DNA of 64,000 nucleotides from Camellia lanceoleosa (lineage: Eukaryota; Streptophyta; Magnoliopsida; Ericales; Theaceae), in the NCBI GenBank assembly GCA_025200525.1, contig CM045763.1, forward strand, positions 150,728,246-150,792,245, read 5' to 3'. The notes beneath the pieces are model-generated. The model was not told where the DNA came from and did no database searches. It worked only from the letters and a program-made list of their open reading frames with translations. Below are positions 1 through 64,000 of the stretch, one piece after another. Numbering within the stretch: the stretch's first letter is position 1; each line of letters opens with the position of its first letter. The translations under genes were made by a program, and so were the position numbers.

Positions 1-433
1 GAAATATTTTTCATAGAAGACCTCCAGAAATTGTGTCCAATTGATTCCCCAATGTTCATCTCGAATAAGCATCCACTATCGACATGCTTCGTCTTCTAAA
101 GTAAAAGCAGCAAGTAGCACTTTTTGTGCCTCGGTACACGGGAAAACCTCAAACAATTTTTCTATTCCCAACACCCAAGTTACGCCTTGAGTGGGTCCAC
201 ACCTTCATGAAGCAAAGGCGGCTTCATTTTCTTAACTCCTTTGTGAGTGCAATTGTTCGATCATCTGCCTGATTGTCTTGTACTCCTTGAGGGTTAGGCA
301 CAGGTGGTGGTGGTGGTGGCAGTTGTTGTTGCTATTGTCTCATAGATTTTGCCATTTCCATTATCATTCTTTCCATTCTATCGAGCCGAGTAGAGGTAGA
401 CTCCTCCAATTCATCCGCCCTCGTTCTCACCAT
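1..433 (-). pseudogene. gag: Gag N-terminal fragment of a Tekay/Del-type chromovirus (E0)
   Basis: Read on the minus strand from an ATG at 431-433, the product begins MVRTRADELEESTSTRLDRM. A Gln/Pro-rich linker follows (the GGT run at 303-322 encodes prolines). Near the window edge comes the Retrotrans_gag core, with WMLIRDEHWGINWTQFLE. A TAG replaces the first Trp of the usual Trp-Trp pair, and another TAG interrupts the Gln run near 332. Gag forms the cytoplasmic virus-like particle that packages element RNA. The window edge cuts the frame. A leader, a primer-binding remnant and an LTR lie upstream on the same strand, so this is the authentic 5' end of gag. The remnant cannot make a full Gag. 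Confidence 0.8.
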
Positions 434-620
434 AATCTATATATGACAATATATTATAGCACACATAGAAAATATTCACAAGTACATATTAAGAAAGTTT
501 CATCTTTGTTTCATACTTCATATCATTTTTCATGTCGTATAAATGCATCATGAATGCAACTTAAATATTTTCTAGACTCCTTATTGCTCAACTGGACCAA
601 TGTGTGAGATAATAAATCGT
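434..620 (-). other. Untranslated leader of chromovirus E0
   Basis: About 190 bases lie between the primer-binding remnant and the Gag start on the minus strand. I see no reading frame or repeat here. Position alone supports calling it the 5' leader. Confidence 0.5.
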
Positions 621-632
621 GCCCAGATATCA
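621..632 (-). other. Primer-binding site remnant (initiator-tRNA-Met type)
   Basis: On the minus strand, three bases after the LTR end, the sequence TGATATCTGGGC matches the common plant tRNA-iMet primer site TGGTATCAGAGC at 9 of 12 positions. In a living element this is where minus-strand DNA synthesis starts. It shows that the adjoining LTR served as a 5' LTR for the Gag at 1-433. Confidence 0.55.
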
Positions 633-635
633 CTC

Positions 636-2653
636 TATCATGACCCAAACCCGCCCTTAAAAGTTTGGATCATAACCAGCCAGCAATCACTCGATTACCT
701 ATGGCCTCATACAGATTACAAAATATTTTTAATCATGGGGCCCAAACGGAAGCAAATAACATAAGTTTAATGTCCACTGAGCAATGCCTAAATGATCAAG
801 TTATGTCATACCCATACACATGTTATGACTTACAGCCACAAGTTATGTACAATAAAACCTTCATCATTTAATTACAAGTTCACAAAAGCCTCTTAACAGA
901 ACGAATAGACAAGAGGCTTAACAAAGAAATACAACACTTTTCAAGTTGAAGCACGTTAATGAAATACAACACTTTTCAAGTTGAAGGTCATTACCCATTT
1001 CACATTTACAGAACAGCCTTGGGCCCATAGCTAACAGAACAGCCTCATGCCCAACATAGAGCAAAATGGCCTTAGGCCAACATAGAATAGAATGGCCTCG
1101 AGCCCGCATATAGAAGAATGGCCTTGGGCCCACATATAATAGAATGGCCTCAAGCCCACATTTAACAGAATGGCCACGTGCCCATATATAATAGATTTCA
1201 ATTCAATTTCATAAAGTTTAACCATGTCGTATTCAATGCAACTTCCAAAACATATAGCAATCATAAATTCATGAATAATTAGAATTTATTTTACAATACT
1301 ATTACTCACATTGATTTTGGCCACGTGATGATCCTTCCTGCAAGCAACTAACATAACATGGTAGACATACAATTTCCGTAAACCATTCGTTCATTTTTCT
1401 TTTAATTTAACCATGTATGTGTCAATGAGTTTCTATTTATCTTTTAACTTTCCAGAGGGTCTAAACATGGCCAAAAACACGTTTTGAAACATGTTCAGAG
1501 GGTCAAGGAGGTTAATAGAAATTGACAAATTTCTCCCTTGGTTTCCGCACGTACGGAAGGCGCCGCATGTCCAACCTGCACATGCAATAAAAATAGATTG
1601 CTCGGCTCTGATTCACTCTAGTTTCTGCACATGCGGAGCTGGGTTCATCAATGCAGTTCAAAAATTGTTCCAACTCGAAGCTTCCAAACTCATTTTCAGG
1701 CCTCAATTAATGTAAATCCACTTTAAAAACATGATATATATACATAGTTAAGGTGTAACTCAAGGTCAATTGGATTAAAACTTACTTAAATCCCAAAACC
1801 TTAACCCTAGCTTCCATGATTTCCTGAGTCTCTTCATTTCCTTTCAAATGCAACTAGATCTTCAATTTGTATGTAACTTTTTGAGTTTAAATCATACAAA
1901 ATCTAAGGATTACGGCCCAACTTCTTATAATCAAACTCAAGTCAAGCAAATATAAAGAAATTAACTCCTAAATCAAGCAAATCCAAAGAATCCAAGTTCA
2001 ATTTCATAAATATAGTTCACTTAAACTATGATTCAAAACCCTAACTCATTTGAGTGTGTAATCTCCATTTTAAGTCTTGATTTTAAACAATTGAAGCGTA
2101 ATTCTAAGAGTTTTGGTTGAATTATACATACCTTGAGCTAGATCATTGAATTCTCTACAATTTCTGCTAATTTCCAAGTCTCTAGTTGATTTCCTCCCTT
2201 GCTCTTCTTGTTCTTCCTCTAATACCAAGTTCTTGATTTATGAAAATATCTCTAAGGCTTTTCTAGAGTCTAATTCAACATATATATACTTCTTAATCAA
2301 GGTTGCTTAATTAAGGTTAAGTCTTAATTTAATTCAAACTAAAGCTAATTTAATTCAACATATTTATTTAATTAAAGCTAATTAGTTCGTTCTGAATCAA
2401 ATTTTTACCAAATTTCACACTAGGCCCTAAAAATTAGGCTGATCACAGATATTAATTCAATTTTGGTTTCTAGTGCGTCTAAGGCCTTCAATTTTCAATT
2501 CAAAGTTGTAAATTTCAACAGGTTTTTCCTACAACAATAGATGTAAATTCAAAAACATATAATTCACACAATTAAGCATGAAATTTCACACCAAACATAT
2601 AATCACATATATAATTAAAGAATTAAAGCAAAATACGATGTAGGGTTATCACA
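636..2653 (-). mobile_element. Chromovirus LTR shared by two internal regions (E0)
   Basis: The minus strand opens TGTGATAACCCTAC at 2,653 and closes GGTCATGATA at 636 (terminal TG/CA decayed to TG/TA). The low-coordinate end aligns with the end of the LTR at 55,002-57,357: TATCATGACC here, TGTCACGACT there, both followed by a C-rich run. The other end aligns with the opposite terminus of that LTR. It has a PPT and Pol end on one side and a PBS and Gag on the other, so it is both a 3' and a 5' LTR. Length is about 2.0 kb. It contains a minisatellite and has no coding content. Confidence 0.75.
1011..1192. repeat. 26-bp minisatellite inside LTR E0
   Basis: About seven imperfect head-to-tail units of 26-28 bp, each resembling AGAATGGCCTCGAGCCCACA followed by a TATAAT-like spacer. 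The units start near 1,012, 1,037, 1,065, 1,090, 1,115, 1,141 and 1,167. Long minus-strand reading frames here are only a by-product of the repeat. Confidence 0.85.
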
Positions 2654-2667
2654 TTTTTCCCCCATTT
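2654..2667 (-). other. Polypurine tract of chromovirus E0
   Basis: The minus strand reads AAATGGGGGAAAAA immediately before the LTR start TGTGATAACC. This is the expected position and composition for the plus-strand primer of a Ty3 element. Confidence 0.7.
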
Positions 2668-2976
2668 AAGAAGTTTGGTCCTTCAAACTTGTGTTACCTC
2701 AAGTCGAAAACAATTCCGGATATTGCTATCTCATTTCCTCTTCTCTTTCCCACGTGGCTTCTTGCCCATAATGTTCTTTCCATTCAACCTTCACCATTGG
2801 AATTATCTTTTTTCTAAACTGCTTTACTTGTCAATCAAGAATTGGAATTGGCTTTTCTTCATACACGATATCGTCATCCAAGACAATTCGATGATGGTCA
2901 ATAACATGAGAAGGATCCCGAAGGTAGCCTCGCAACATCGACACATGAAATACATTATGTATTTGTTCCTATGGGA
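2668..2976 (-). pseudogene. pol: Pol C-terminus with chromodomain-like end (E0)
   Basis: The minus strand encodes the last 95 or so residues of a chromoviral integrase. It starts with NVFHVSMLRGYLRDPSHVID, continues through a VYEEKPIPILD stretch, and ends in the chromodomain-like run VKVEWKEHYGQEATWEREEE before the terminal stop near 2,684. Two in-frame stops interrupt it, after PIPILD and after EEEMR. In intact elements this tail steers integration toward heterochromatin. The fragment breaks off near 2,976, where plus-strand DUF7745 sequence begins, marking a rearrangement or insertion junction. Confidence 0.85.
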
Positions 2977-3790
2977 AGGCTGGAGCTGCATTTGCTTAGT
3001 ATTAGCTGAGACTTTAATGGGTTTGGATGCCTTCTGCCGACATAAGACCTCCCAATTTGTAGGAAGCCCACTACTTGTTCAGGTACTGTTTCCCATTCCT
3101 CTTTCATTTTAAAATTCTTTCATCAATTTGGCACTCAACACTCTATTTTCTCTTTTTAATCCTCTTGCCTCACTTTTTCCACTCAATGCACATCTCTTTA
3201 TTCTTTAATCTCTCTTATTTTTCATCCCGCCCTAGGTGTGGTTGATGGATATATTGAAAGTAGTGGCTCTTTGTGCTCAGTACTCAGCTAGGAATTACTT
3301 ATTTCACCCCCAATTAGTGAGTTTCCCTTCGGAGGGATTGTGGTGTGATTAGATGTGCAACAAATCTGCAATTAACATTGCTTAGAGATGTCCTTGGCTT
3401 GACTTGCCTCTGATGATGTATAGCACATTCCACCAACCAAGTATGCAATTGATTAGCCTGACACATTGCGTCTTCTACTTCCCCTTCAAATTTAGCTGAT
3501 AGTTGGGGCATAACAAGACTCACCCTACTGATAGGATCAAGTATCTGGTGTTATTTCTATTCTGTACCAGATATCTCTCCCGATATGTGACCGCTTGGAG
3601 AACGAGAATGCTCTTGGCTTCTACTAATAGCTTCACTTATGCCCTTTTCGGCTAGTGCTTGCTTTTACTTGAATAGAAGGCACATGTTGGTGCGACCTTT
3701 GTGGTGGAGTCTTCGGATGCAATAGAAGGAGACCAAGGACTTGACTCAATTGTGCCCCTAATTCATTGCTTTGACCTTTTCTTTTTTTAG
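2977..3790 (+). pseudogene. DUF7745-like gene, copy A (antisense gene of E1), 5'-truncated
   Basis: The frame opens in mid-gene with LVLAETLMGLDAFCRHKTSQ and FVGSPLLVQ, the block typical of plant DUF7745 (PMD-related) proteins. A GT donor follows at 3,083 and an AG acceptor at 3,234-3,235. The next exon begins VWLMDILKVVALCAQYSARN and contains FPSEGLW. Stops interrupt it (for example after GLWCD). Copy C (34,562-35,850) has the same exon boundary and order. It lies downstream of the E1 integrase on the opposite strand, matching the position in E3. The function of DUF7745 is not established. The first exon is lost to the junction at 2,976. Confidence 0.7.
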
Positions 3791-4436
3791 TTTTCTGATG
3801 TAAAAACTCTTAACGAATATGAGGTTTGAATTGGCATGCTTGTTCCACTTTTGTTTTGAAATTACGTAATTAAATATGTGGGTATTGAAAAGCTTCCTTT
3901 TGGGTCCAAAGCAAGGTTTGGTTTCCAAAATGTTTGAGAAAATCAGTCAATTTTATTAAAAATTTTAAAAATAGATTTTTGCAAACTATTATTACTAGAC
4001 ACATATGAAATCAACCTTCAAGATGCACTGTCTCGAACAAAAAAAACCCCAAAACAAGTCACACTACATTTATCTTCACTACTGCATCACCACTTGATCT
4101 ATCTTGCAACTGAAACCATCACAAAAAAAATGGTAGAACAACCAAACTTGGGCTAAGATGAACCAATCAAATATAGACTGAAAAACTTAGTTGAAAAGGC
4201 TAGGGCCAAACTTCAAGAAGAAGTTTCCTACTTATCCCAAAAATGGAATCAAGCCTTACGTAGTTCACAGATACGGTTCACTTGGGTGTTTACTGTCTTC
4301 TTTTATGCTTTAACTTTTGTCAAAACCGCCTTTCTGGGTTTTTGACCTTGTGAACTCTCTTTATTTCACTTTTTATCTTTTTTGTGCTCTAACTTTTTCC
4401 CAAGTTCCCCTTTCGAGTTTTCAACCCAGCGAGCCT
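3791..4436. other. Non-coding spacer between DUF7745 copy A and integrase (E1)
   Basis: No coding signal is visible. The right half (about 4,190-4,430) aligns with 17,830-18,000 and 36,260-36,480, including the shared phrase TTACGTAGTTC and the CTCTAACTTT blocks. It is therefore a conserved untranslated part of this Tat family between the two convergent gene sets. Confidence 0.6.
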
Positions 4437-5640
4437 CTAGTATTTCTTTAACTTGTCCATGTTGATTGATTGTAAGAATTCCAAGCCATCCAAGTCAATC
4501 AAGATAACTACTACTCCTGACAAAATTGACTTGATAACGTAAGGACCGGTCCAATTGGATTTGAACTTGCCCTTAAGGTCATGGATATGAGCACTGTTGT
4601 CCTTTAGCACTAGATCTGCTTCTCTCAAGTTCTGGAAACGCATGGGCAATTCTGTGTTGATACCCCAGAACATTGTATAACAGTTTCGATCTTCTCTCAT
4701 CAAATAGCATCAGCTCTTCAAATCTACTATGGTGCCAATCAACCTCTTCTATCTAACATTCAGCCATGATTCTCAGTGAGGGTACCTCTATCTTAAGCAG
4801 CAGCATGACCTTTATCCCATATACCAAAGAGTAAGGAGTTGCCCTTGTAAATGTTCCAATTGATGTCCTATATCCCAAACTGCAAAAGGCAGCTATTTTG
4901 GCTAATCCCTGTAGGTTTTCACCATTTTACGTAGGATATTCTTGACATTGTTGTTTGCAACTTCAATAGTTCCATTAGCCTGTGGCATGTGTGTTGACAA
5001 CTTGTGAAAGACCCCGTTGTACTACTCGAGTAGATCTATCACCACCTCTTTGAAATGCGAGCCATTGTCTAAAATAATTTCATTAGGCACCCCATACCTA
5101 CAGATGATGTTGTTATTGATGAACTTGGCCACACGTGATGCCTTCAGCATCGAGTAAGACTGCGTTTTCACGCATTTAGTGAAGTAGTCAATCGTTACCA
5201 AGATGAACTCGTGTCTATTTGCACCCTTCAGTGTAACTGTTCCGATGACATCTATTGCCCTAAAAGGCCATGGTGAGGTCATGTTGTAGAGTTTTGACAG
5301 CAGAATGTTCATACGATTAGCGTGAACCTGACATTTGTGGCATTACCGAACAAAGTTCATACAATCACTCTCCATGGTTGAAAAATAATACATCTGTCTG
5401 AGGATCTTTCTCGCTAGCGTTATATTGTTCATATGGTCTCCATACTTTCCTCCATGGATGGCCTCTATAATGCCCTTGGCCACATCTTCTTCTATGGATA
5501 ACTTGTGCATCCCCAAATGTCCTCTCTTATATAGTTTATCCCCACAGATGATGAATTAAGCGGCCAGATGCTGTACTCCTCTTTTGTCCTTCGCATTTGC
5601 CCTTTTCGAGTATGTACCTCTCTAGAAAATTCCAAATGTC
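4437..5640 (-). pseudogene. pol: Integrase, decayed (E1)
   Basis: The order is zinc-binding HHCC region (HKCQVH near 5,320-5,340), catalytic core, then the C-terminal GPYVIKSIL...INMDKLKKY end near 4,440-4,560. The DDE residues can be read: AIDVIGTV, ILDNGSHF and NGTIEVANN. Several stops and frameshifts break the frame, for instance near 5,020 and between 4,700 and 4,990. Integrase joins element cDNA to host DNA in the nucleus. It is collinear with E2 and E3. Confidence 0.85.
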
Positions 5641-6600
5641 AAAGTACCAAGGGTGTTCATCTTGCATTTCCTATATCACGGCTATCATCTCATATATAGG
5701 TGCATACCACTGTTCTATAAGTATTTGACGCATTTTAACATTGATCTGTATATCCACCATCGAAGCTAGGGTCGCCAAAGCATCGGAAAACTGGTTGTTT
5801 TCTTTCACCTGGTGCATAAATGTTAGCCTTTCAAACCTTGAGATCAGCATGTCTAAGGTTTGGTGGTAAACATTCATTTTCTCTTCCTTGACCTTCCAAT
5901 CCCCACTGGCTTGAGAGACAACTAATTTTCAATCCCTGATCACATCCAACCTTATTGCCCCTAGTTCTAGGTCTGCCTCTAATCCAAAAATACAAGCCTC
6001 ACACTCTGCTTGGTTGTAGGATACTATAAATCGGAGCTTGAAGGCTAAGAGTACATAGGAATCATTGGGTGCTATCAGCAACACACATATCCCAAAACCA
6101 AATTGGTTAGCCGCTCCATCAACGTACAACCTCTAAGTATCCTCTTTTAATTGTAGTATCTCTTCATCCGGAAACACTTACTCCACATCTTTTTCTCCTT
6201 CAACCGGGTGATCAGCCAAAAATTCTACTATTGTCTTTCCCTTGACAGATTTACGAGTGGCATACTTAATGTTGAACTCATAAAGCAAAAGCAGCCATTG
6301 AGCTAGCCTACGTGCAAGCACTAGTTTCTCGAAGAGATATTTGATGGGATCTAATCTCGAAACTAAAGTTACCAACTGTGCTAATAGGTAGTGCCTCAAC
6401 TTCCTGGTGGTCTAAACCAAAGCTAGGCTAGCTTTTTCTAAATGGGTGTAATGGGTCTCATATTCCAGCATCTTCTTGCTCAAGTAGTAGATGGCCTTTT
6501 ACACCCTCTTTTTTTATTCTTGCATGAGCATGCAATCCATTGCCGACTCGATCACTGATAAGTATAGGATGAATGGTTTCTTTGGCTTAGATCGTGATAA
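5641..6600 (-). pseudogene. pol: Tandem RNase H domains (gRH plus archaeal-type aRH), decayed (E1)
   Basis: The ancestral Ty3 RNase H comes first (LRHYLLAQLVTLVSRLDPIK near 6,340-6,400, ending FLADHP near 6,210). The additional archaeal-type RNase H follows, beginning MYVDGAANQFGFGICVLLIA at 6,129, with AECEACIFGLEADLELG and a KVYHQTLDML tail. Two RNase H domains are diagnostic of the Tat lineage among plant Ty3 elements. They degrade RNA in RNA-DNA hybrids. Stops and frameshifts separate the blocks. Confidence 0.8.
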
Positions 6601-7450
6601 CGCAAGCGGATTCTGGAGATACTACTTAACTTGCTCGAATGTGAATTGGCATTGACCATCCCATCAAAACTTCATCACTTTCTTTATAAGACCAAACAGT
6701 GGTTCACAAGTCAAGGTTAATTTTGAGATAAACCTCCTTATGAATTGCACTTTTCCCATAAAGCCTCGCACATTCTTTTCAGTCTTTGGTGGAAGCATTT
6801 CTAAGATGTCCTTGATCTTTGATTGATCGATTTTAATTCCTCATTGTGAGATCAGAAACCCCAGCATTTTGCATGCAATTATCCCAAAGGTGCACTTCTA
6901 CAGATTCAATTTCAGCATGTACTTCCTGATTCTCTCGAATAACCTTTTCAATGCAACATAGTGACCTTTTTGTTCTTTGGACTTGACGATCATGTCATCC
7001 ACATACACCTCAACCTCCTTGTCGATCAAGTCATGTAGTATTGTAGTTGCTGCCCTCTAATAAGTAGCCCCAGCATTTTTCAACCCAAACGACATAACCC
7101 TATAGTAGTAGGTTCCCCATAGGGTGGTAAATGCAGTTTTTTCTTTGTCTTTGGGCGCCATGAAGATCTAGTTGTGCCTATAAAAACCATCTATAAACGA
7201 TAGTAAGGAATGCCCTCTATGAAGTCCACTAGCTCGTCAACGTGTGGCAACGGAAACTCATCCTTCGGGCTAACCTTGTTCAAATCTCAAAAATTGATGC
7301 AGACTCTAATTCTACCATCTTTCTTCGAAACCGGCACAATGTTGGCCAACCATGTCGAATATTCCAATACCATCAAAAACCCTACATCAATCTGCTTGGT
7401 GACTTCCCTTTTTATTTTCAATGCCCAGTCTGGATGGATTTTGTAGAGCT
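6601..7450 (-). pseudogene. pol: Reverse transcriptase, decayed (E1)
   Basis: The minus strand carries RT fingers and palm: the frame around 7,210-7,330 reads through NKVSPKDEFPLPH-like and GRIRVCINF-like motifs, and the catalytic YVDD is intact at 6,994-7,005 (VEVYVDDMIVKSK). Thumb sequence follows (LEMLPPKTEKNVRGFMGKV near 6,740-6,800). Frameshifts and stops such as those near 7,055 and 7,160 prevent a continuous product. Plus-strand frames at 7,210-7,565 are shadows. Confidence 0.8.
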
Positions 7451-8590
7451 TTTATTTGACAGATCGAGCCTTGGAGTCAAGAGGGATCATGTGCTATATA
7501 TTCTCAAGTTCGATTACAGGCATGTCTTTGTAGGACCACGTGAAAACATTTTTAAAATCTTTTAATAAAATGACTAATCACTCGCACTTCTCCAAAGACA
7601 GCATGGAACCAATCTAGACCAAGCAAGGATCATTCTCGATATCCACATTAATTGCAACAATTTCAACTAGCAAGGGCTTAGCATATCTCTCTTCCTCCCA
7701 GTTAATCAAGTTTTTCAATACCAAAGGAATTTGTTCCTCTTCATTTTTATAAAAATTTTGGAAATCCTAGTGAACTCAATTAACCAACAACACAGAGAAG
7801 TAAGCAGAACTCGCACTATTTTCATTTGGCAAGTCCAACTCAGCCTTTACAGTGGACTCAAAAGAAAAATGAAAGGATGACCTGGACAGGACAGTGGCGT
7901 CTGAGTTAGTACCTCAAGAATCGCCATACTCTAATACACTAGACTCACATGAGTCTGATTCTGGCTCCACAAACTCAGTCGAATCAAACCCGGACTCATC
8001 ATCTTATTCGAAATTTGCAATACAACCCTTCTCAAGCGGGCAAGTTAGGTACAGAGCAATGGTTGTGTCCAAAATGAGATCACTGCAAACTACTAGAGGT
8101 CCATCTCGGATCACAAAAACAGTTATGCTATCTGCTAAATTCTCTGACTCAATGTTGGCTTCAAAGTCTTCTAGAAGGTCGACTTGTCTAAGCTCCAAAA
8201 CCTCATCCCTGTTATCATCCAAGCTGTTGTTTTTGCCCTAACTAACCTTGATGCTAGGATCCATTCATTCTTCATCACCTTCATAGAGTTGGTGGCTGAA
8301 GAAAATTTCAAGCCTGGGAAAATGCTTCTTTGTCTAATAATCAAGCCATGGCTCAGGAAAGCCAAAAAAAGGGAAGTCATCTCCCTGCTTGATAAAATGT
8401 CCATTCAAAGTCCACTGAATTGGTTTGTAGACTGGCTTATACGGCCTTCTAGCCCTCTTTGCTTTTACTCTCTCTTACTTCATCCCACATCTTCTTCCAA
8501 TCATCCTTTGTAGGTTCATACCCTAATCCGAATGCATACGGATTGTGGCTCACTTCACTTGTTGTAGTAACGCTCTATCTTTTGCTTCTT
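7451..8590 (-). pseudogene. Acidic protease-RT spacer (E1)
   Basis: This linker lies between protease and RT. It is rich in Asp, Glu and Ser on the minus strand, for example MDDNRDEVLELRQVDLLEDF at 8,222. The same acidic Ser/Asp segment is clearer in E2 (24,898-25,182) and E3 (39,698-40,435). No catalytic motif is visible. It is part of the Pol polyprotein by position. Confidence 0.55.
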
Positions 8591-9330
8591 CTCAACCCAT
8601 CCCATGAATCTGCCCCAGTTTACTCATAAAGTAAATAGATTGAGCACTTATGTACATCCTTTTCTCTTCAGCCAAGAATGCCTGCACTAATTTGGCATTT
8701 GCCATAGTGAATCCGGAAAGAAAAACATTTTCTTCATCGTGGTTAATCTCTAGCACGGGTGTTGTGACTTTTGGCAAAGGGTGAATGGATGAATTCCCAA
8801 AAATGGTGGTAACATCTCCATTATACAAGTACTTCACCTATTAGTGTACCATAGATGACACTACCCTCATCCGATGCAACCATGGTCTCCCTAACAGCAA
8901 GTTGAATGTTGTTGGGACGTCCATGATGTGGAATTCAGCTACATGCTCAGATAGGCCCACCATTATCTGCACCTTAATGGTCCTCATGTCTTCCCTAATA
9001 GTATTATCGTAAGCTTTGATCAGTAGACTAGTGGGTGTAAAATCTGCTAGTTTTAGTCCGATCGCGTAAGTAGTGTGAGAAAGGAATACATTAATAGTCG
9101 ATTCGGTGTCAATCAGAACAACTGAAACCCACTTTTTCCTACACTCAAGTGACACATACAATGGTTTGTTGTGCCTTGATCCTTCTAGTGGTAAATCTTT
9201 GCCTGAAAAAGCTGTTGTTGGGATTGCATCCCCTGGTGAGATCAATGACACAAGTTGGTTGAATGTAGTGTCAATTGATAGTTCTGCCTTACTCAAAGTT
9301 GTTAACATTGCTTGACGGTGCTCTCAAGAA
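8591..9330 (-). pseudogene. pol: Aspartic protease, decayed (E1)
   Basis: The retropepsin region reads VSVVLIDTESTINVFLSHTT, then YAIGLKLADFTPTSL, and the conserved downstream block FHIMDVPTTFNLLLGRPWLH. The catalytic DTG has become DTE (codon GAA at 9,102-9,104), which should abolish activity. Upstream, near 9,240-9,330, is a conserved MASREH/LSKAELSIDTTFNQLVSL segment. A frame break separates this from the VKYLYNGDVTTIFGNSSIHP part ending near 8,592. It matures Gag-Pol in intact relatives. Confidence 0.85.
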
Positions 9331-9890
9331 GCCATGATAAGCCCTACATGGAAATGTCTACCTAGATCTTTTTTAGTTGCTTCAACACCATGTCTTCTTC
9401 TTCCTCTTTCTCTTTCTTCCTCTCTGTTTCCTTGTCTTTACCTAATGGCTTAAAGTAATGCATGCTCCTAGTTAAATGGTCTACCTGCTCTAAGTACCAT
9501 GTATTGTTCCCCCTTCCTTCATCAATATAAGAGAGATGGAGATCATTATCGTCCCACCATTCACCTTCGTTGATTGATAGACAATTATCTGATTCAACAT
9601 GAATCATTCCAACGTTATGATTATTACCCTGTGGTTGACAAGGTGGCTAATCAAATTTCAGAGGAGACCATCCCCTTCTGATTTGCTCTCATGCTTGGTT
9701 TGTTCTTTGCAATACCTCATCTCTTTCATGTTGGTATTGTTCTATCACTTTCTCCCTTTCGATCCAACCCTCATTAGATTTCTCCTTCTTGCCTCTCTCT
9801 TCGGTTTTACTACTTTCATCCATTTTCATCTTCGCTTTGGTTTTTCGAGCCTTTTTCTTTATTTCTTCCTCATTTTCTCCATTTCGGATT
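9331..9890 (-). pseudogene. Charged Gag-Pro linker (E1)
   Basis: The minus strand encodes a highly charged linker that includes CLSINEGEWWDDNDLHLSYI and the run KDKETERKKEKEEEEDMVLK. E2 has the matching segment at 48,341-48,830. At 9,890/9,891 collinearity with E2 stops abruptly and the sequence switches to inverted gag-leader sequence. The long plus-strand frame at 9,599-9,961 is an antisense shadow. Confidence 0.7.
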
Positions 9891-12021
9891 CCGGTGTTTG
9901 TTCGCTTTACATGCTACGTGCTATGAGTTGGATCCATATAGGGGTTTTGAAATTCAAATAAGTAGTTCAAGCATATCAATTTTTAGGGTAGAGTTGAATT
10001 TATCAGTGGACCGTACAATGACTTTTGTAGTAGCCAGTTTCAACAGTTGTTAAAAGTTGAGCCGAAATGTTGCCAATTTCTGTGTCTGATTGTTTTTGTT
10101 TTTGTTTTTCATTTTCTTTTTTGTTTACTTTTTGTTTCGTTATGTAGTTGTTTCGTCATAGCTTCAAAAAGTTTTGACATCCCTCAAATTTTGTGGACTC
10201 GTGCTGGTAGACTTTACAAGACTTCAAATCCATATGGGGTATCAACTACTCATCCATCTCCAACCAATCATCCGATTCCAGATCTATCTCTATTGACAGA
10301 AGACTTTCAGGGTCTCAATTTATAGGAAGGGCTAAGCCACACCCATAGTGCTAGAGCTCTGGCATAGCCCATTGAGGGACTTTTCTCCCTTGACCTTACT
10401 GAGTTTGACCTGGCTATGATGAAGATAGCCAAGTCGGAGAAGCTATCCAAGAAATCACAGGGCATTAACTCTTTTTCGGACATTGAGAATGGATATATAG
10501 AAATTGCTGTGAGATTATTGGAGAGATTTAAGATGCCTCATGTAGACATGTTTGATGGGTCTAGGGACCTTATGGTCCATAACTGTATTTTTTCCAACGT
10601 TCTAAAGCCTATGGGCCTAACTCGTGCTTAAAAGTTATCTCTGTTTGGAAGAACTCTGTTAGGTTTAGTTGCCACTTGGTATGCCAAATTAGAGGATTCA
10701 GTAAATTAGAGTTGGGAGGAGTTAGTGAAGCATTTATCACTCAGTGCTCCTACAACACGCAAATTGATGTAACTACCTGAGAGTTGAAGGCTACCCGCCA
10801 GGAGCCCAAGGAGAGTTTTTTGGAGTTCTTAACCAGATGGAGAGCTAAGACGGCCGTGATGACAAATAGGTCCCTTGAGAAGGACCAGATCCACATGGTA
10901 GTGAGGAACCAGCATGGGAAGATGTTGCAGAAGATGATAGTCTTTCCACTCTTCACCTTCAAAGAATTGCATGAAATAGGAGTTTAGATTGAGGATGCCA
11001 TTAAGCAAGGAATCATAGTAGATGAGAAGGAGCTTGTAAGAAAGACCTTTGTTTGCAGTTCCAATGCTGCCACTAGTGGTAGCACAGCTGCGAAGGTCCC
11101 AAAAGTCAACACTGTCACCACCACTACCACTAAAACCACTGACCTATTTAACAGCACTGTTACGTAAGTCTCCAATTCAATTTGACATCAAACCTGAAAT
11201 TTTCACATCTCTACATAGCCCCATCCCGAGCCATAAAGGTTCTACTAGAAAAAGGACATCTTAAGCTCCTTGACCCTCGACCCTTTTCTAATCATCTTCC
11301 ACCCAAACATGACTCTGCCAAGTGTTGCGCCTTCCATCAACAGCATGGTCACGAGACTGATTACTGCATCCGCCTCCATCATGAGATCCAATATCTTATT
11401 GACCACAAAATCATACCTCCACTACAAAGGCCCAATGTTACCACCAATCCGCTACCATCCCATGATCGAGTACCACCTTCCTGCCATAACTTAATCCATA
11501 CACTACCACCCACCTTCAACCCCAGTATATACATTACACCATTCCATCTACTGAAACCCATGATGGTTATTCCAGAAAGTACTAATTTGTGCATGATGGA
11601 AGCACCTGAACCGCAACTACAACCTAAAAGTCTTGTGGTGGCAGTGGTACTACAATTTGAGAAATGAGAGATAGTGGTGGAGACAGGACAAAAAGTGGTT
11701 ATAGAGAAAAAAAAGTTGAAACCAAAGGCATCTGAAGTACCTGTAATAGAGAAAGGGAGATTACTGGAAGACGGATATGATCTGAGTAAATACATTGAAC
11801 TTGTTGGTCAACCAAAACCGAAGTTGTTGTTGCCCAATTCTTTCAATATCAATGTTATTAGGAAGGACGGACTCGAATAGGGCTTAGATGATTTGGCAGA
11901 CCTAGAAGAGGACTTGAGCAATCTCTATTTCTTTGAAGTGCACAAATGTAGGAATGTACAAATTGAATGGTGTGACCTAAACAATTTAGAGACTAGCCGG
12001 GGTAGACAATTAGTAAAAGGC
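9891..12021 (+). pseudogene. gag: Inverted gag segment of E1 (Tat Gag)
   Basis: Here Gag reads on the plus strand, opposite to the rest of E1. In order: PQILWTRAGRLYKTS near 10,185, RFKMPHVDMFDGSRD near 10,530, the Gag core with EPKESFLEFLTRWRAKTAVM at 10,802 and FTFKELHEIGV near 10,955, the zinc knuckle CAFHQQHGHETDYC near 11,330-11,370, MMVIPESTNLCMM near 11,565, and an acidic tail DLADLEEDLSNLYFFE near 11,890. Many stops break the frame. Compared with E2, about 0.2 kb is deleted near 10,230. Both ends of the block are inversion breakpoints against E2. Confidence 0.85.
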
Positions 12022-12426
12022 TTTAGGATTACCCTATCCTAGAGTTGGAACAGTCTAGAGCTTCACTATTCAATCAAGCGGTGTCATCACATCCTTAAAG
12101 TGGGACAAATTTCGGTCCTTAATTGGAAAGGTGCTACAACTCAGTATATGCACTAGGTCGGTTTAGTCAAAGAGGGTACCCCAGCAAGGCACCTGTATAC
12201 CTATCCTTCCCAATACCTATAAGTGAAGGGAGGATCAAACGGTACATTGGTGCTCCAGATCTGAGGCTCGTATTCCCACCATGATAGAGCCTATGTCTGA
12301 CAAGCTATCCAAAATATCAGATAGCGAATATAGTGACTTTAAGCGCACCATGCATGCAAATGCAATGAATATATAAAGAAAATAAATCTCACACCATAAG
12401 ATTAAAGCCAAGTTCTCTTAGTGTCT
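12022..12426 (-). other. 5' leader of E1, in native orientation
   Basis: From CTTTAGGATTACCCTATCC onward this aligns in the same orientation with the E2 leader at 51,238-51,515, so the inversion does not include it. No reading frame is supported. Confidence 0.7.
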
Positions 12427-12443
12427 CTAATAGAGTCGCTAGA
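12427..12443 (-). other. Primer-binding site remnant (TGGCGACTC type) of E1
   Basis: The plus strand reads TAATAGAGTCGCTAGAAAC just before the LTR, the counterpart of AGTAGAGTCGCCAGAAAC at 44,827-44,843 in E3. On the minus strand this is a decayed TGGCGACTC site, as used by plant Tat/Ogre elements. The tRNA identity would need a tRNA search. Confidence 0.6.
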
Positions 12444-12446
12444 AAC

Positions 12447-14967
12447 TATGAGATGCTTTTGGGGGATACTCGAGCACGCCCAACAATTCAAACTCCCGAT
12501 CTCCTGATCTAGTTTCACGAGTGCAATGTGAAACACAAATGAGAGTCTAGATCTGTCAATTGTATAGAAAATCCATTTTAATTGCAAAACCTATGCCAGA
12601 AATGGACTATATCACTAGATCTTAGACTCGCCACCTAATGTTTTGGAAAAACTAGGAAACCTGTGACTCATGCCAAACGCCATTGTCTGTCATAACCAAA
12701 GTGTCTTTGTTCATGAACTTAGCTATAAGGGAGGAAGGTCATGAATTAAGCACCCACAGTCACCCGATCAAAAGTTCAGCTTCTACTAAACCATAATATG
12801 AGTTTTATAGCCTCCATATGTTCATGTTTCAGTTTAAATAATGCTAACATTACTATGTGAGGTGAGCAATTTATAGATTGTGTCACTCATTTTGGTTATG
12901 GTTTGATTGCATGCATTTTGAAAGGTTTTTGAATAAATGTACAACTCAGAAAAATTGAGCTCACATGCATGTCAATCAACATCATTCAAATCTAAGCAAC
13001 ACAACATTCATTCACTTGCATTCAAAGAGGTATATCACTTAAGCACTTATCCGCATGGCAGGATGCTAGACATAGCAAAATAACATGCACAACCGAGATG
13101 CTGCAAATGGTCACCTAACATTCATCTATGGCAAGCCAAACATAACATGCTATATACACATGCATGATCCTATATACTAATAGCTAATGCAGTATACCCA
13201 CAAAATGCAACTAAGGATTTGGTTACTAACATGTGACATGTATATGGAAAGCATAGAAAATGAATCGAATTCGTATGCATGAAAAATGGATGCACAACAT
13301 GGATATGATAAATAAAACATGTTGTTTTACAACATATATGGAAAGCATAGAAAAAAAAAAAAGAGAGACAAACAAACGTGGGGTTGGGAGTTATTTACAA
13401 CAATGCATGAATAGAAGATGTGGGGTTGGAAGTTATTACAACAATGAATGAATAGAAGACATGAGGTTGGAAATTATTGCAATAATGGATTGATTCAGCC
13501 AAATTAAGCTAAATCTAACAAATCATAAGGCAGATTAATACCCAAATTCATGCTATCAATTGGAGAGAATAGATTCATGCCCCTATTTCATGGTGGAAGC
13601 TTTGCTTTGAAGGTAAGGGATTCGTCAAACAACATTGAAAACTCCTCTTCTACTCAGGAATAAGGTTGTCTCCATCCCTTTCCATGTTCATGATAGATTG
13701 AGAAGAGAGTTTTGAACATCTTTGACAAAAAAAAAACTTCTTACTTTACTTCCAAGAGAACAACAACAAAGGTGAAAGCCAACAACCCTCTCAACCCCAA
13801 ATCCCCACATCATACCCACAACTACTCATCAGAATCGAGTATGGATTGAAGAATATGAACCAACATGCTTGGATGATGAGAAATATGTTAAGAAAGTGAA
13901 TGAAAAGGAAAGAAATTACACTACATAATCAAACTTGTAGATGGGTGGCTACTTTCTAACTCACAACCACATCCACAAGGTTTCATTTTACATATCAATA
14001 TACAATGGATTATAGCACTATAAAGCAATAATAAGCATGAAAGAGTTCATGCAAGTAAGAAAAGCAATCAACTCAATGAGTAGGGGCTACATCTTATTCC
14101 CGACCACATCTATGACCACCTATCATGTGTTTACAATAGAAAACAACAATATACAAAGCTTAAAGGGAGAAAGAGAGAGAGAAGTTGAAGAAAAATGTCA
14201 AAATTTCACCTCTTGAAAAGAAAGAGGGTGAGCTTCTTGATTTTCAAACTCTTTCGTGGCACCCTCAAGGTCCTCTAGTATGACTTAGAGTCCTTAGAAT
14301 CCTCAACATGGTGTGCCAAGCTAATGTGAAGGATGGAGGTTGAAGGTGAAGTAGGGTGATGAGCTCTCAAAGGAAGTCTCCTAGCCTTTTGTAATTTGGT
14401 AACCCTAAAAACTGAAAATGGGTCATCCTTATATAGAGTTTTTAGGTGGAAATATCTAAGATATTTATAGAAAATTCATGAAAAAAGCCAAAATTCTAGA
14501 AAATGCTCTGTACCTGGACAATTTAGACTGTCGTACCATTATTTATCCAACCATAAATAGTTATATAGCCAGTGAGAAAAATGTATTGTTAGATCAATAA
14601 TGTAAAGCTAGCACAATTTGACAGGAAAAATAGGTATTTCTAGAGATTTCCTTCCCTTCATTCACTCCCACTATATCTTTTGCTCGGTCCATTGAAAAAG
14701 ATAATGTTTTAATTTTGAAAATGCGAGTCTCAGGACATCGTAGAAATGTTTGCAACCACGCAAACCAAGATATCTAGAAAAGTGGTTTTAAAAGGGTCCA
14801 AAATGGTTTTGGCCAAGATAGGTATAGATTAGAATACTTGGGATTAAGGCTTGAATTTTTGGTTTTCCTACTAAAAGATTCAAAAGACTACACATTGTGA
14901 CTTTCATCACCGAGTGCTTGGAATAGAGCGCCCAAGTCATAAGGCCGGTCAAAATGGGGTGTCTACA
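12447..14967 (-). mobile_element. 5' LTR of Tat element E1
   Basis: The minus strand opens TGTAGACACCCCATTTTGAC at 14,967 and ends GCATCTCATA at 12,447 (terminal CA now TA). The inner side carries the PBS. The 2.5-kb LTR has a TATATAAG box on the minus strand at 14,428-14,435, about 0.54 kb from the 5' end. The outer side has no polypurine tract and passes straight into the tandem repeats of E6, so E1 probably inserted into, or recombined with, E6. Confidence 0.8.
14428..14435 (-). promoter_or_regulatory. Putative TATA box of LTR E1
   Basis: The minus strand reads TATATAAG within U3, followed by a G-rich stretch. Position and motif resemble the TATA boxes of the other Tat LTRs here. No expression evidence exists. 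Confidence 0.4.
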
Positions 14968-14969
14968 AC

Positions 14970-15215
14970 AAGACTTGGGGGTTTAGTAGATGCCTTTTTT
15001 ATGCTCGCATCAACAAGGCATGGGGTTTATTTAGGTGCCAAGTGGTACTTTTCTATGGTCATGTCGATGAGACTTGGGGGTTTAGAAAATGTCTTCCCCA
15101 CGCTCGCATTGACAAGACGTGGGATTTATTGGGTGCCAAGTGGTGCCTTTTACATGCTCGTGTCGATGAGACATGGGGTTTATTTAGATGCCAGGTGGTT
15201 CCAATTTTGCCAAGA
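14970..15215. repeat. Degenerate tandem repeat, dimeric ~100-bp unit
   Basis: The phrase GACTTGGGGGTTTAG or a variant recurs near 14,972, 15,015, 15,070, 15,117 and 15,170, with spacing alternating between about 46 and 54 bases, so the higher-order unit is about 100 bp. Each unit ends in a CATGCTCG-like block. Short plus-strand frames here are created by the repeat. It sits where Tat elements keep 3'-UTR tandem repeats. Confidence 0.75.
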
Positions 15216-15639
15216 TGTACTAAGGGGCATGGAATATTTTTTCAAAATGTACTAAATGGTGCCAAGTGTTTGGCAAAATTTGTCAATGCCAAGTGATTCA
15301 CATGCCAGCGTGATGCGGTGTCATGTAATCAAATGTTTGATGTGCCTTAAAAGGTGAACCAATGCCTGAGCTTAAGTTTAGGACGCACCTGTGCCTTGGG
15401 AGGTCACTTAAGGGTGAAATGGGGTAGAGTAATCAAAAAGCTCCTGATTTCCCATGCCAATCAACTTGTCATTTTCATCCTACTCAAATATTGTGTTTAT
15501 AATGATCATCATGAGAGGCCAAACTATTTCATGATCAATGCCAAAACATTCCCTTTTTTTTGAATGCTCTGCCAGAAGTTCTGCAAATTTGCCATGAATC
15601 CTCACCCTCCTTGATCCTTCAGCCTTTGCATGTGTGGTG
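15216..15639. other. Unassigned sequence upstream of PMD tail (E6)
   Basis: No convincing coding frame is visible. GCCAAGTG and GTGCC motifs recur at the left end as decayed extensions of the repeat. The stretch is probably 3'-UTR or promoter-side sequence of the antisense genes of E6. Confidence 0.4.
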
Positions 15640-16270
15640 AGAGGTTGCAACCTCGATACTAGTCAGTTGCACCACGACCATTTTGGCATGCTAGAGTCAA
15701 GCAAGTACCTAGTTATCCTACATTTTCGGTTTCTACTTCCTATATATTATCTCAGTCTTTCAACTATACTGATTAGGTTTCTTGTGGAAATATTAAGAGC
15801 TGCTATAGGAGATTGTCGAGCATGATGGCGTTGATCAGGAAGTATGTTATGAGAGCTCAGGGCCCGTTTTAGGTGACTTTCCTTTCCTTCCATCCAATGA
15901 TTTCAACTGTACTGTAATCATGGTCGATTCTGAGTTCTTATTTGATTCTTGTAGGTCACTGGCCCATCTGGGCATTAGGGAGCTATATCTGCATCCTATG
16001 CGACTAGGGGAGGCAATTCGAATGATGACTATGAGTCTAGTAGCAGTAGTGAGGATAATAACGATGATGATCCAACACGGGTCCATTTTAAATCGATTCA
16101 AAGTGTCCTTGGAGAGGCTGACTGAGTTCTATTTTCTAGTCTTTAGGATGTTTATGCTTTTCATTTTTTTATTTGTTTTTTATTTTTTATTTTTGTATTT
16201 TTCTTTCTTTTTCAGAAAACATTGTACAAGATGCCTTTGGGGGATGCTCTATGCTTTCATAAAAATCTAG
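15640..16270 (+). pseudogene. C-terminal remnant of a plant-mobile-domain (PMD) gene (E6)
   Basis: The stretch AGAGTCAAGCAA at 15,693-15,704 followed by a GT donor at 15,705 matches the PMD exon end GTCGAGCAA/GT in E3 (33,424-33,434). The acceptor GATTAG at 15,771-15,776 opens the next exon. Downstream blocks include DSEFLFDSCRSLAHLGIREL near 15,930 and an acidic tail with SNDDYESSSSSEDNNDDDP near 16,020-16,070. Frameshifts are needed to link them. Upstream PMD exons are gone. Assignment rests on the shared splice junction and on its position beside DUF7745. Confidence 0.5.
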
Positions 16271-16605
16271 GTTTCTGTACAGATCCAACATTTTCATAGT
16301 ATATGCAATGAAATCTAACATTCTTTTTGTCAAAATCTTTTATTTCTTTCAAATGCTTGGCCATTTGTGTTATTCTCATGAATCTGACAATGAATCTTAA
16401 ACATGACTGAGAGAATAAAACAAAATTACAACCCAAAAATGTTGTACATACAACCTAACATGACTCTAACATTGGTGCTAGAATGCCTCCATTGTCTCTT
16501 AAACGTCATGTGTCGTGCTTGAATGAACCAATTGAATTGCCATACTTGATGAAGACATGCTAGTGTGCCAGTTGAACCATCTTCGAATTTAATGCTGTTG
16601 TGTTA
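16271..16605. other. Spacer between PMD tail and DUF7745 copy B
   Basis: No gene is seen. In E3 the equivalent interval (34,060-34,560) also separates the two antisense genes. The sequence is T-rich at the left and likely 3'-UTR-like. Confidence 0.4.
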
Positions 16606-16613
16606 ATGTCATT

Positions 16614-17540
16614 ATGTTAACCTTCCAGGGTGAGTTTTTGAAGGGTAGGCAAGCTTCTTTATGTATTTACTTATTTGCCCGGTTCCCAGCAATGCTGAGT
16701 GGTGGGATAGTTAGCGCTATCTTGGTTGATGTAGCCAAGCAGGTTAAGGACATGAGGAGCTTCATTGGTTTAATCTTGGCAGAGACTCAGATAAGTTTGG
16801 ATGAGGTTCGTGTTGGTAGGACTGCAGACTTTGCTGGGAGCCCGCTATTACTTTAGGTACCACCCATTCACTTAGTTTCTCATCTTTCACCTTTCTATTC
16901 TTTTATCTCTCATTTCTATTTTTGCATACCCCAACTCACTTTTTCCACCCATCTCACACCTCTCTATTCTTTTGTCTCTCTTTTCTTTTTCTCTCTTTTC
17001 CCAGATGTGGCTTACGGACGAGTTAAAGGTGTGGGCAACTCCTACCTGTTACATACTGATTTCATATCATACTCATTTTCAATTTGGTGAAAATGAATTC
17101 CGCTAAAGATTGGTGTGACTAGATGTGTACCCGGACTCACAAAGTCATTGCTTGGTGTTGCCCTTGGTTAACATTTCCAGTTATGACCCGAGAGATGCTC
17201 CATTTCCCAAGCGTAGAGGTAGTCGACCTGACTCACATGGTCTACTACTTCCCTCATCAGATTTTGCGACAATTCAGGCATGACCAAGTGGCTCATTTGG
17301 GTTCCCATTTGTACCTTCCTTCTTTTGATTTCTAAGCTTCTCACTTGAAGGCCAATGCCAAAACTTGGCAAGATAGGACATTCATGATGATAGGAGAGGG
17401 TTCCAGCCACAAGCTATTGGGAGTATTCATCTAGCGGCTTGAACATGAGATTCAGTGAGTCGAGATGCACAAGAAGAGACCATTCAAAAGGATAAAGATT
17501 GAGTAATTCTTGACTTACAGTGCCCCTAGTTTAGAGTTTT
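16614..17540 (+). pseudogene. DUF7745-like gene, copy B (antisense gene of E6), 5'-truncated
   Basis: The first block (16,630-16,855) reads KGRQASLCIYLFARFPAML, then LILAETQISLDEVRVGRTAD and FAGSPLLL, collinear with copy C. A GT donor is at 16,857 and an AG acceptor (TTTTCCCAG) at 17,003-17,004. The next exon starts MWLTDELKVW. Later blocks such as DLTHMVYYFPHQILRQF near 17,228-17,280 match the family's YYFP...ILRQ segment. Stops and frameshifts are frequent, making this the most diverged of the three copies. It lies opposite to the pol strand, as in E1 and E3. Confidence 0.65.
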
Positions 17541-18036
17541 TTTCCCCACTTTTGTTTAGTTTAGCATTTCAAGACTTTTGTCGAATGGGAATTAGTTAAA
17601 TTTGCTTTCATTTGTTATGTTTGAGATTATTATCAATAAAACAGTGCAATGAAGTAACACAAATCACTCACTCTTCTCATTCAAAACAACTCAAAATACA
17701 ATTTTGCTAACTTACTAATTAGACATTTCCACAATCATATCCATGAGTTGTACAACTAAAAATCCCCCCACAAACTTAATAATCTAATGCTAAATACCAA
17801 TGACTGGTGCTGACAAGCTGATGGAATCTAGATGAGATAGGGCTAAACTTCAGGAAGAGGTTGCCTATGTATCTCGAGGGTGGGAATCAGGCCATTTTTA
17901 GTTCAGATTGAGGTTCGCTCACGTGTTAACTCTCTCATTTTGTGCTCTCACTTTTGCCTAGGCTGCCTTTTCAGGTTTTCAAACTTGTGAACTTCAATTC
18001 TTATATATATATATATATGCTCTAAGCAAATACAAA
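17541..18036. other. Non-coding spacer downstream of DUF7745 copy B
   Basis: No gene is seen. The section at 17,830-18,000 aligns with 4,190-4,350 and 36,260-36,400, the conserved untranslated block between DUF7745 and integrase. A short (TA)n run at 18,003-18,018 marks the junction with an LTR fragment. Confidence 0.55.
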
Positions 18037-19105
18037 CGAAAGGAAAACTAATCACTTTCCCAACGTCAAGAATCATCCAACTAGCTCCATGTAACAATCA
18101 CAACTAGTCATTAGAGTTGAGTATGGATTGAAAGACATGAACCAATATACTTGGATGATGAGGAAAGTGATGAGAAAGTGTATGAAAATGGAAAAACTAC
18201 ATGACATAATCAAACTTGTGGATGGGTGGCTAATTCTAAGTCCCTCCAATCCACAAGGTTCAAATTCACATATCTAAATATGATAACAATCAAGTATGGT
18301 ACTAGAAAATAAAGAAAAGGTGCAAGAATGAAGGAAAGCAAAAAATTCAATCAACTCAGTGGATGAGTGGCTATATCCTAGTCCCCCCCCCCCTCCCCCA
18401 CATCCATGAAAACCAATCATATGATTACCACATGATAGTAATGAAATGCAAAGCTTGATAATAAAGAAAAAAAGAGAGGAGATGAGAGAAAAACTCAAAA
18501 ATTCATCTCTTGAAGAGTGGATGAACTTCTTAGTTGTCAAACTCTATCCTAGCACCCTCAAAGTTCTTGATTGTGGCCTAGAATTCTCAACAAGGGAAGT
18601 GAAAGTATAGTGCTCTCAACAAACTTCTAGCTCTTGAAAATATGTTGTAACCCTTCAAAATGAAGCATGAGGCGTGTATATATAGAGTTTTGGATGCAAA
18701 TATCTAAGATATTTATGTAAAACTTGTAGAGGAAGTTGAATTTCTCAAAAATGTTTTGTACCTATACAATTCAACCAGCCGTACAATTTATTCATCAGGT
18801 TGGCCACATTTTCCATTCAGCCATGAGTTGTTATATGGCCAGTGAGAAAAATGTACCGCTAGATCAATAATGTAAGGCTAGCATAATTTGAAAGGGAAAA
18901 CAAGTATTTCTAGAGAATTCAAACCCTTCTATTCACTTTCACTTTGTCATTTGCTCAGTCTACTAAAAAAGACAATATTTGAATTTTGAAAACACAAGCC
19001 TTGAAACATTGTGGAAATGTTTGGAACGACATAACCAAAACATTTTGAAGAAGCATTTTAAGAGAGTCAAAAAGTATTTTGACCAAAACAGGTATATTTC
19101 TCAAT
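18037..19105 (-). mobile_element. Internal fragment of a Tat LTR (E1 type)
   Basis: This aligns in the same orientation with 13,740-14,820 of the E1 LTR. Shared phrases include GAGTATGGATTGAA, CTTGGATGATGAG, ATAATCAAACTTGT and, at the right, AGTGAGAAAAATGTA. Both LTR ends are missing. It interrupts E6 between the untranslated block and pol, so it is a separate insertion or rearrangement product. Confidence 0.75.
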
Positions 19106-19136
19106 TGTTTTTTGCAGAATAGATGGCCATCTTGTT

Positions 19137-20880
19137 CTTCTTCTTTGCCCCTTGTAGATAGACTTCTTTCTCTATAAAACTCCAGATGTTGTAGTACTAA
19201 GGATGTCTATCTTGGGCTTCTTCCACTGTGGCAATCAACTCGTAGGCTAGTCTATACCTCTGCTTTATGATGGTTGGTCTCATTTTAATACATTCAGGGA
19301 TGTCGACAATAGAAGCCAAGGTCGCCATGGCATTAGCAACCCGGTTGTTCTACCTCAACATGTGGATGAATGTGACTTTCTCAAATTTGGGTAGTAGACA
19401 ATCCAGAGTCTGGTGATATACTTTAATCATCCCTTCTTTGACTTTGCAATCTCCTTTAGCTTATGAGACCACCAAATTCGAGTCACTGACAACATCCCAC
19501 TTTTTACCCCTAGTTTAAGGGTTGTTTCTAATCTAGCAATACAAGCTTCGTACTCCACCTGATTGATTGTTTGAAACTTTAAAGTGAAACTTGAAGGACA
19601 AAGGCACATGGGATTCATCGGGCGATAAGGAGGACCCTTATTCCATAGCCGATTTGGTTTGAGGCTCCATCAAATTACAATTTCCATGTTTCCTTCACTA
19701 TCTGCATGATTGCTTCATCCATGAACAGGTGAACTGCTTTCTCCACAAACTAGTTGATATGTCAAGAACTCTGTCACTATTCTACCTTTCACTGATTTGC
19801 TGGTGATGTGATTCAAGTCAAACTCAGCCAGAAGCAACAACCATCATACTAACCTACCAGTTAGTGCTAGGTTCTCAAAAAGACATTTGATGGGATCTAA
19901 TCTTGAAACCAACACCATTGAGTGGGTGAGCAAGTAATGTCTTAACTTTCGAGTGGCCCACACTAGTGCAAGACAGGTCTTTTCTAGCGGTGTGTACCGA
20001 GCTTCATAATCTAACATCTTCTTGTTAAGTTAGTAGATGGCCTTTTCTGCCTTTGCTTCTACCACTTATGTTGGCACACATCCGATAATGTGGTGAATGC
20101 AGTTTTCACTCTATTTTCTAGTGCCATCATAATCTGATTGTAGTCCAAAAACCCATCCACAAACGGCAGAAGTGCATGCCCTACTGTGAAATCTACTAAC
20201 CCATCAATATGCCGTAGCAGAAAATAGTCCTTTGGACTAGCCTTGTTCAACTGCCTAAAGTCAATCACAGAATCTGATTTTGCCATCTTTCTAGAGGACC
20301 AGAACTATGTTTGCTAACCACATCAAATATTCTGGCATTACTAAGAACCCAGCATTCATTTGTTTAGTTACCTGTTCTTTTGATTTTAAGTGCCTAGTCA
20401 GAGCGGACTCTTCTGAATTTTTGCTTTACCGGTTTAGCCTCAGGGTCGAGGGATTTTATGATGTACAATCTCATGATTGATTCCAAGCATGTCATCATAA
20501 GACTACACAAAAACATATTTGAGTTCTTTCAAAAGAACAACTAAGCGCTTGCATTCCTCTGAAGACAGCTTGAATCCAATCTAGATCATTCGAGGATTTT
20601 CCTTATTTCCTAGGTTTATTGAAATTATCTTATCCATTACAGGTTTAGCTCGTCTTTCCTCTTTCCATTGAATTAAGTCTTTTATGCTTTGAGGAATTTC
20701 TTCCTTGAAATCATTTTCGTTTGCCTTTTCAAAATCAATGGGATTAAAACTATTAACCATTGACACTGCGAAGTATTCAGAATCACTCATTACTCCATGA
20801 AGTTGGGGGGTTTATATCTGACTTAAACTCAAAATAAAAGAACACTCGATTCCAATTCTCAAATTTATAAGTTCCAGGCC
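19137..20880 (-). pseudogene. pol: Deleted Pol fragment of Tat element E6
   Basis: Minus-strand blocks from 5' to 3': an acidic protease-RT spacer (DFEKANENDFKEEIPQSIKD near 20,700), RT fingers (DFRQLNKASPKDYFLLRHID near 20,200-20,260), then an abrupt jump near 20,085 to RNase H (AIYLNKKMLDYEARYTPL-like near 20,000, SRLDPIK near 19,900), and archaeal-type RNase H (VEYEACIARLETTLKLGVKS near 19,520). The RT palm with the YxDD motif and the thumb are deleted. No integrase is present. It is clearly non-functional and more diverged than E1-E3. Confidence 0.75.
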
Positions 20881-21515
20881 ACTCGAATTGCGACGCGTCT
20901 GGCTAGATTCAATGGAAAGACATTATTTTCTTTTTTCTTCTTTTTATTTTATTTTATTAGGTGGACTACTGTTTTTCTTTTTTTTCTTTTTTTGGTAAGA
21001 CTTTTTCTGAAATGACTGGCCTTTTCCTGAGTTAGATGGGCACTATTTTTTTTTTCTTTTTCTTTGACTTTTTCTCAGATGACTAGGTTTTTGTTTTTGG
21101 TTCGATAGACTGCTTAGATGGACTTCAGTTGTAGGTTGTAGATTTTTATTTTTTTATTTTTTTGGTGACTTGAGTGCGACTAATACGGGCTTTCCATCAA
21201 CTATATCTTGAGTACGGACAACCGACTGAGTCTGACCCACTTAGCTTAGGAAACTTCTTTTTTAAGAGCAATGTTTGCAAAAAATCAACGGATAAGTGAA
21301 TAGACCCAGTCAATTTTTTTTACACTTACCATTAGACCCTCATAATCATTATTACGATTAATTAGGTTGTAGTTTCCCAATCAAGAAAATTTGAGGAATT
21401 TAAAAATTCCCACCAGAATGATCAATCTAACCAATTGCCTTTCCAATATTCATTGTTTTATAAGGAAGTGTCCCAATTTAATTTCAAAAGGACATGATCA
21501 AATTTCAACTTCTTT
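20881..21515. other. Unassigned T-rich junction region between E6 and E2
   Basis: Oligo-T and TTTTCTTTTT tracts occupy 20,930-21,170. The rest shows no coding signal and no obvious LTR end. Sequence homologous to E2 begins near 21,516 with TTTCACTTTTTACC, matching 4,366 and the E3 counterpart. Confidence 0.5.
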
Positions 21516-21589
21516 TTTATTTCACTTTTTACCTTTTCTGTGCTCTAACTTTTGCCTAGGTTGCCCTTTTGAGTTTCGACCCAGTGAGC

Positions 21590-22690
21590 GCCTCAATGAT
21601 AGTATTTCTTCAACTTGTCCACGTTGATTAGCTATAAGAATTCCAAGCCATCCAAGTCCATCAAAATAACTACTCCTCCTGACAAAATTGACTTAATGAC
21701 GTAAGGACCGGTTCAATTGGGTTTGAACTTCTACCTAGGGTCATGGATATGAGCTCTGTTGTCCTTTACCACTAGATCTCCATCTCTCAAGTTTCAAGAT
21801 TTGACCTTTTTGTTGAACGCACGAGCAATTCTGCATTGATACCCCTGAACATGGTATCACACTTTCAATCTCCTCTCATCAAATAGCATCAGCTCTTCGA
21901 ATCTACTCTATTCCCAATCAACCTTTGCTATTTGACATTCAGCCATGATTCTCAGTGAGAGTACCTCTATATCAATCGGCAGCACGACCTCCATTCCATA
22001 TACCAAAGAGTAGGGAGTTGCCCTGTAAATGTTCAAATTGACGTCATGTATCCCAAAGTCCAAAAGGCAGCTTTTTTGGCCAATTCCTATAGGTTTCCAC
22101 TATTTTAAGTAGGATATTCTTGACATTTTTGTTTGCAACTTCAATAGTTCCATTAGTCTGTGGCATGTGTGTTGAAGATTTGTGAAAGACCACATTGTAC
22201 TTCTCAAGTAGATCTATCACCTCCCCTTTGAAATGCGAGCCATTGTCTAAAATAATTTCATTAGGCACCCCATACCTGCAGATGATGTTGTTATATATGA
22301 ACTTGGCCACATGTGATGCCTTCAGCACTGAGTAAGACTGCGCCTCTACCCATTGAGTGAAGTAGTCAATCGCTACCAAGATGAACTCATGTCCATTTTC
22401 ACCCTTCAGTGTAACTGTTCCGATGACATATATCCCTCCAAAAGGCCATGGCGAGGTAATGTTATAGACTTTTTATAGCAAAATGTTCATGCGATTAGCG
22501 TGAACTTGACATTTGTGTCCTTGCCGAACAAAGTTCATACAATCACTCTCTATGGTTGACCAATAATACCCCTGTCTGAGGATCTTTCTCCCTAGCATTA
22601 TACCGTTCATACGGGCTCCACACTTCCCTCCATGGATGGCCTCTATAATGCCCTAGGCCTCATCTTTTGCTACACACAACATGTGCATCC
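21590..22690 (-). pseudogene. pol: Integrase, decayed (E2)
   Basis: The catalytic core is well preserved in the frame at 22,379-22,044: ASHVAKFIYNNIICRYGVPN, then EIILDNGSHFKGEVIDLLEK, and QTNGTIEVANKNVKNILL. The second Asp and the Glu of the DDE triad are present. The C-terminal INVDKLKKY-type end lies near 21,600. Stops break the region 21,600-22,040 and the zinc finger near 22,500. Confidence 0.85.
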
Positions 22691-23640
22691 CCAAATGTCC
22701 TCTCTTATATAGTTTATCCGCACAGATGATGAACTGAGCACCAAATGTGGTATTTCATTTGTCGTTCGCATTTGCCCATTGCAAGTATGTACCACTCTCT
22801 AGAAAATTTCAAATGTCAAAGTACCAAGGGTTTTCATCTTACACTTCCTCTATCACGGCTATCACCTTGTATACAGGTGCATACCTCTGTTCTATAAGGA
22901 TTGGACTCATCTTGACCCCGGTTGGCATATCCACTATCGAAGCTAGGGTTGCCAAAGCATCGGCAAATCGGTTGTTCTCTCTCACCTGGTGTGTAAATGT
23001 TAGCCTTTCAAACCTCGAGATCAGCATGTCCAAGGTCTGGTGGTAAACTTTCATCTTCTTTTCCTTCACCTTCAAATCCGCATTGGCTTGAGCGACAACT
23101 AATTTTGAATCCCTGATCACATCCAACCTTATTGCCCCTAGTTCTAGGGCTATCTCTAATCTAGCAATACATGTCTCATACTTTGCTTGATTGTTGGATA
23201 CCACAAATTGGAGCTTGAAGGCTAAGAGTACATAGAAATGATTAGGTGCTATCAGCAACACACCTATCCCAAAACCAAATTAGTTAGCCACTCCATCAAA
23301 GTATAGCCTTTAGGTATTCTTTTCTAACTTTAGTCTCTTCATCCAGGAACACATACTCCGCATCTTTTTCTTTTTCAACCAGGTGATCAGCCAAAAATTC
23401 TACTATAGCCTTTCCCTTGACAGATTTACGAGTGACATACTTAATGTTGAACTCAGAAAGAAAAAGCAGCCATCGAGCTAGCCTACTGGTAAGTGCTAGT
23501 TTCTTGAAGAGATATTTGATGGGATCTAATCTCGAAACCATAGTTACCGAGTGTGCTAACAGGTAGTACCTCAACTTCTTGGTTGCCTAAACCAAAGCTA
23601 GGCAAGTTATTTTCTAAATGGGTGTAGCGGGTCTCATATT
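22691..23640 (-). pseudogene. pol: Dual RNase H region, decayed (E2)
   Basis: Archaeal-type RNase H occupies 23,261-22,839 with AKYETCIARLEIALELGAIR, VIRDSKLVVAQANAD and KVYHQTLDMLISRFERL, plus a long tail DALATLASIVDMPTGVKM. The Ty3-type RNase H lies at 23,296-23,640 (MRYYLLAHSVTMVSRLDPIK, and VEFLADHLVEKEKDAEYVF). A stop at the DGAANQ segment near 23,280 separates the two. Confidence 0.85.
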
Positions 23641-24640
23641 CCAGCATCTTCTTGCTCAAGTGGTAGATGGCCTTTTCCACTCCCTCTTCTGACTCTTGCA
23701 TGAGCATGCAACCCATTGTCGACTCGATCACTGATAAGTATAGGATCAATGGTTTCTTCGGCTCCAGTGGTGATAATGCATGCAGATTCTGGAGATACTG
23801 CTTAACTTGCTCGAATACAAATTGGCATCAATCATCCCATCGAAACTTTATCACTTTCTTTCTAAAAACAAACAGTGGTTCACAAGTCAAGGTTAATTTT
23901 GAGATAAACCTCCTTATGAATTGCACTTTTCCCATAAAGCCTCGCACCTTTTTTTCGGTCTTTGGTGGTTGCATTTCTAAGATCTCCTTGATGTTTGATT
24001 GATCAAATTTGATTCCTCGCTGTGAGATCAGAAGCCCCAACATTTTGGCTGCAGTCATCCCAAAAGTCCACATCTACAGATTGAATTTCAGCTTGTACTC
24101 CCTGATTTTCTCCAAAAATCTTTTCAATGCAGCATAGTGACCTTCTCATTCTTTGGACTTGACGATCATGTCATCCACATACGCCTCAACTTCCTTGTCA
24201 ATCATGTCGTGCAGTATTGTAGTTACTATCCTCCAATAAGTAGCCCTAGTATTTTTCAACCCAAATGACATAACTCTATGGTAGTAGATTCCCCATGGGG
24301 TGGTGAATGTAGCTTTTTCTCTGTCCTTAGGCGCCATGAAGATCTAGTTGTCCCCACAAAAACTATCCATAAATGATAGTAAGGGATACCCACTATGAAG
24401 TCCACTAGCTCAGCAATGTGTTGGAACGGAAACTCATCCTTAGGGCTGGCCTTGTTCAAATCTCGAAAATCGAAGCAGACTCTAATGCTACCATCTTTTT
24501 TCAAAATCGGCACAATGTTGGCCAACTACATTGGATATTCCGACACCATCAAAAACCCTACATCAATCTACTTGGTGACTTCCTCTTTTATTTTCAATGA
24601 CCAATCTAGACGAATTCCGTGGACCTTCTGTTTGACAGTT
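23641..24640 (-). pseudogene. pol: Reverse transcriptase, decayed (E2)
   Basis: Fingers: MANIVPILKKDGSIRVCFDF then RDLNKASPKDEFPFQH (24,525-24,430). Palm with intact VEAYVDDMIVKSKE, the YVDD codons at 24,170-24,181. Thumb: KMLGLLISQRGIKFDQSNIK and KKVRGFMGKVQFIRRFISKL (24,030-23,890). Frameshifts near 24,350 and 24,100 and stops break continuity. The catalytic aspartates are intact here, unlike in chromovirus E5. Confidence 0.85.
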
Positions 24641-25884
24641 CGAACCTCAGAGTCAAGAGGGATCATATGTTGTATATTCTCAGAATAAAGTCCAGGCATG
24701 TCTTTGTAAGACCACGCGAAAACATCTTTAAAATCTTTTAATAAGACGACTAATCACTCGCGCTCCTCCGAAGATAGCATGGAACTAATCTAGACCAAGC
24801 AAGGATCATTCTCGGTATCTACATTAATTAAAATAATTCTAACTAGCAAGGGCTTAGCACACCTCTCTTCCTCCCAGTTAATTAAGTTTTTCAAAACCTA
24901 AGGAATTTTTTCCTCTTCATTTTTATAAAAATTTTGGAAATCTGAGTGAACGCAATAAACCAACAACACAGAGAAGTAAGTAGAATTCACACTATTTTCA
25001 TTCGGCAAGTTCGACTCAGCCTTTACAGAGGACTTAAAAGAAAAATAAAATGATGACTTGGACAGGACAGTGGCGTTCGAGTTAGTACCCCTAAAATTGC
25101 CAGACTCTAACCCACTAGACTCACCTGAGTTTGATTCCGACTCCACAGACTCGATGGAATCAGACCCGGACTCATCATCCATTTTGAAATTTGAAATACA
25201 ACCTTTCTCAAGCTGGCAAGTTAGTGCGAAGCAATGGTTGTGTCCAAAATGAGGTCATTGCAAACTACTAGAGGTCCATTCCCAATCATAGAAACAATTA
25301 CACTATTCGCCAAATTCTCTAACTCAGCGCTAGCTTAAAAGTCTTCTATGAGGTCGACCAGCGTAAGCTCCAAAGCCTCCTCCCTGCTATCATCCAAGCC
25401 GTTGTTTTTTCCCTAACTGACCTTGATGCTAGGATCCACTCATTCTTGACCACCTTCATAGAGTTGGTGGCTGAAGAAAATTTCAAACCCGGGAAAGTGC
25501 ATCTTCGTCTCATGATCAAACCATGGCTCAAGAAAGCCACAAAAAGGGAAACCATCTCCCTGCTTGATAAAATGCCCATTCAGAGTCCTCCGAATTGGTT
25601 TGTAGACTAGCTCATACGGCCTTCCAGCTCTCTTTGTTTTTGCTCTCTCTTACTTTAGCCGCCATCTTCTTTCAATCATCCTTTGTAGGTTCATACCCTA
25701 ATTCGAATGCATACGAATTGTGGCTCACTTCACTTGTTGTAGTAACGCCCTACCTTTTGTTTCTTCCCAACCCCATCCCTGGAATGTGCCCCAGTTTGCT
25801 CATAAAGTAAATGGATTGAGCACTCATAGACATCTATTTCTCTTTGGCCAAGATTGTATGCACTAATTGGGTTTTTCCATCATG
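24641..25884 (-). pseudogene. Acidic protease-RT spacer (E2)
   Basis: The minus-strand frame at 25,182-24,898 starts MDDESGSDSIESVESESNSG and continues with Ser/Asn-rich sequence to KNEEEKIP. It is a strongly acidic, probably disordered linker conserved in position in E1 and E3. No enzymatic motif is visible. Confidence 0.55.
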
Positions 25885-26148
25885 CGAGTACTTCACCAAT
25901 TAGTGTACTATAGATGACATTGCCCTCACTTGATGCAACCATGGTCTCTCCAATAGCAAGTTGAACGTTGTTGGGACGTTCATGATGTGGAATTCAACTT
26001 CATGCTCAGATGGGCCAACCATTATCTGCACCTTAATGGTTCCCATGGCTTCCCTACTAGTATTATCGTAGGCTCTAATCAATTGACTAGTGGATGTAAA
26101 ATCTACAAGTTTTAGTCCGATCGCGTAAGTAGTGTGAGAAAGGCATAC
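25885..26148 (-). pseudogene. pol: Protease C-terminal half, cut by E3 (E2)
   Basis: The block reads MIRAYDNTSREAMGTIKVQI, then EVEFHIMNVPTTFNLLLERP and WLHQVRAMSSIVH, the same downstream retropepsin block as in E1 and E3. The Gly of the LLLGRP motif has become Glu. The last five bases, 26,144-26,148 (CATAC), are the target-site duplication. The catalytic half lies at 47,976-48,240. Confidence 0.85.
26144..26148. repeat. Target-site duplication, left copy (CATAC) of E3
   Basis: CATAC directly abuts the LTR start TGTAGCTTGC and recurs at 47,971-47,975 directly after the other LTR end. Five bases is the normal Ty3 duplication length. Confidence 0.9.
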
Positions 26149-29100
26149 TGTAGCTTGCTTTTCGTGCTCTTTTTGGATACGACTAGCCCTACAGTTCGGA
26201 CTCCCGTGGTTCTGAATCTAATTTCACAAATGCAATATGAAACAGTGAAAACACAAAAAGAGTCCAAATCCGGCAATTCTTTTGAAAAATCAATGTTTGA
26301 ATCAAATGCCAAAAATGGACTACTTTACCAGATTACAAAGTCGCCACCTAAATATTTTTGGAAAATTTAGGAAACCAGAGACTCGTGTCAAAGGCCAATA
26401 GTCCGTCATCACCAAAGTATCTCGGCTCGGCAACTTAGGTACGAGAGGGAAAGGTAATGAATTGAGCACTCCACTCGTCCGATTAAAGATCAGCCTCTAC
26501 TAATCATGATGTAATTTTTATTTACATTATATGCTCTTGTTCCGGTTATTAGGCTAACATTACTATGTGACGCACACAAGTATAGACTAATTTGCAAAAG
26601 TTGGAAAGCTTTGATTTCATGTTTATTTTGAAAATTGTTTTTGATACTTGTCACTTAAAAAGGTGAGTTTGTACATTAATCAATTTGTCTCAGTTTAAAC
26701 AATTAGCCTTCATCCACCAGCATTCAAACAGGTATATCAATTAAGAAATTAGCCTCATGGAAATATGCTTGATATGGCAACACAAACATTCGATGCAAGA
26801 TGCTAAAACTCAAAATTTCTCACCTAGTACTCCGAGCAGAAACAAAGCGAAATAATTAAAAAATATGCATGCTCGTAACTAATGCGATATGACTAAATGC
26901 AACGCACACATTATGTAATACTTAGGTTCGGCTATGAATATGGCATACGATTCCACTCAAGACATGTGATGAATCATGTATTCAAGCAATGAATTTAAAC
27001 ATTTGGTTAGTATGACGAGCCGAACCTTGGATGCATGCAAGACAATGGATGCAAAGCATAAAGATGCTAATTTAAAATAAAAAAAATGTTCTATACTAAC
27101 CATCGTAAGAAAATAAGTAAAAGGGAGAAAGACGTGGGATTGGAAAACATACAACTTATTACATGTTGGACCTCACACAAGAGGGTCCGAATCAGTGTCC
27201 GAAAGTCCGAATTCAACTAATTATTACAAAGCCAAGTGAATGAATAAATAACTAACTAGCTAATTTATTACAACAAAATAAGCTAACTATCGAACAAATC
27301 ATTGCTACAACAATATTAATTATGATGATGAAAATTATAACAATATTGAAATCATTAATTTACAATTTACAATGGAAGCATAAGGATCGCATACTCGTAG
27401 CGATTTCAGAAGTAACTTTGTCTACCTTGCTTAGAATCTGTCTTGTTTCACCTTCAGTCACTGCCCTCTGCTTCTGCAAAACACACTGCCCTACCAAACA
27501 TTGATGGTTGGCCGGGCCCAAATAAGGCCGGCTGTGCCTTAATTTTATACAAAATCCTATTTTTGTGCTCTGAAGTGAAAACAGTGCAGACAAAGTTATT
27601 CTGAACTCTGTTTGTCCCTTCTACTCTTCTCTCTCATAGTAAGCCTCAAGAGAAGAACAAAGTTATTTCCAAAACCATCAATGAGCAAATTGATTGCTTG
27701 ATGAGTTAGGGCATGATTTTGGACAAAAATTAATGAATGCAATGAATCAATAACCACCCCTCCCTCATATCATGAAGTAAGCTCAAAGAGAGAGGTAGGA
27801 ACGCTTCAACGCTCATCAAAACATCATGAATTGATGTAAGACAACCCTTGACACAATAAACTCAGCATAACGTCTGGCCAAATCCAAGCAATATAACTCA
27901 TTTTCTTTATGTGGGTTAGTTCATTTTAGCAATTTTTAGACCTTTCCATTCTTTAGTCCATTATGTCCAAGGTGATGATTACGTCCACTAAAGATTGCTT
28001 CCACTAAATGAGAAGCATGTCAAGCGGAAAGTGATTCTCAACATGAAAAAGAGACCATGCCGTTGACAATGAACCTCCGTAGAGATTAAGCCATTAAGCA
28101 TAGATCTCTAGTTCATGTTTTGAACAACCATCAACCGGTTGAAACAACTCTCAAATGAAAGAAATGGATGATAGGTTGATTATTAAAATGAGGCTCTTAA
28201 CAAGGAAATTAAACAAAGAAAGGCCAAGAAGAACATATAACAAACTATATATGTGAACATATGAGACAACAAGCAAACTAATCAAAGCATGAATTAATTA
28301 AACAACCTTGGACAGCCCTAAAATAGCCCTTAATGGGTGAAAAATAGTGGCTCAAAGTGCATGAAAAGTGCCCAAAAAGCTAAACAACAAAGAAAGAAAA
28401 TAAGGCTAGTAAGCAAGAACAAGGAGGGGTGGCTAACTCCTCCACTTTTGAAACCTCAAAGCATGATTTTAGCCTTTTTTAAACTCTAAAAATCAATTTA
28501 GAAAACAACGTAAAGGGTGTAAAAACAAAGGTTTGAGCTATAGGTGAAGGTTCAAGAAAGAGCGGTAACTCTCTCTACCCTTTGGTTGCTATCCAAACCC
28601 AAGCTTAGACACTTGAAAGAGGATCAAAACAATACAAAAAAACAAAAACTAGATCGCAAGAGATAGCAAAGAGAGCAAGAGAAGAGATAGTAACCGTATA
28701 CCTCTCAAGAAAGGTAAGCTCTTTGTTTGTGAATCAAACTTGGTCCAAACACACTCTAAAGCTTGAATTGTGCTGCACAAGGCTCAACCAAGGTTCCAAG
28801 GCTAAGGTGTAAAGGTGTATATGGTGTATGGATATAGGTTAAAGGTGGTCAGCTTGCTCAAAGGTTGCTTGCACAAGAAGATGGAGCTCTCAAGAAGGTG
28901 TATAAGCTTTTTAGAATTTGTTCAACCCTCAAAACAAAAATACAACTTCATTTTTATAGAATTTGAGCAAAAGAGGTCATAAATATCTTCAAAAATAGAC
29001 AGCTAGTGGGCTCCTGCCCAGAACAGTGTTTCTCGCTACCAAGGCACGGCCGGGCCTCAATGTGATCCCCTGTCTCTCTGCTTCAGACTTAGTATAGGGT

Positions 29101-29287
29101 GGCAAAATTTGTAAAAATGGATTTCTGAGGTACATATAGTGGGAATATGGAAGGTTTGGGATTGTTTCGGAGCTTAAACATAGCCCCCTCGTTAAGACCT
29201 CAAACTACACACAACACCACTTTCATCATCGAGTGTACCGGGCAAAGCGCTCAAACCTTGCGGACAATCAAAAATGGGGTGTCTACA
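26149..29287 (-). mobile_element. 3' LTR of E3
   Basis: The plus strand runs TGTAGCTTGC to GGTGTCTACA. Transcription orientation is minus (start at 29,287). The inner side abuts a polypurine tract. Relative to the 5' LTR it lacks about 40 bp next to the CGGCCGGGCCTCAAT motif near 29,046. A TATAAAAA box lies on the minus strand near 28,951-28,958. Confidence 0.93.
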
Positions 29288-29303
29288 GTTGCCCCTCTTT
29301 GAT
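29288..29303 (-). other. Polypurine tract of E3
   Basis: The minus strand reads ATCAAAGAGGGGCAAC right before TGTAGACACC. E7 has the related TCAAAAAAAGGCAAC at the same place. It primes plus-strand DNA. Confidence 0.85.
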
Positions 29304-29744
29304 AGAACTCGAAGTGATAAAGTGACATGAGTGAATGTCAAAGCTCAGAGACGACCCATTTGACGAGGCCCCAAGGCTTGGGCAAGAAATCAAGACATAA
29401 ATGCAAAGCTTGAACTCAAGGGCAAAATGCAAAAACGAAATGCAACAAATCACATATGATCATGCAATGAAACAACGCAGTGAAACACTTGAATGCAAAT
29501 AACAAGTGACGAAACAACGCCACAAGAAAAACAAGAATGTAACAATGAACGAAACCGTAAATCAGAGCAAAAAAAATCCTACCGTGTGTCACATGGAAAA
29601 AAGTGAATAAACGGATATGTCACACGTGGAAACGACAAAGAAAACACAAACCAAACTACATCTCATATAGAAAGGATGTGAGAAAATGCAGACCTAACTA
29701 CACTTCGCGTCGGAAGGGTGAAGGGCGACGTAACCATCGAGCAC
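29304..29744 (-). other. 3' UTR of E3 next to the PPT
   Basis: No gene is seen. The stretch nearest the PPT (CTTTGACATTCACTCA on the minus strand near 29,325-29,345) aligns with 59,038-59,055 of E7, so this terminal UTR is conserved between the two Tat subfamilies. Confidence 0.6.
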
Positions 29745-30365
29745 ACCCGAGGTTTTCAACTAAGATCCTAACACATTTCACGCGATAAAAGGGAGGGTGG
29801 TGTGAACAAACAGGCACACCTAACATTTTTAATCAAAGCAGACAATCCTTATGCGTTGCATGCGAGATGAGGAAAGGTGGTGTGAACAAACAGGCGCACT
29901 TGTTGTTTTTAATCGAGTGAAACAATCCTAACGCATCATACGCGAGAGGAGGAAAGGTGGTGTGAATAAACAGGCGCACCTGTTTGTTTTTAACCGAGGT
30001 AAACAATCCTAACGCATCGCACGTGAGAGGAGGAAAGGTGGTGTGAACAAACAGGCGCACCTGCTATTTTTAACCTAGTGAAACAATCTTAACGCGTTAC
30101 ACGCGAGAGGAGGAAAGGTGGTGTGAACAAACAAGCGCACCTGTTTATTTTTAACCGAGGTAAACAATCCTAGCGCATCACACGGGAGAAGAGGAAAGGT
30201 GGTGTGAACAAGCAGGCGCACCTGTTTGTTTTTAACCAAGGAAAAGAATCCTAACATGTCACATATGAGAGGGGGAAAGGTGGTGTGAACAAACAAGTGC
30301 ACCTAGTTTTTTTTTAATCGAGGAAAACAGTCCTAATACGTCGCACACGAGAGGAGGAAAGATGG
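29745..30365. repeat. 80/81-bp minisatellite in the E3 3' UTR
   Basis: The phrase GGTGGTGTGAACAAACAGG or a close variant recurs at 29,796, 29,876, 29,956, 30,037, 30,117, 30,198 and 30,279, with a decayed eighth unit near 30,355. Each unit adds a CGCACCTG-T-rich segment and an AACAATCCTAACGC segment. Units are nearly identical. Minus-strand 75-residue frames here are shadows of an 81-bp period divisible by three. Confidence 0.95.
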
Positions 30366-31160
30366 ATCATCAAAAAAACAAACAAATTTTCAAAATTTGG
30401 TAAAGCGAAACTATCTCCCCCCCCTTCCCCCAGGAAGGCCTCAGAAAATGCAGTCCATAGAGATAATTCAAATCAAGACACAACGCATAAATGTGAATTA
30501 GAAGTAAACACGGATTCTACACAGAGACACGTAAAATCAAAACAATCAAAGTGATGTAGTAAAGTGAAAGCCAATTTGCCCATGTGTTGAAAATGGGCTT
30601 TCGAATATGACACACCACGTTCCAATTTGATGGTAAAATGGATGATGATTTTACTGTGGCACGAATGATTTTATATGGAACTCCTCTGAATGAACCATAC
30701 ATACAATATCGTGTGTTACGAAATAACGGAACAAATTATAGCAATATATCATGAAGTCATGCAATAGAACAAAACAGAATGGACAAATTCCTTTCTTTTT
30801 CATTTCCTTCTCTTTTATATTTTTGCTTCTATTCCCTTCTTTCTTTATTTTGATTTTTTCTTTCTTTTTTTTTTTTTTTTTTATATGTTTGTTGTTTTTT
30901 TTTCTTTTTCTTTTTCACTGTTTTTTATTTGCTTTTGTTTATTTTTCAAATTAAAACTCCATAATACAAGAAATAAAGTAAAAAAAAAAAAAAACTGACT
31001 AAATTCACACTGAGAGTCGGTCGAGCCTTAATGAAGCACGACTGGGCTTCAATAAAGCCGGCCGGGCCTCGATAGCAGCAAGGGCAATTCAGGAAAGCCA
31101 CGACCCATGGCTGTTTAAAACACATTTTAACCCCCATTTCACACACATCCTAGGTCGAAA
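30366..31160. other. Upstream region of the antisense PMD gene (E3)
   Basis: It holds pyrimidine-rich runs at 30,780-30,950 (including about 22 consecutive T near 30,869), an A-run near 30,980, and at 31,017-31,075 three direct repeats of about 20-22 bp. These read roughly GGTCGAGCCTTAAT, ACTGGGCTTCAATAAAG and CCGGGCCTCGATAG. The last unit contains GGCCGGGCCTC, also present in the E3 LTRs. No coding frame. It is the probable promoter or 5' flank of the PMD gene. Confidence 0.5.

Positions 31161-31204
<44 letters not shown>
31161..31204. repeat. (CT)n microsatellite in the putative PMD 5' UTR
   Basis: About 20 CT dinucleotides lie some 290 bases before the PMD ATG, followed by a C/T-rich leader. 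CT-rich 5' UTRs and GAGA-type promoters are common in plant genes. Confidence 0.9.
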
Positions 31205-31207
<3 letters not shown>

Positions 31208-31493
31208 AGGCTTCTCCTCTCTCTAGATTTTCACTCCCCTTAAGTTACCCAACAACCCTTGCAATTTTTTCCTTGAAACCTTTCCCTCCTCTACACTTTG
31301 AACCGAACAAATCTAATATGGCAAAGTTTTGAGGTTTCTCTTGTTTTCTCTCACATTTGCCCACACCTTTCTTGATTCCCCCTTTGATTTTCCGCCTCCT
31401 CTTTACTTTCTCTCCTAGGGTTTGGATTTTGGGGTTTTTACCCATTTTCACTCATCCCCTCAATTTTTCCTCACTTTTTTTCACTTTCTCTCG

Positions 31494-33698
31494 ATGGCTA
31501 ATGACGAGGTTCCCATCTCGGACCCTGCCATTAGTATTGGGCCGTCTTGGGTGCGGATATAGAGGCCAAGGATGTTCTCGTGTTGCCTCCTCTCATTAAT
31601 AGGCCATTCGATGCGGCCACTTACTGACCACATCCAAATGCTCCATCTCCAGGCAGTATTTTGAGATTTGAGGGCCTCATCCCAGGGATAGATGAAGACA
31701 TCCTGCTGCAAGAGCCCACGGAGCACTTGTCTGCCGATGCCTGCACGGTAAGAAACTTTCCCTTTGTTTTATACATATGTTGAATCTCATAAGCAAACCA
31801 CTCATTAATGCTACATACACTCCCCATTTACAGGTGATATCTAAGAGGATTGACAACTATGGATCCATATCCGGCCCTCGGTGTTGGTATGAGAGGCTGC
31901 CCGCAGAGGTCCGCACACTGGTTGATGCTGCCGACTTTGGGCCTTTTTGTTCAGGGCTAATACAGATGAGGGGTAATATAGATGAGGGCTAAATCGCTGC
32001 TACACAGGGCCTTGGTAGAGAGATGGTGGGACACTACAGACTCGTTTCACTTCTCATTGATCAGGGAGCTAACTCTGACCCCGTACGATTTCTCGATGCT
32101 CACTGGCCTGCAGGTCAGGGTTAGTGGCTCGATCCCATGTGATCCTGATATAACGCAGTGGAGAGCCACACAACGTTAGCTCCTCGAGGCGGTCCCAGAC
32201 ACCACAAGTCACGGGATGGTAAGGTATAGTTGGTTCTTGGATCACTTCTCCGATTTTCAACCGCTACTCCAGATGAGGGCACCCAGTACACCCGCGACTT
32301 CCTTATGTATCTCTTCGGTACTACCTTGTTTGCGAACATGGAGAATACCGTAGGATAATATCTTATAGGGGAACTGGTGCACCTACCACAGGTGACAGAG
32401 TATGACTAGGGTGGAGTCGGCCAAGCCAACTTGTGCTGGTATATGAGCTCTGTATCCCACCACAAGGCAAATTCACGGGGTGGCTACTGGAGAGTTTGGG
32501 AGGTACACCTCACACTTACTTTTTCTGTGCAGCTTTATATTCTGTTCAATTTTGCATTTCCTGCTCATCTTTGTTTTGCATTTCTTGTTTATCTGCTCAT
32601 TTACTTCATTCATCTTTTTCTGTTTACAACTATGAGTTTACACATATTTCACCTTTCTGGCTTCGGTCCCGATGAGGCCGATTGAGTTATCAGTACCCCG
32701 CTCCCAATACTACAACTCTCGATTCGAGCGACGTCATCGCGTAAACCGAGACTTCCCTTACTTTTGTAGTTTCTTTGACACCATCACCACGAATCAGGTA
32801 ACAAAATACTAGTCTTTACATTTCCATACTGCACTGTTATTCTCATACTGTTGTTTCTTATACCATTGTTTCCATACTACTTAGATCCTTGACATCTGAC
32901 ATCTCCTTCCACAAGTTGACTGGCACCCCTAGGCGGGTATCTCTCAGGCAACGAGGGTGACCTACGTTGCTGCGTGGCATGCCTCTACCATGCAGATTTT
33001 GTTTGAGGGCCCCTTCGACAGGGCATATTACCTGGGGGAGAGGTTCATCCACCAGACATGAGGGGTAGCGGATCCGAACATTCCACATCCTCCTCATCCC
33101 AGTATGAGAGTAGTAGATGATCTTCACGACAGTCCTTAGATCGACTTCTTGATGTTAGGAGAGGATGGTGACCAACATCATGAGCCCGGTGACTTCACTA
33201 CTTTCTTGCAGACTCGGGTGATTGCCCTTCTTACCCATAGTGTAGCTCGTGCTATTCCAGAGGTTGTTGCTGCTATTGCTAGAGGCGCTCCCACTGTTGC
33301 TCCGCTCCCGGGTTTCCTATGATTCCAACTGAGGTTGTATACATGTGGCTAAATGGGGTGATTGAGCAGATCCCCCTTGAGCACATTAAGGAGATGGATT
33401 GTAGATTGGTGATGGCTCCTGGTGTCGAGCAAGTACATACTTCTTCCTGTTTCTGCCCATTGTGTTACTTTATGTTTTCACTACCCTCTATTATTTCTGT
33501 CCACTATTTTCAAATCCTCTTCACTTTTGCAAGTAGCCGCGACATATGCTGATGACCTTCTCCAGACGATTGGCCGACTGTTTCTGATGGTGCGGAAGAG
33601 ATAGACTATTCTGGCCACTATGGGATTAAGGGATGCTTTTGCCCCTAGTTTATAGTCAAGACAGTCTTACTCATAACTTTATTGGCCTCTTCTGATAC

Positions 33699-33746
<48 letters not shown>

Positions 33747-34060
33747 GCTTGAGCCAGCACCAGTTGCACCTACAGGACCTCCTCCAGCTAAGAGACGAAG
33801 ACGAGGACTAGTGAGGAGCAAAGGAGGAGCTGACCGGGGGAGAGGCAGAGTGAGGTAGCACTCACCTCCTGAGGAGTCCTTCGAGGAGTACATGACTTTT
33901 GAGGGGAAGGGGAAGGCGGTTGACATGCAGTCTAGCAGCCCCAGTGATGACAACAATGCACCTTCTCTGTAGCCGAGGAGGAAGAGAGAGAGGATGGGTT
34001 ACTGATGACAATGATGATTTTCTGTTTTTGTTTTTGTTTTTCTTTGTAGTTAAAGACTAG
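31494..34060 (+). pseudogene. Plant-mobile-domain (MAIN/PP7L-like, PF10536) gene antisense to E3
   Basis: ATG at 31,494 (MANDEVPISDPAISIGPSWV); a frameshift near 31,560 leads into PPLINRPFDAATY and PSPGSILRFEGLIPGIDEDI. Donor GT at 31,748, acceptor AG at 31,832-31,833. Exon 2 (31,834-32,502) carries the PMD core: YGSISGPRCWYERLPAEVRT, LVERWWDTTDSFHFSLIREL and LTPYDFSMLTGLQV. Exon 3 (about 32,637-32,797) has MRPIELSVPRSQYYNSRFER. Exon 4 (about 32,890-33,432) has ATRVTYVAAWHASTMQILFE and GPFDRAYYLGERFIHQ. Further exons: ATYADDLLQTIGRLFLMV (33,534 on) and a Pro-rich, basic tail PPPAKRRRRGLVRSKGG (33,780 on), a likely nuclear signal. Scattered stops make it a pseudogene in this copy. PMD proteins in Arabidopsis act in TE silencing; a role here is inference. 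Confidence 0.85.
33704..33745. repeat. (CT)n microsatellite before the last PMD exon
   Basis: Twenty or so CT repeats end at TAG just before the Pro-rich exon, so they double as the polypyrimidine tract of the last intron. Confidence 0.85.
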
Positions 34061-34561
34061 CTTCAGATAGACCCTTTTGTTTTGAGGATTTTCTTTTGTT
34101 TTGCTGCTTTATAAAATGATGATCGGGGTTGGACCTACTAGTTATAAAAGACAAATTTTTGAATGATCTCCTTGTACAATATGTGATGAATGGCATAACC
34201 TTTGTATGGTAACTTTGCACAAGACTTAAAACAACGAATATCTACTCTTGTATTCATTCTTGAGTCGGATAGCAGCCCACAACCGGACAAAATGTAAAAT
34301 ACAACTCGATAACTAGAAAACAGGATGAAAACAAATTGAAAATACTAAAAAACATTTGGTACAAACAAAACAAGGCTTAAAACACAACCGTGGTACGATA
34401 AGACAAAGGCCAGCCTTTTCTAAAATTGCACTGATCTGGGCCGTCATTTAGACCCCGACCAGGCCCAAATAGGCATGATTGGGCTTAAAAATGAGGTCAG
34501 TCAGTGCTGTCCAGTTATTTTTTTTGGCAGAATAGCAAGTCTTTGGTATTTTGCTCTTAAG
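34061..34561. other. Spacer between PMD and DUF7745 genes (E3)
   Basis: No reading frame is supported. Near 34,438-34,490 are GACCAGGCCCAAATAGGC and ATTGGGCTTAAA, relatives of the GGCCGGGCC motif found in the LTRs and before the PMD gene. Probably the 3' UTR of PMD and the promoter of DUF7745. Confidence 0.45.
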
Positions 34562-35850
34562 ATGGAGACATTGTTCAACAATAGGCTCTGGGACTAGGTA
34601 GCCACTTTGGACGGCTCGAAAAATGTGAACTTTCGCGGTTTCGGCCTAAACGCCCTTTTTCCTCTGAGCCTCACTTCTCTTTGCTTTCGATTCCTCTATG
34701 CCGCTGTTCAATGTTGGAACCCGATCACACATGTGTTTCGCTTTGGATCACAGGAGATGTGTCCGACGATCGAAGAATTTCAAGCATTAATAGAATCCCG
34801 GCGCGATGAAGAAATCACGCTGTAGCCCCGTTTTGGCCATGCCCAAGCTTTTGGATGAATGTGTGGGCTAACATTACACGAGGCTTGGTCCTTGGCACAT
34901 GATGGGGTGCTAGACATCCCCAGCTTAGTTCATCGATTTTTCGCTATTGGAGATAGGAGTGACCTTCTCTGGCGAGGCCACAAACAACATGCTCTTTGTT
35001 TATGCCTTCTTGCACAATTCCTCCTTGCCCCTAGTTTTGGCAGAGCTAGCATCCGGTTGATAGAAGTGGCCTAATATCTGAAAAAGGGTAAAAGTTGCAT
35101 GGGTTTGGCACTGGCGGAAGCCTTGAAGGGTTTGGATGCTTTTCGTTGGGGAGAGACTACCCGGTTGGTAGGGAGTCCACTACTTCTCCAAGTATTATTT
35201 CCCACCCTACTAATTTATAATTCTCACATCACTTGGCACTCAATCTCTGTTTTTCTCTCAAAACCTCTTCCTTACTTTTCCCTCATCGTACACCTCTCTA
35301 TTCTTTATTCTCTCTTATTTTTCATTCCTTCCTAAGTATGGTTAATGGATAAGCTGCAAGTAGTGAACCCTTGCCCCAAGTACTCGGCCAGAGCTTACTT
35401 CTTTAGCCAATGGCTAATCGATTTCCCCTCAGAGGGGTTATGGTGTAATTGGATGTGCAGCAAATCCGCAGCTGGCATAACTTGGCTTGTCCCTGGCTTA
35501 ATTTGGTTGAGATGAGCTACAACACACTATGTGTTATATTTCCCCTTTCGGTTCAGACTCCAATTTGGCCATGATCAGACACGTAGACACGTCCAGAAGA
35601 GAAGGTGGAATACCCGGCTTTATTTCCCATTCACAGTTCACATTTGCCTAGATACCTTACTGCTTGGAGGGTGAGGGAGCTTCAGGCCCCTACCCCTAGC
35701 TTCAGTTACGCCCTTTCGAAGGAGTGCTTAGCTTGGCTCGAAAACGAAGAACAATTGGGCCATCTTTAGCCATGGAAACTTCTGGGAGTGTAAGCAGGAG
35801 ACATAGAGCTACCTGACTTAGTTGTGCCCCTAGTTTTACTGCTTTTATTT
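34562..35850 (+). pseudogene. DUF7745-like gene, copy C (antisense gene of E3)
   Basis: ATG at 34,562 starts METLFNNRLWD, then a stop, then TLDGSKNVNFRGFGLNALFP, FLYAAVQCWNPITHVFRFGS and EMCPTIEEFQALIESRR, the family's N-terminal signature. Downstream: KQHALCLCLLAQFLLAP, a stop, and LALAEALKGLDAFRWGETTR with LVGSPLLLQ. Donor GT is at 35,192. The acceptor expected at 35,335 reads CCTAA instead of CCTAG in copy A. Exon 2 gives WLMDKLQVVNPCPKYSARAY and FPSEGLWCNWM. Later frames are broken. It is the fullest of the three copies. DUF7745 resembles a distant PMD relative (PTIEEFQALI against LTPYDFSMLTGL); its biochemical role is unknown. Confidence 0.8.
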
Positions 35851-36480
35851 TTCTTTTCAAGTTTTATGATGTAAAAGTAGCTTTGTTAAATCAAAGAGTT
35901 GGAGAATGTACTTGTGTTGAAATCAATGAAATTAAAGTTTCGAGTACTGAAAATTTTCCTTTCAGTCCCCAAAATGGTCCAAGTTGTAAAAGGGTAAAAT
36001 TTTGAGAAAAATCAGCTTTTATTAAAACTTTTCAAAACTGGTTTTTGGGAAACGGTCACCAACTGACATGCATAGAATCAACCCTCAAGATGTACAGCCC
36101 TGAATCAACAAATCATAACTGCCCCTGACTACATACCACTACTACTCTGCATTGTTAACTAGCTTTTCTTCCCAAAATGAAGATCACAACCGAACTAATA
36201 GATGACAAATAGAGATGACGTGATCAGCAAAACGGACAGGACAATTAAGTTAGAGATAGCTACGGGTGAACTTTAGAATGAGGTTGCCTACGTATCCCAA
36301 AGAGGGGAATCAGGCCTTACGTAGTTCGATTCAGGTTCATTCGAGTATTAACTCTCTCCTTTTGCACTCTAACTCCAAAGTTTCCCTTTAGGGTTTTCAA
36401 CCTTGCGAGCTCAGTTTTTCTTTATTTCTAATTTTCCATGCTCTAACTTTTTCCTAGGTCGCCCTTTCGAGTTTTATGCC
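35851..36480. other. Convergent untranslated block between DUF7745 and integrase (E3)
   Basis: No gene is seen. It is shared with E1 (3,791-4,436) and E6 (17,541-18,036). The 3' ends of the sense pol and the antisense DUF7745 gene meet here, so termination signals for both strands would have to lie inside it. Confidence 0.55.
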
Positions 36481-36483
36481 TAG

Positions 36484-37700
36484 TGAGCCTCTCAAGGGTA
36501 ATATTTCTTCAACTTGTCCATATTAATTGGCTGTGAGAATTCTAGACCATCTAGATCCATAAGTATAACTGCTCCCCTAGACCAGATAGATTTGATGATA
36601 TAAGGACCTATCCAATTAGGTTTAAACTTACCCCTAGGGTCATAGATGGCAGCCCAGTTGTCCTTCAGCACCATGTCCCATTTTTTAAGGTTTCTGGACT
36701 TAATTTTCTTGTTAAAAGCCTTGGCAATTCAGCATTGGTAACCCTGGACATGATACAAAGCCTTCAACCTTCTCTCATCAAACAATATTAATTCCTTAAA
36801 CCTGTTCTCCTGCCAGTCCGCCTATCTGACAGTCAACCATAACTCATAGCGACGGTACTTCAATTTCGATTGGTAGAATAGCCTCAATCCCATAGACGAG
36901 AGAATAAGGGGTCGTCCCTATAAATGTTTGGATTGAGGTTCTGTAACCCAAGAGCGCAAATGGCAATTTATCTGGCCAGTCCCTGTAGGTTTCCACCATC
37001 TTTCCCAAAATTCTCTTGATGTTTTTGTTCATGGCCTTGACAACTCCATTGGTCTGTGGCTTGTATGCTGAAGACTTGTGGAAAGCCACGTTATATTTCT
37101 CAAGCAGATCTAGTACCTCTTTCTTGAAGTGCAAGCCATTATCTGAAATGATCTCATTCGGGACTCTATACTGACAGATGATATTATCCTTGATGAACTT
37201 AGCCACATGTGACGCCTTTAGCACAGAGTAGGATTGGGCCTCCTCCCATTTGGTGAAGTAGTCGATCGCTACCAAGATGAATTCATGTCCATTTGACCCC
37301 TTTGGCATAACTGTGCCGATAACATCTATCCCCCAAACAGAGAATGGCCATGGTAAAGTCATGTTGTAGAGCTTCAATGGCAGAATGTTCATGCGATTGG
37401 CATGAATCTGGCATTTGTGGCAGAGCCAAATAAAACTAATACAATCCTCTTCCATGGTTGACCAGTAGTAGCCTTGTCTAAGGATTTTTTCAAGCCAACA
37501 TTACACCGTTTATGTGGGCTCCGCATTCTCCCCTATGAATGGCCTCCATAAGACATTTTGTTTCTTCTTCTTGAACACACAGTTTATGCATTCTCAAATG
37601 GCCTCTTTTGTACAACTTGCCTCTGCAGAAGATAAATTGGACAGCCAGACGCCGTATTTCCCTTTTATCCGTGGTGTTTGCCCCTGGCGGATACACCTCC
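36484..37700 (-). pseudogene. pol: Integrase, nearly continuous but catalytically altered (E3)
   Basis: The zinc-binding part runs from about 37,640 (RGHLRMHKLCVQEEETKCLM) to CHKCQIHANRMN near 37,390-37,430. The 203-residue frame 37,455-36,844 holds the core: VWGIDVIGTV and EIISDNGLHFKKEVLDLLEK supply both catalytic aspartates. The expected Glu after TNGVV is Lys (AAG at 37,036-37,038). The C-terminus reads WIGPYIIKSIWSRGAV and QPINMDKLKKYYP (near 36,492). A stop near 37,490 and another near 36,843 interrupt it. The Glu-to-Lys change should abolish strand transfer. Confidence 0.9.
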
Positions 37701-38690
37701 TTTTCCAAGAAATTCCAAATATTATAGTACCAAGGGTTCTTGTCTAAAGCCTCATCTATCACGGCAATAGTTTCATAGGCCGGCGTGTACTTCTGTCCAA
37801 TAATGATCGGACACATCCTAACTTCCAATGGAATGTCTACCATAGAAGGTAGAGTTGCTAGTGCATTAGCAAACCAATTGTTCTCTCTTAGCAGATGGGT
37901 AAACGTTAGCTTTTCAAACCTCAGAATTAACATATCCAAGGCCTGATGGTAAACCTTCATTTTCTCATCTTTAACCTGCCAATCTCCATTGGCTTGAGAC
38001 ACAACCAAGTTCGAATCCCCGATGACGTCCAACCTTTTTCCCCCTAGTTCTAGGGCAACTTCTAAACCAGCAATACACACCTCATACTCTGCTTCGTTGT
38101 TTGATACTTTGAACTAGAGTTTGAAGGCTAAGGGTATATAGGAGTCATCGGGTGCTATCAGCAACATAACTATCCCATAACCGTATTGATTGGCTGCTCC
38201 GTCAAAGTACATCGTCCATGTTTTCTCCTCTATTTGAAAAATATCTTCATCTAGGAAAAAGTACTCCACTGCTTCATCACTCTCTACTGGGTGATCTGCT
38301 AGGAATTCCACTACAGCCCTCCCTTTAACCGACTTACGTGTAACATATTTGAGATCAAATTCAGAGAAGAGGAGCAACCAACGAGCTAGCCTACTCGTAA
38401 GCGCTGGTTTCTCAAAAACATATTTGATGGAATCTAATCTCGAAACCATAATTACCGAGTGAGCTAACAAGTAGTGCCTTAACTTTCAGGTAGCCAATAC
38501 CAAGGCTAAGAAAGCTTTCTCGAGAGGAGTGTAACGAGTATTGTAGTCCAATATTTTCTTGCTCAAGTAGTAAACGGCTTTCTCCACCTTGGCCTCCGAC
38601 TCCTGAGCCAACATACACCCCATGGTTGAATTTGTCACTGACAGGTACAAAATCAACGATTTTCCCGATTCTGGCAGTGATAACACAGGC
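37701..38690 (-). pseudogene. pol: Dual RNase H region (E3)
   Basis: The Ty3-type RNase H occupies about 38,690-38,280 (SLILYLSVTNSTMGCMLAQE, VYYLSKKILDYNTRYTPLEK, FLADHPVESDEAVEYFF). The archaeal-type RNase H follows at about 38,210-37,750 (MYFDGAANQYGYGIVMLLIA, CIAGLEVALELGGKRLDVIG, DSNLVVSQANGDWQVKDEKM). One TAG near 38,115 and a frame break near 38,487 are the main lesions. The second RNase H is the Tat hallmark. Confidence 0.9.
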
Positions 38691-39540
38691 AGATTCTGTA
38701 GGTACTGCTTGACCTATTCAAAAGCCAATTGACAGCGATCATCCCATTAGAATTTCTTTCCTTTCATCAAGAGACCAAATAATGGTTCACAAGTCAAGGT
38801 TAGTTTTGAAATAAACCACCTTATGAATTGCACTTTATCCAGAAAACCGCACACCTCCTTTTCAGTCCTTGGCGGTGGCATTTCTAAGATGGCCTTGATT
38901 TTGGAAGGATCTAACTCAATTCCTCTCTGTGTGATCAGGAATCCCAGCATTTTTCTTGTTGTTACGCCGAAGGTGCATTTTTGCGGGTTCAACCTCAATC
39001 TATATTCTTTGATCCTTTGAAAAAATTTCTTCAGGGCAATGTAGTGGCCCTCTTGATCTTTGGACTTGACAATCATGTCGTCCACATACACCTCAACCTC
39101 TTTATGGATCATGTCGTGCATAATGGTGGTTACATCCCTTTGATAAGTGGCCCCAGCATTCTTCAACCCAAACGGCATGACTCAGTAGTAGTAGGTGCCC
39201 CACGGAGTAGTGAAAGCGGTCTTCTCCTTATCCTCAAGTGCCATCAGAATCTGGTTATACCCGGAAAACGCATCCATGAATGACAACAGTGAGTGGCCGG
39301 CGCTGAAGTCTACCAACTCGTTAATATGCGGCAGTGGAAAATCATCCTTCAAACTAGCCTTATTCAAATCCCTAAAGTTGACGCAGACCCTGTTTCTTCC
39401 ATCCTTCTTCGAAACTGGAACAATATTGGCCAACCATGTTAGATACTTAGATACAAGCAAGAACCCTGCCTCAATCTGTTTGGTAACTTCTTCCTTAATC
39501 TTCAAAGCCTAATCTGGGTGGACTCTGCGTAGCTTCTGCT
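38691..39540 (-). pseudogene. pol: Reverse transcriptase (E3)
   Basis: The frames at 39,505-39,182 and 39,178-38,747 are contiguous apart from a TGA at 39,179-39,181. Fingers: WLANIVPVSKKDGRNRVCVN and FRDLNKASLKDDFPLPHINE. Palm: MDAFSGYNQILMALEDKEKT, MPFGLKNAGATYQRDVTTIM, and an intact VEVYVDDMIVKSKD with YVDD codons at 39,076-39,087. Thumb: MLGFLITQRGIELDPSKIKA. This is the best-preserved RT in the window and the best sequence for placing the family. Confidence 0.92.
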
Positions 39541-40590
39541 TAACTGGTCGGGCCTCAGGGTCAAGAGGGATCCGATGCTGTACAATCTCAGGATCGATTC
39601 CAGGCATGTCTTCGTAGGACTACGCGAAAACATCTTTGAAATCTTTTAATGAAGCAATTAAACGCTCGCGTTCCTCCGAAGACAACGTGGACCCGATCTA
39701 GACCAGGTGAGCATCCTCCTCAGTACCTATGTTAATTGATACGATTTCATCTGTATAGGGCTTAACATGCCTCTCCTCCTCGTGATCAACCAAATTTTTC
39801 AAAACCCATGGAATTTCTTCCTCTTCGTTTAAGTCAAAAATTTGAAAATCAAGATCAGTACAACAAACCAAAGGCACAGAAAAATAGGCAAAGTTCACAA
39901 CATTCACATTTCAAAAGTCTGGATCCTCGGTTACAATGGACTCGAAAGAAAAGCTAAAAGACGACCTGGACAAGACTTTGGTATCCAGGTTACTACTCCT
40001 AGAAGTACCAAACTCAGAGGAACTTGAATCTGACTCCGACTCCACAGACTCAGTGGAATCAAATCTGAACTCACTATCCGATCCAGAACTACCGATGACG
40101 CCTTGCTTAAACTTCTAGACCAAGCATGGAGCCTCAGACGCATCCATGATAAAATTGGAGAAATCCCCTACTGGGTTATTCCCGATCATTGAGATGGTAA
40201 AACTATCCCCCAAGTTAACAGACTCAACTTCAGCAGTAGAACTTACCAATAGGTCAACCAGTGCTTTTCCCAACAGCTCTGCCTCTTCAATGTTTAGGCT
40301 TGCAGTCCCACCTTGATCTGTGCTAGGTCTGGTCTTCTTGTTCATCATCCTCTTCTGGTAACTAGTGTCCGAAGAAGATCTCGAACCCCGGATACCTTGT
40401 CTTTCTCTCCCAATCATACCAACACTCTGGGACAATCATACCAACACTCTGGGAATCCACAGAAAGGGAAATCTTCCCCTTGGCAAACAAAACATCTATT
40501 CAAGGTCCCCTATATTGGTTTGTGGACTAACTCGTACTGCCTCCCAGTCCTTTTTGCTTTCACCCTTCCTCGCAACTCATCTCCCTTTCT
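39541..40590 (-). pseudogene. Acidic protease-RT spacer (E3)
   Basis: The minus strand encodes a Ser/Asp/Glu-rich linker with NVVNFAYFSVPLVCCTDLDF and DLNEEEEIPWVLKNLVDHEE (39,907-39,760), preceded by LDASEAPCLV and RTRPSTDQGG segments. It links protease to RT in the polyprotein and is conserved in position in E1, E2 and E6. No fold is recognised. A 25-bp direct duplication (CAATCATACCAACACTCTGG type) occurs near 40,414-40,450. Confidence 0.55.
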
Positions 40591-41440
40591 TTGTCAATCT
40601 GTAGCGGTAGGTTTGTATCCCAACCCGAAAGTGTGGTTACTGTGACTTATCTCCTTAGCTACAGTACCTCCCTGCCTACCACTTCTGCCCAATCCTAATC
40701 TAGGAATATGCCCTTGTTTGTTCATCATGCAGATAGATTGCGCACTCACGTAATTCCTATCGTCCTCCGCCATGATGGATTGGACCAATCAGGCTTCTGC
40801 CAAAGAGAAGCCAGAAAGGAACACGTCCTCATCCCCATATATAATTTCCAATAATGGCGTAGTGGTTCCTTGGGGAGGATGGATCGTAAAATTACCGTAC
40901 ACAGTGGCAATCCTGCCTTTGAAGGGGTACTTCACTAACTGATGGATTGTTGATGATACAGCCCTCATCTGATGTAGCCAGGGCCTTCCCAGCAGTAGAT
41001 TAAAAGTGGCCGGAACGTCCATGACATGAAATTCCACCTCATGCTTGGATGAGCCGATTAGGATATGGCTCTTAAACGTTCCTATAACATCTCGACTTGA
41101 ATTGTCATCGGCCCGAACGGCCTGGGTCGTGGGCGTAAAGTCGACCGACCTCAAACTGATGGCATAGGCAGTCCTCACTGGACATACATTGATCACCGAT
41201 CTGGTATCTACTAACACCACCAGAATCCACTTTTTCTAACTTTCCAGGGTTACATATAAGGCCGGTTGTGGTTGGCACCCTCAAGTGGTAACTCCTTATC
41301 TGTAAAAGATATCACTAGCAAAATGTCCCCAGATGTAACCAACGATACCAATTAGTTAGCAGTGGTGTCGATAGGCAATTTGGTTCGGTTTATTGCCTCT
41401 AACAGTGCTTGCCTATGCTCCCGAGAAGCCATTAACGACC
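40591..41440 (-). pseudogene. pol: Aspartic protease, catalytic Gly lost (E3)
   Basis: The frame at 41,220-40,789 begins MVLVDTRSVINVCPVRTAYA and continues with DVIGTFKSHILIGSSKHEVE, FHVMDVPATFNLLLGRPWLH and a C-terminal FTIHPPQGTTTPLLEIIY. The active-site triplet DTG reads DTR (AGA at 41,200-41,202). Upstream, 41,430-41,230, is the conserved MASREHRQALLEAI leader with frame breaks. A neighbouring segment near 40,600-40,790 has AEDDRNYVSAQSICMMNKQG. Confidence 0.88.
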
Positions 41441-42300
41441 CCCAGATTGATATATCTGCCTAAATCTTCTTGAGCTGTTTCAAGACCAGGTTTTCTTCAA
41501 CATCCTTCTCTTTTGCTTTTTCAGCCTCCTTTCTAGAGGTCACTGGCTGATCTAATGCTGTGGGTTTGAAGTACTAACCACTCTGGGTCATATGATTGAT
41601 CTCGTCAGTATACCAGGTGTCATCCGGGATATCAGCTTTTCACCCTTTGTCAGTGTACGCATGACTTAGGTCGCTATCTTCCCACCACTCTCCTGCAGTC
41701 ATGGCCAAGCTAGCATCAGGTTCTATCTGGAGCATGTTAACATCATGCGCCCCTCATCATATCATTCTTCCTCCACTATAGTCTTGGTTTCTGAATCCTG
41801 ATATTTTCTAAGCTTCCTCAACATCTTTTTCCAGTCGATGGGCTCCCATTTGACCTTTTTGGTAGTTTGGACATCACCCACTGCTATCTCAGGTTCTTCT
41901 TTCTCTTTTCCTTTTCCCTGCTCTAAAGCTATCTTTGTTTGGATCTCTTCTATCATTTCCCTTTGAAATTGTTCTAGTGCCTATTCTTTCTCAGTCAGAA
42001 ATGCAGCCTCAGCCTTGTCACTAGCACCAATTTCCTCTTCCTTCCCAGTCTCTCCCATCTGTTCCTTTACATCTGACTCTTCTTCACTCAACCATCCATT
42101 GCTTGTTTCCGGCTGGCTTGGATCCCACCATCCCAGTTTTACACTGCTTGTATCCTTTTCTTCAAAGAAGTAAAGGTTGTCTAAATCCTCTTCCAGCTCG
42201 GCCAGGTCTTCTTCCAGTTCAGCCAAGTCATTTAGGCCCTGTTCCGACCAATCATTCTGATTCTACCCTAACTGGCTCTCCTCAATAGCATTAATGCTGG
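41441..42300 (-). pseudogene. Charged Gag-Pro linker (E3)
   Basis: It consists of long Glu/Lys-rich minus-strand segments: AELEEDLAELEEDLDNLYFF (42,223), LGWWDPSQPETSNGWLSEEE, VKEQMGETGKEEEIGASDKA, and IALEQGKGKEKEEPEIAVGD (41,930). E1 and E2 carry the same arrangement including the WWDDxDL motif (here near 41,680-41,700). Probably a disordered Gag C-terminal extension. Confidence 0.65.
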
Positions 42301-43760
42301 GAAAGTCCGGCAAGATGACTACTGGCTTTGGCTCATCGACGACCACAATGTATAAACTAGGATCATACTCCTCTGCAAGCGAGACCCCTTCTCTATAACA
42401 CGGGCATCAGACGACCCTGTCTTCAGTACATTCTTCTCTTTCTTTGTTTCTACTGCCACGGGCTTGGATTGGGTTTGTGGTGTTAGATCCATCATGCACA
42501 TGTATGTACCTTCTGGAATAACCACCTCCGGTTTTGATAGGTGGATGAGGTAATGTATGTACTAGGGTTGAAGGTAGGTGGTAGTGTATGGATGTGGTTA
42601 ATGTTTCTGGTAGGGGAATTTGGTTATGTGTAGGAAATGGGTTGGTTGTTATGTTTGGTTTAGTAGGTGGGGTGATGACTTTGTTGTTGATGAGATCTTG
42701 GATCTCATGACGTAAACGGTAGCACAGGTCCGTGGGATGGCCATGTTGTTGGTAGAAGATGCAATACTGGGTAGGGTCATGTTTGGGTGGCAATGGGTCC
42801 AGAAGTGGACGAGGATCGAGAGGCTTGAAATGTCCCTTTTCCATTAATAGTTTGAGGGCACGGGTTGGGCTCATATGGAGGTGAGTAAAAACTCTTCGGT
42901 TCCGGGGTGGGCCAGTGTTTTGTGAAGGTTGTAAAGTTATGGCAGTAGCAAAAGGATCAGCCATCTTGGCCGTTCAAACAACAGTACTGACATCCGCAGG
43001 CCGTGGAATAGTGTTATTACTAGCATTGGTATTCTGAGAGAATGGCCTTCTAGCAGGTTCACTTGTTTTGTGAATGATACCTTTTTTGAATGCATTGTCA
43101 ATCTAGACCCCCAACTCATGCAAAGAAGCAAAGGTGGATAACGATGCCACTATCATCCTCTACAGCATATCTAGTTCAAGATTCTGGACCACCAGCCGAA
43201 CTTGTTCTCTTTCAGCAGGTCTGTTTGTCATTCGGGCTGCCTTGGCTTGCCACCGGGTGACAAAATCGATGAATGATTCTTTGGGGTTCTAGGTAGTAGC
43301 TTCCAGCTCACTTATGGTTACCTCTATCTAGGTGCTATATGAATGCTGGTTGACAAATGTCTCAGATAGCTCCTCCCAATTCCGCTTTGTATAGTCCTCC
43401 AACTTAGCGTACTAGATGGCCGCCACATCAGACACGATTCTCCCAAATAACAAGAGCTTTTGCGCCCGAGACAAACCCATGGGCCTCAAAACGTCTGAAA
43501 ACAACCGGACATGCACAATCGAATCCCCACTTCCATCGAATCTATCAATGTAGGGCATCTTAAATTTCTCTAATAATCTGACCGAAGCCTCAGTGTATCC
43601 GTCTTCGATATCCAAAATGGAGTTGAAGCCCTGGGATTTCTTCAATGCTTTCTCCAATCTAGCAATCTTGACCAAGGCCGAATCAATTTCATTGATATCA
43701 AAAGGAAAGATTCCTGCAGGGGATTGAACTGAAGGCCTATAAGCCGGAGCTGGGGGAAAT
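42301..43760 (-). pseudogene. gag: Gag (E3), Tat type with CCHC-like zinc knuckle
   Basis: In order on the minus strand: VKIARLEKALKKSQGFNSIL and RLLEKFKMPYIDRFDGSGDS (43,675-43,530), FSDVLRPMGLSRAQKLLLFG, then the Retrotrans_gag core with WQAKAARMTNRPAE (near 43,230), then LHMSPTRALKLLMEKGHFKP (near 42,860), the zinc knuckle CIFYQQHGHPTDLC near 42,740, and a Pro/Thr-rich tail. Stops interrupt it near 43,411, 43,290 and 43,105. Gag coats the genomic RNA. It is the un-inverted arrangement, in contrast to E1. Confidence 0.88.
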
Positions 43761-44821
43761 ATTTCCTAAAGATCTATGATTTAGGGATTTTCTACTAGTA
43801 GGGGTAGATCCGGGTTTGGCTAAGCAGCCAGGATCGGATGCACGGTTGATGCGAATGCCCCAGATGTACGTCATAGATCGATAATAATTTCATCTTGTAC
43901 AACCATCCTTTGGTTTACAGTATCCATGGTTCTCTGCGTTCTGTATTGTATTCTGTGCCATTGCTGGTCTGGGTGAACTAGATGCTGGTGAACTGGTTGA
44001 ATGAGAACAGATAGGCATTTGCAGAGTGTTTTGTACTGGTGCTGCTAACTATCTGTTCATTCTTTGTCGAGTAACTGACGGAAGTGAGACTAACACTTGC
44101 TGACCACCAATAAGGTCTTGAGCTTTGCAAAGCCTGTCAAAACGAGTCCACACAACTTGGGAAATGTCGGGTCTTTCTAAAGCTATGATGGTAAACTACT
44201 TAGCAAAAGAAAATAAAAACCATCGATCAAAATCGGACGGCACATTGGCCCCAATTTACAACAGTTATAACACACAGCTAAACTACAATCCCTATTGAAC
44301 TCTATTCTTAAACTCATTCTGATATGAACTATCCTGTACAGTCTCACTATAAAAGCACATACTAAGTAAAAGAACCAAAACACCACTATGAGGGGGGTAA
44401 AGTTACCCTATCCTAGATTTTTGGCGTGATCTAGGCTGCACTATTTCAAACAACAAGTTTCACAGCATCCTGTCCTAAGTTGGAACAGTCACTATAGCTT
44501 TACTATATGCAACTAGGTCAAATGGTCGAAAGGGTGCCTCACCAAGATTACCTAATATACCTCTCACACCTAACTCCGAAAATTAAAAAGAGGATTAAAC
44601 GATACAATGGTAATCTAGATCCAAGGGTTGTGTTTCCATCATGACAGAGCCCATGACCGGTCAACATTTTGGCAAGCCTTTTGAGCAAGCCTCCAGCAAA
44701 CCATCCAGGCATAGTAAATGGAAAACACAATGACTTAAAGTAACTATGAAAATACAATGCAAAGAACATATAAGTGTAGATAAAATTTCACATCATGAGT
44801 TTCAAGTCAAATTCTCTAAAT
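43761..44821 (-). other. 5' leader and Gag N-terminal region of E3
   Basis: Weak Gag-like N-terminal frames extend to about 44,140 (the minus strand encodes a PKLCGLVLTGFAKL-like block matching PQILWTRAGRLYKTS of E1). From about 44,180 to the PBS I see only leader sequence, which shares the GTTACCCTATCCTAG phrase (44,402) with the E1 and E2 leaders. The length of about 0.65 kb fits the long leaders of this clade. Confidence 0.55.
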
Positions 44822-44841
44822 CCCCAGTAGAGTCGCCAGAA
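44822..44841 (-). other. Primer-binding site of E3
   Basis: The minus strand reads TCTGGCGACTCTACTGGGGA, beginning two bases after the LTR end. This is the TGGCGACTCTxCTGGGGA site used by plant Tat/Ogre elements. I did not verify which tRNA (tRNA-Arg is the usual report) it pairs with. Confidence 0.8.
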
Positions 44842-44843
44842 AC

Positions 44844-47800
44844 TGTAACTTGCTTTTCATGCTCCTTTCGGATATGACTAGCCCTACAGTTCGGACTCCC
44901 ATGGTTCTAAATCTGATTTCACAAGTGCAATGTGAAACAGTGAAAACACAAAAAGAGTCCAAATCCGACAATTCTTTTTGAAAAATCAATGTTTGAATCA
45001 AATGTCAAAAATAGACTACTTTGCCAGATTACAGAGTCGCTATCTAAATATTTTTGAAAAATTTAGGACACTCGAGACTCGTGCCAAAGGCCATTAGTCT
45101 GTCATCATCAAAGTGTCTCAGCTAGGGAACTTAGGTACCAGAGGGGAAGGTCATGAATTGAGCACCCCACTAGCCCAATCAAAGATCGGCCTATACGAAT
45201 CATGATGTGATTTTTATTTACATTATATGCTCTTGCTCCAGTTATTAGACTAACATTAGTATGTGATGCACATAAGTATAGACTAATTAGCAAAAGTTGG
45301 AATGCTTTGATTTCATGTTTGTTTTGAAAATTATTTTTGATACTCATCACTTGAAAAGGTGAGTTTGTACATTAATCAGTTTGTCCCAATTTAAGCAATT
45401 AGCCTCTTGGAAATATGCTTGATATGGCAACACAAACATTCGATGCAAGATGCCAAAACTCAAAATTGCTCACCTAGTACTTCGAGCCAAAATAAAGCAA
45501 AATAATTAGAAAATATGCATGCTCCTAACTAATGCAATATGACTAAATGCAATGCACACATTATGTAATACTTAGGTTCGACTATGAACATGGCATATGC
45601 TTCCACTCAAGACATGTGATGAATCAAGTATTCAAGCAATGAATTTAAACATTTGGTTAGTATCATGAGTCGAACCTTGGATGCATGCAAAACAATGGAT
45701 GCAAAGCATAAAGATGCTAATTTGAAAAATGATGTTCTATACTAACCATCATAAGCAAATAAGTAAAAGGGAGAAAGACGTGAGGTTAGAAGACATACAA
45801 CTTATTACATGTTGGCCCTCGCACAAGAGAGTCCGAAAGTCCGAATTAAACTAATTATTACAAAGCCAAGTGAATGAATAAATAACTAACTAGCTAATTT
45901 ATTACAATAAAATAATCTAACTATCTAATGAATCATTGCTACAACAATATTGATTACGATGATGATAATTACAACAATATTGAAATGATTAATTTACAAT
46001 TTACAATGGAAGCACAAGGATGGCATGTTCATAGAGGTTTCAGAAGTAACTTTGTTTGCATTCCTTAGAATCTGTCATGTTTCACCTTTAGTCACTACCC
46101 TCTGCTTCTGCAAAACACACTGCCTTACCAAACATTGATGGCCAATTCTGGGCCCAAATAAGGCCGGTCGTGCCTTAATTTTATGCAAAATCCTATTTTT
46201 GTGCTTTGAAGTGAAAATAGTGTCGACAGAGTTATTCTGAACTCTGTTTGTCTCTTATACTCTTCTCTCTCATGGTAAGCCTCAAGAGAAGAACGAAGTC
46301 ATTTCCAAAACCATCAATGAGAAAATTGATTGCTTGATGAGTCAGGGCATGATTTTGGACAAAAATTAATGAATGTAATTAATCAATAACCACCCCTAAC
46401 CACCCCTCCCTCCTATCATGGAGTAAGCTCAAAGAGGGAGGTAGGAACGCTTCAAGGCTCATCGAAACATCATGAATTGATGTAAGACAACCCTTGACAC
46501 AATAGACTCAGCATAACGTCAGGCCAAATCCAAAAAATATAACTCATTTTCTTTATGTGGGTTGGTTCATTTTACAATTTTTAGACCTTTTCATTCTTTA
46601 GTCCATTAAGTCCAAGGTGTGATTACGTCCACTAAAGATTACGTCCACTAATGAGAAGCATGTCAAGCGGAAAGCGTTCTCAACATGAAAAAAAGACCAT
46701 GCTGGTGACAATGAATCTCCTTAGAGATTAAGCCATTAAGCATAGATCTCTAGTTCATGTTTTGAACAACCATTAACCGATTGAAACAACTCTCAAATGA
46801 AAGAAATGGATGATAGGTAGATTATTAAAATGAGGCTCTTAACATGGAAATTAAACAAATAAAGGCCAAGAACAATATACAACAAGCTATATATGCGAAC
46901 ATATGAGACAATAAGAAAACTAATCAAAGCATGAATTAATTAAACAACCTTGGACAGCCCTAAAACATCCCTTAGTGGGTGAAAAACAGTGGCTCAAAGT
47001 GCATGAAAAAAGCCCAAAAAGCTAAACAACAAAGAAAGAAAATAAGGCTAGTAAGCAAGAACAAGGAGGGGTGGCTAACTTCTCCACTTTTGAAACCTCA
47101 AAGCTTGATTTTAGCCTCTTTTAAACTCTGAAAATCAATTTAGAAAACAACGTAAAGGGTGTAAAAACAAGGGTTTGACCTATAGGTGAAGGATTAAGCA
47201 AGAGTGGTAACTCTCTCTATCCTTTGGTAGCTATCCAAACCCAAGCTTAGACACTTGAAAGAGGATCAAAACAATACAAAAAAACAAGAATTAGATAGCA
47301 AGAGATAGCAAAGAGAGCAAGAGAAGAGATAGTAAGCTTATACCTCTCAAGAAAGGTAAGCTCTTTGTTTGTGAATCAAACTTGGTCCAAACACACTCTA
47401 AAGCTTGAATTGTGCTGCTCAAGGCTCAACCAAGGTTCCAAGGCTAAGTTGTGAAGGTGTATATGGTGTATGGATATAGGTTAAAGGTGGTAAGCTTGCT
47501 CCAAGGTTGCTTGCACAAGAACAAGGAGCTCTCAATAAGGTGTATAAGCTTTTTAGAATTTGTTCAACCCTCAAAACAGAGATACAACTTCGTTTTTATA
47601 GAATTTGAGCAAAAGAGGTCATAAATATCTTCAAAAATAGACAGCTAGCAGGCTCTCGCCCAGAATAGTGTTTCTCGCTACCAAGGCACTGTCGGCCATA
47701 AATAGCCATGGCTGGCCCCCAATGAGGAACGGCCGGGCCTCAATGTGATCCTATGTCTCTCTGCTTCAGACTCAGCATAGGGTGGCAAAATGTGTAAAAA

Positions 47801-47970
47801 TGGATTTCTGAGGTACAAACTGTGGGAATATGGAACGTTTGGGATTATTTCGGAGCTTAAACATAGCCCTTTCGTTGAGACCTCGAACTACGCACAACAC
47901 CACTTTCATCATCGAGTGTACCAGGCAAAGCGCTCGAGCCTTGCGGGCAGTCAAAAATGGGGTGTCTACA
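44844..47970 (-). mobile_element. 5' LTR of E3
   Basis: The plus strand runs TGTAACTTGC to GGTGTCTACA, abutting the PBS on the left and the CATAC duplication on the right. It aligns with 26,149-29,287 over its whole length, with an extra segment of about 40 bp near 47,686-47,730 that includes GGCTGGCCCCCAATGAGG. It should drive genomic RNA leftward. Confidence 0.93.
47593..47600 (-). promoter_or_regulatory. Putative TATA box of the E3 5' LTR
   Basis: The minus strand reads TATAAAAAC about 375 bases inside the LTR start. The 3' LTR has the same box near 28,951-28,958. This would place the RNA start near 47,565. Confidence 0.5.
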
Positions 47971-47975
47971 CATAC
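47971..47975. repeat. Target-site duplication, right copy (CATAC) of E3
   Basis: It is identical to 26,144-26,148 and followed by ATTAATAG, the continuation of the interrupted E2 protease sequence. Confidence 0.9.
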
Positions 47976-48240
47976 ATTAATAGTCAATTTGGTGTCAATC
48001 AGAACAACTAAAACCCACTTTTTTCTACACTCGAGCGACACATACAATGGTTTGTTGTGCCCTGATCCATCTAGTGGTAACTCTTTGACTGAAAAAGTTA
48101 CTATTGGGACTGCAATCCCTGGTGAGATCGGTGACATAAGTTGGTTGAATGTAGTGTCAATTGATAGTTTTGCCTTGCTCAAAGCTATTAACATTACTTG
48201 ATGGTGCTCTCGGGAAGCCATGAGAAGCCCTAGATGGAAA
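47976..48240 (-). pseudogene. pol: Protease N-terminal half of E2, right of the E3 insertion
   Basis: The minus strand starts MASREHHQVMLIALSKAKLS (48,221), then DTTFNQLMSPISPG, LYVSLECRKKWVLVVLIDTK, and stops being protease at the CATAC duplication. The active-site DTG reads DTK (AAA at 47,988-47,990). It joins the block at 25,885-26,148. Any longer frame running below 47,971 is artefactual fusion with LTR sequence. Confidence 0.88.
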
Positions 48241-48639
48241 TGTCTGCCTGGATCTTTTTTAGTTACTTCAACACCAGGTCTTCTTCTTTCTTTATCTCTT
48301 TCTTCCTCTCTGCTTCCTTGTCTTTACCTGATGGCTCACCTTAGTCTAGGTGTGAGGACTTAAAGTAATGCCCATTCCTAGTTAAATGGTCTATCTCCTC
48401 TGAGTACCATGTGTCATCGGGGACATTATTCCCCCATCCTTCGTCAGTATGCCCATGATGGAGATCATTATCATCCCACCATTCACCTTTGTTAATAGAT
48501 AGACAATTATCCAATTCAATATGAATCATTCCAACACTATGATTATTACCCTGTGGTTGATAAGGAGATGCTAAACAGATTTCGGAGGAGACTTCCCCCT
48601 TTCTGATTTTCTCTCATGCTTGGTTTTCTCTTTGCAATT

Positions 48640-48680
<41 letters not shown>

Positions 48681-49200
48681 GTTGGTATTGTTCTATCACC
48701 TTCTCCCTTTCGATCCAACCCTCCTTAGATTGCTCCTTCTTGCCACTCTCTTCAGTTTTACTACTTTCATCCATTTTCATCTTTGCTTGGTTTTTCAAAC
48801 CTTTTCCTTATTTCTTCCTCATCCTTCTCCGTTTCGAATTCCCCTTCACTGATTGTCCACCCGGCTAGTCTCCAAATTGTTTGGGTTCCACCATCCAATT
48901 TGTATATTCCTAAATCGTGCTCTTCAAATAAATGAAGATTGCTCAAGTCCTTTTCTAGGTTTGCCAAACCATCCAAGCCCTGTTCAGGTCCGTCCTTCCC
49001 AGTAACATTGATATTGAAAGAATTGGGCAACAACACCTTCGGCTTTGGTTGACTGACAGGTTCGATGTATTTACTAAGACCATACCCTCTTTCAATAATC
49101 TCCCTTTCTCTATTATAGGTACTTCGGATGCCTTTGGTTTCAACTCTTCTTCCTCCATGACCACTTTCTACCATTTCTCCACCACTGTCTCTCCTTTCTC
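48241..49200 (-). pseudogene. Charged Gag-Pro linker of E2
   Basis: Segments include CLSINKGEWWDDNDLHHGHT (48,500), a Glu/Arg-rich part containing an expanded ER dipeptide run (48,643-48,679), and GLDGLANLEKDLSNLHLFEE (48,985). The order matches E1 and E3. Stops and frameshifts are present. Plus-strand Ser/Leu-rich frames at 48,616-48,868 are shadows. Confidence 0.65.
48643..48679. repeat. (CT)n microsatellite in E2 linker
   Basis: About 18 CT units; E1 at 9,713-9,740 has only CATCTCTTTC at the equivalent place, so the array expanded in E2 after the copies diverged. Confidence 0.85.
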
Positions 49201-51040
49201 AAATTGTAGTACCACCACCACCACAAGACTTTTGGGTTGTAGCTACAGTTCAGGTGCATCCATCATGCACAAGTCAGTGCTTTATGGAATAGTCACTTTA
49301 GGTTTCAGTAAATGGGATGGTGTAATGTATATACTAGGGTTGAAGATAGGTGGTAGTGTATGGATTAAGTTGAGGTGGGAAGGTGGTACTCAGTCATAGG
49401 ATGGTAGCGGATTGGTGGTAACATTGGGCCTTTGTAGTGGAGCTATGATTTTATGGTCAATGAGATCTTGGATCTCATAATAGAGGCAGATGCAGCGATC
49501 AATCTCATGATTGTGCTATTACTGGAAGGCGCAACACTTGGCAGAGTCATGTTTGGGTGGAAAAAGATTAGAAAGGGCTTTGGGGTCAAGGAGATTAAGA
49601 TGTCCTTTTTCTAGTAGAACCTTCATGGTTCGGGATGACGCTATGTAGAGATGGTGAAAATTTCAAGTTTGAGGTCAGATTGAATTAGGTACTTGCAGAA
49701 CAGTGTTTGCAAACAGGTCAGGGGTTTTGGTGGTGGTGGTGGTGGTGGTGGTGACATTGTTGACTTTTGGGACCTTCGCAGCTGTGCTACCACTAGTGAC
49801 AGCATTGGAACTGTGAACAAAGGTCTTTCTTACAGGCTCCTTCTCATCTACTATGATTCCTTGCTTAATGGCATCCTCAATCTAAACTCTTATTTCATGT
49901 AATTCTTTGAAAGTGAAGAGTGAAAAGACTATCATCTTCTCCAACATCTTCCCATGCTGGTTCATCACTACTATGTGGATCTGGTCCTTCTTAGGGGACC
50001 TATTTGTTATCATGTCCGCCTTAGCTCTCCATCTGGTTAAGAACTCCACAAAACTCTCCTTGGGCTCCTGGCGGGTAACCTTCAACTCTCGGGTAGTTAC
50101 ATCGATTTGCGTGTTGTAGAAGTACTGAGTGATAAATGCTTCAACTAACTCCTCCCAACTTTACTTTACTGAATCCTCTAATTTAGCATACCAAGTGGCA
50201 ACTAAACCTGACAGAGTTCTTCCAAACAGAGACAACTTCTAGGCATGAGTTAGGCCCATAAGTTTTAGAACATCGGAAAAGAGACAAATATGGACCACGG
50301 GGTCCCCCAACCCATCGAAACTGTCTACATGAGGCATCTTAAATCTCTCTAGTAATCTCACAGCAGTTTATGTATACCCGTCCTCAATGGCCGGAAAAGA
50401 GTTAATGCCCTGTGATTTCTTGAATAGCTTCTCTAACTTGGCTATCTTCAGCATAGGCAGGTCAAACTCAGAAAGGTCAAGGGAGAAAAGTCCCTCAATA
50501 GGCTATGCTGAAGCTCTAGCAATATGGGTGTGGCTTAGTCCTTCCTGTTGATTAAGACCCTTAAAGTCTTTTGCCGATAGAGGTGGATTCGAAATCGGAT
50601 GATTGGTTTGAGGTGGTTGAGTAATTGATACCCCATATGGTTGTTGTAGCTTGGCAATGGTATCGACCTAGGCTACAACAGTGTGGTTGAGAGCATCCAC
50701 AGTTCGCTAAGGAGTTGTGAGCATATCTATCAACTCTGTTGGGTTTTGTACCATCATAGAAGTTGGTGAGTTGGCAATTGGGAAGCTGAATGGGGGTGAT
50801 CTGAGAGGTGATAGATGCAAACCTTGAACCAGTTGTTCTTGCCTGACTCTTCTTCTTTTGACCACTAACGGAAGAGACACAAACACTAGCTGACCTTGAA
50901 TCATATCTGAAGTCTTGTAGAGTCTACCAACACGAGTCCACAGAATTTGAGGGATGTTAGAACTTTCTAAAGGTATAACGAAAGAAGTACATAACAAAAC
51001 AAAAAGTAAACAAAACAAAAAAGAAAAAATCAAACACAGA
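49201..51040 (-). pseudogene. gag: Gag (E2), normal orientation
   Basis: Minus strand: PQILWTRVGRLYKTSDMIQG (near 50,900-50,960), RLLERFKMPHVDSFDGLGDP-like (near 50,320), core MKVTRQEPKESFVEFLTRWR and TNRSPKKDQIHIVVMNQHGK (50,085-49,950), FTFKELHEIRV, a Thr-rich run encoded by (GGT)n at 49,729-49,753, and a zinc-knuckle region near 49,500-49,560. Frame breaks are numerous. It is the reference that shows the E1 gag segment is inverted. Confidence 0.85.
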
Positions 51041-51515
51041 AATCGACAACATTTCGGCTCAACTTTTAACGACTGTTGAAACTGGCTACTGCAAAAGTCA
51101 CTATACGCTCCATTGATAAACTGAACTCTGCCCTAAAAATCGATATGCTTGAACTACTTATTTGAATTTCAAAACCCCTGTATAGATCCAACTCATAACA
51201 TATAGCATGTAAAGCGAACAAACACCCCTATAGGGCGTTAGGATTACCCTATCCTAGTGTTGGAACGATCTAGAGCTTCACTATTCAATCAAGCGATATC
51301 ATCACATCCTAAAAATGGGACAAATTTCTGTCCTAAATTGAAAGGTACGATAGCTCAGTATGTGCACTAGGTTGGTTTAGTCAAAGAGGGTACCCTAGCA
51401 AGACACCTGTATACCTACCCTTCCCAACACCTATAAGTGAAGGGAGGCTCAAATGGTACATTGGTGATCCAGACTCGAGACTCGTATTCTCACCTTGATC
51501 GAGCCTATGTCCGGC
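51041..51515 (-). other. 5' leader of E2, truncated
   Basis: It aligns with E1 in two blocks: 51,060-51,235 to the inverted part at 9,891-10,060, and 51,238-51,515 to the uninverted 12,022-12,310. PBS and LTR are missing because chromovirus sequence starts at 51,516. Confidence 0.7.
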
Positions 51516-51930
51516 ACTCAGGCAATAGAGAGTCTTTGCACTCGTCCTAGGAGACACCCAAAATATAGAGGCCATAGTCTCAGGTACACTTTCTATTTGT
51601 GGCCAAAACGCCTATGTATTGATAGACTCGGGTTCCACACACTCTTTTGTTTCTATGATGTTTGCACAAAGACTAAATAGACCCTTGGAATCACTATTTT
51701 ATATGTTATGTGTATTTATTCCATCTGGGGAATCTATTTTGTATACTTTTGTGTATCTTGTATGTGAAATTATTGTTGGGAATGCTACCTTGTATGTTGA
51801 TTTGTTACATCTTGATATGAGACATTTTAATATTATTTTTGGCATGGATTGGTTATCCAAATATTATGCAACTATTGATTATGCCTCTAAATTGTGATAT
51901 TTCGACCCTTGGGTCAAGATGAGTTCTATT
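51516..51930 (+). pseudogene. pol: Gag end and aspartic protease (E5)
   Basis: After RVFALVLGDTQNIEAIVSGT the protease reads NAYVLIDSGSTHSFVSMMFA with the active-site DSG intact (near 51,619-51,630). HLDMRHFNIIFGMDWLSKYY is the typical RVP_2 end. The frame is open from about 51,550 to the TGA near 51,897, after which RT sequence continues in another frame. Protease matures the polyprotein in intact relatives. Confidence 0.88.
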
Positions 51931-53010
51931 TTGAAGGTAAGGGTGTAGTTCCTCCACCATATATAATTTTTGCAATGAAAGCTCGTAAACTTATTAGCAA
52001 GGGTTGTCAAGGGTATCTATGTAGTGTGTTGAGTGTTCAAAATACAGATGCTACCTTAAACAGTATTCCAGTAGTAAGCAACTTTCCAAATGTGTTTTCA
52101 AAGGAATTGCCAAGACATTTGATTAATCGAGAGATTGAATTTGTGATTGATGTAGTACCAGGTACACAAACAATATCTAAGGCTCCATATCGTATGTCAA
52201 CTGTTGAAATGAAATAATTGAAAGTTCAATTGCAATAATTGCTTGATAAGGGATTCATACGACCTAGTATATCACCGTGGGGTGCACCAATACTGTTTGT
52301 GAAAAAGAATGATGGAACACTCCGTCTATGCACTGATTATCGGGAGTTGAACAAGGTAACTATTAAGAATAAATAACCTTCACCTTTGATCGATCATTCA
52401 TTTGATCAGTTACAGGGAGCTCAAGTGTTCTCCAAGGTTGATTTGAGATCAGGATACCATCAGTTGAAGGTTAAAGCTGAGGACATTGAAAAAACTATTT
52501 TTCGAACCAAGTATGGGCATTATGAATTCTTAGTCATGCTATTTGGAGTCACTAATGCACCTGCGGCTTTCACGGATCTAATGAGTTGGATTTTCAAACC
52601 ATTTCTAGATGAATTTGTAGTTGTGTTCATAAATGATATTCTAATTTATTTAAGAGTAAAGACAACCATGAACAACATTTGAAAGTAATCCTTCAAACAC
52701 TTAGAGAGAAACAATGGTTTGGGAAATTGAAGAAATGTGAATTTTGGCTTAATAAAATTGCCTTTTGGGAGCATGTTGTTAACAAAGATGGTATTTCTGT
52801 TGATCCACAAAAGATTGAGGCAATTGTAAATTGGCCAACTCCGACTAATGTAACAGAAGTACAAAGTTTTATGGGATTGACATATTACTATCAGAGATTT
52901 GTCAAAGACTTTTTGAAAATTGTCGTACCATTAACTCGACTAACTTGGAAGGGGGAACAGTTTGAATGGACAGACCAAAGAGAGTCTGCATTTTAGGAAT
53001 AGAAGATAAG
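51894..53010 (+). pseudogene. pol: Reverse transcriptase, catalytic Asp lost (E5)
   Basis: Blocks: FPNVFSKELPRHLINREIEF, then [20 protein letters not shown] near 52,300, [20 protein letters not shown] at 52,431, and [18 protein letters not shown] at 52,540. The YxDD box reads FIND (AAT at 52,632-52,634), removing one catalytic aspartate. Thumb: HVVNKDGISVDPQKIEAIVN and VQSFMGLTYYYQRFVKDFLK. Stops near 52,216, 52,376 and 52,994 and a frameshift near 52,660 break it. Confidence 0.9.
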
Positions 53011-53440
53011 ACTAACCACAGCACTGATCCTAACTCTACCATCAGGTACCGAGGGGTTTGTAATTTTTAGTGATACATCCTATAAAGGTTTGGATTGTGT
53101 TTTGATACAGAATGGTAAAGTGATTACTTACGCATCTTGACAATTGAAACTGCATAAAAAGAACTTACCAACACATGATTTGGAACTCACCGCCGTCATT
53201 TTTGCATTGAAAATATGGCACCATTATCTTTATAGAGCAAAATGTGAGTTGTATACAGATCATAAGAACCTGAAGTATTTCTTCACACAGAAAGAATTGA
53301 ACATGCATCAAAGGAGATGGCTAGAGTTTGTCAAAGATTATGATTTGCAAATCCAATACCATCTGGGTAAGGCTAACACCGTAGATGATGCACTTAGTAG
53401 AAATAATATGGGGAATTTGGCCTGTTTGCTTACAGAATGA
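53011..53440 (+). pseudogene. pol: RNase H (E5)
   Basis: A single Ty3-type RNase H, without the second archaeal-type domain of the Tat elements: the frame includes [40 protein letters not shown] and [16 protein letters not shown]. The catalytic DGxD start near 53,070 is decayed (SDTSYKGLDCVLIQNGKVIT) and a TGA lies at 53,138. Confidence 0.85.
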
Positions 53441-54935
53441 AGAGAGCTTTTGCAAGATTTGGAAAGACTTGAAGTAGAAGTTGTATGTCATGGGCAAGAT
53501 AGTGTGTTAGCCACAATGTCTGCACAACTGGCAATCATTGAGAAGATTAAGCAAAAGCAAAAAGAAGATGAGTTTTTCAAGAAAGTGTGTGATGAGTTTG
53601 AAACCAAGACAAGACCGGGGTTTATCATTGAAAATCAAGTATTGAAATTCCAAGGAAGGCTTTGTGCTTCTAATGAAGCAGAGTTGAAAAGAAGAATTTT
53701 GGAGAAAGCCCACAAATCAAAGTTTGCTATGCATCTGGAAAATACCAAAATGTGTGAAGACTTGAAACAAGTGTATTGGTGGCCTAACAAGAAGAGAGGG
53801 ATTGCTGATTTTAATTCCAAATGTCTCCAATGTCAACAAGTTAAAGCTAAACGTTAGAAATCAACAGGATAGCTTCAATCTCTCTCTATTCTAGAGTGGA
53901 AATAGGAGCACATAACCATGGATTTCATCGTTAGACTACCTCGTACATCCAGAGGTATGAATTCTATCTGGGTTATTGAGGATAGATTAACAAAATTTGC
54001 TCATTTTCTTCCTTTCTTTCAATGCTTATAGACTTGATACCATTTACATTGATGAGATCATTCGATTGCACGGAGTCCTTGTGTTTATTGTTTCAAATAA
54101 GGACCCTAAGTTTGTGTCTAGATTTTGGCAAAGTCTTCAAAAGGCAATGGGAACAGAATTGAGATTTAGTACCGCCTTTCATTCGCAAACCGATGGGCAA
54201 ACCAAGAGAACCATTCAAACCTTAGAAGACATGCTTCATATGTGTGTACTAGAGTTGTAAGGCAGTTAGGAAACTTATTTACCACTAGCAGAGTTTGCAT
54301 ATAACAATAGTTTCTAGGCTAGTATCTGTATAGCACCATATGAGGCATTATATGAAAGGAAGTGAAGGTATCTGGTTTCTTGAACAAAAGCTAGGGATAT
54401 AGCTTTATATGGATTAGAACTTGTGCAAACAACAACTAAAAAGATAAAGATCATACAGCAAAGGCTCAAGGCTACTTAGAGCTAATAGAAAAGTTATGCA
54501 GATCAGAGAAGAAGGAATTTGGAATACAAAGCGGGTGATCATGCGTTTATCAGAGTCACACCAATGAAAGGGCAAACGAGATTTGGTATAAAAGGGAAAT
54601 TGGCTCCACGCTACATCGGGACTATTTCAGATATTAGAGAGACTTGGCCCTACTGCTTACCGAATTGCTTTACCATCAGGAATGGAACAGATACACAATG
54701 TGTTTCACATGTCAATGTTTTGGAGTTATTTTCGAGATTCGTTCCATGTCATCGATTATCACTGAATAGTTTTAGATAATGATTTGAAATATAAAGAATG
54801 GCCAGTACAGATCATTAATTGACAAGTGAAACAATTGAGAAATAGATCAATTCCAATGGTGAATGTAGAAGGGAAAGAAGACTACGGAAAAGAGGCTACA
54901 TAGGAGAAAGATGATGAAATGTGACAACGGTATCG
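53441..54935 (+). pseudogene. pol: Integrase and chromodomain-like end (E5)
   Basis: The zinc finger ends YWWPNKKRGIADFNSKCLQC (near 53,775-53,835). The core gives ITMDFIVRLPRTSRGMNSIW (53,914; first Asp intact), then VSNKDPKFVSRFW where the second Asp is Asn (AAT at 54,096-54,098), and TDGQTKRTIQTLEDM where the Glu is Lys (AAG at 54,204-54,206). The C-terminal part has GDHAFIRVTPMKGQTRFGIK and GKLAPRYIG (54,537-54,625). A decayed chromodomain-like stretch (IPMVNVEGKEDYGKEAT) follows to about 54,930. Stops occur near 53,857, 54,030 and 54,258. Confidence 0.88.
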
Positions 54936-54987
54936 GTGACATTTGTTTCCAAATGAAGGTAACTTAAGTTTAGAGGGCCAAAATTTC

Positions 54988-55000
54988 TAAGGGGGAGAGA
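54988..55000 (+). other. Polypurine tract of E5
   Basis: TAAGGGGGAGAGA lies one base before the LTR start TGTAACGACC, the standard chromovirus arrangement. Confidence 0.85.
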
Positions 55001-55964
55001 CTGTAACGACCCCAACATGTATATCATTATTACATATGATTTTATTAAGAGAATTTGCATGGTTATTTGTATATCTATTTGATTATGAAATATCTGTATT
55101 AATTCCTACTATAAATTAGAAATTGAAAGCCTAAATGAATTTAGAAACAGAAATCGACTAGTTCAATAGACTTATAGAAATATTTAGAACCATTTGGGAA
55201 ATTTGATTCAGCTTTAATTATTTAGAATTAATCAATTAAAATTGGTTAGTATTGACTAATCGTAAGCTTGTTTAATTAGTCTTAAGTACACTTAATTAGC
55301 CTAATCTAATCTAACCTATAAATATGTGTTATAAGCATGGAATTGAATTCATTTCATCTCTTGAGCTAAAAATTTAGAGAGAGAAAAAGAGAAATCAACT
55401 TTTAGCTAGAGAATAAGAAGATTTGTGAAGAGAAGAGAAAGAATTGAAAGAATTTGTGAAGTAGAACACCAAATTCAAGCTCTAGGTAAAAACTACAACC
55501 TTAAACCGTGTAAACAAATCATTTTGGAATTGAATTCATAAAGTAGTTGAAGTGAATTCCCTGTAATTGCTAAGAAAATGATATAATCAACTTGATTATG
55601 GGGAGAATGGGTTAAATATAGACATGTGTATGCATATTTCATCATCTTTGAGTTTAATTTTCCAAAAACCCTTACATGTTCATACTTGTTGCTTTTAAAA
55701 TTCCTCATGAATTTATACTCAATTATCTATGTTTTGACATTTTGGAAGTGATGAGGTTGAATTCCTTACATGCATGGTTGAATTATGAAGTTTTGAGCTT
55801 GATTTTGAGAATTGACAAAGGTTTTGAACAAATGGTTTCAAATTAGTTGTGTTTATATGTTTTCCAAATAGTGTTCATGTTTTTGGTCCAGCCATGCAAG
55901 CTTTACAAACTTTAATTCATGTCTTTTAACTTAAATTCTATTCTGGAAATCCCAAAATTTGACC

Positions 55965-56185
55965 GCATTGCTCAAGCTATGAATTCGTCACTCGAGCGCA
56001 CTTAACGGGCATCCAGTATTTTTGCAGAGGCATTGTACATAGCTTAAGCCACTGCATGTCCACTCAAGTGAACTCACCTTTCATTGCACTTGCTCAAGCG
56101 ACTATCGAGCCTAGATTTCGAGCATCCATAACTTTTGCAAACCATGCAGACCACTCGAGCAACCAAAGGTGCGCTCGAGCAAATT
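55965..56185. repeat. CTCGAGC-motif cluster in LTR E5
   Basis: GCTCAAGC, ACTCGAGCGCAC, GCTCAAGCGAC, ACTCGAGCAACC and GCTCGAGCAAAT recur at irregular spacing, each partly self-complementary. It looks like a decayed short-period repeat. CpG-containing copies have mostly decayed to CA/TG forms. Confidence 0.6.
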
Positions 56186-56624
56186 GCCCTATTTTAGTAA
56201 CTTTTGAAAAACACTTTCATGTGCATACTTTCATTCTCATGATCCTCTAGGCATTCTTAAGCATTGTTTAGATAGCATTAAAGATGACATAAGCTAGAAA
56301 CAATTTAAAGGGAATTGAATTAAGATACAATATTCATTTAGTCAATGTGTTTCAATGTGTATTGTTATGTGCTCTATGTAGGCTGGTCGCACGAAGTATA
56401 ACATTAGTACAAGGCCACTGTGAGTAATATCTTTATGAAGATATGTACGAAAAATATTTTGAATTGTTTAAGAATGTTATTTTTAAATCTTATTTTGTTA
56501 TCAATGAAAGAATGTCCCTTTTTCAAACATGTATTCATTGCATTCTTTAGTGAGGTGCTTGTTTCGGGGACATAATACCACTTCTCAATGGATTAATTGA
56601 AATACAAAGATCTCTGATATTGGA

Positions 56625-56745
56625 CCCCCTAGCGGTCCACATTGAATTACCCATTGTGGTTCTATTAATTGACCCAATGTGGTCCCATTGAATTGACCTT
56701 AATGATTCCATTGGCTGAGGCACATTGATTTATTGTTACTCTATT
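56625..56745. repeat. Short tandem repeat in LTR E5
   Basis: Three to four imperfect units of about 28-30 bp around CCCAATGTGGTCCCATTGAA. It occupies roughly the place of the 26-bp array in the E0 LTR, but with a different unit sequence. Confidence 0.55.
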
Positions 56746-57357
56746 GGATGGTACCACATATAATATTTTGCAATGGATATTGTTGAAACATGTGATTGAT
56801 CTAAATTGATATATGATTGTTATGCAAATTGCTTTGGATATTGAAAAGATATGTTTTATGAAATATTGGACTTTATTCATTAAATCCTTTATATTAATTT
56901 TACTCACTGGGAGCTAGCTCACCGCCCTCTCCCTTATATTTATGTAGATGAGCATGTGGATCATCAAGTTTAGGGATGCTTTGAGAGTCCACCCTTTTTG
57001 AGAAATCGAATGTGAGGTGCCTCCGTGATGGGGCGTTCCTTGGTCTCTAGAGGAACGGAGTTGTTGTCAGCCTTTTGTTTGGTCCTTTGTTTTGTTTTTG
57101 ATGAATGTGTAATATGTATATTGCGAAAGTTAAAGTTCAAATTTGTTGTAAATATTATTATGGAAGATGAATGAAGTTTAAATTATTTATGAATTTATCA
57201 TGTAAGCGCCGATTAATGGACTTAATTATAGATTGATAATGCTTCCGCTAAGCCCTATTTATAAATACATGATTTAATTTTGTTTTGAAGCCAAAGGTAA
57301 TCTAGGATTACTAACCGGTCATGACCTAAACATCTAGGGGGGGTTTCAGTCGTGACA

Positions 57358-58030
57358 GTCATGAATAGGGCATTTGCGTGTATTTGATTACTTGTCTAGT
57401 TTATTTCTTAGATTTTATTGAAAATTAGAATTCGTGGCAATTTGTAATTGTGCAAGAAAGTGAAGAGCTAAAGAAGAGAAAGAAGCTAGACATGGAGAAA
57501 AAGAGCAACTAAATAATGGTCTAGGGATACAATGCATTTGTTGTGGAAACAATCACCATTAAGAGGCGACGATGATGGTCGGGAAGAGGAGAAGAGGCGA
57601 CGATAGTGGTCCGAAAGAGGAGAAGAGGCAAAGGCGAGAGCGACGATCGGGAGCAACGGTGATGAAGAAGAGTGATGGAGGAAGATGTGGTGAATTTGGG
57701 AATCAATGAGGAATATGAGGGTATAATTGTTAATTTTTATTTTAATTTCATTTCAATTTTTTTTAAATTGAAACCCACTCTCTAATTTCATTAGTGCATT
57801 ACACTCTCCATTAAATTAGACAGAAATTGTAACAATTGCAATTTAACCCAAAACCATAAAGGGGTTATCTGCCTATATTTAAACTAGAGGGGGTTAAAGT
57901 GCTCCAAGGACAAACCACAAGGGGGTAAACTAAATTTTACCCTTGTTTTTATTATTTATCTATTGCATGGCACTACACAATTCTGGCACCCACCCACCTG
58001 TCATCTTAATAAGCATAAAAATTGACATTT
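57358..58030. other. Unassigned region between E5 and E7
   Basis: A GA-rich imperfect duplication of about 33 bp lies at 57,561-57,660 (GAGGCGACGATGATGG and GAGGCGACGATAGTGG). Then comes an A/T-rich part with AACCATAAAGGGG and CAAACCACAAGGGGG phrases near 57,850-57,940, reminiscent of non-autonomous transposon ends. I find no terminal repeat or gene. Confidence 0.4.
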
Positions 58031-58209
58031 AAAACTTCTCTCCAACTGAATCATCTTCTGAAAAAACACGCATGGCATTAGCAAATTTGAAAATTTTGAA
58101 AATTTTGGCGAAAATTTGTAACTTTTAGAAAAACTTAGCAAAATTGAAAAATCTTGGAAAAACGCCTGGATTCACTTGGAAAATTTTGAAAAATACTTGG
58201 AACCACTGG

Positions 58210-58660
58210 GAACATGACCTGAATATAAACTCCCACCTCCTAAGGTGCGAGGATGGAATGGAATATAATGGAAATTAATAAACCCCCACCTCCTAAAGCG
58301 TGGAGATGGGATGGAATGGAATGGAAATTAATAAACCCCCACCTCCTAAGGCGCAAGAATGGAATAGAACAGAATGGAAACTAATAAACCCCCACCTTGT
58401 GAGGCGCGAGAATGGAACAGAACGGCACGGGAATTAATAAACCCCCACATCGTAAGGCGCAAGAATGGAATGGCTCAGGAATTAATAAACTCCAACCTCG
58501 TAAGGCGCGAGGATGGAACAGAATGGCTTAGAAATTAATGAAACCCCACCTCATAAGGTGCAAAGATAAAACGGAATGGAACAAAATGAAAACCATATAA
58601 ATCCTCACCTTGTAAGGAAGTAAGGATGGAACGGAACGAATGGAAACGAATGGTACGACA
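58210..58660. repeat. ~50-60-bp minisatellite in the E7 3' UTR
   Basis: About eight imperfect units recognised by AATAAACCCCCACCTCCTAA followed by GGCGCGAGGATGGAACGGAA-like sequence, at about 58,215, 58,277, 58,329, 58,384, 58,436, 58,483, 58,540 and 58,596. The spacing varies between 47 and 62. Confidence 0.9.
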
Positions 58661-59083
58661 TACATTTAACTCTAACTACACTACGGTGTGTATTATTGCT
58701 TGGGAATGGTTTTCTTTGAAAGATTTGCCAGATTGGCACATTTAGCAAACTTGGGATGGAATGGAAAGGAACCCCGCATAGGCTTTGGCATAGCAAGGTA
58801 AGTATGGAAAATATTGTCTGCTCTCCTTTCTTTTGGAAAATCGCATGCTTTGATAAATGTTTTAGTGCTTGTTGCACACACTCACTCATGTACGAACTGT
58901 TGCATAACCGCCCTAAACTACACTGATCTGATTCCTTGCAATCAAGGATATGTAGGCAACCTGCAGGTTCGATCATTTGCATGAATGTTTGGCACTACTT
59001 TAAGTCTTAGGGTTATGTTAACTAGGATGGTCTCAGATCTTTGACATTCACTCAACATCACTTCATGATCGTTTGAGTTTTGT

Positions 59084-59097
59084 CAAAAAAAGGCAAC
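59084..59097 (+). other. Polypurine tract of E7
   Basis: CAAAAAAAGGCAAC immediately precedes the LTR start, the counterpart of CAAAGAGGGGCAAC in E3. Confidence 0.75.
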
Positions 59098-60921
59098 TAT
59101 AGACACCCTATTTTAATTTACCCTAAGACTTCAAGCACTTGTAGGTCTCCTAATGATGAAATGGTAATATCTCCACCCTTGGAATGTTGAAAATTACTTA
59201 TTAAAGTTGCTATCATACCCTGCTTTGGCCTAAAGACTGACTTTTTACAAAAATGACCAAAATACCCCTAAACTCATTTTTCAGCCAAAACTAATTTTCC
59301 AACCCAAAGAGATAAGGAAAGCCAACTTGCACTTAGATTGATGATATTTTTCAAAATTATTGACCGATTTTATCAAAAAAATTAATCTATAAGACAATTT
59401 AAGCTTGCTTGGGACATAAGTTGGCAAAAACCATGCAAAACCGCACTTCGCCATGCAAACCCGTACCTAACCTGCAAAGTTGACATCTAGACCCTTGGCC
59501 GCACGTGCCCCCGCATCTCTCATGCGGGGGCATGTACGGCCACATCTCTCATGTGTGGCCACACTTCCTCCCGACAAACAAAAATGAAAACTTTACAAGG
59601 ATAGCAATGCAATATTGGAGAGATGCGCTAGAGAGAAAGTGATGGCTAACCCTAGCAGCCTCCCTTGGCTTTCTTCCCAAGCTAGGAGTGCTTATAAAAG
59701 CACCCCTCCCCTCCCCCCCCTCAAGGGATTACAAAATTATGAACTTTTGAGAGCATTAGAGAGCTTGAGAGAAAGACATATTTCCCCTTCACCCTAACTT
59801 TGAAATCTTTACCCTAATAGCAATCAAAAAGCAATAAGAAACAACCAAAGGCTTGAAAACTTTAACTAAACTCATAAAACTAATCTTAAGGGAGGCCTAC
59901 ATGTAAGAAAACATAGTTTTCTTGTCTTGTTCTTGGTGTGCTCTTCGGTTGTTGAAAACTTGCAGGTAAACTCTCATCCTCTCTTTATTTCAACACATTT
60001 TTCTCTTATATTTTCAATATGTAAGCATTTAGGGTAGTTCTTATGGCATGATCATCATGTAGTTTGCATATTTCATCAAGTTTTTTGCCTTCTTCACATG
60101 TTTTTCTTATTTTATTCAAAACAACATGTTTAGGGTAGAATAATCATGTAATATTAATGCATTAAGCCTGGTTTGAAATGTGTAAATATTCTACATATTT
60201 CTCTCTTTTACTTGTTAAATGTTATTTTGTGCATAACCATCATTTAGTAACCTCAAATCGGGTTTAGGACCATTATTTGTATGCTTAGTTGCATGATAGG
60301 TCACATTTAATTTCAAGTATTGCATATAAGATGTTAAAGGTGGGCATCCGGGTAAGTCTCTTTGTCTTTCATAGCATGTGCTTATGTCTTATTGCATTGT
60401 CTTTTTAATAACCCAAGTCTACGTGTTTTTCTTGCAAAATTGGTTATTTTGAATATTATTTATTTTAGATTAAGGTTAAGGCCATAAATCATTAAAGATC
60501 TTCTTTCCTTGGAAATCATCATTTTTAGAAAAGATATGGCTTTATTCTTTAAATCCAAAATAAATTATTTTTATTTTTTGCGATCATCTAGTCTTAGGTT
60601 AGTAAGGGTTTCCAGACTTAAAATGAATATTGTGAATTATTAACCACTAAAATTATAAAATAGAAAGTTAGTAGAGGACAATCTTCAAATTGGGCAAAAG
60701 GGAGTGCTATCGTTCAATGACCTTCCCCTTTTGTACCGAAGCTCTTGAACCTAGAAAATTTTTGGTTATGATGGATCGGTCCTTAACTTAGTTTTCATTG
60801 TTAAAGGTTTCTTAATTCCCCTTTAAAAATTAAGTGGCAACTCTTTATTGTTTAAAGCAAGTTGGTATAACAATTTGTGTGAAAGAGGGGCCTTAGACTC
60901 GAAAAAGGCATGGTGCCCACA
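59098..60921 (+). mobile_element. 3' LTR of E7 (L1)
   Basis: It starts TATAGACACC (from TGTAGACACC) and ends GGCATGGTGCCCACA, which matches the end of the solo LTR at 61,324-63,010 read on its own strand. A TATAAAAG box is at 59,693-59,700. The end CCCACA abuts ACATG and a fragment of another LTR in the opposite orientation, so E7 probably inserted into that LTR. Confidence 0.8.
59693..59700 (+). promoter_or_regulatory. Putative TATA box of LTR L1
   Basis: TATAAAAG within GTGCTTATAAAAGCACCCC; the same TATAAAAGCACC element occurs on the minus strand at 61,243-61,254, and a TATATAAGCACC form near 62,531-62,540. Conservation across LTR copies supports a promoter core. Confidence 0.55.
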
Positions 60922-61323
60922 ACATGATTGACTATAGAAAATACTGAGAAAATAAGTACTAAAATACAAAAAGGAGGAAGGCACCCACTGGTTTTCAAGA
61001 ACCGAAGTGCATACAAAGAACAAGACAAGAAAACTATGTTTTCTTGCCTGTAGGCCCCCCTCCAGCTTAGGTTTCTAAATTTATTTCAAGTCTCCAAGTC
61101 ATTAGGTTGTTTTTTATTGCCTTTAGTTGTTGTTAGAGTGGGAATCTCAAATTAGAGGGTGAAAGAGAGGGTTCACTCTCACAAGCTCTCAAATGCTCTC
61201 AAAAGTTCATAAAATGCTAACCCTTCAAAAGAGGGGGGTAGAGGTGCTTTTATAAGCACTCCTGACTTGGGGAGGATGCCAAAGAAGGCTGCTAGGGTTG
61301 AGCATTGCTTTCTCCCTAACACC
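60922..61323 (-). mobile_element. LTR fragment L2 (inner part of a split Tat LTR)
   Basis: On the minus strand it runs from GGTGTTAGGGAGAAAG through AACCCTAGCAGCC and TATAAAAGCACC to the AAGAAAACATAGTTTTCTTG region, aligning with 59,610-60,000 of L1. It is the continuation of L4 (63,011-63,520): the solo LTR L3 lies between them, flanked by ACACC. Its far end is cut at L1. Confidence 0.75.
61319..61323. repeat. Target-site duplication, left copy (ACACC) of solo LTR L3
   Basis: ACACC directly before TGTGGGCGTTG and again directly after GGTATCTACA at 63,011-63,015. Confidence 0.85.
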
Positions 61324-63010
61324 TGTGGGCGTTGTTCCTTTTTTGAGTTTAAGGCCCATTTCACACACAAATGTTGTGCAAACTTGCTTCAAACAACAAA
61401 CAGTCACCACTTAATTTTTAAAGGGGAATTAAGAAACCTTTAGTAATGAAAACTGTGTTAAGGATCAGTCCATCACAACTAAGAAAATTATTGGTTCAGA
61501 GAGGAAGGTCATTGAATGATAGTATCCCCTCTCGCCCAATCTGAAGATTGGCCCCTGCTCACTTTCTATTTTATGATTTTAGTGGTTCATTATTTTATAC
61601 AATCCATTTTAAGCTTAAAACCTTTACTAACCCTAAAACTATGTGGTTTGAATAAAAGAAGTGTCATTTATTTTGGTTGCAAGAATAATGCCACATCTTT
61701 GAATAAAATAAAGATTTTCCACCAAAAATGAGTTTTAAGTAAAACATGACTATAAACTTGAACTAAGATGAACAACACTTATAAAAACATCCAAAACAAC
61801 CTATTTTGCATATAAAGAGCATACAAACTTGCATAATTGGAAAACAATGCAAATAGCAAGCACATGCCAGGGAAGACAATGAGATTTACTTGTGTTCCCA
61901 CTGCCAGTGTCTTTCATGCAAAAACATAAATAAATATGAACCTATATATACAACTAAACACACAAGAATGTTCCTAAGCCCGGTTTGAGGCTACTAATAT
62001 GATGACTATGCATAAAATACATTTAACAATAAAAATGAAAAATATGTGGAGTGTTACATGGTTCAAACCGGGCTTAATACTTGAATATTACATGGATAAA
62101 CATGTTGTGCTACATGAAATAGATGAAACGTGCGAGAAAATGCTAAAAACTTTAACAAAGATGAAGAACTACATGAGGAACATGCTATTCTAACACCCCT
62201 ACATGATTACGTACTAAAGAGCAAGCAGAAAAAGGTACTAAAATAAAGAGAATGAGAGAGTTTACTTGCTGGTTTCAATGAACCGAAGAGCACATATAGA
62301 AAAATCTAAGAAAAGTTCAAGTTTCGTGCTTGCAAACATCTCTCAAGCAAAGGGTTTCTGATATAGTTCAAGTCCTTGAAGCTTTAGAGGCTTTTCCGAA
62401 GTTAGAGTTGCTATAGAGGGTGGTATTTTTGAAGTTAAGACAATTGGAGGGAAGAAGGGTGGTGTTTCTCTCTTCAAACCTCACAAAAGTGGCTCAATTT
62501 CTTAATCCCTTAAAAGGGAGGGGAGAGGGTGCTTATATACGCACTAAGAGACATGGAAGGCAAGCTAGGGCAACCCCCATCACTTTCTCTTCTACCTCCT
62601 ACCAGAAATGCACCAAGATTGAGTTACCAAAAATAACTCTATTGTGCTTGGATGTGCGCACTCACATTTTTGCCTTAAGTGCGAAGTCCCACACCCTTAG
62701 CTTGCTTGTGGCTCAAGTAAACCCGAATTGCCTTCTGATCGATGTTTTTGATAAAATCTATCACTAATTTTGGAAAATATATTCGATCAAAGTGCAACCA
62801 GGCTTCTCTCTCCTTCTTGGGGTTAAAAAGTTGATTTTTGTCTAGGAATAAAATGGTCATTTTTGCAAAAAATTGATTTTTGGCCAAAACAGGCCTATAC
62901 AACAACTCCAAACAACCTTAAATATTCTTAGGATGAAGTAATTACCATTTCATCATCAGGAGGCTTGTAAGCGCCCAAGTCCAAGGGTCAGTCAAAATGG
63001 GGTATCTACA
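61324..63010 (-). mobile_element. Solo Tat LTR (L3) inserted in another LTR
   Basis: The plus strand runs TGTGGGCGTT to GGGGTATCTACA, 1,687 bp with TG/CA ends and a perfect ACACC duplication. No internal sequence accompanies it, so it is a product of LTR-LTR recombination. The minus strand carries the U3 start TGTAGATACCCC and a TATATAAGCACC box. Plus-strand frames such as 62,420-62,767 are not genes. Confidence 0.88.
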
Positions 63011-63520
63011 ACACCTCCCTCAAATGTCACATTGCCATCCTTGAAATTTTTCCATTTCCATCTATCAAGGGAAATGGGACCGTACATATGAAGTATGGCC
63101 GCACGAACCAACTACAGCCACACAAGGTACAAGCGGCCAATGATCCAAGTGTCAATTAGGTGTAGGTTTGCATGGCTAGGTCATTTTTGCATACCTTTTC
63201 CTTACTTGTGACCCAAGTAAGTCCAAATTACCTCTCGATCAATGTTTTTGATAAAATCAGTCAATAATTTTGAAAAATGTCATCAATCTAAGTGTAATTG
63301 GGCCTCCCCCTCTCTTAGGGTAGATAAACTAGTTTTTGGCTAAAAAACAAGTTCAAGGGTATTTTGGTCATTTTGCAAAAGTCAATTTTTGGCCGAAATA
63401 GGGTATAACAAAAACCTTATGCAATTTCTAACATTTCAAGGGTAGAGATATTACCATTTTATCATCGAGAGGCTTATAAGCGTCTGAAGTCTTAGGGTCA
63501 GTCAAAATGAGGTGTCTACA
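63011..63520 (-). mobile_element. LTR fragment L4 (outer, U3 part of the split Tat LTR)
   Basis: The minus strand starts TGTAGACACCTCATTTTGAC at 63,520 and aligns with 59,098-59,610 of L1, ending GAGGGAGGTGT at the solo-LTR insertion. Together with L2 it forms one older LTR. The outer flank begins ACAGC. Confidence 0.8.
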
Positions 63521-64000
63521 ACAGCATATATGGAACTCCTGGCCGCACCCTAGGTCGCACATGCAATTACATACAATGAAGAAATCTAGGATGGCTCAAC
63601 TGCTACACGTGCCAGCCCATTGGCTGTACGTGTGGGATCCCCTCGCAGAAATCTCAATTTCCTCAACACTAGACCGCATGTACAAGCCCTCCAGACTGCA
63701 CGTGCGGGACCACCTGTCTAGCTAAAATTCAACCAAGACACTCCTGCACTCTCCAATTTCATCCTTATGCCTGAAACTCAAAAATTTTAACTCGGCCATA
63801 CGTTAAGAAGATTAAACGAGTTCAAATCCCCAAACATTGATACGTTATACTAAGTTCAAGACACCTGAACCAAAACAAATACTTCGAAAGACATAACCGC
63901 GTCAAGTCAATAACCCGAGACATCACACTCGTATCTTCCTTGTGTGGAGATTCTCTTTATTCTTTTTAGAACCTATCTTACACTCCAACCATAAGCATGG
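63521..64000. other. Unassigned right edge
   Basis: GC-richer phrases CCGCACC, GCACGTGCGGG and GTACGTGTGGG recur at 63,540-63,710. They resemble the cytosine-rich blocks inside the E0 LTR (1,545-1,640) and L1 (59,500-59,570). It may be part of another LTR continuing beyond the window. No gene seen. Confidence 0.4.

What the first reader, a model, noticed from the sequence alone, without database searches (positions are those of the whole stretch)
31494..35850. Two PMD-type genes carried antisense inside one giant Tat retrotransposon
E3, delimited by LTRs and a CATAC duplication, contains a MAIN/PP7L-like PMD gene and a DUF7745-like gene on the strand opposite to gag-pol, between integrase and the 3' LTR. 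Antisense extra ORFs at this site are known in the Tat clade, and PMD domains are known to move with transposons. A paired PMD plus DUF7745 cassette with introns is not something I recall as a described system. Arabidopsis PMD proteins (MAIN, MAIL1) and PP7L act in TE silencing and genome stability, so a viral-accessory-like role against host silencing is a testable inference. This copy is decayed.
Basis: partly seen in the sequence, partly recalled or inferred. Interest (0 to 1): 0.88.

Follow-up and report, generated by a model that had tools for sequence, protein, structure and literature searches.

The report
Antisense accessory gene pair in plant retrotransposon
A large retrotransposon in a Camellia genome carries, back-to-front behind its integrase, two intron-bearing genes (a plant mobile domain protein and a DUF7745 protein); this copy is decayed, but comparison with other copies indicates that natural selection kept both proteins working while the elements spread, so they probably help the element, perhaps by acting on host gene silencing.

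Summary
Confirmed and extended. E3 (26149-47970) is a 21.8-kb Tat element with 3.1-kb LTRs and CATAC duplications, nested in another Tat element. Behind integrase, on the opposite strand, lie remnants of a PMD gene (ATG 31494) and a DUF7745 gene (34562-about 35769), both broken by stops and frameshifts. They are not peculiar to this copy: each DNA search scored 40 places, its cap, and 14 of 40 DUF7745 places (E3 included) have a listed PMD place 1.2-1.9 kb upstream on the same strand. A subfamily at about 67% DNA identity has the pair in one of two copies examined. Both frames evolved under purifying selection: between subfamilies dN/dS is 0.09-0.16 for DUF7745 (16 of 48 pairs, the rest saturated) and 0.15-0.26 for PMD. 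DUF7745 is possibly a distant PMD relative (weak evidence). PMD genes in Gypsy elements and antisense ORFs in Tat elements are published; I found no account of a paired, intron-bearing PMD+DUF7745 module. An anti-silencing role is plausible and untested. New variant of a known kind.

The parts
26149..47970 (-). E3, whole nested Tat (Ty3/gypsy) element; gag-pol reads on the minus strand
   Evidence: TSD CATAC on both sides and the empty-site homologue near 9086
26149..29287 (-). 3' LTR (element orientation)
   Evidence: 92.4% identical to the other LTR, gaps left out
44844..47970 (-). 5' LTR (element orientation)
26144..26148 (.). target-site duplication CATAC, left
47971..47975 (.). target-site duplication CATAC, right
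29765..30365 (.). tandem array, unit about 80 bp, between 3' LTR and the PMD gene
31494..33980 (+). PMD gene remnant, antisense to gag-pol; ATG 31494, about five exons (31494-~31745, ~31834-32526, ~32627-32791, ~32905-~33440, ~33740-~33980), broken by stops and frameshifts; the last exon, seen by eye only, holds a lysine/arginine-rich run
   Evidence: exon limits approximate, by comparison with relatives
34562..35769 (+). DUF7745 (PF24924) gene remnant, antisense to gag-pol; two exons, at least four in-frame stops and one frameshift
35187..35335 (+). DUF7745 intron, read on the antisense strand; no excess of change at the third column
   Evidence: E3's own acceptor column is changed
36490..37500 (-). 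integrase; its end faces the DUF7745 end (convergent, about 0.7 kb apart)
   Evidence: rve, Integrase_H2C2 in 36844-37500, both under the curated cut-off; extension to ~36490 read by eye
37490..38113 (-). additional RNase H (RVT_3) between RNase H and integrase
   Evidence: E 2.1e-17
38114..38485 (-). RNase H (RT_RNaseH) remnant
   Evidence: E 2.2e-5
38747..39508 (-). reverse transcriptase
2627..3652 (+). second DUF7745 remnant, antisense to the pol of a neighbouring Tat element (E1)
16593..17332 (+). third DUF7745 remnant, antisense to another Tat pol

Best explanation
E3 is a dead copy of a Camellia Tat retrotransposon lineage in which many elements carried two accessory genes antisense to gag-pol, a PMD gene followed by a DUF7745 gene. 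SHOWN: the pair is multi-copy, in one order and strand wherever I saw it, and both reading frames were held by purifying selection while subfamilies diverged. SUGGESTED: DUF7745 is a distant relative of PMD. INFERRED: the genes have their own promoter and are spliced from antisense RNA; because their introns are not introns on the genomic (sense) RNA, they survive reverse transcription, which is how multi-exon genes can persist here. INFERRED: the two proteins work in the nucleus as element-encoded chromatin or transcription factors of the MAIN/MAIL kind, and raise the element's success by weakening or redirecting host silencing.
For: Copies: 40 scored places each, E3 among them, for DUF7745 (78-85% DNA identity to E3) and PMD (76-84%); 40 is the cap. 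Pairing: 14 of 40 DUF7745 places (E3 included) have a listed PMD place upstream within 5 kb, same strand and order; 3 more at 6-8 kb; no reversed pair within 15 kb. Of 4 DUF7745 places whose upstream DNA was fetched without knowing of a PMD, 3 have it (L040, L041, C70) and 1 does not (C12). PMD and DUF7745 distances of 8 copies correlate, r 0.91, p 0.002. Selection: DUF7745 exon 1, E3 family against L032 family, dN/dS 0.09-0.16 in the 16 of 48 pairs with computable dS; within the L032 family 0.08-0.27 in 15 of 15 pairs; PMD exon 2 against C70 0.15-0.26 in 8 of 8. Frame control: the gene frame has the lowest pN/pS (0.28 DUF7745, 0.48 PMD) and 4.2-4.8 stop codons per pair, against 12-20 in the other five frames. 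RT between E3 and E1 gives 0.07. Kinship: PF10536 matches 4 of 7 DUF7745 proteins at E 1.1e-5 to 1.6e-4, in 3 of them over the stretch that PF24924 matches.
Against: No transcript, protein or localisation evidence. Purifying selection does not say which function. dS between subfamilies is 1.7 or more, near saturation, so the ratios are rough. In the frame control minus-strand frame 2, which shares the wobble columns, also has lowish pN/pS (0.39 and 0.60), but with 12-14 stops. DUF7745 exon 2 (57 codons) shows a weaker codon pattern. Within the E3 family dN/dS is 0.21-0.90 for DUF7745 and 0.26-0.62 for PMD, as decay after insertion would give. Kinship is weak: all PF10536 matches to DUF7745 are under the Pfam cut-off; hhalign probability 5.7 and 1.3; a Camellia PMD profile puts only 2 of 6 DUF7745 proteins above the best of 1200 shuffled sequences (9.1 and 6.4 against 6.0 bits). 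The PMD model folded at mean pLDDT 39.8, useless. DUF7745 is seen without PMD in two window elements and in C12. 20 fetched PMD places of other families have no DUF7745 protein match in 9.4 kb; one, L020, has a 64-bp DNA match.
Confidence: 0.5

Rival explanations
1. The two proteins serve the element's own life cycle (particle assembly, nuclear entry of the pre-integration complex, choice of integration site) and do not touch host silencing.
For: Same selection data. Nuclear localisation of an antisense ORF product of Grande and an accessory-protein role are discussed in PMC7264820 (passages). The PMD end carries a basic run (by eye).
Against: The studied PMD proteins act in silencing and transcription of host genes (PMC5418596, PMC7156037, passages). 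No interaction with gag or integrase has been tested.
Confidence: 0.3
2. The antisense transcription itself matters: it makes double-stranded RNA and 21-nt siRNAs that limit the element, the proteins being incidental.
For: 175 PHAS loci at PMD genes in Camellia sinensis var. assamica, whose phasiRNAs target PMD transcripts (PMC10673657, passages). Suggested for antisense ORFs in general in PMC7264820 (passages).
Against: Codon-level purifying selection that fits one frame of one strand best points to a protein function.
Confidence: 0.12
3. Passive hitch-hiking of a captured gene fragment.
For: This copy is broken in both genes, and divergence within the E3 family can be close to neutral (up to 0.90).
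Against: Low dN/dS between subfamilies, one order and strand in 14 of 40 places, a second subfamily at about 67% identity.
Confidence: 0.03
4. A recent capture of host MAIN/MAIL genes.
For: Databases name some of these proteins MAINTENANCE OF MERISTEMS or MAIN-LIKE 2.
Against: In the tree the E3-family copies group with C70 and two Rhododendron proteins and are separated by long branches from L001-L005 (the tool warns of long branches).
Confidence: 0.05

Closest known systems
PMD-bearing Ty3/gypsy elements (Ogre lineage; PMD-A1/A2 clades)
   Same: A PMD gene inside a large Tat-type Gypsy element.
   Different: Here the PMD is multi-exon, antisense, next to integrase and paired with DUF7745. 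The published survey counted uninterrupted ORFs of at least 250 codons (PMC6317226, passages), which could miss such exons. I could not read the position and orientation of PMD in the published Ogre elements.
Antisense ORFs of Grande, RIRE2, Retand (TRP28, PF04195)
   Same: Antisense coding region between pol and 3' LTR; tandem repeats in the same interval.
   Different: Other protein family (PMD/DUF7745, not TRP28), introns, two genes, 3.1-kb LTRs instead of 0.3-1.2 kb (PMC11963269, passages).
Arabidopsis MAIN / MAIL1 with PP7L
   Same: PMD proteins that work in one pathway, perhaps as heterodimers (PMC5418596, passages).
   Different: Host genes; no DUF7745 partner known to me; not tested whether the Camellia proteins bind PP7L.
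MULE-borne PMD
   Same: PMD carried by a transposon; Ikeda et al. call an anti-silencing use tempting to speculate (PMC5418596, passages).
   Different: DNA transposon; in the published cases PMD is fused to the transposase.
VANC anti-silencing proteins of VANDAL transposons
   Same: The working model: an element-encoded protein that lifts host silencing.
   Different: DNA transposons and, as I recall, unrelated proteins (PMC5735166, PMC10398659: search listing with abstract starts only).

Membership tests
Tat clade (Ty3/gypsy) | second RNase H domain between RNase H and integrase (Ogre/Retand position) | tested here: met
   RVT_3 at 37490-38113 E 2.1e-17; RT_RNaseH at 38114-38485; rve/H2C2 at 36844-37500
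Tat clade (Ty3/gypsy) | LTRs, 5-bp TSD, large internal region | tested here: met
   LTR 3.1 kb, element 21.8 kb
Ogre rather than Retand sublineage | RT phylogeny, primer-binding site type | not tested
   LTR length fits Ogre better; no RT tree was made and the tRNA of the primer site was not checked
PMD (PF10536) | Pfam match over the curated cut-off | tested here: met
   met by relatives (L052 piece 41.4 bits, P0033 89 bits against 34.9); E3's own best piece 23.6 bits, below cut-off
DUF7745 (PF24924) | Pfam match over the curated cut-off | tested here: met
   met by relatives (L032 piece 31.8, P0001 43.2 against 26); E3's own piece 17.5, below cut-off
DUF7745 as member of the PMD superfamily | sequence or fold similarity beyond chance over the domain | tested here: inconclusive
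   for; weak; the PMD fold failed and the DUF7745 fold was never run
MAIN/MAIL (PMD-C) proteins | falls in the genic PMD-C clade | tested here: inconclusive
   E3-family copies are separate from the intact PMD genes L001-L005, but no named MAIN or MAIL reference was in the tree, so clades A/B/C could not be anchored
element-encoded anti-silencing factor | lifts host silencing | not testable with these tools
   needs plants

The most novel reading that the evidence does not exclude
The element encodes its own PMD pair: PMD and DUF7745 proteins form a two-subunit complex that imitates MAIN-MAIL1 (and its PP7L contact) and so blocks or diverts a methylation-independent silencing pathway; the genic PMD silencers would then be descendants of, or counter-adaptations to, such retrotransposon proteins. 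The antisense placement is what allowed intron-bearing accessory genes to live inside a retrotransposon.
Probability: 0.15. Interest if true: 0.85.

Novelty: new variant of a known kind. Interest (0 to 1): 0.62.

Why it matters
The ancestry of Gypsy-borne PMD relative to the genic PMD silencers is called fully open in PMC5418596 (passages). A retrotransposon lineage in which a PMD gene and a possible PMD cousin are both under protein-level selection gives natural proteins with which to ask what PMD does for an element. It also suggests how intron-bearing genes can persist in a retroelement, and that surveys of long single ORFs may have missed such genes. In public Camellia annotation some of these transposon proteins carry host-gene names, which could mislead gene-family counts.

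Tried and rejected
Rejected: passive hitch-hiking; recent capture of MAIN; one-copy curiosity. Led nowhere: 20 loci fetched around high-scoring PF10536 matches were other PMD families, without a DUF7745 protein match; two of them (L024, L025) sit beside a MULE transposase. DUF7745 by Pfam model in the genome: only 10 matches, the first look being limited. Solved-structure search with a genic PMD: 0 matches. AlphaFold of P0033: pLDDT 39.8, not used further. Bacterial-type promoter scan upstream of the PMD gene: not above chance and not meant for plants. DUF7745 is in 0 papers of the library. Literature searches on PMD with retrotransposon, Gypsy, Ogre or antisense; on MAIL1 since 2020. A 2026 review of gene capture has no mention of PMD or mobile domain (PMC13317346, term search); a review of giant transposons gave nothing on PMD (PMC6431247, passages). 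Steinbauerova et al. 2011 is not held, so its account of PMD ORF position was not seen.
Full report
What is there. The window is G000:C6:150728246-150792245 of a 3.0-Gb plant genome. Eight of its contig lengths equal the contig lengths given for Camellia lanceoleosa proteins, so the plant is almost certainly that species. E3 spans 26149-47970: LTRs of about 3.1 kb, CATAC on both sides, and the same target without E3 near window 9086, so E3 jumped into an older Tat element. LTR divergence is K2P 0.0805; with a rate of 6.5e-9 per site and year (recalled) that is about 6 million years. gag-pol reads on the minus strand with RT, RNase H, a second RNase H and integrase, the domain order of Ogre/Retand-type Tat elements (PMC6317226, section 13 read).

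The antisense genes. On the plus strand, between the 3' LTR and integrase, lie a PMD gene (ATG 31494) and a DUF7745 gene (34562-35769). E3's own pieces are under the Pfam cut-offs, but profiles made from Camellia relatives match 11 PMD pieces and 8 DUF7745 pieces of E3 in profile order, two of each set weakly. Both genes are broken by stops and frameshifts. The DUF7745 intron has a GT donor at one column in 14 of 15 aligned copies (not L051) and an AG acceptor at one column in 12 of 15 (not E3, L049, L034). Integrase and DUF7745 face each other tail to tail.

Not a one-off. Fourteen of the 40 DUF7745 places, E3 included, have a PMD place from the other list upstream at a gap of 1160-1896 bp on the same strand; three more have it 6-8 kb away; no opposite-strand pair lies within 15 kb. 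L040 shows that the capped lists miss pairs: its PMD is present but not listed. A second subfamily, about 67% identical in DNA, was examined in two copies. C70 (L052+L032) has PMD then DUF7745 on one strand, and its match to E3 runs to 36599, the end of my query, past the integrase end as read by eye. C12 (L053+L036) has DUF7745 and the stretch beside integrase, but no PMD in the 4.0 kb upstream. In the window itself DUF7745 remnants occur antisense to two further Tat pol genes, with no PMD found beside them. So DUF7745 looks the more constant partner.

Selection. In DUF7745 exon 1 the E3 family (8 copies) differs from the L032 family (6 copies) at 27-38%, 14-25% and 49-61% of first, second and third codon positions; in exon 2 (57 codons) the pattern is weaker, 21-35%, 26-37% and 42-56%; the intron shows no third-column excess. 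Nei-Gojobori dN/dS for exon 1: 0.09-0.16 in the 16 of 48 between-family pairs where dS can be computed (32 are saturated, and the 16 have dS 1.7-3.2), 0.08-0.27 in 15 of 15 pairs within the L032 family (dS 0.24-2.0), and 0.21-0.90 in 28 pairs within the E3 family, where much of the change is younger decay. PMD exon 2: 0.15-0.26 in 8 of 8 comparisons with C70 (dS 1.7-2.6), 0.26-0.62 in 28 pairs within the E3 family. E1's exon 1 aligned poorly and shows no clear pattern; it is left out of those counts. Six-frame control (E3 against six copies for DUF7745; eight copies against C70 for PMD): the gene frame has the lowest pN/pS, 0.28 and 0.48, and 4.2 and 4.8 stop codons per pair; the other frames have 12-20 stops and pN/pS of 0.39-1.76, the lowest being minus-strand frame 2 (0.39 and 0.60), which shares the wobble columns. 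RT gives 0.07 between E3 and E1, is saturated between E3 and E2, and 0.65 between E2 and E1. The two genes also share history: distance matrices of eight copies, five of which were fetched because they were paired, correlate at r 0.91, permutation p 0.002.

What the proteins are. Of the 72 database relatives of DUF7745, those for which a source names an organism are Camellia; many have no name. Of 154 relatives of the PMD (120 listed), the named ones are Camellia except three of Rhododendron molle. Four of seven DUF7745 proteins also match the PMD model at E 1.1e-5 to 1.6e-4, under the Pfam cut-off, three of them over the stretch matched by the DUF7745 model. The aligned motifs correspond by eye, but profile-profile scores are poor, shuffled controls separate only two of six proteins, and the one structure prediction failed. 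I call the kinship possible to probable, not shown. In a tree of 37 PMD rows the E3-family copies L044 and L048 fall in a supported clade (98/93) with C70 and two Rhododendron proteins, away from the five PMD genes with intact domains; the tool warns of long branches, and no named MAIN reference was included.

How it probably works. The genes are antisense to the genomic RNA, so their introns are not introns there and are copied by reverse transcription; they need their own promoter and are spliced from antisense RNA. This is inference from anatomy. Studied PMD proteins act in silencing and gene control with the phosphatase PP7L (PMC7156037, PMC5418596, passages) and through MORC1 expression (PMC9899485, outline and abstract only). 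An element that carries its own PMD and a possible PMD cousin could interfere with that pathway; Ikeda et al. speculated the like for MULE-borne PMDs. A role inside the element's own cycle is the main rival. Tea PMD loci produce phasiRNAs (PMC10673657, passages), which shows that small RNAs target such transcripts but does not choose between the models.

Novelty. Known: PMD in 57% of Ogre elements (PMC6317226), PMD in Gypsy consensuses of 10 species, 40 without a copy filter (PMC9289625, passages), antisense TRP28 ORFs in Retand (PMC11963269, passages), antisense ORFs in general (PMC7264820, passages). I found no account of DUF7745 or of the pair in the searches; most subscription papers, among them Steinbauerova et al. 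2011, were not available. The fair label is a new variant of a known kind.

Noticed in passing
2627-3652 and 16593-17332: Two more DUF7745 remnants on the plus strand, each antisense to a different Tat pol; no PMD found with them.
   Followed up: partly
35187-35335: The DUF7745 intron differs by only 18-22% between E3 and six L032-family copies, against 53-59% at third codon positions of exon 1, which asks for an additional constraint.
   Followed up: no
L024:5177-6371, L025:6378-7501: Another PMD family of this genome lies convergent to a MULE transposase with a FAR1/AFT-like domain, a PMD-MULE association in a eudicot.
   Followed up: partly
P0033, P0036, P0053 and others (database proteins): Transposon-type PMD proteins of Camellia are named MAINTENANCE OF MERISTEMS or MAIN-LIKE 2 in public annotation.
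   Followed up: no
29765-30365: Array of about 80-bp tandem repeats between the 3' LTR and the PMD gene; arrays in this interval are described for Retand elements (PMC11963269, passages).
   Followed up: no
51529-53857: Plus-strand protease/RT/integrase-like ORFs of a different Gypsy element (by eye from ORF translations).
   Followed up: no
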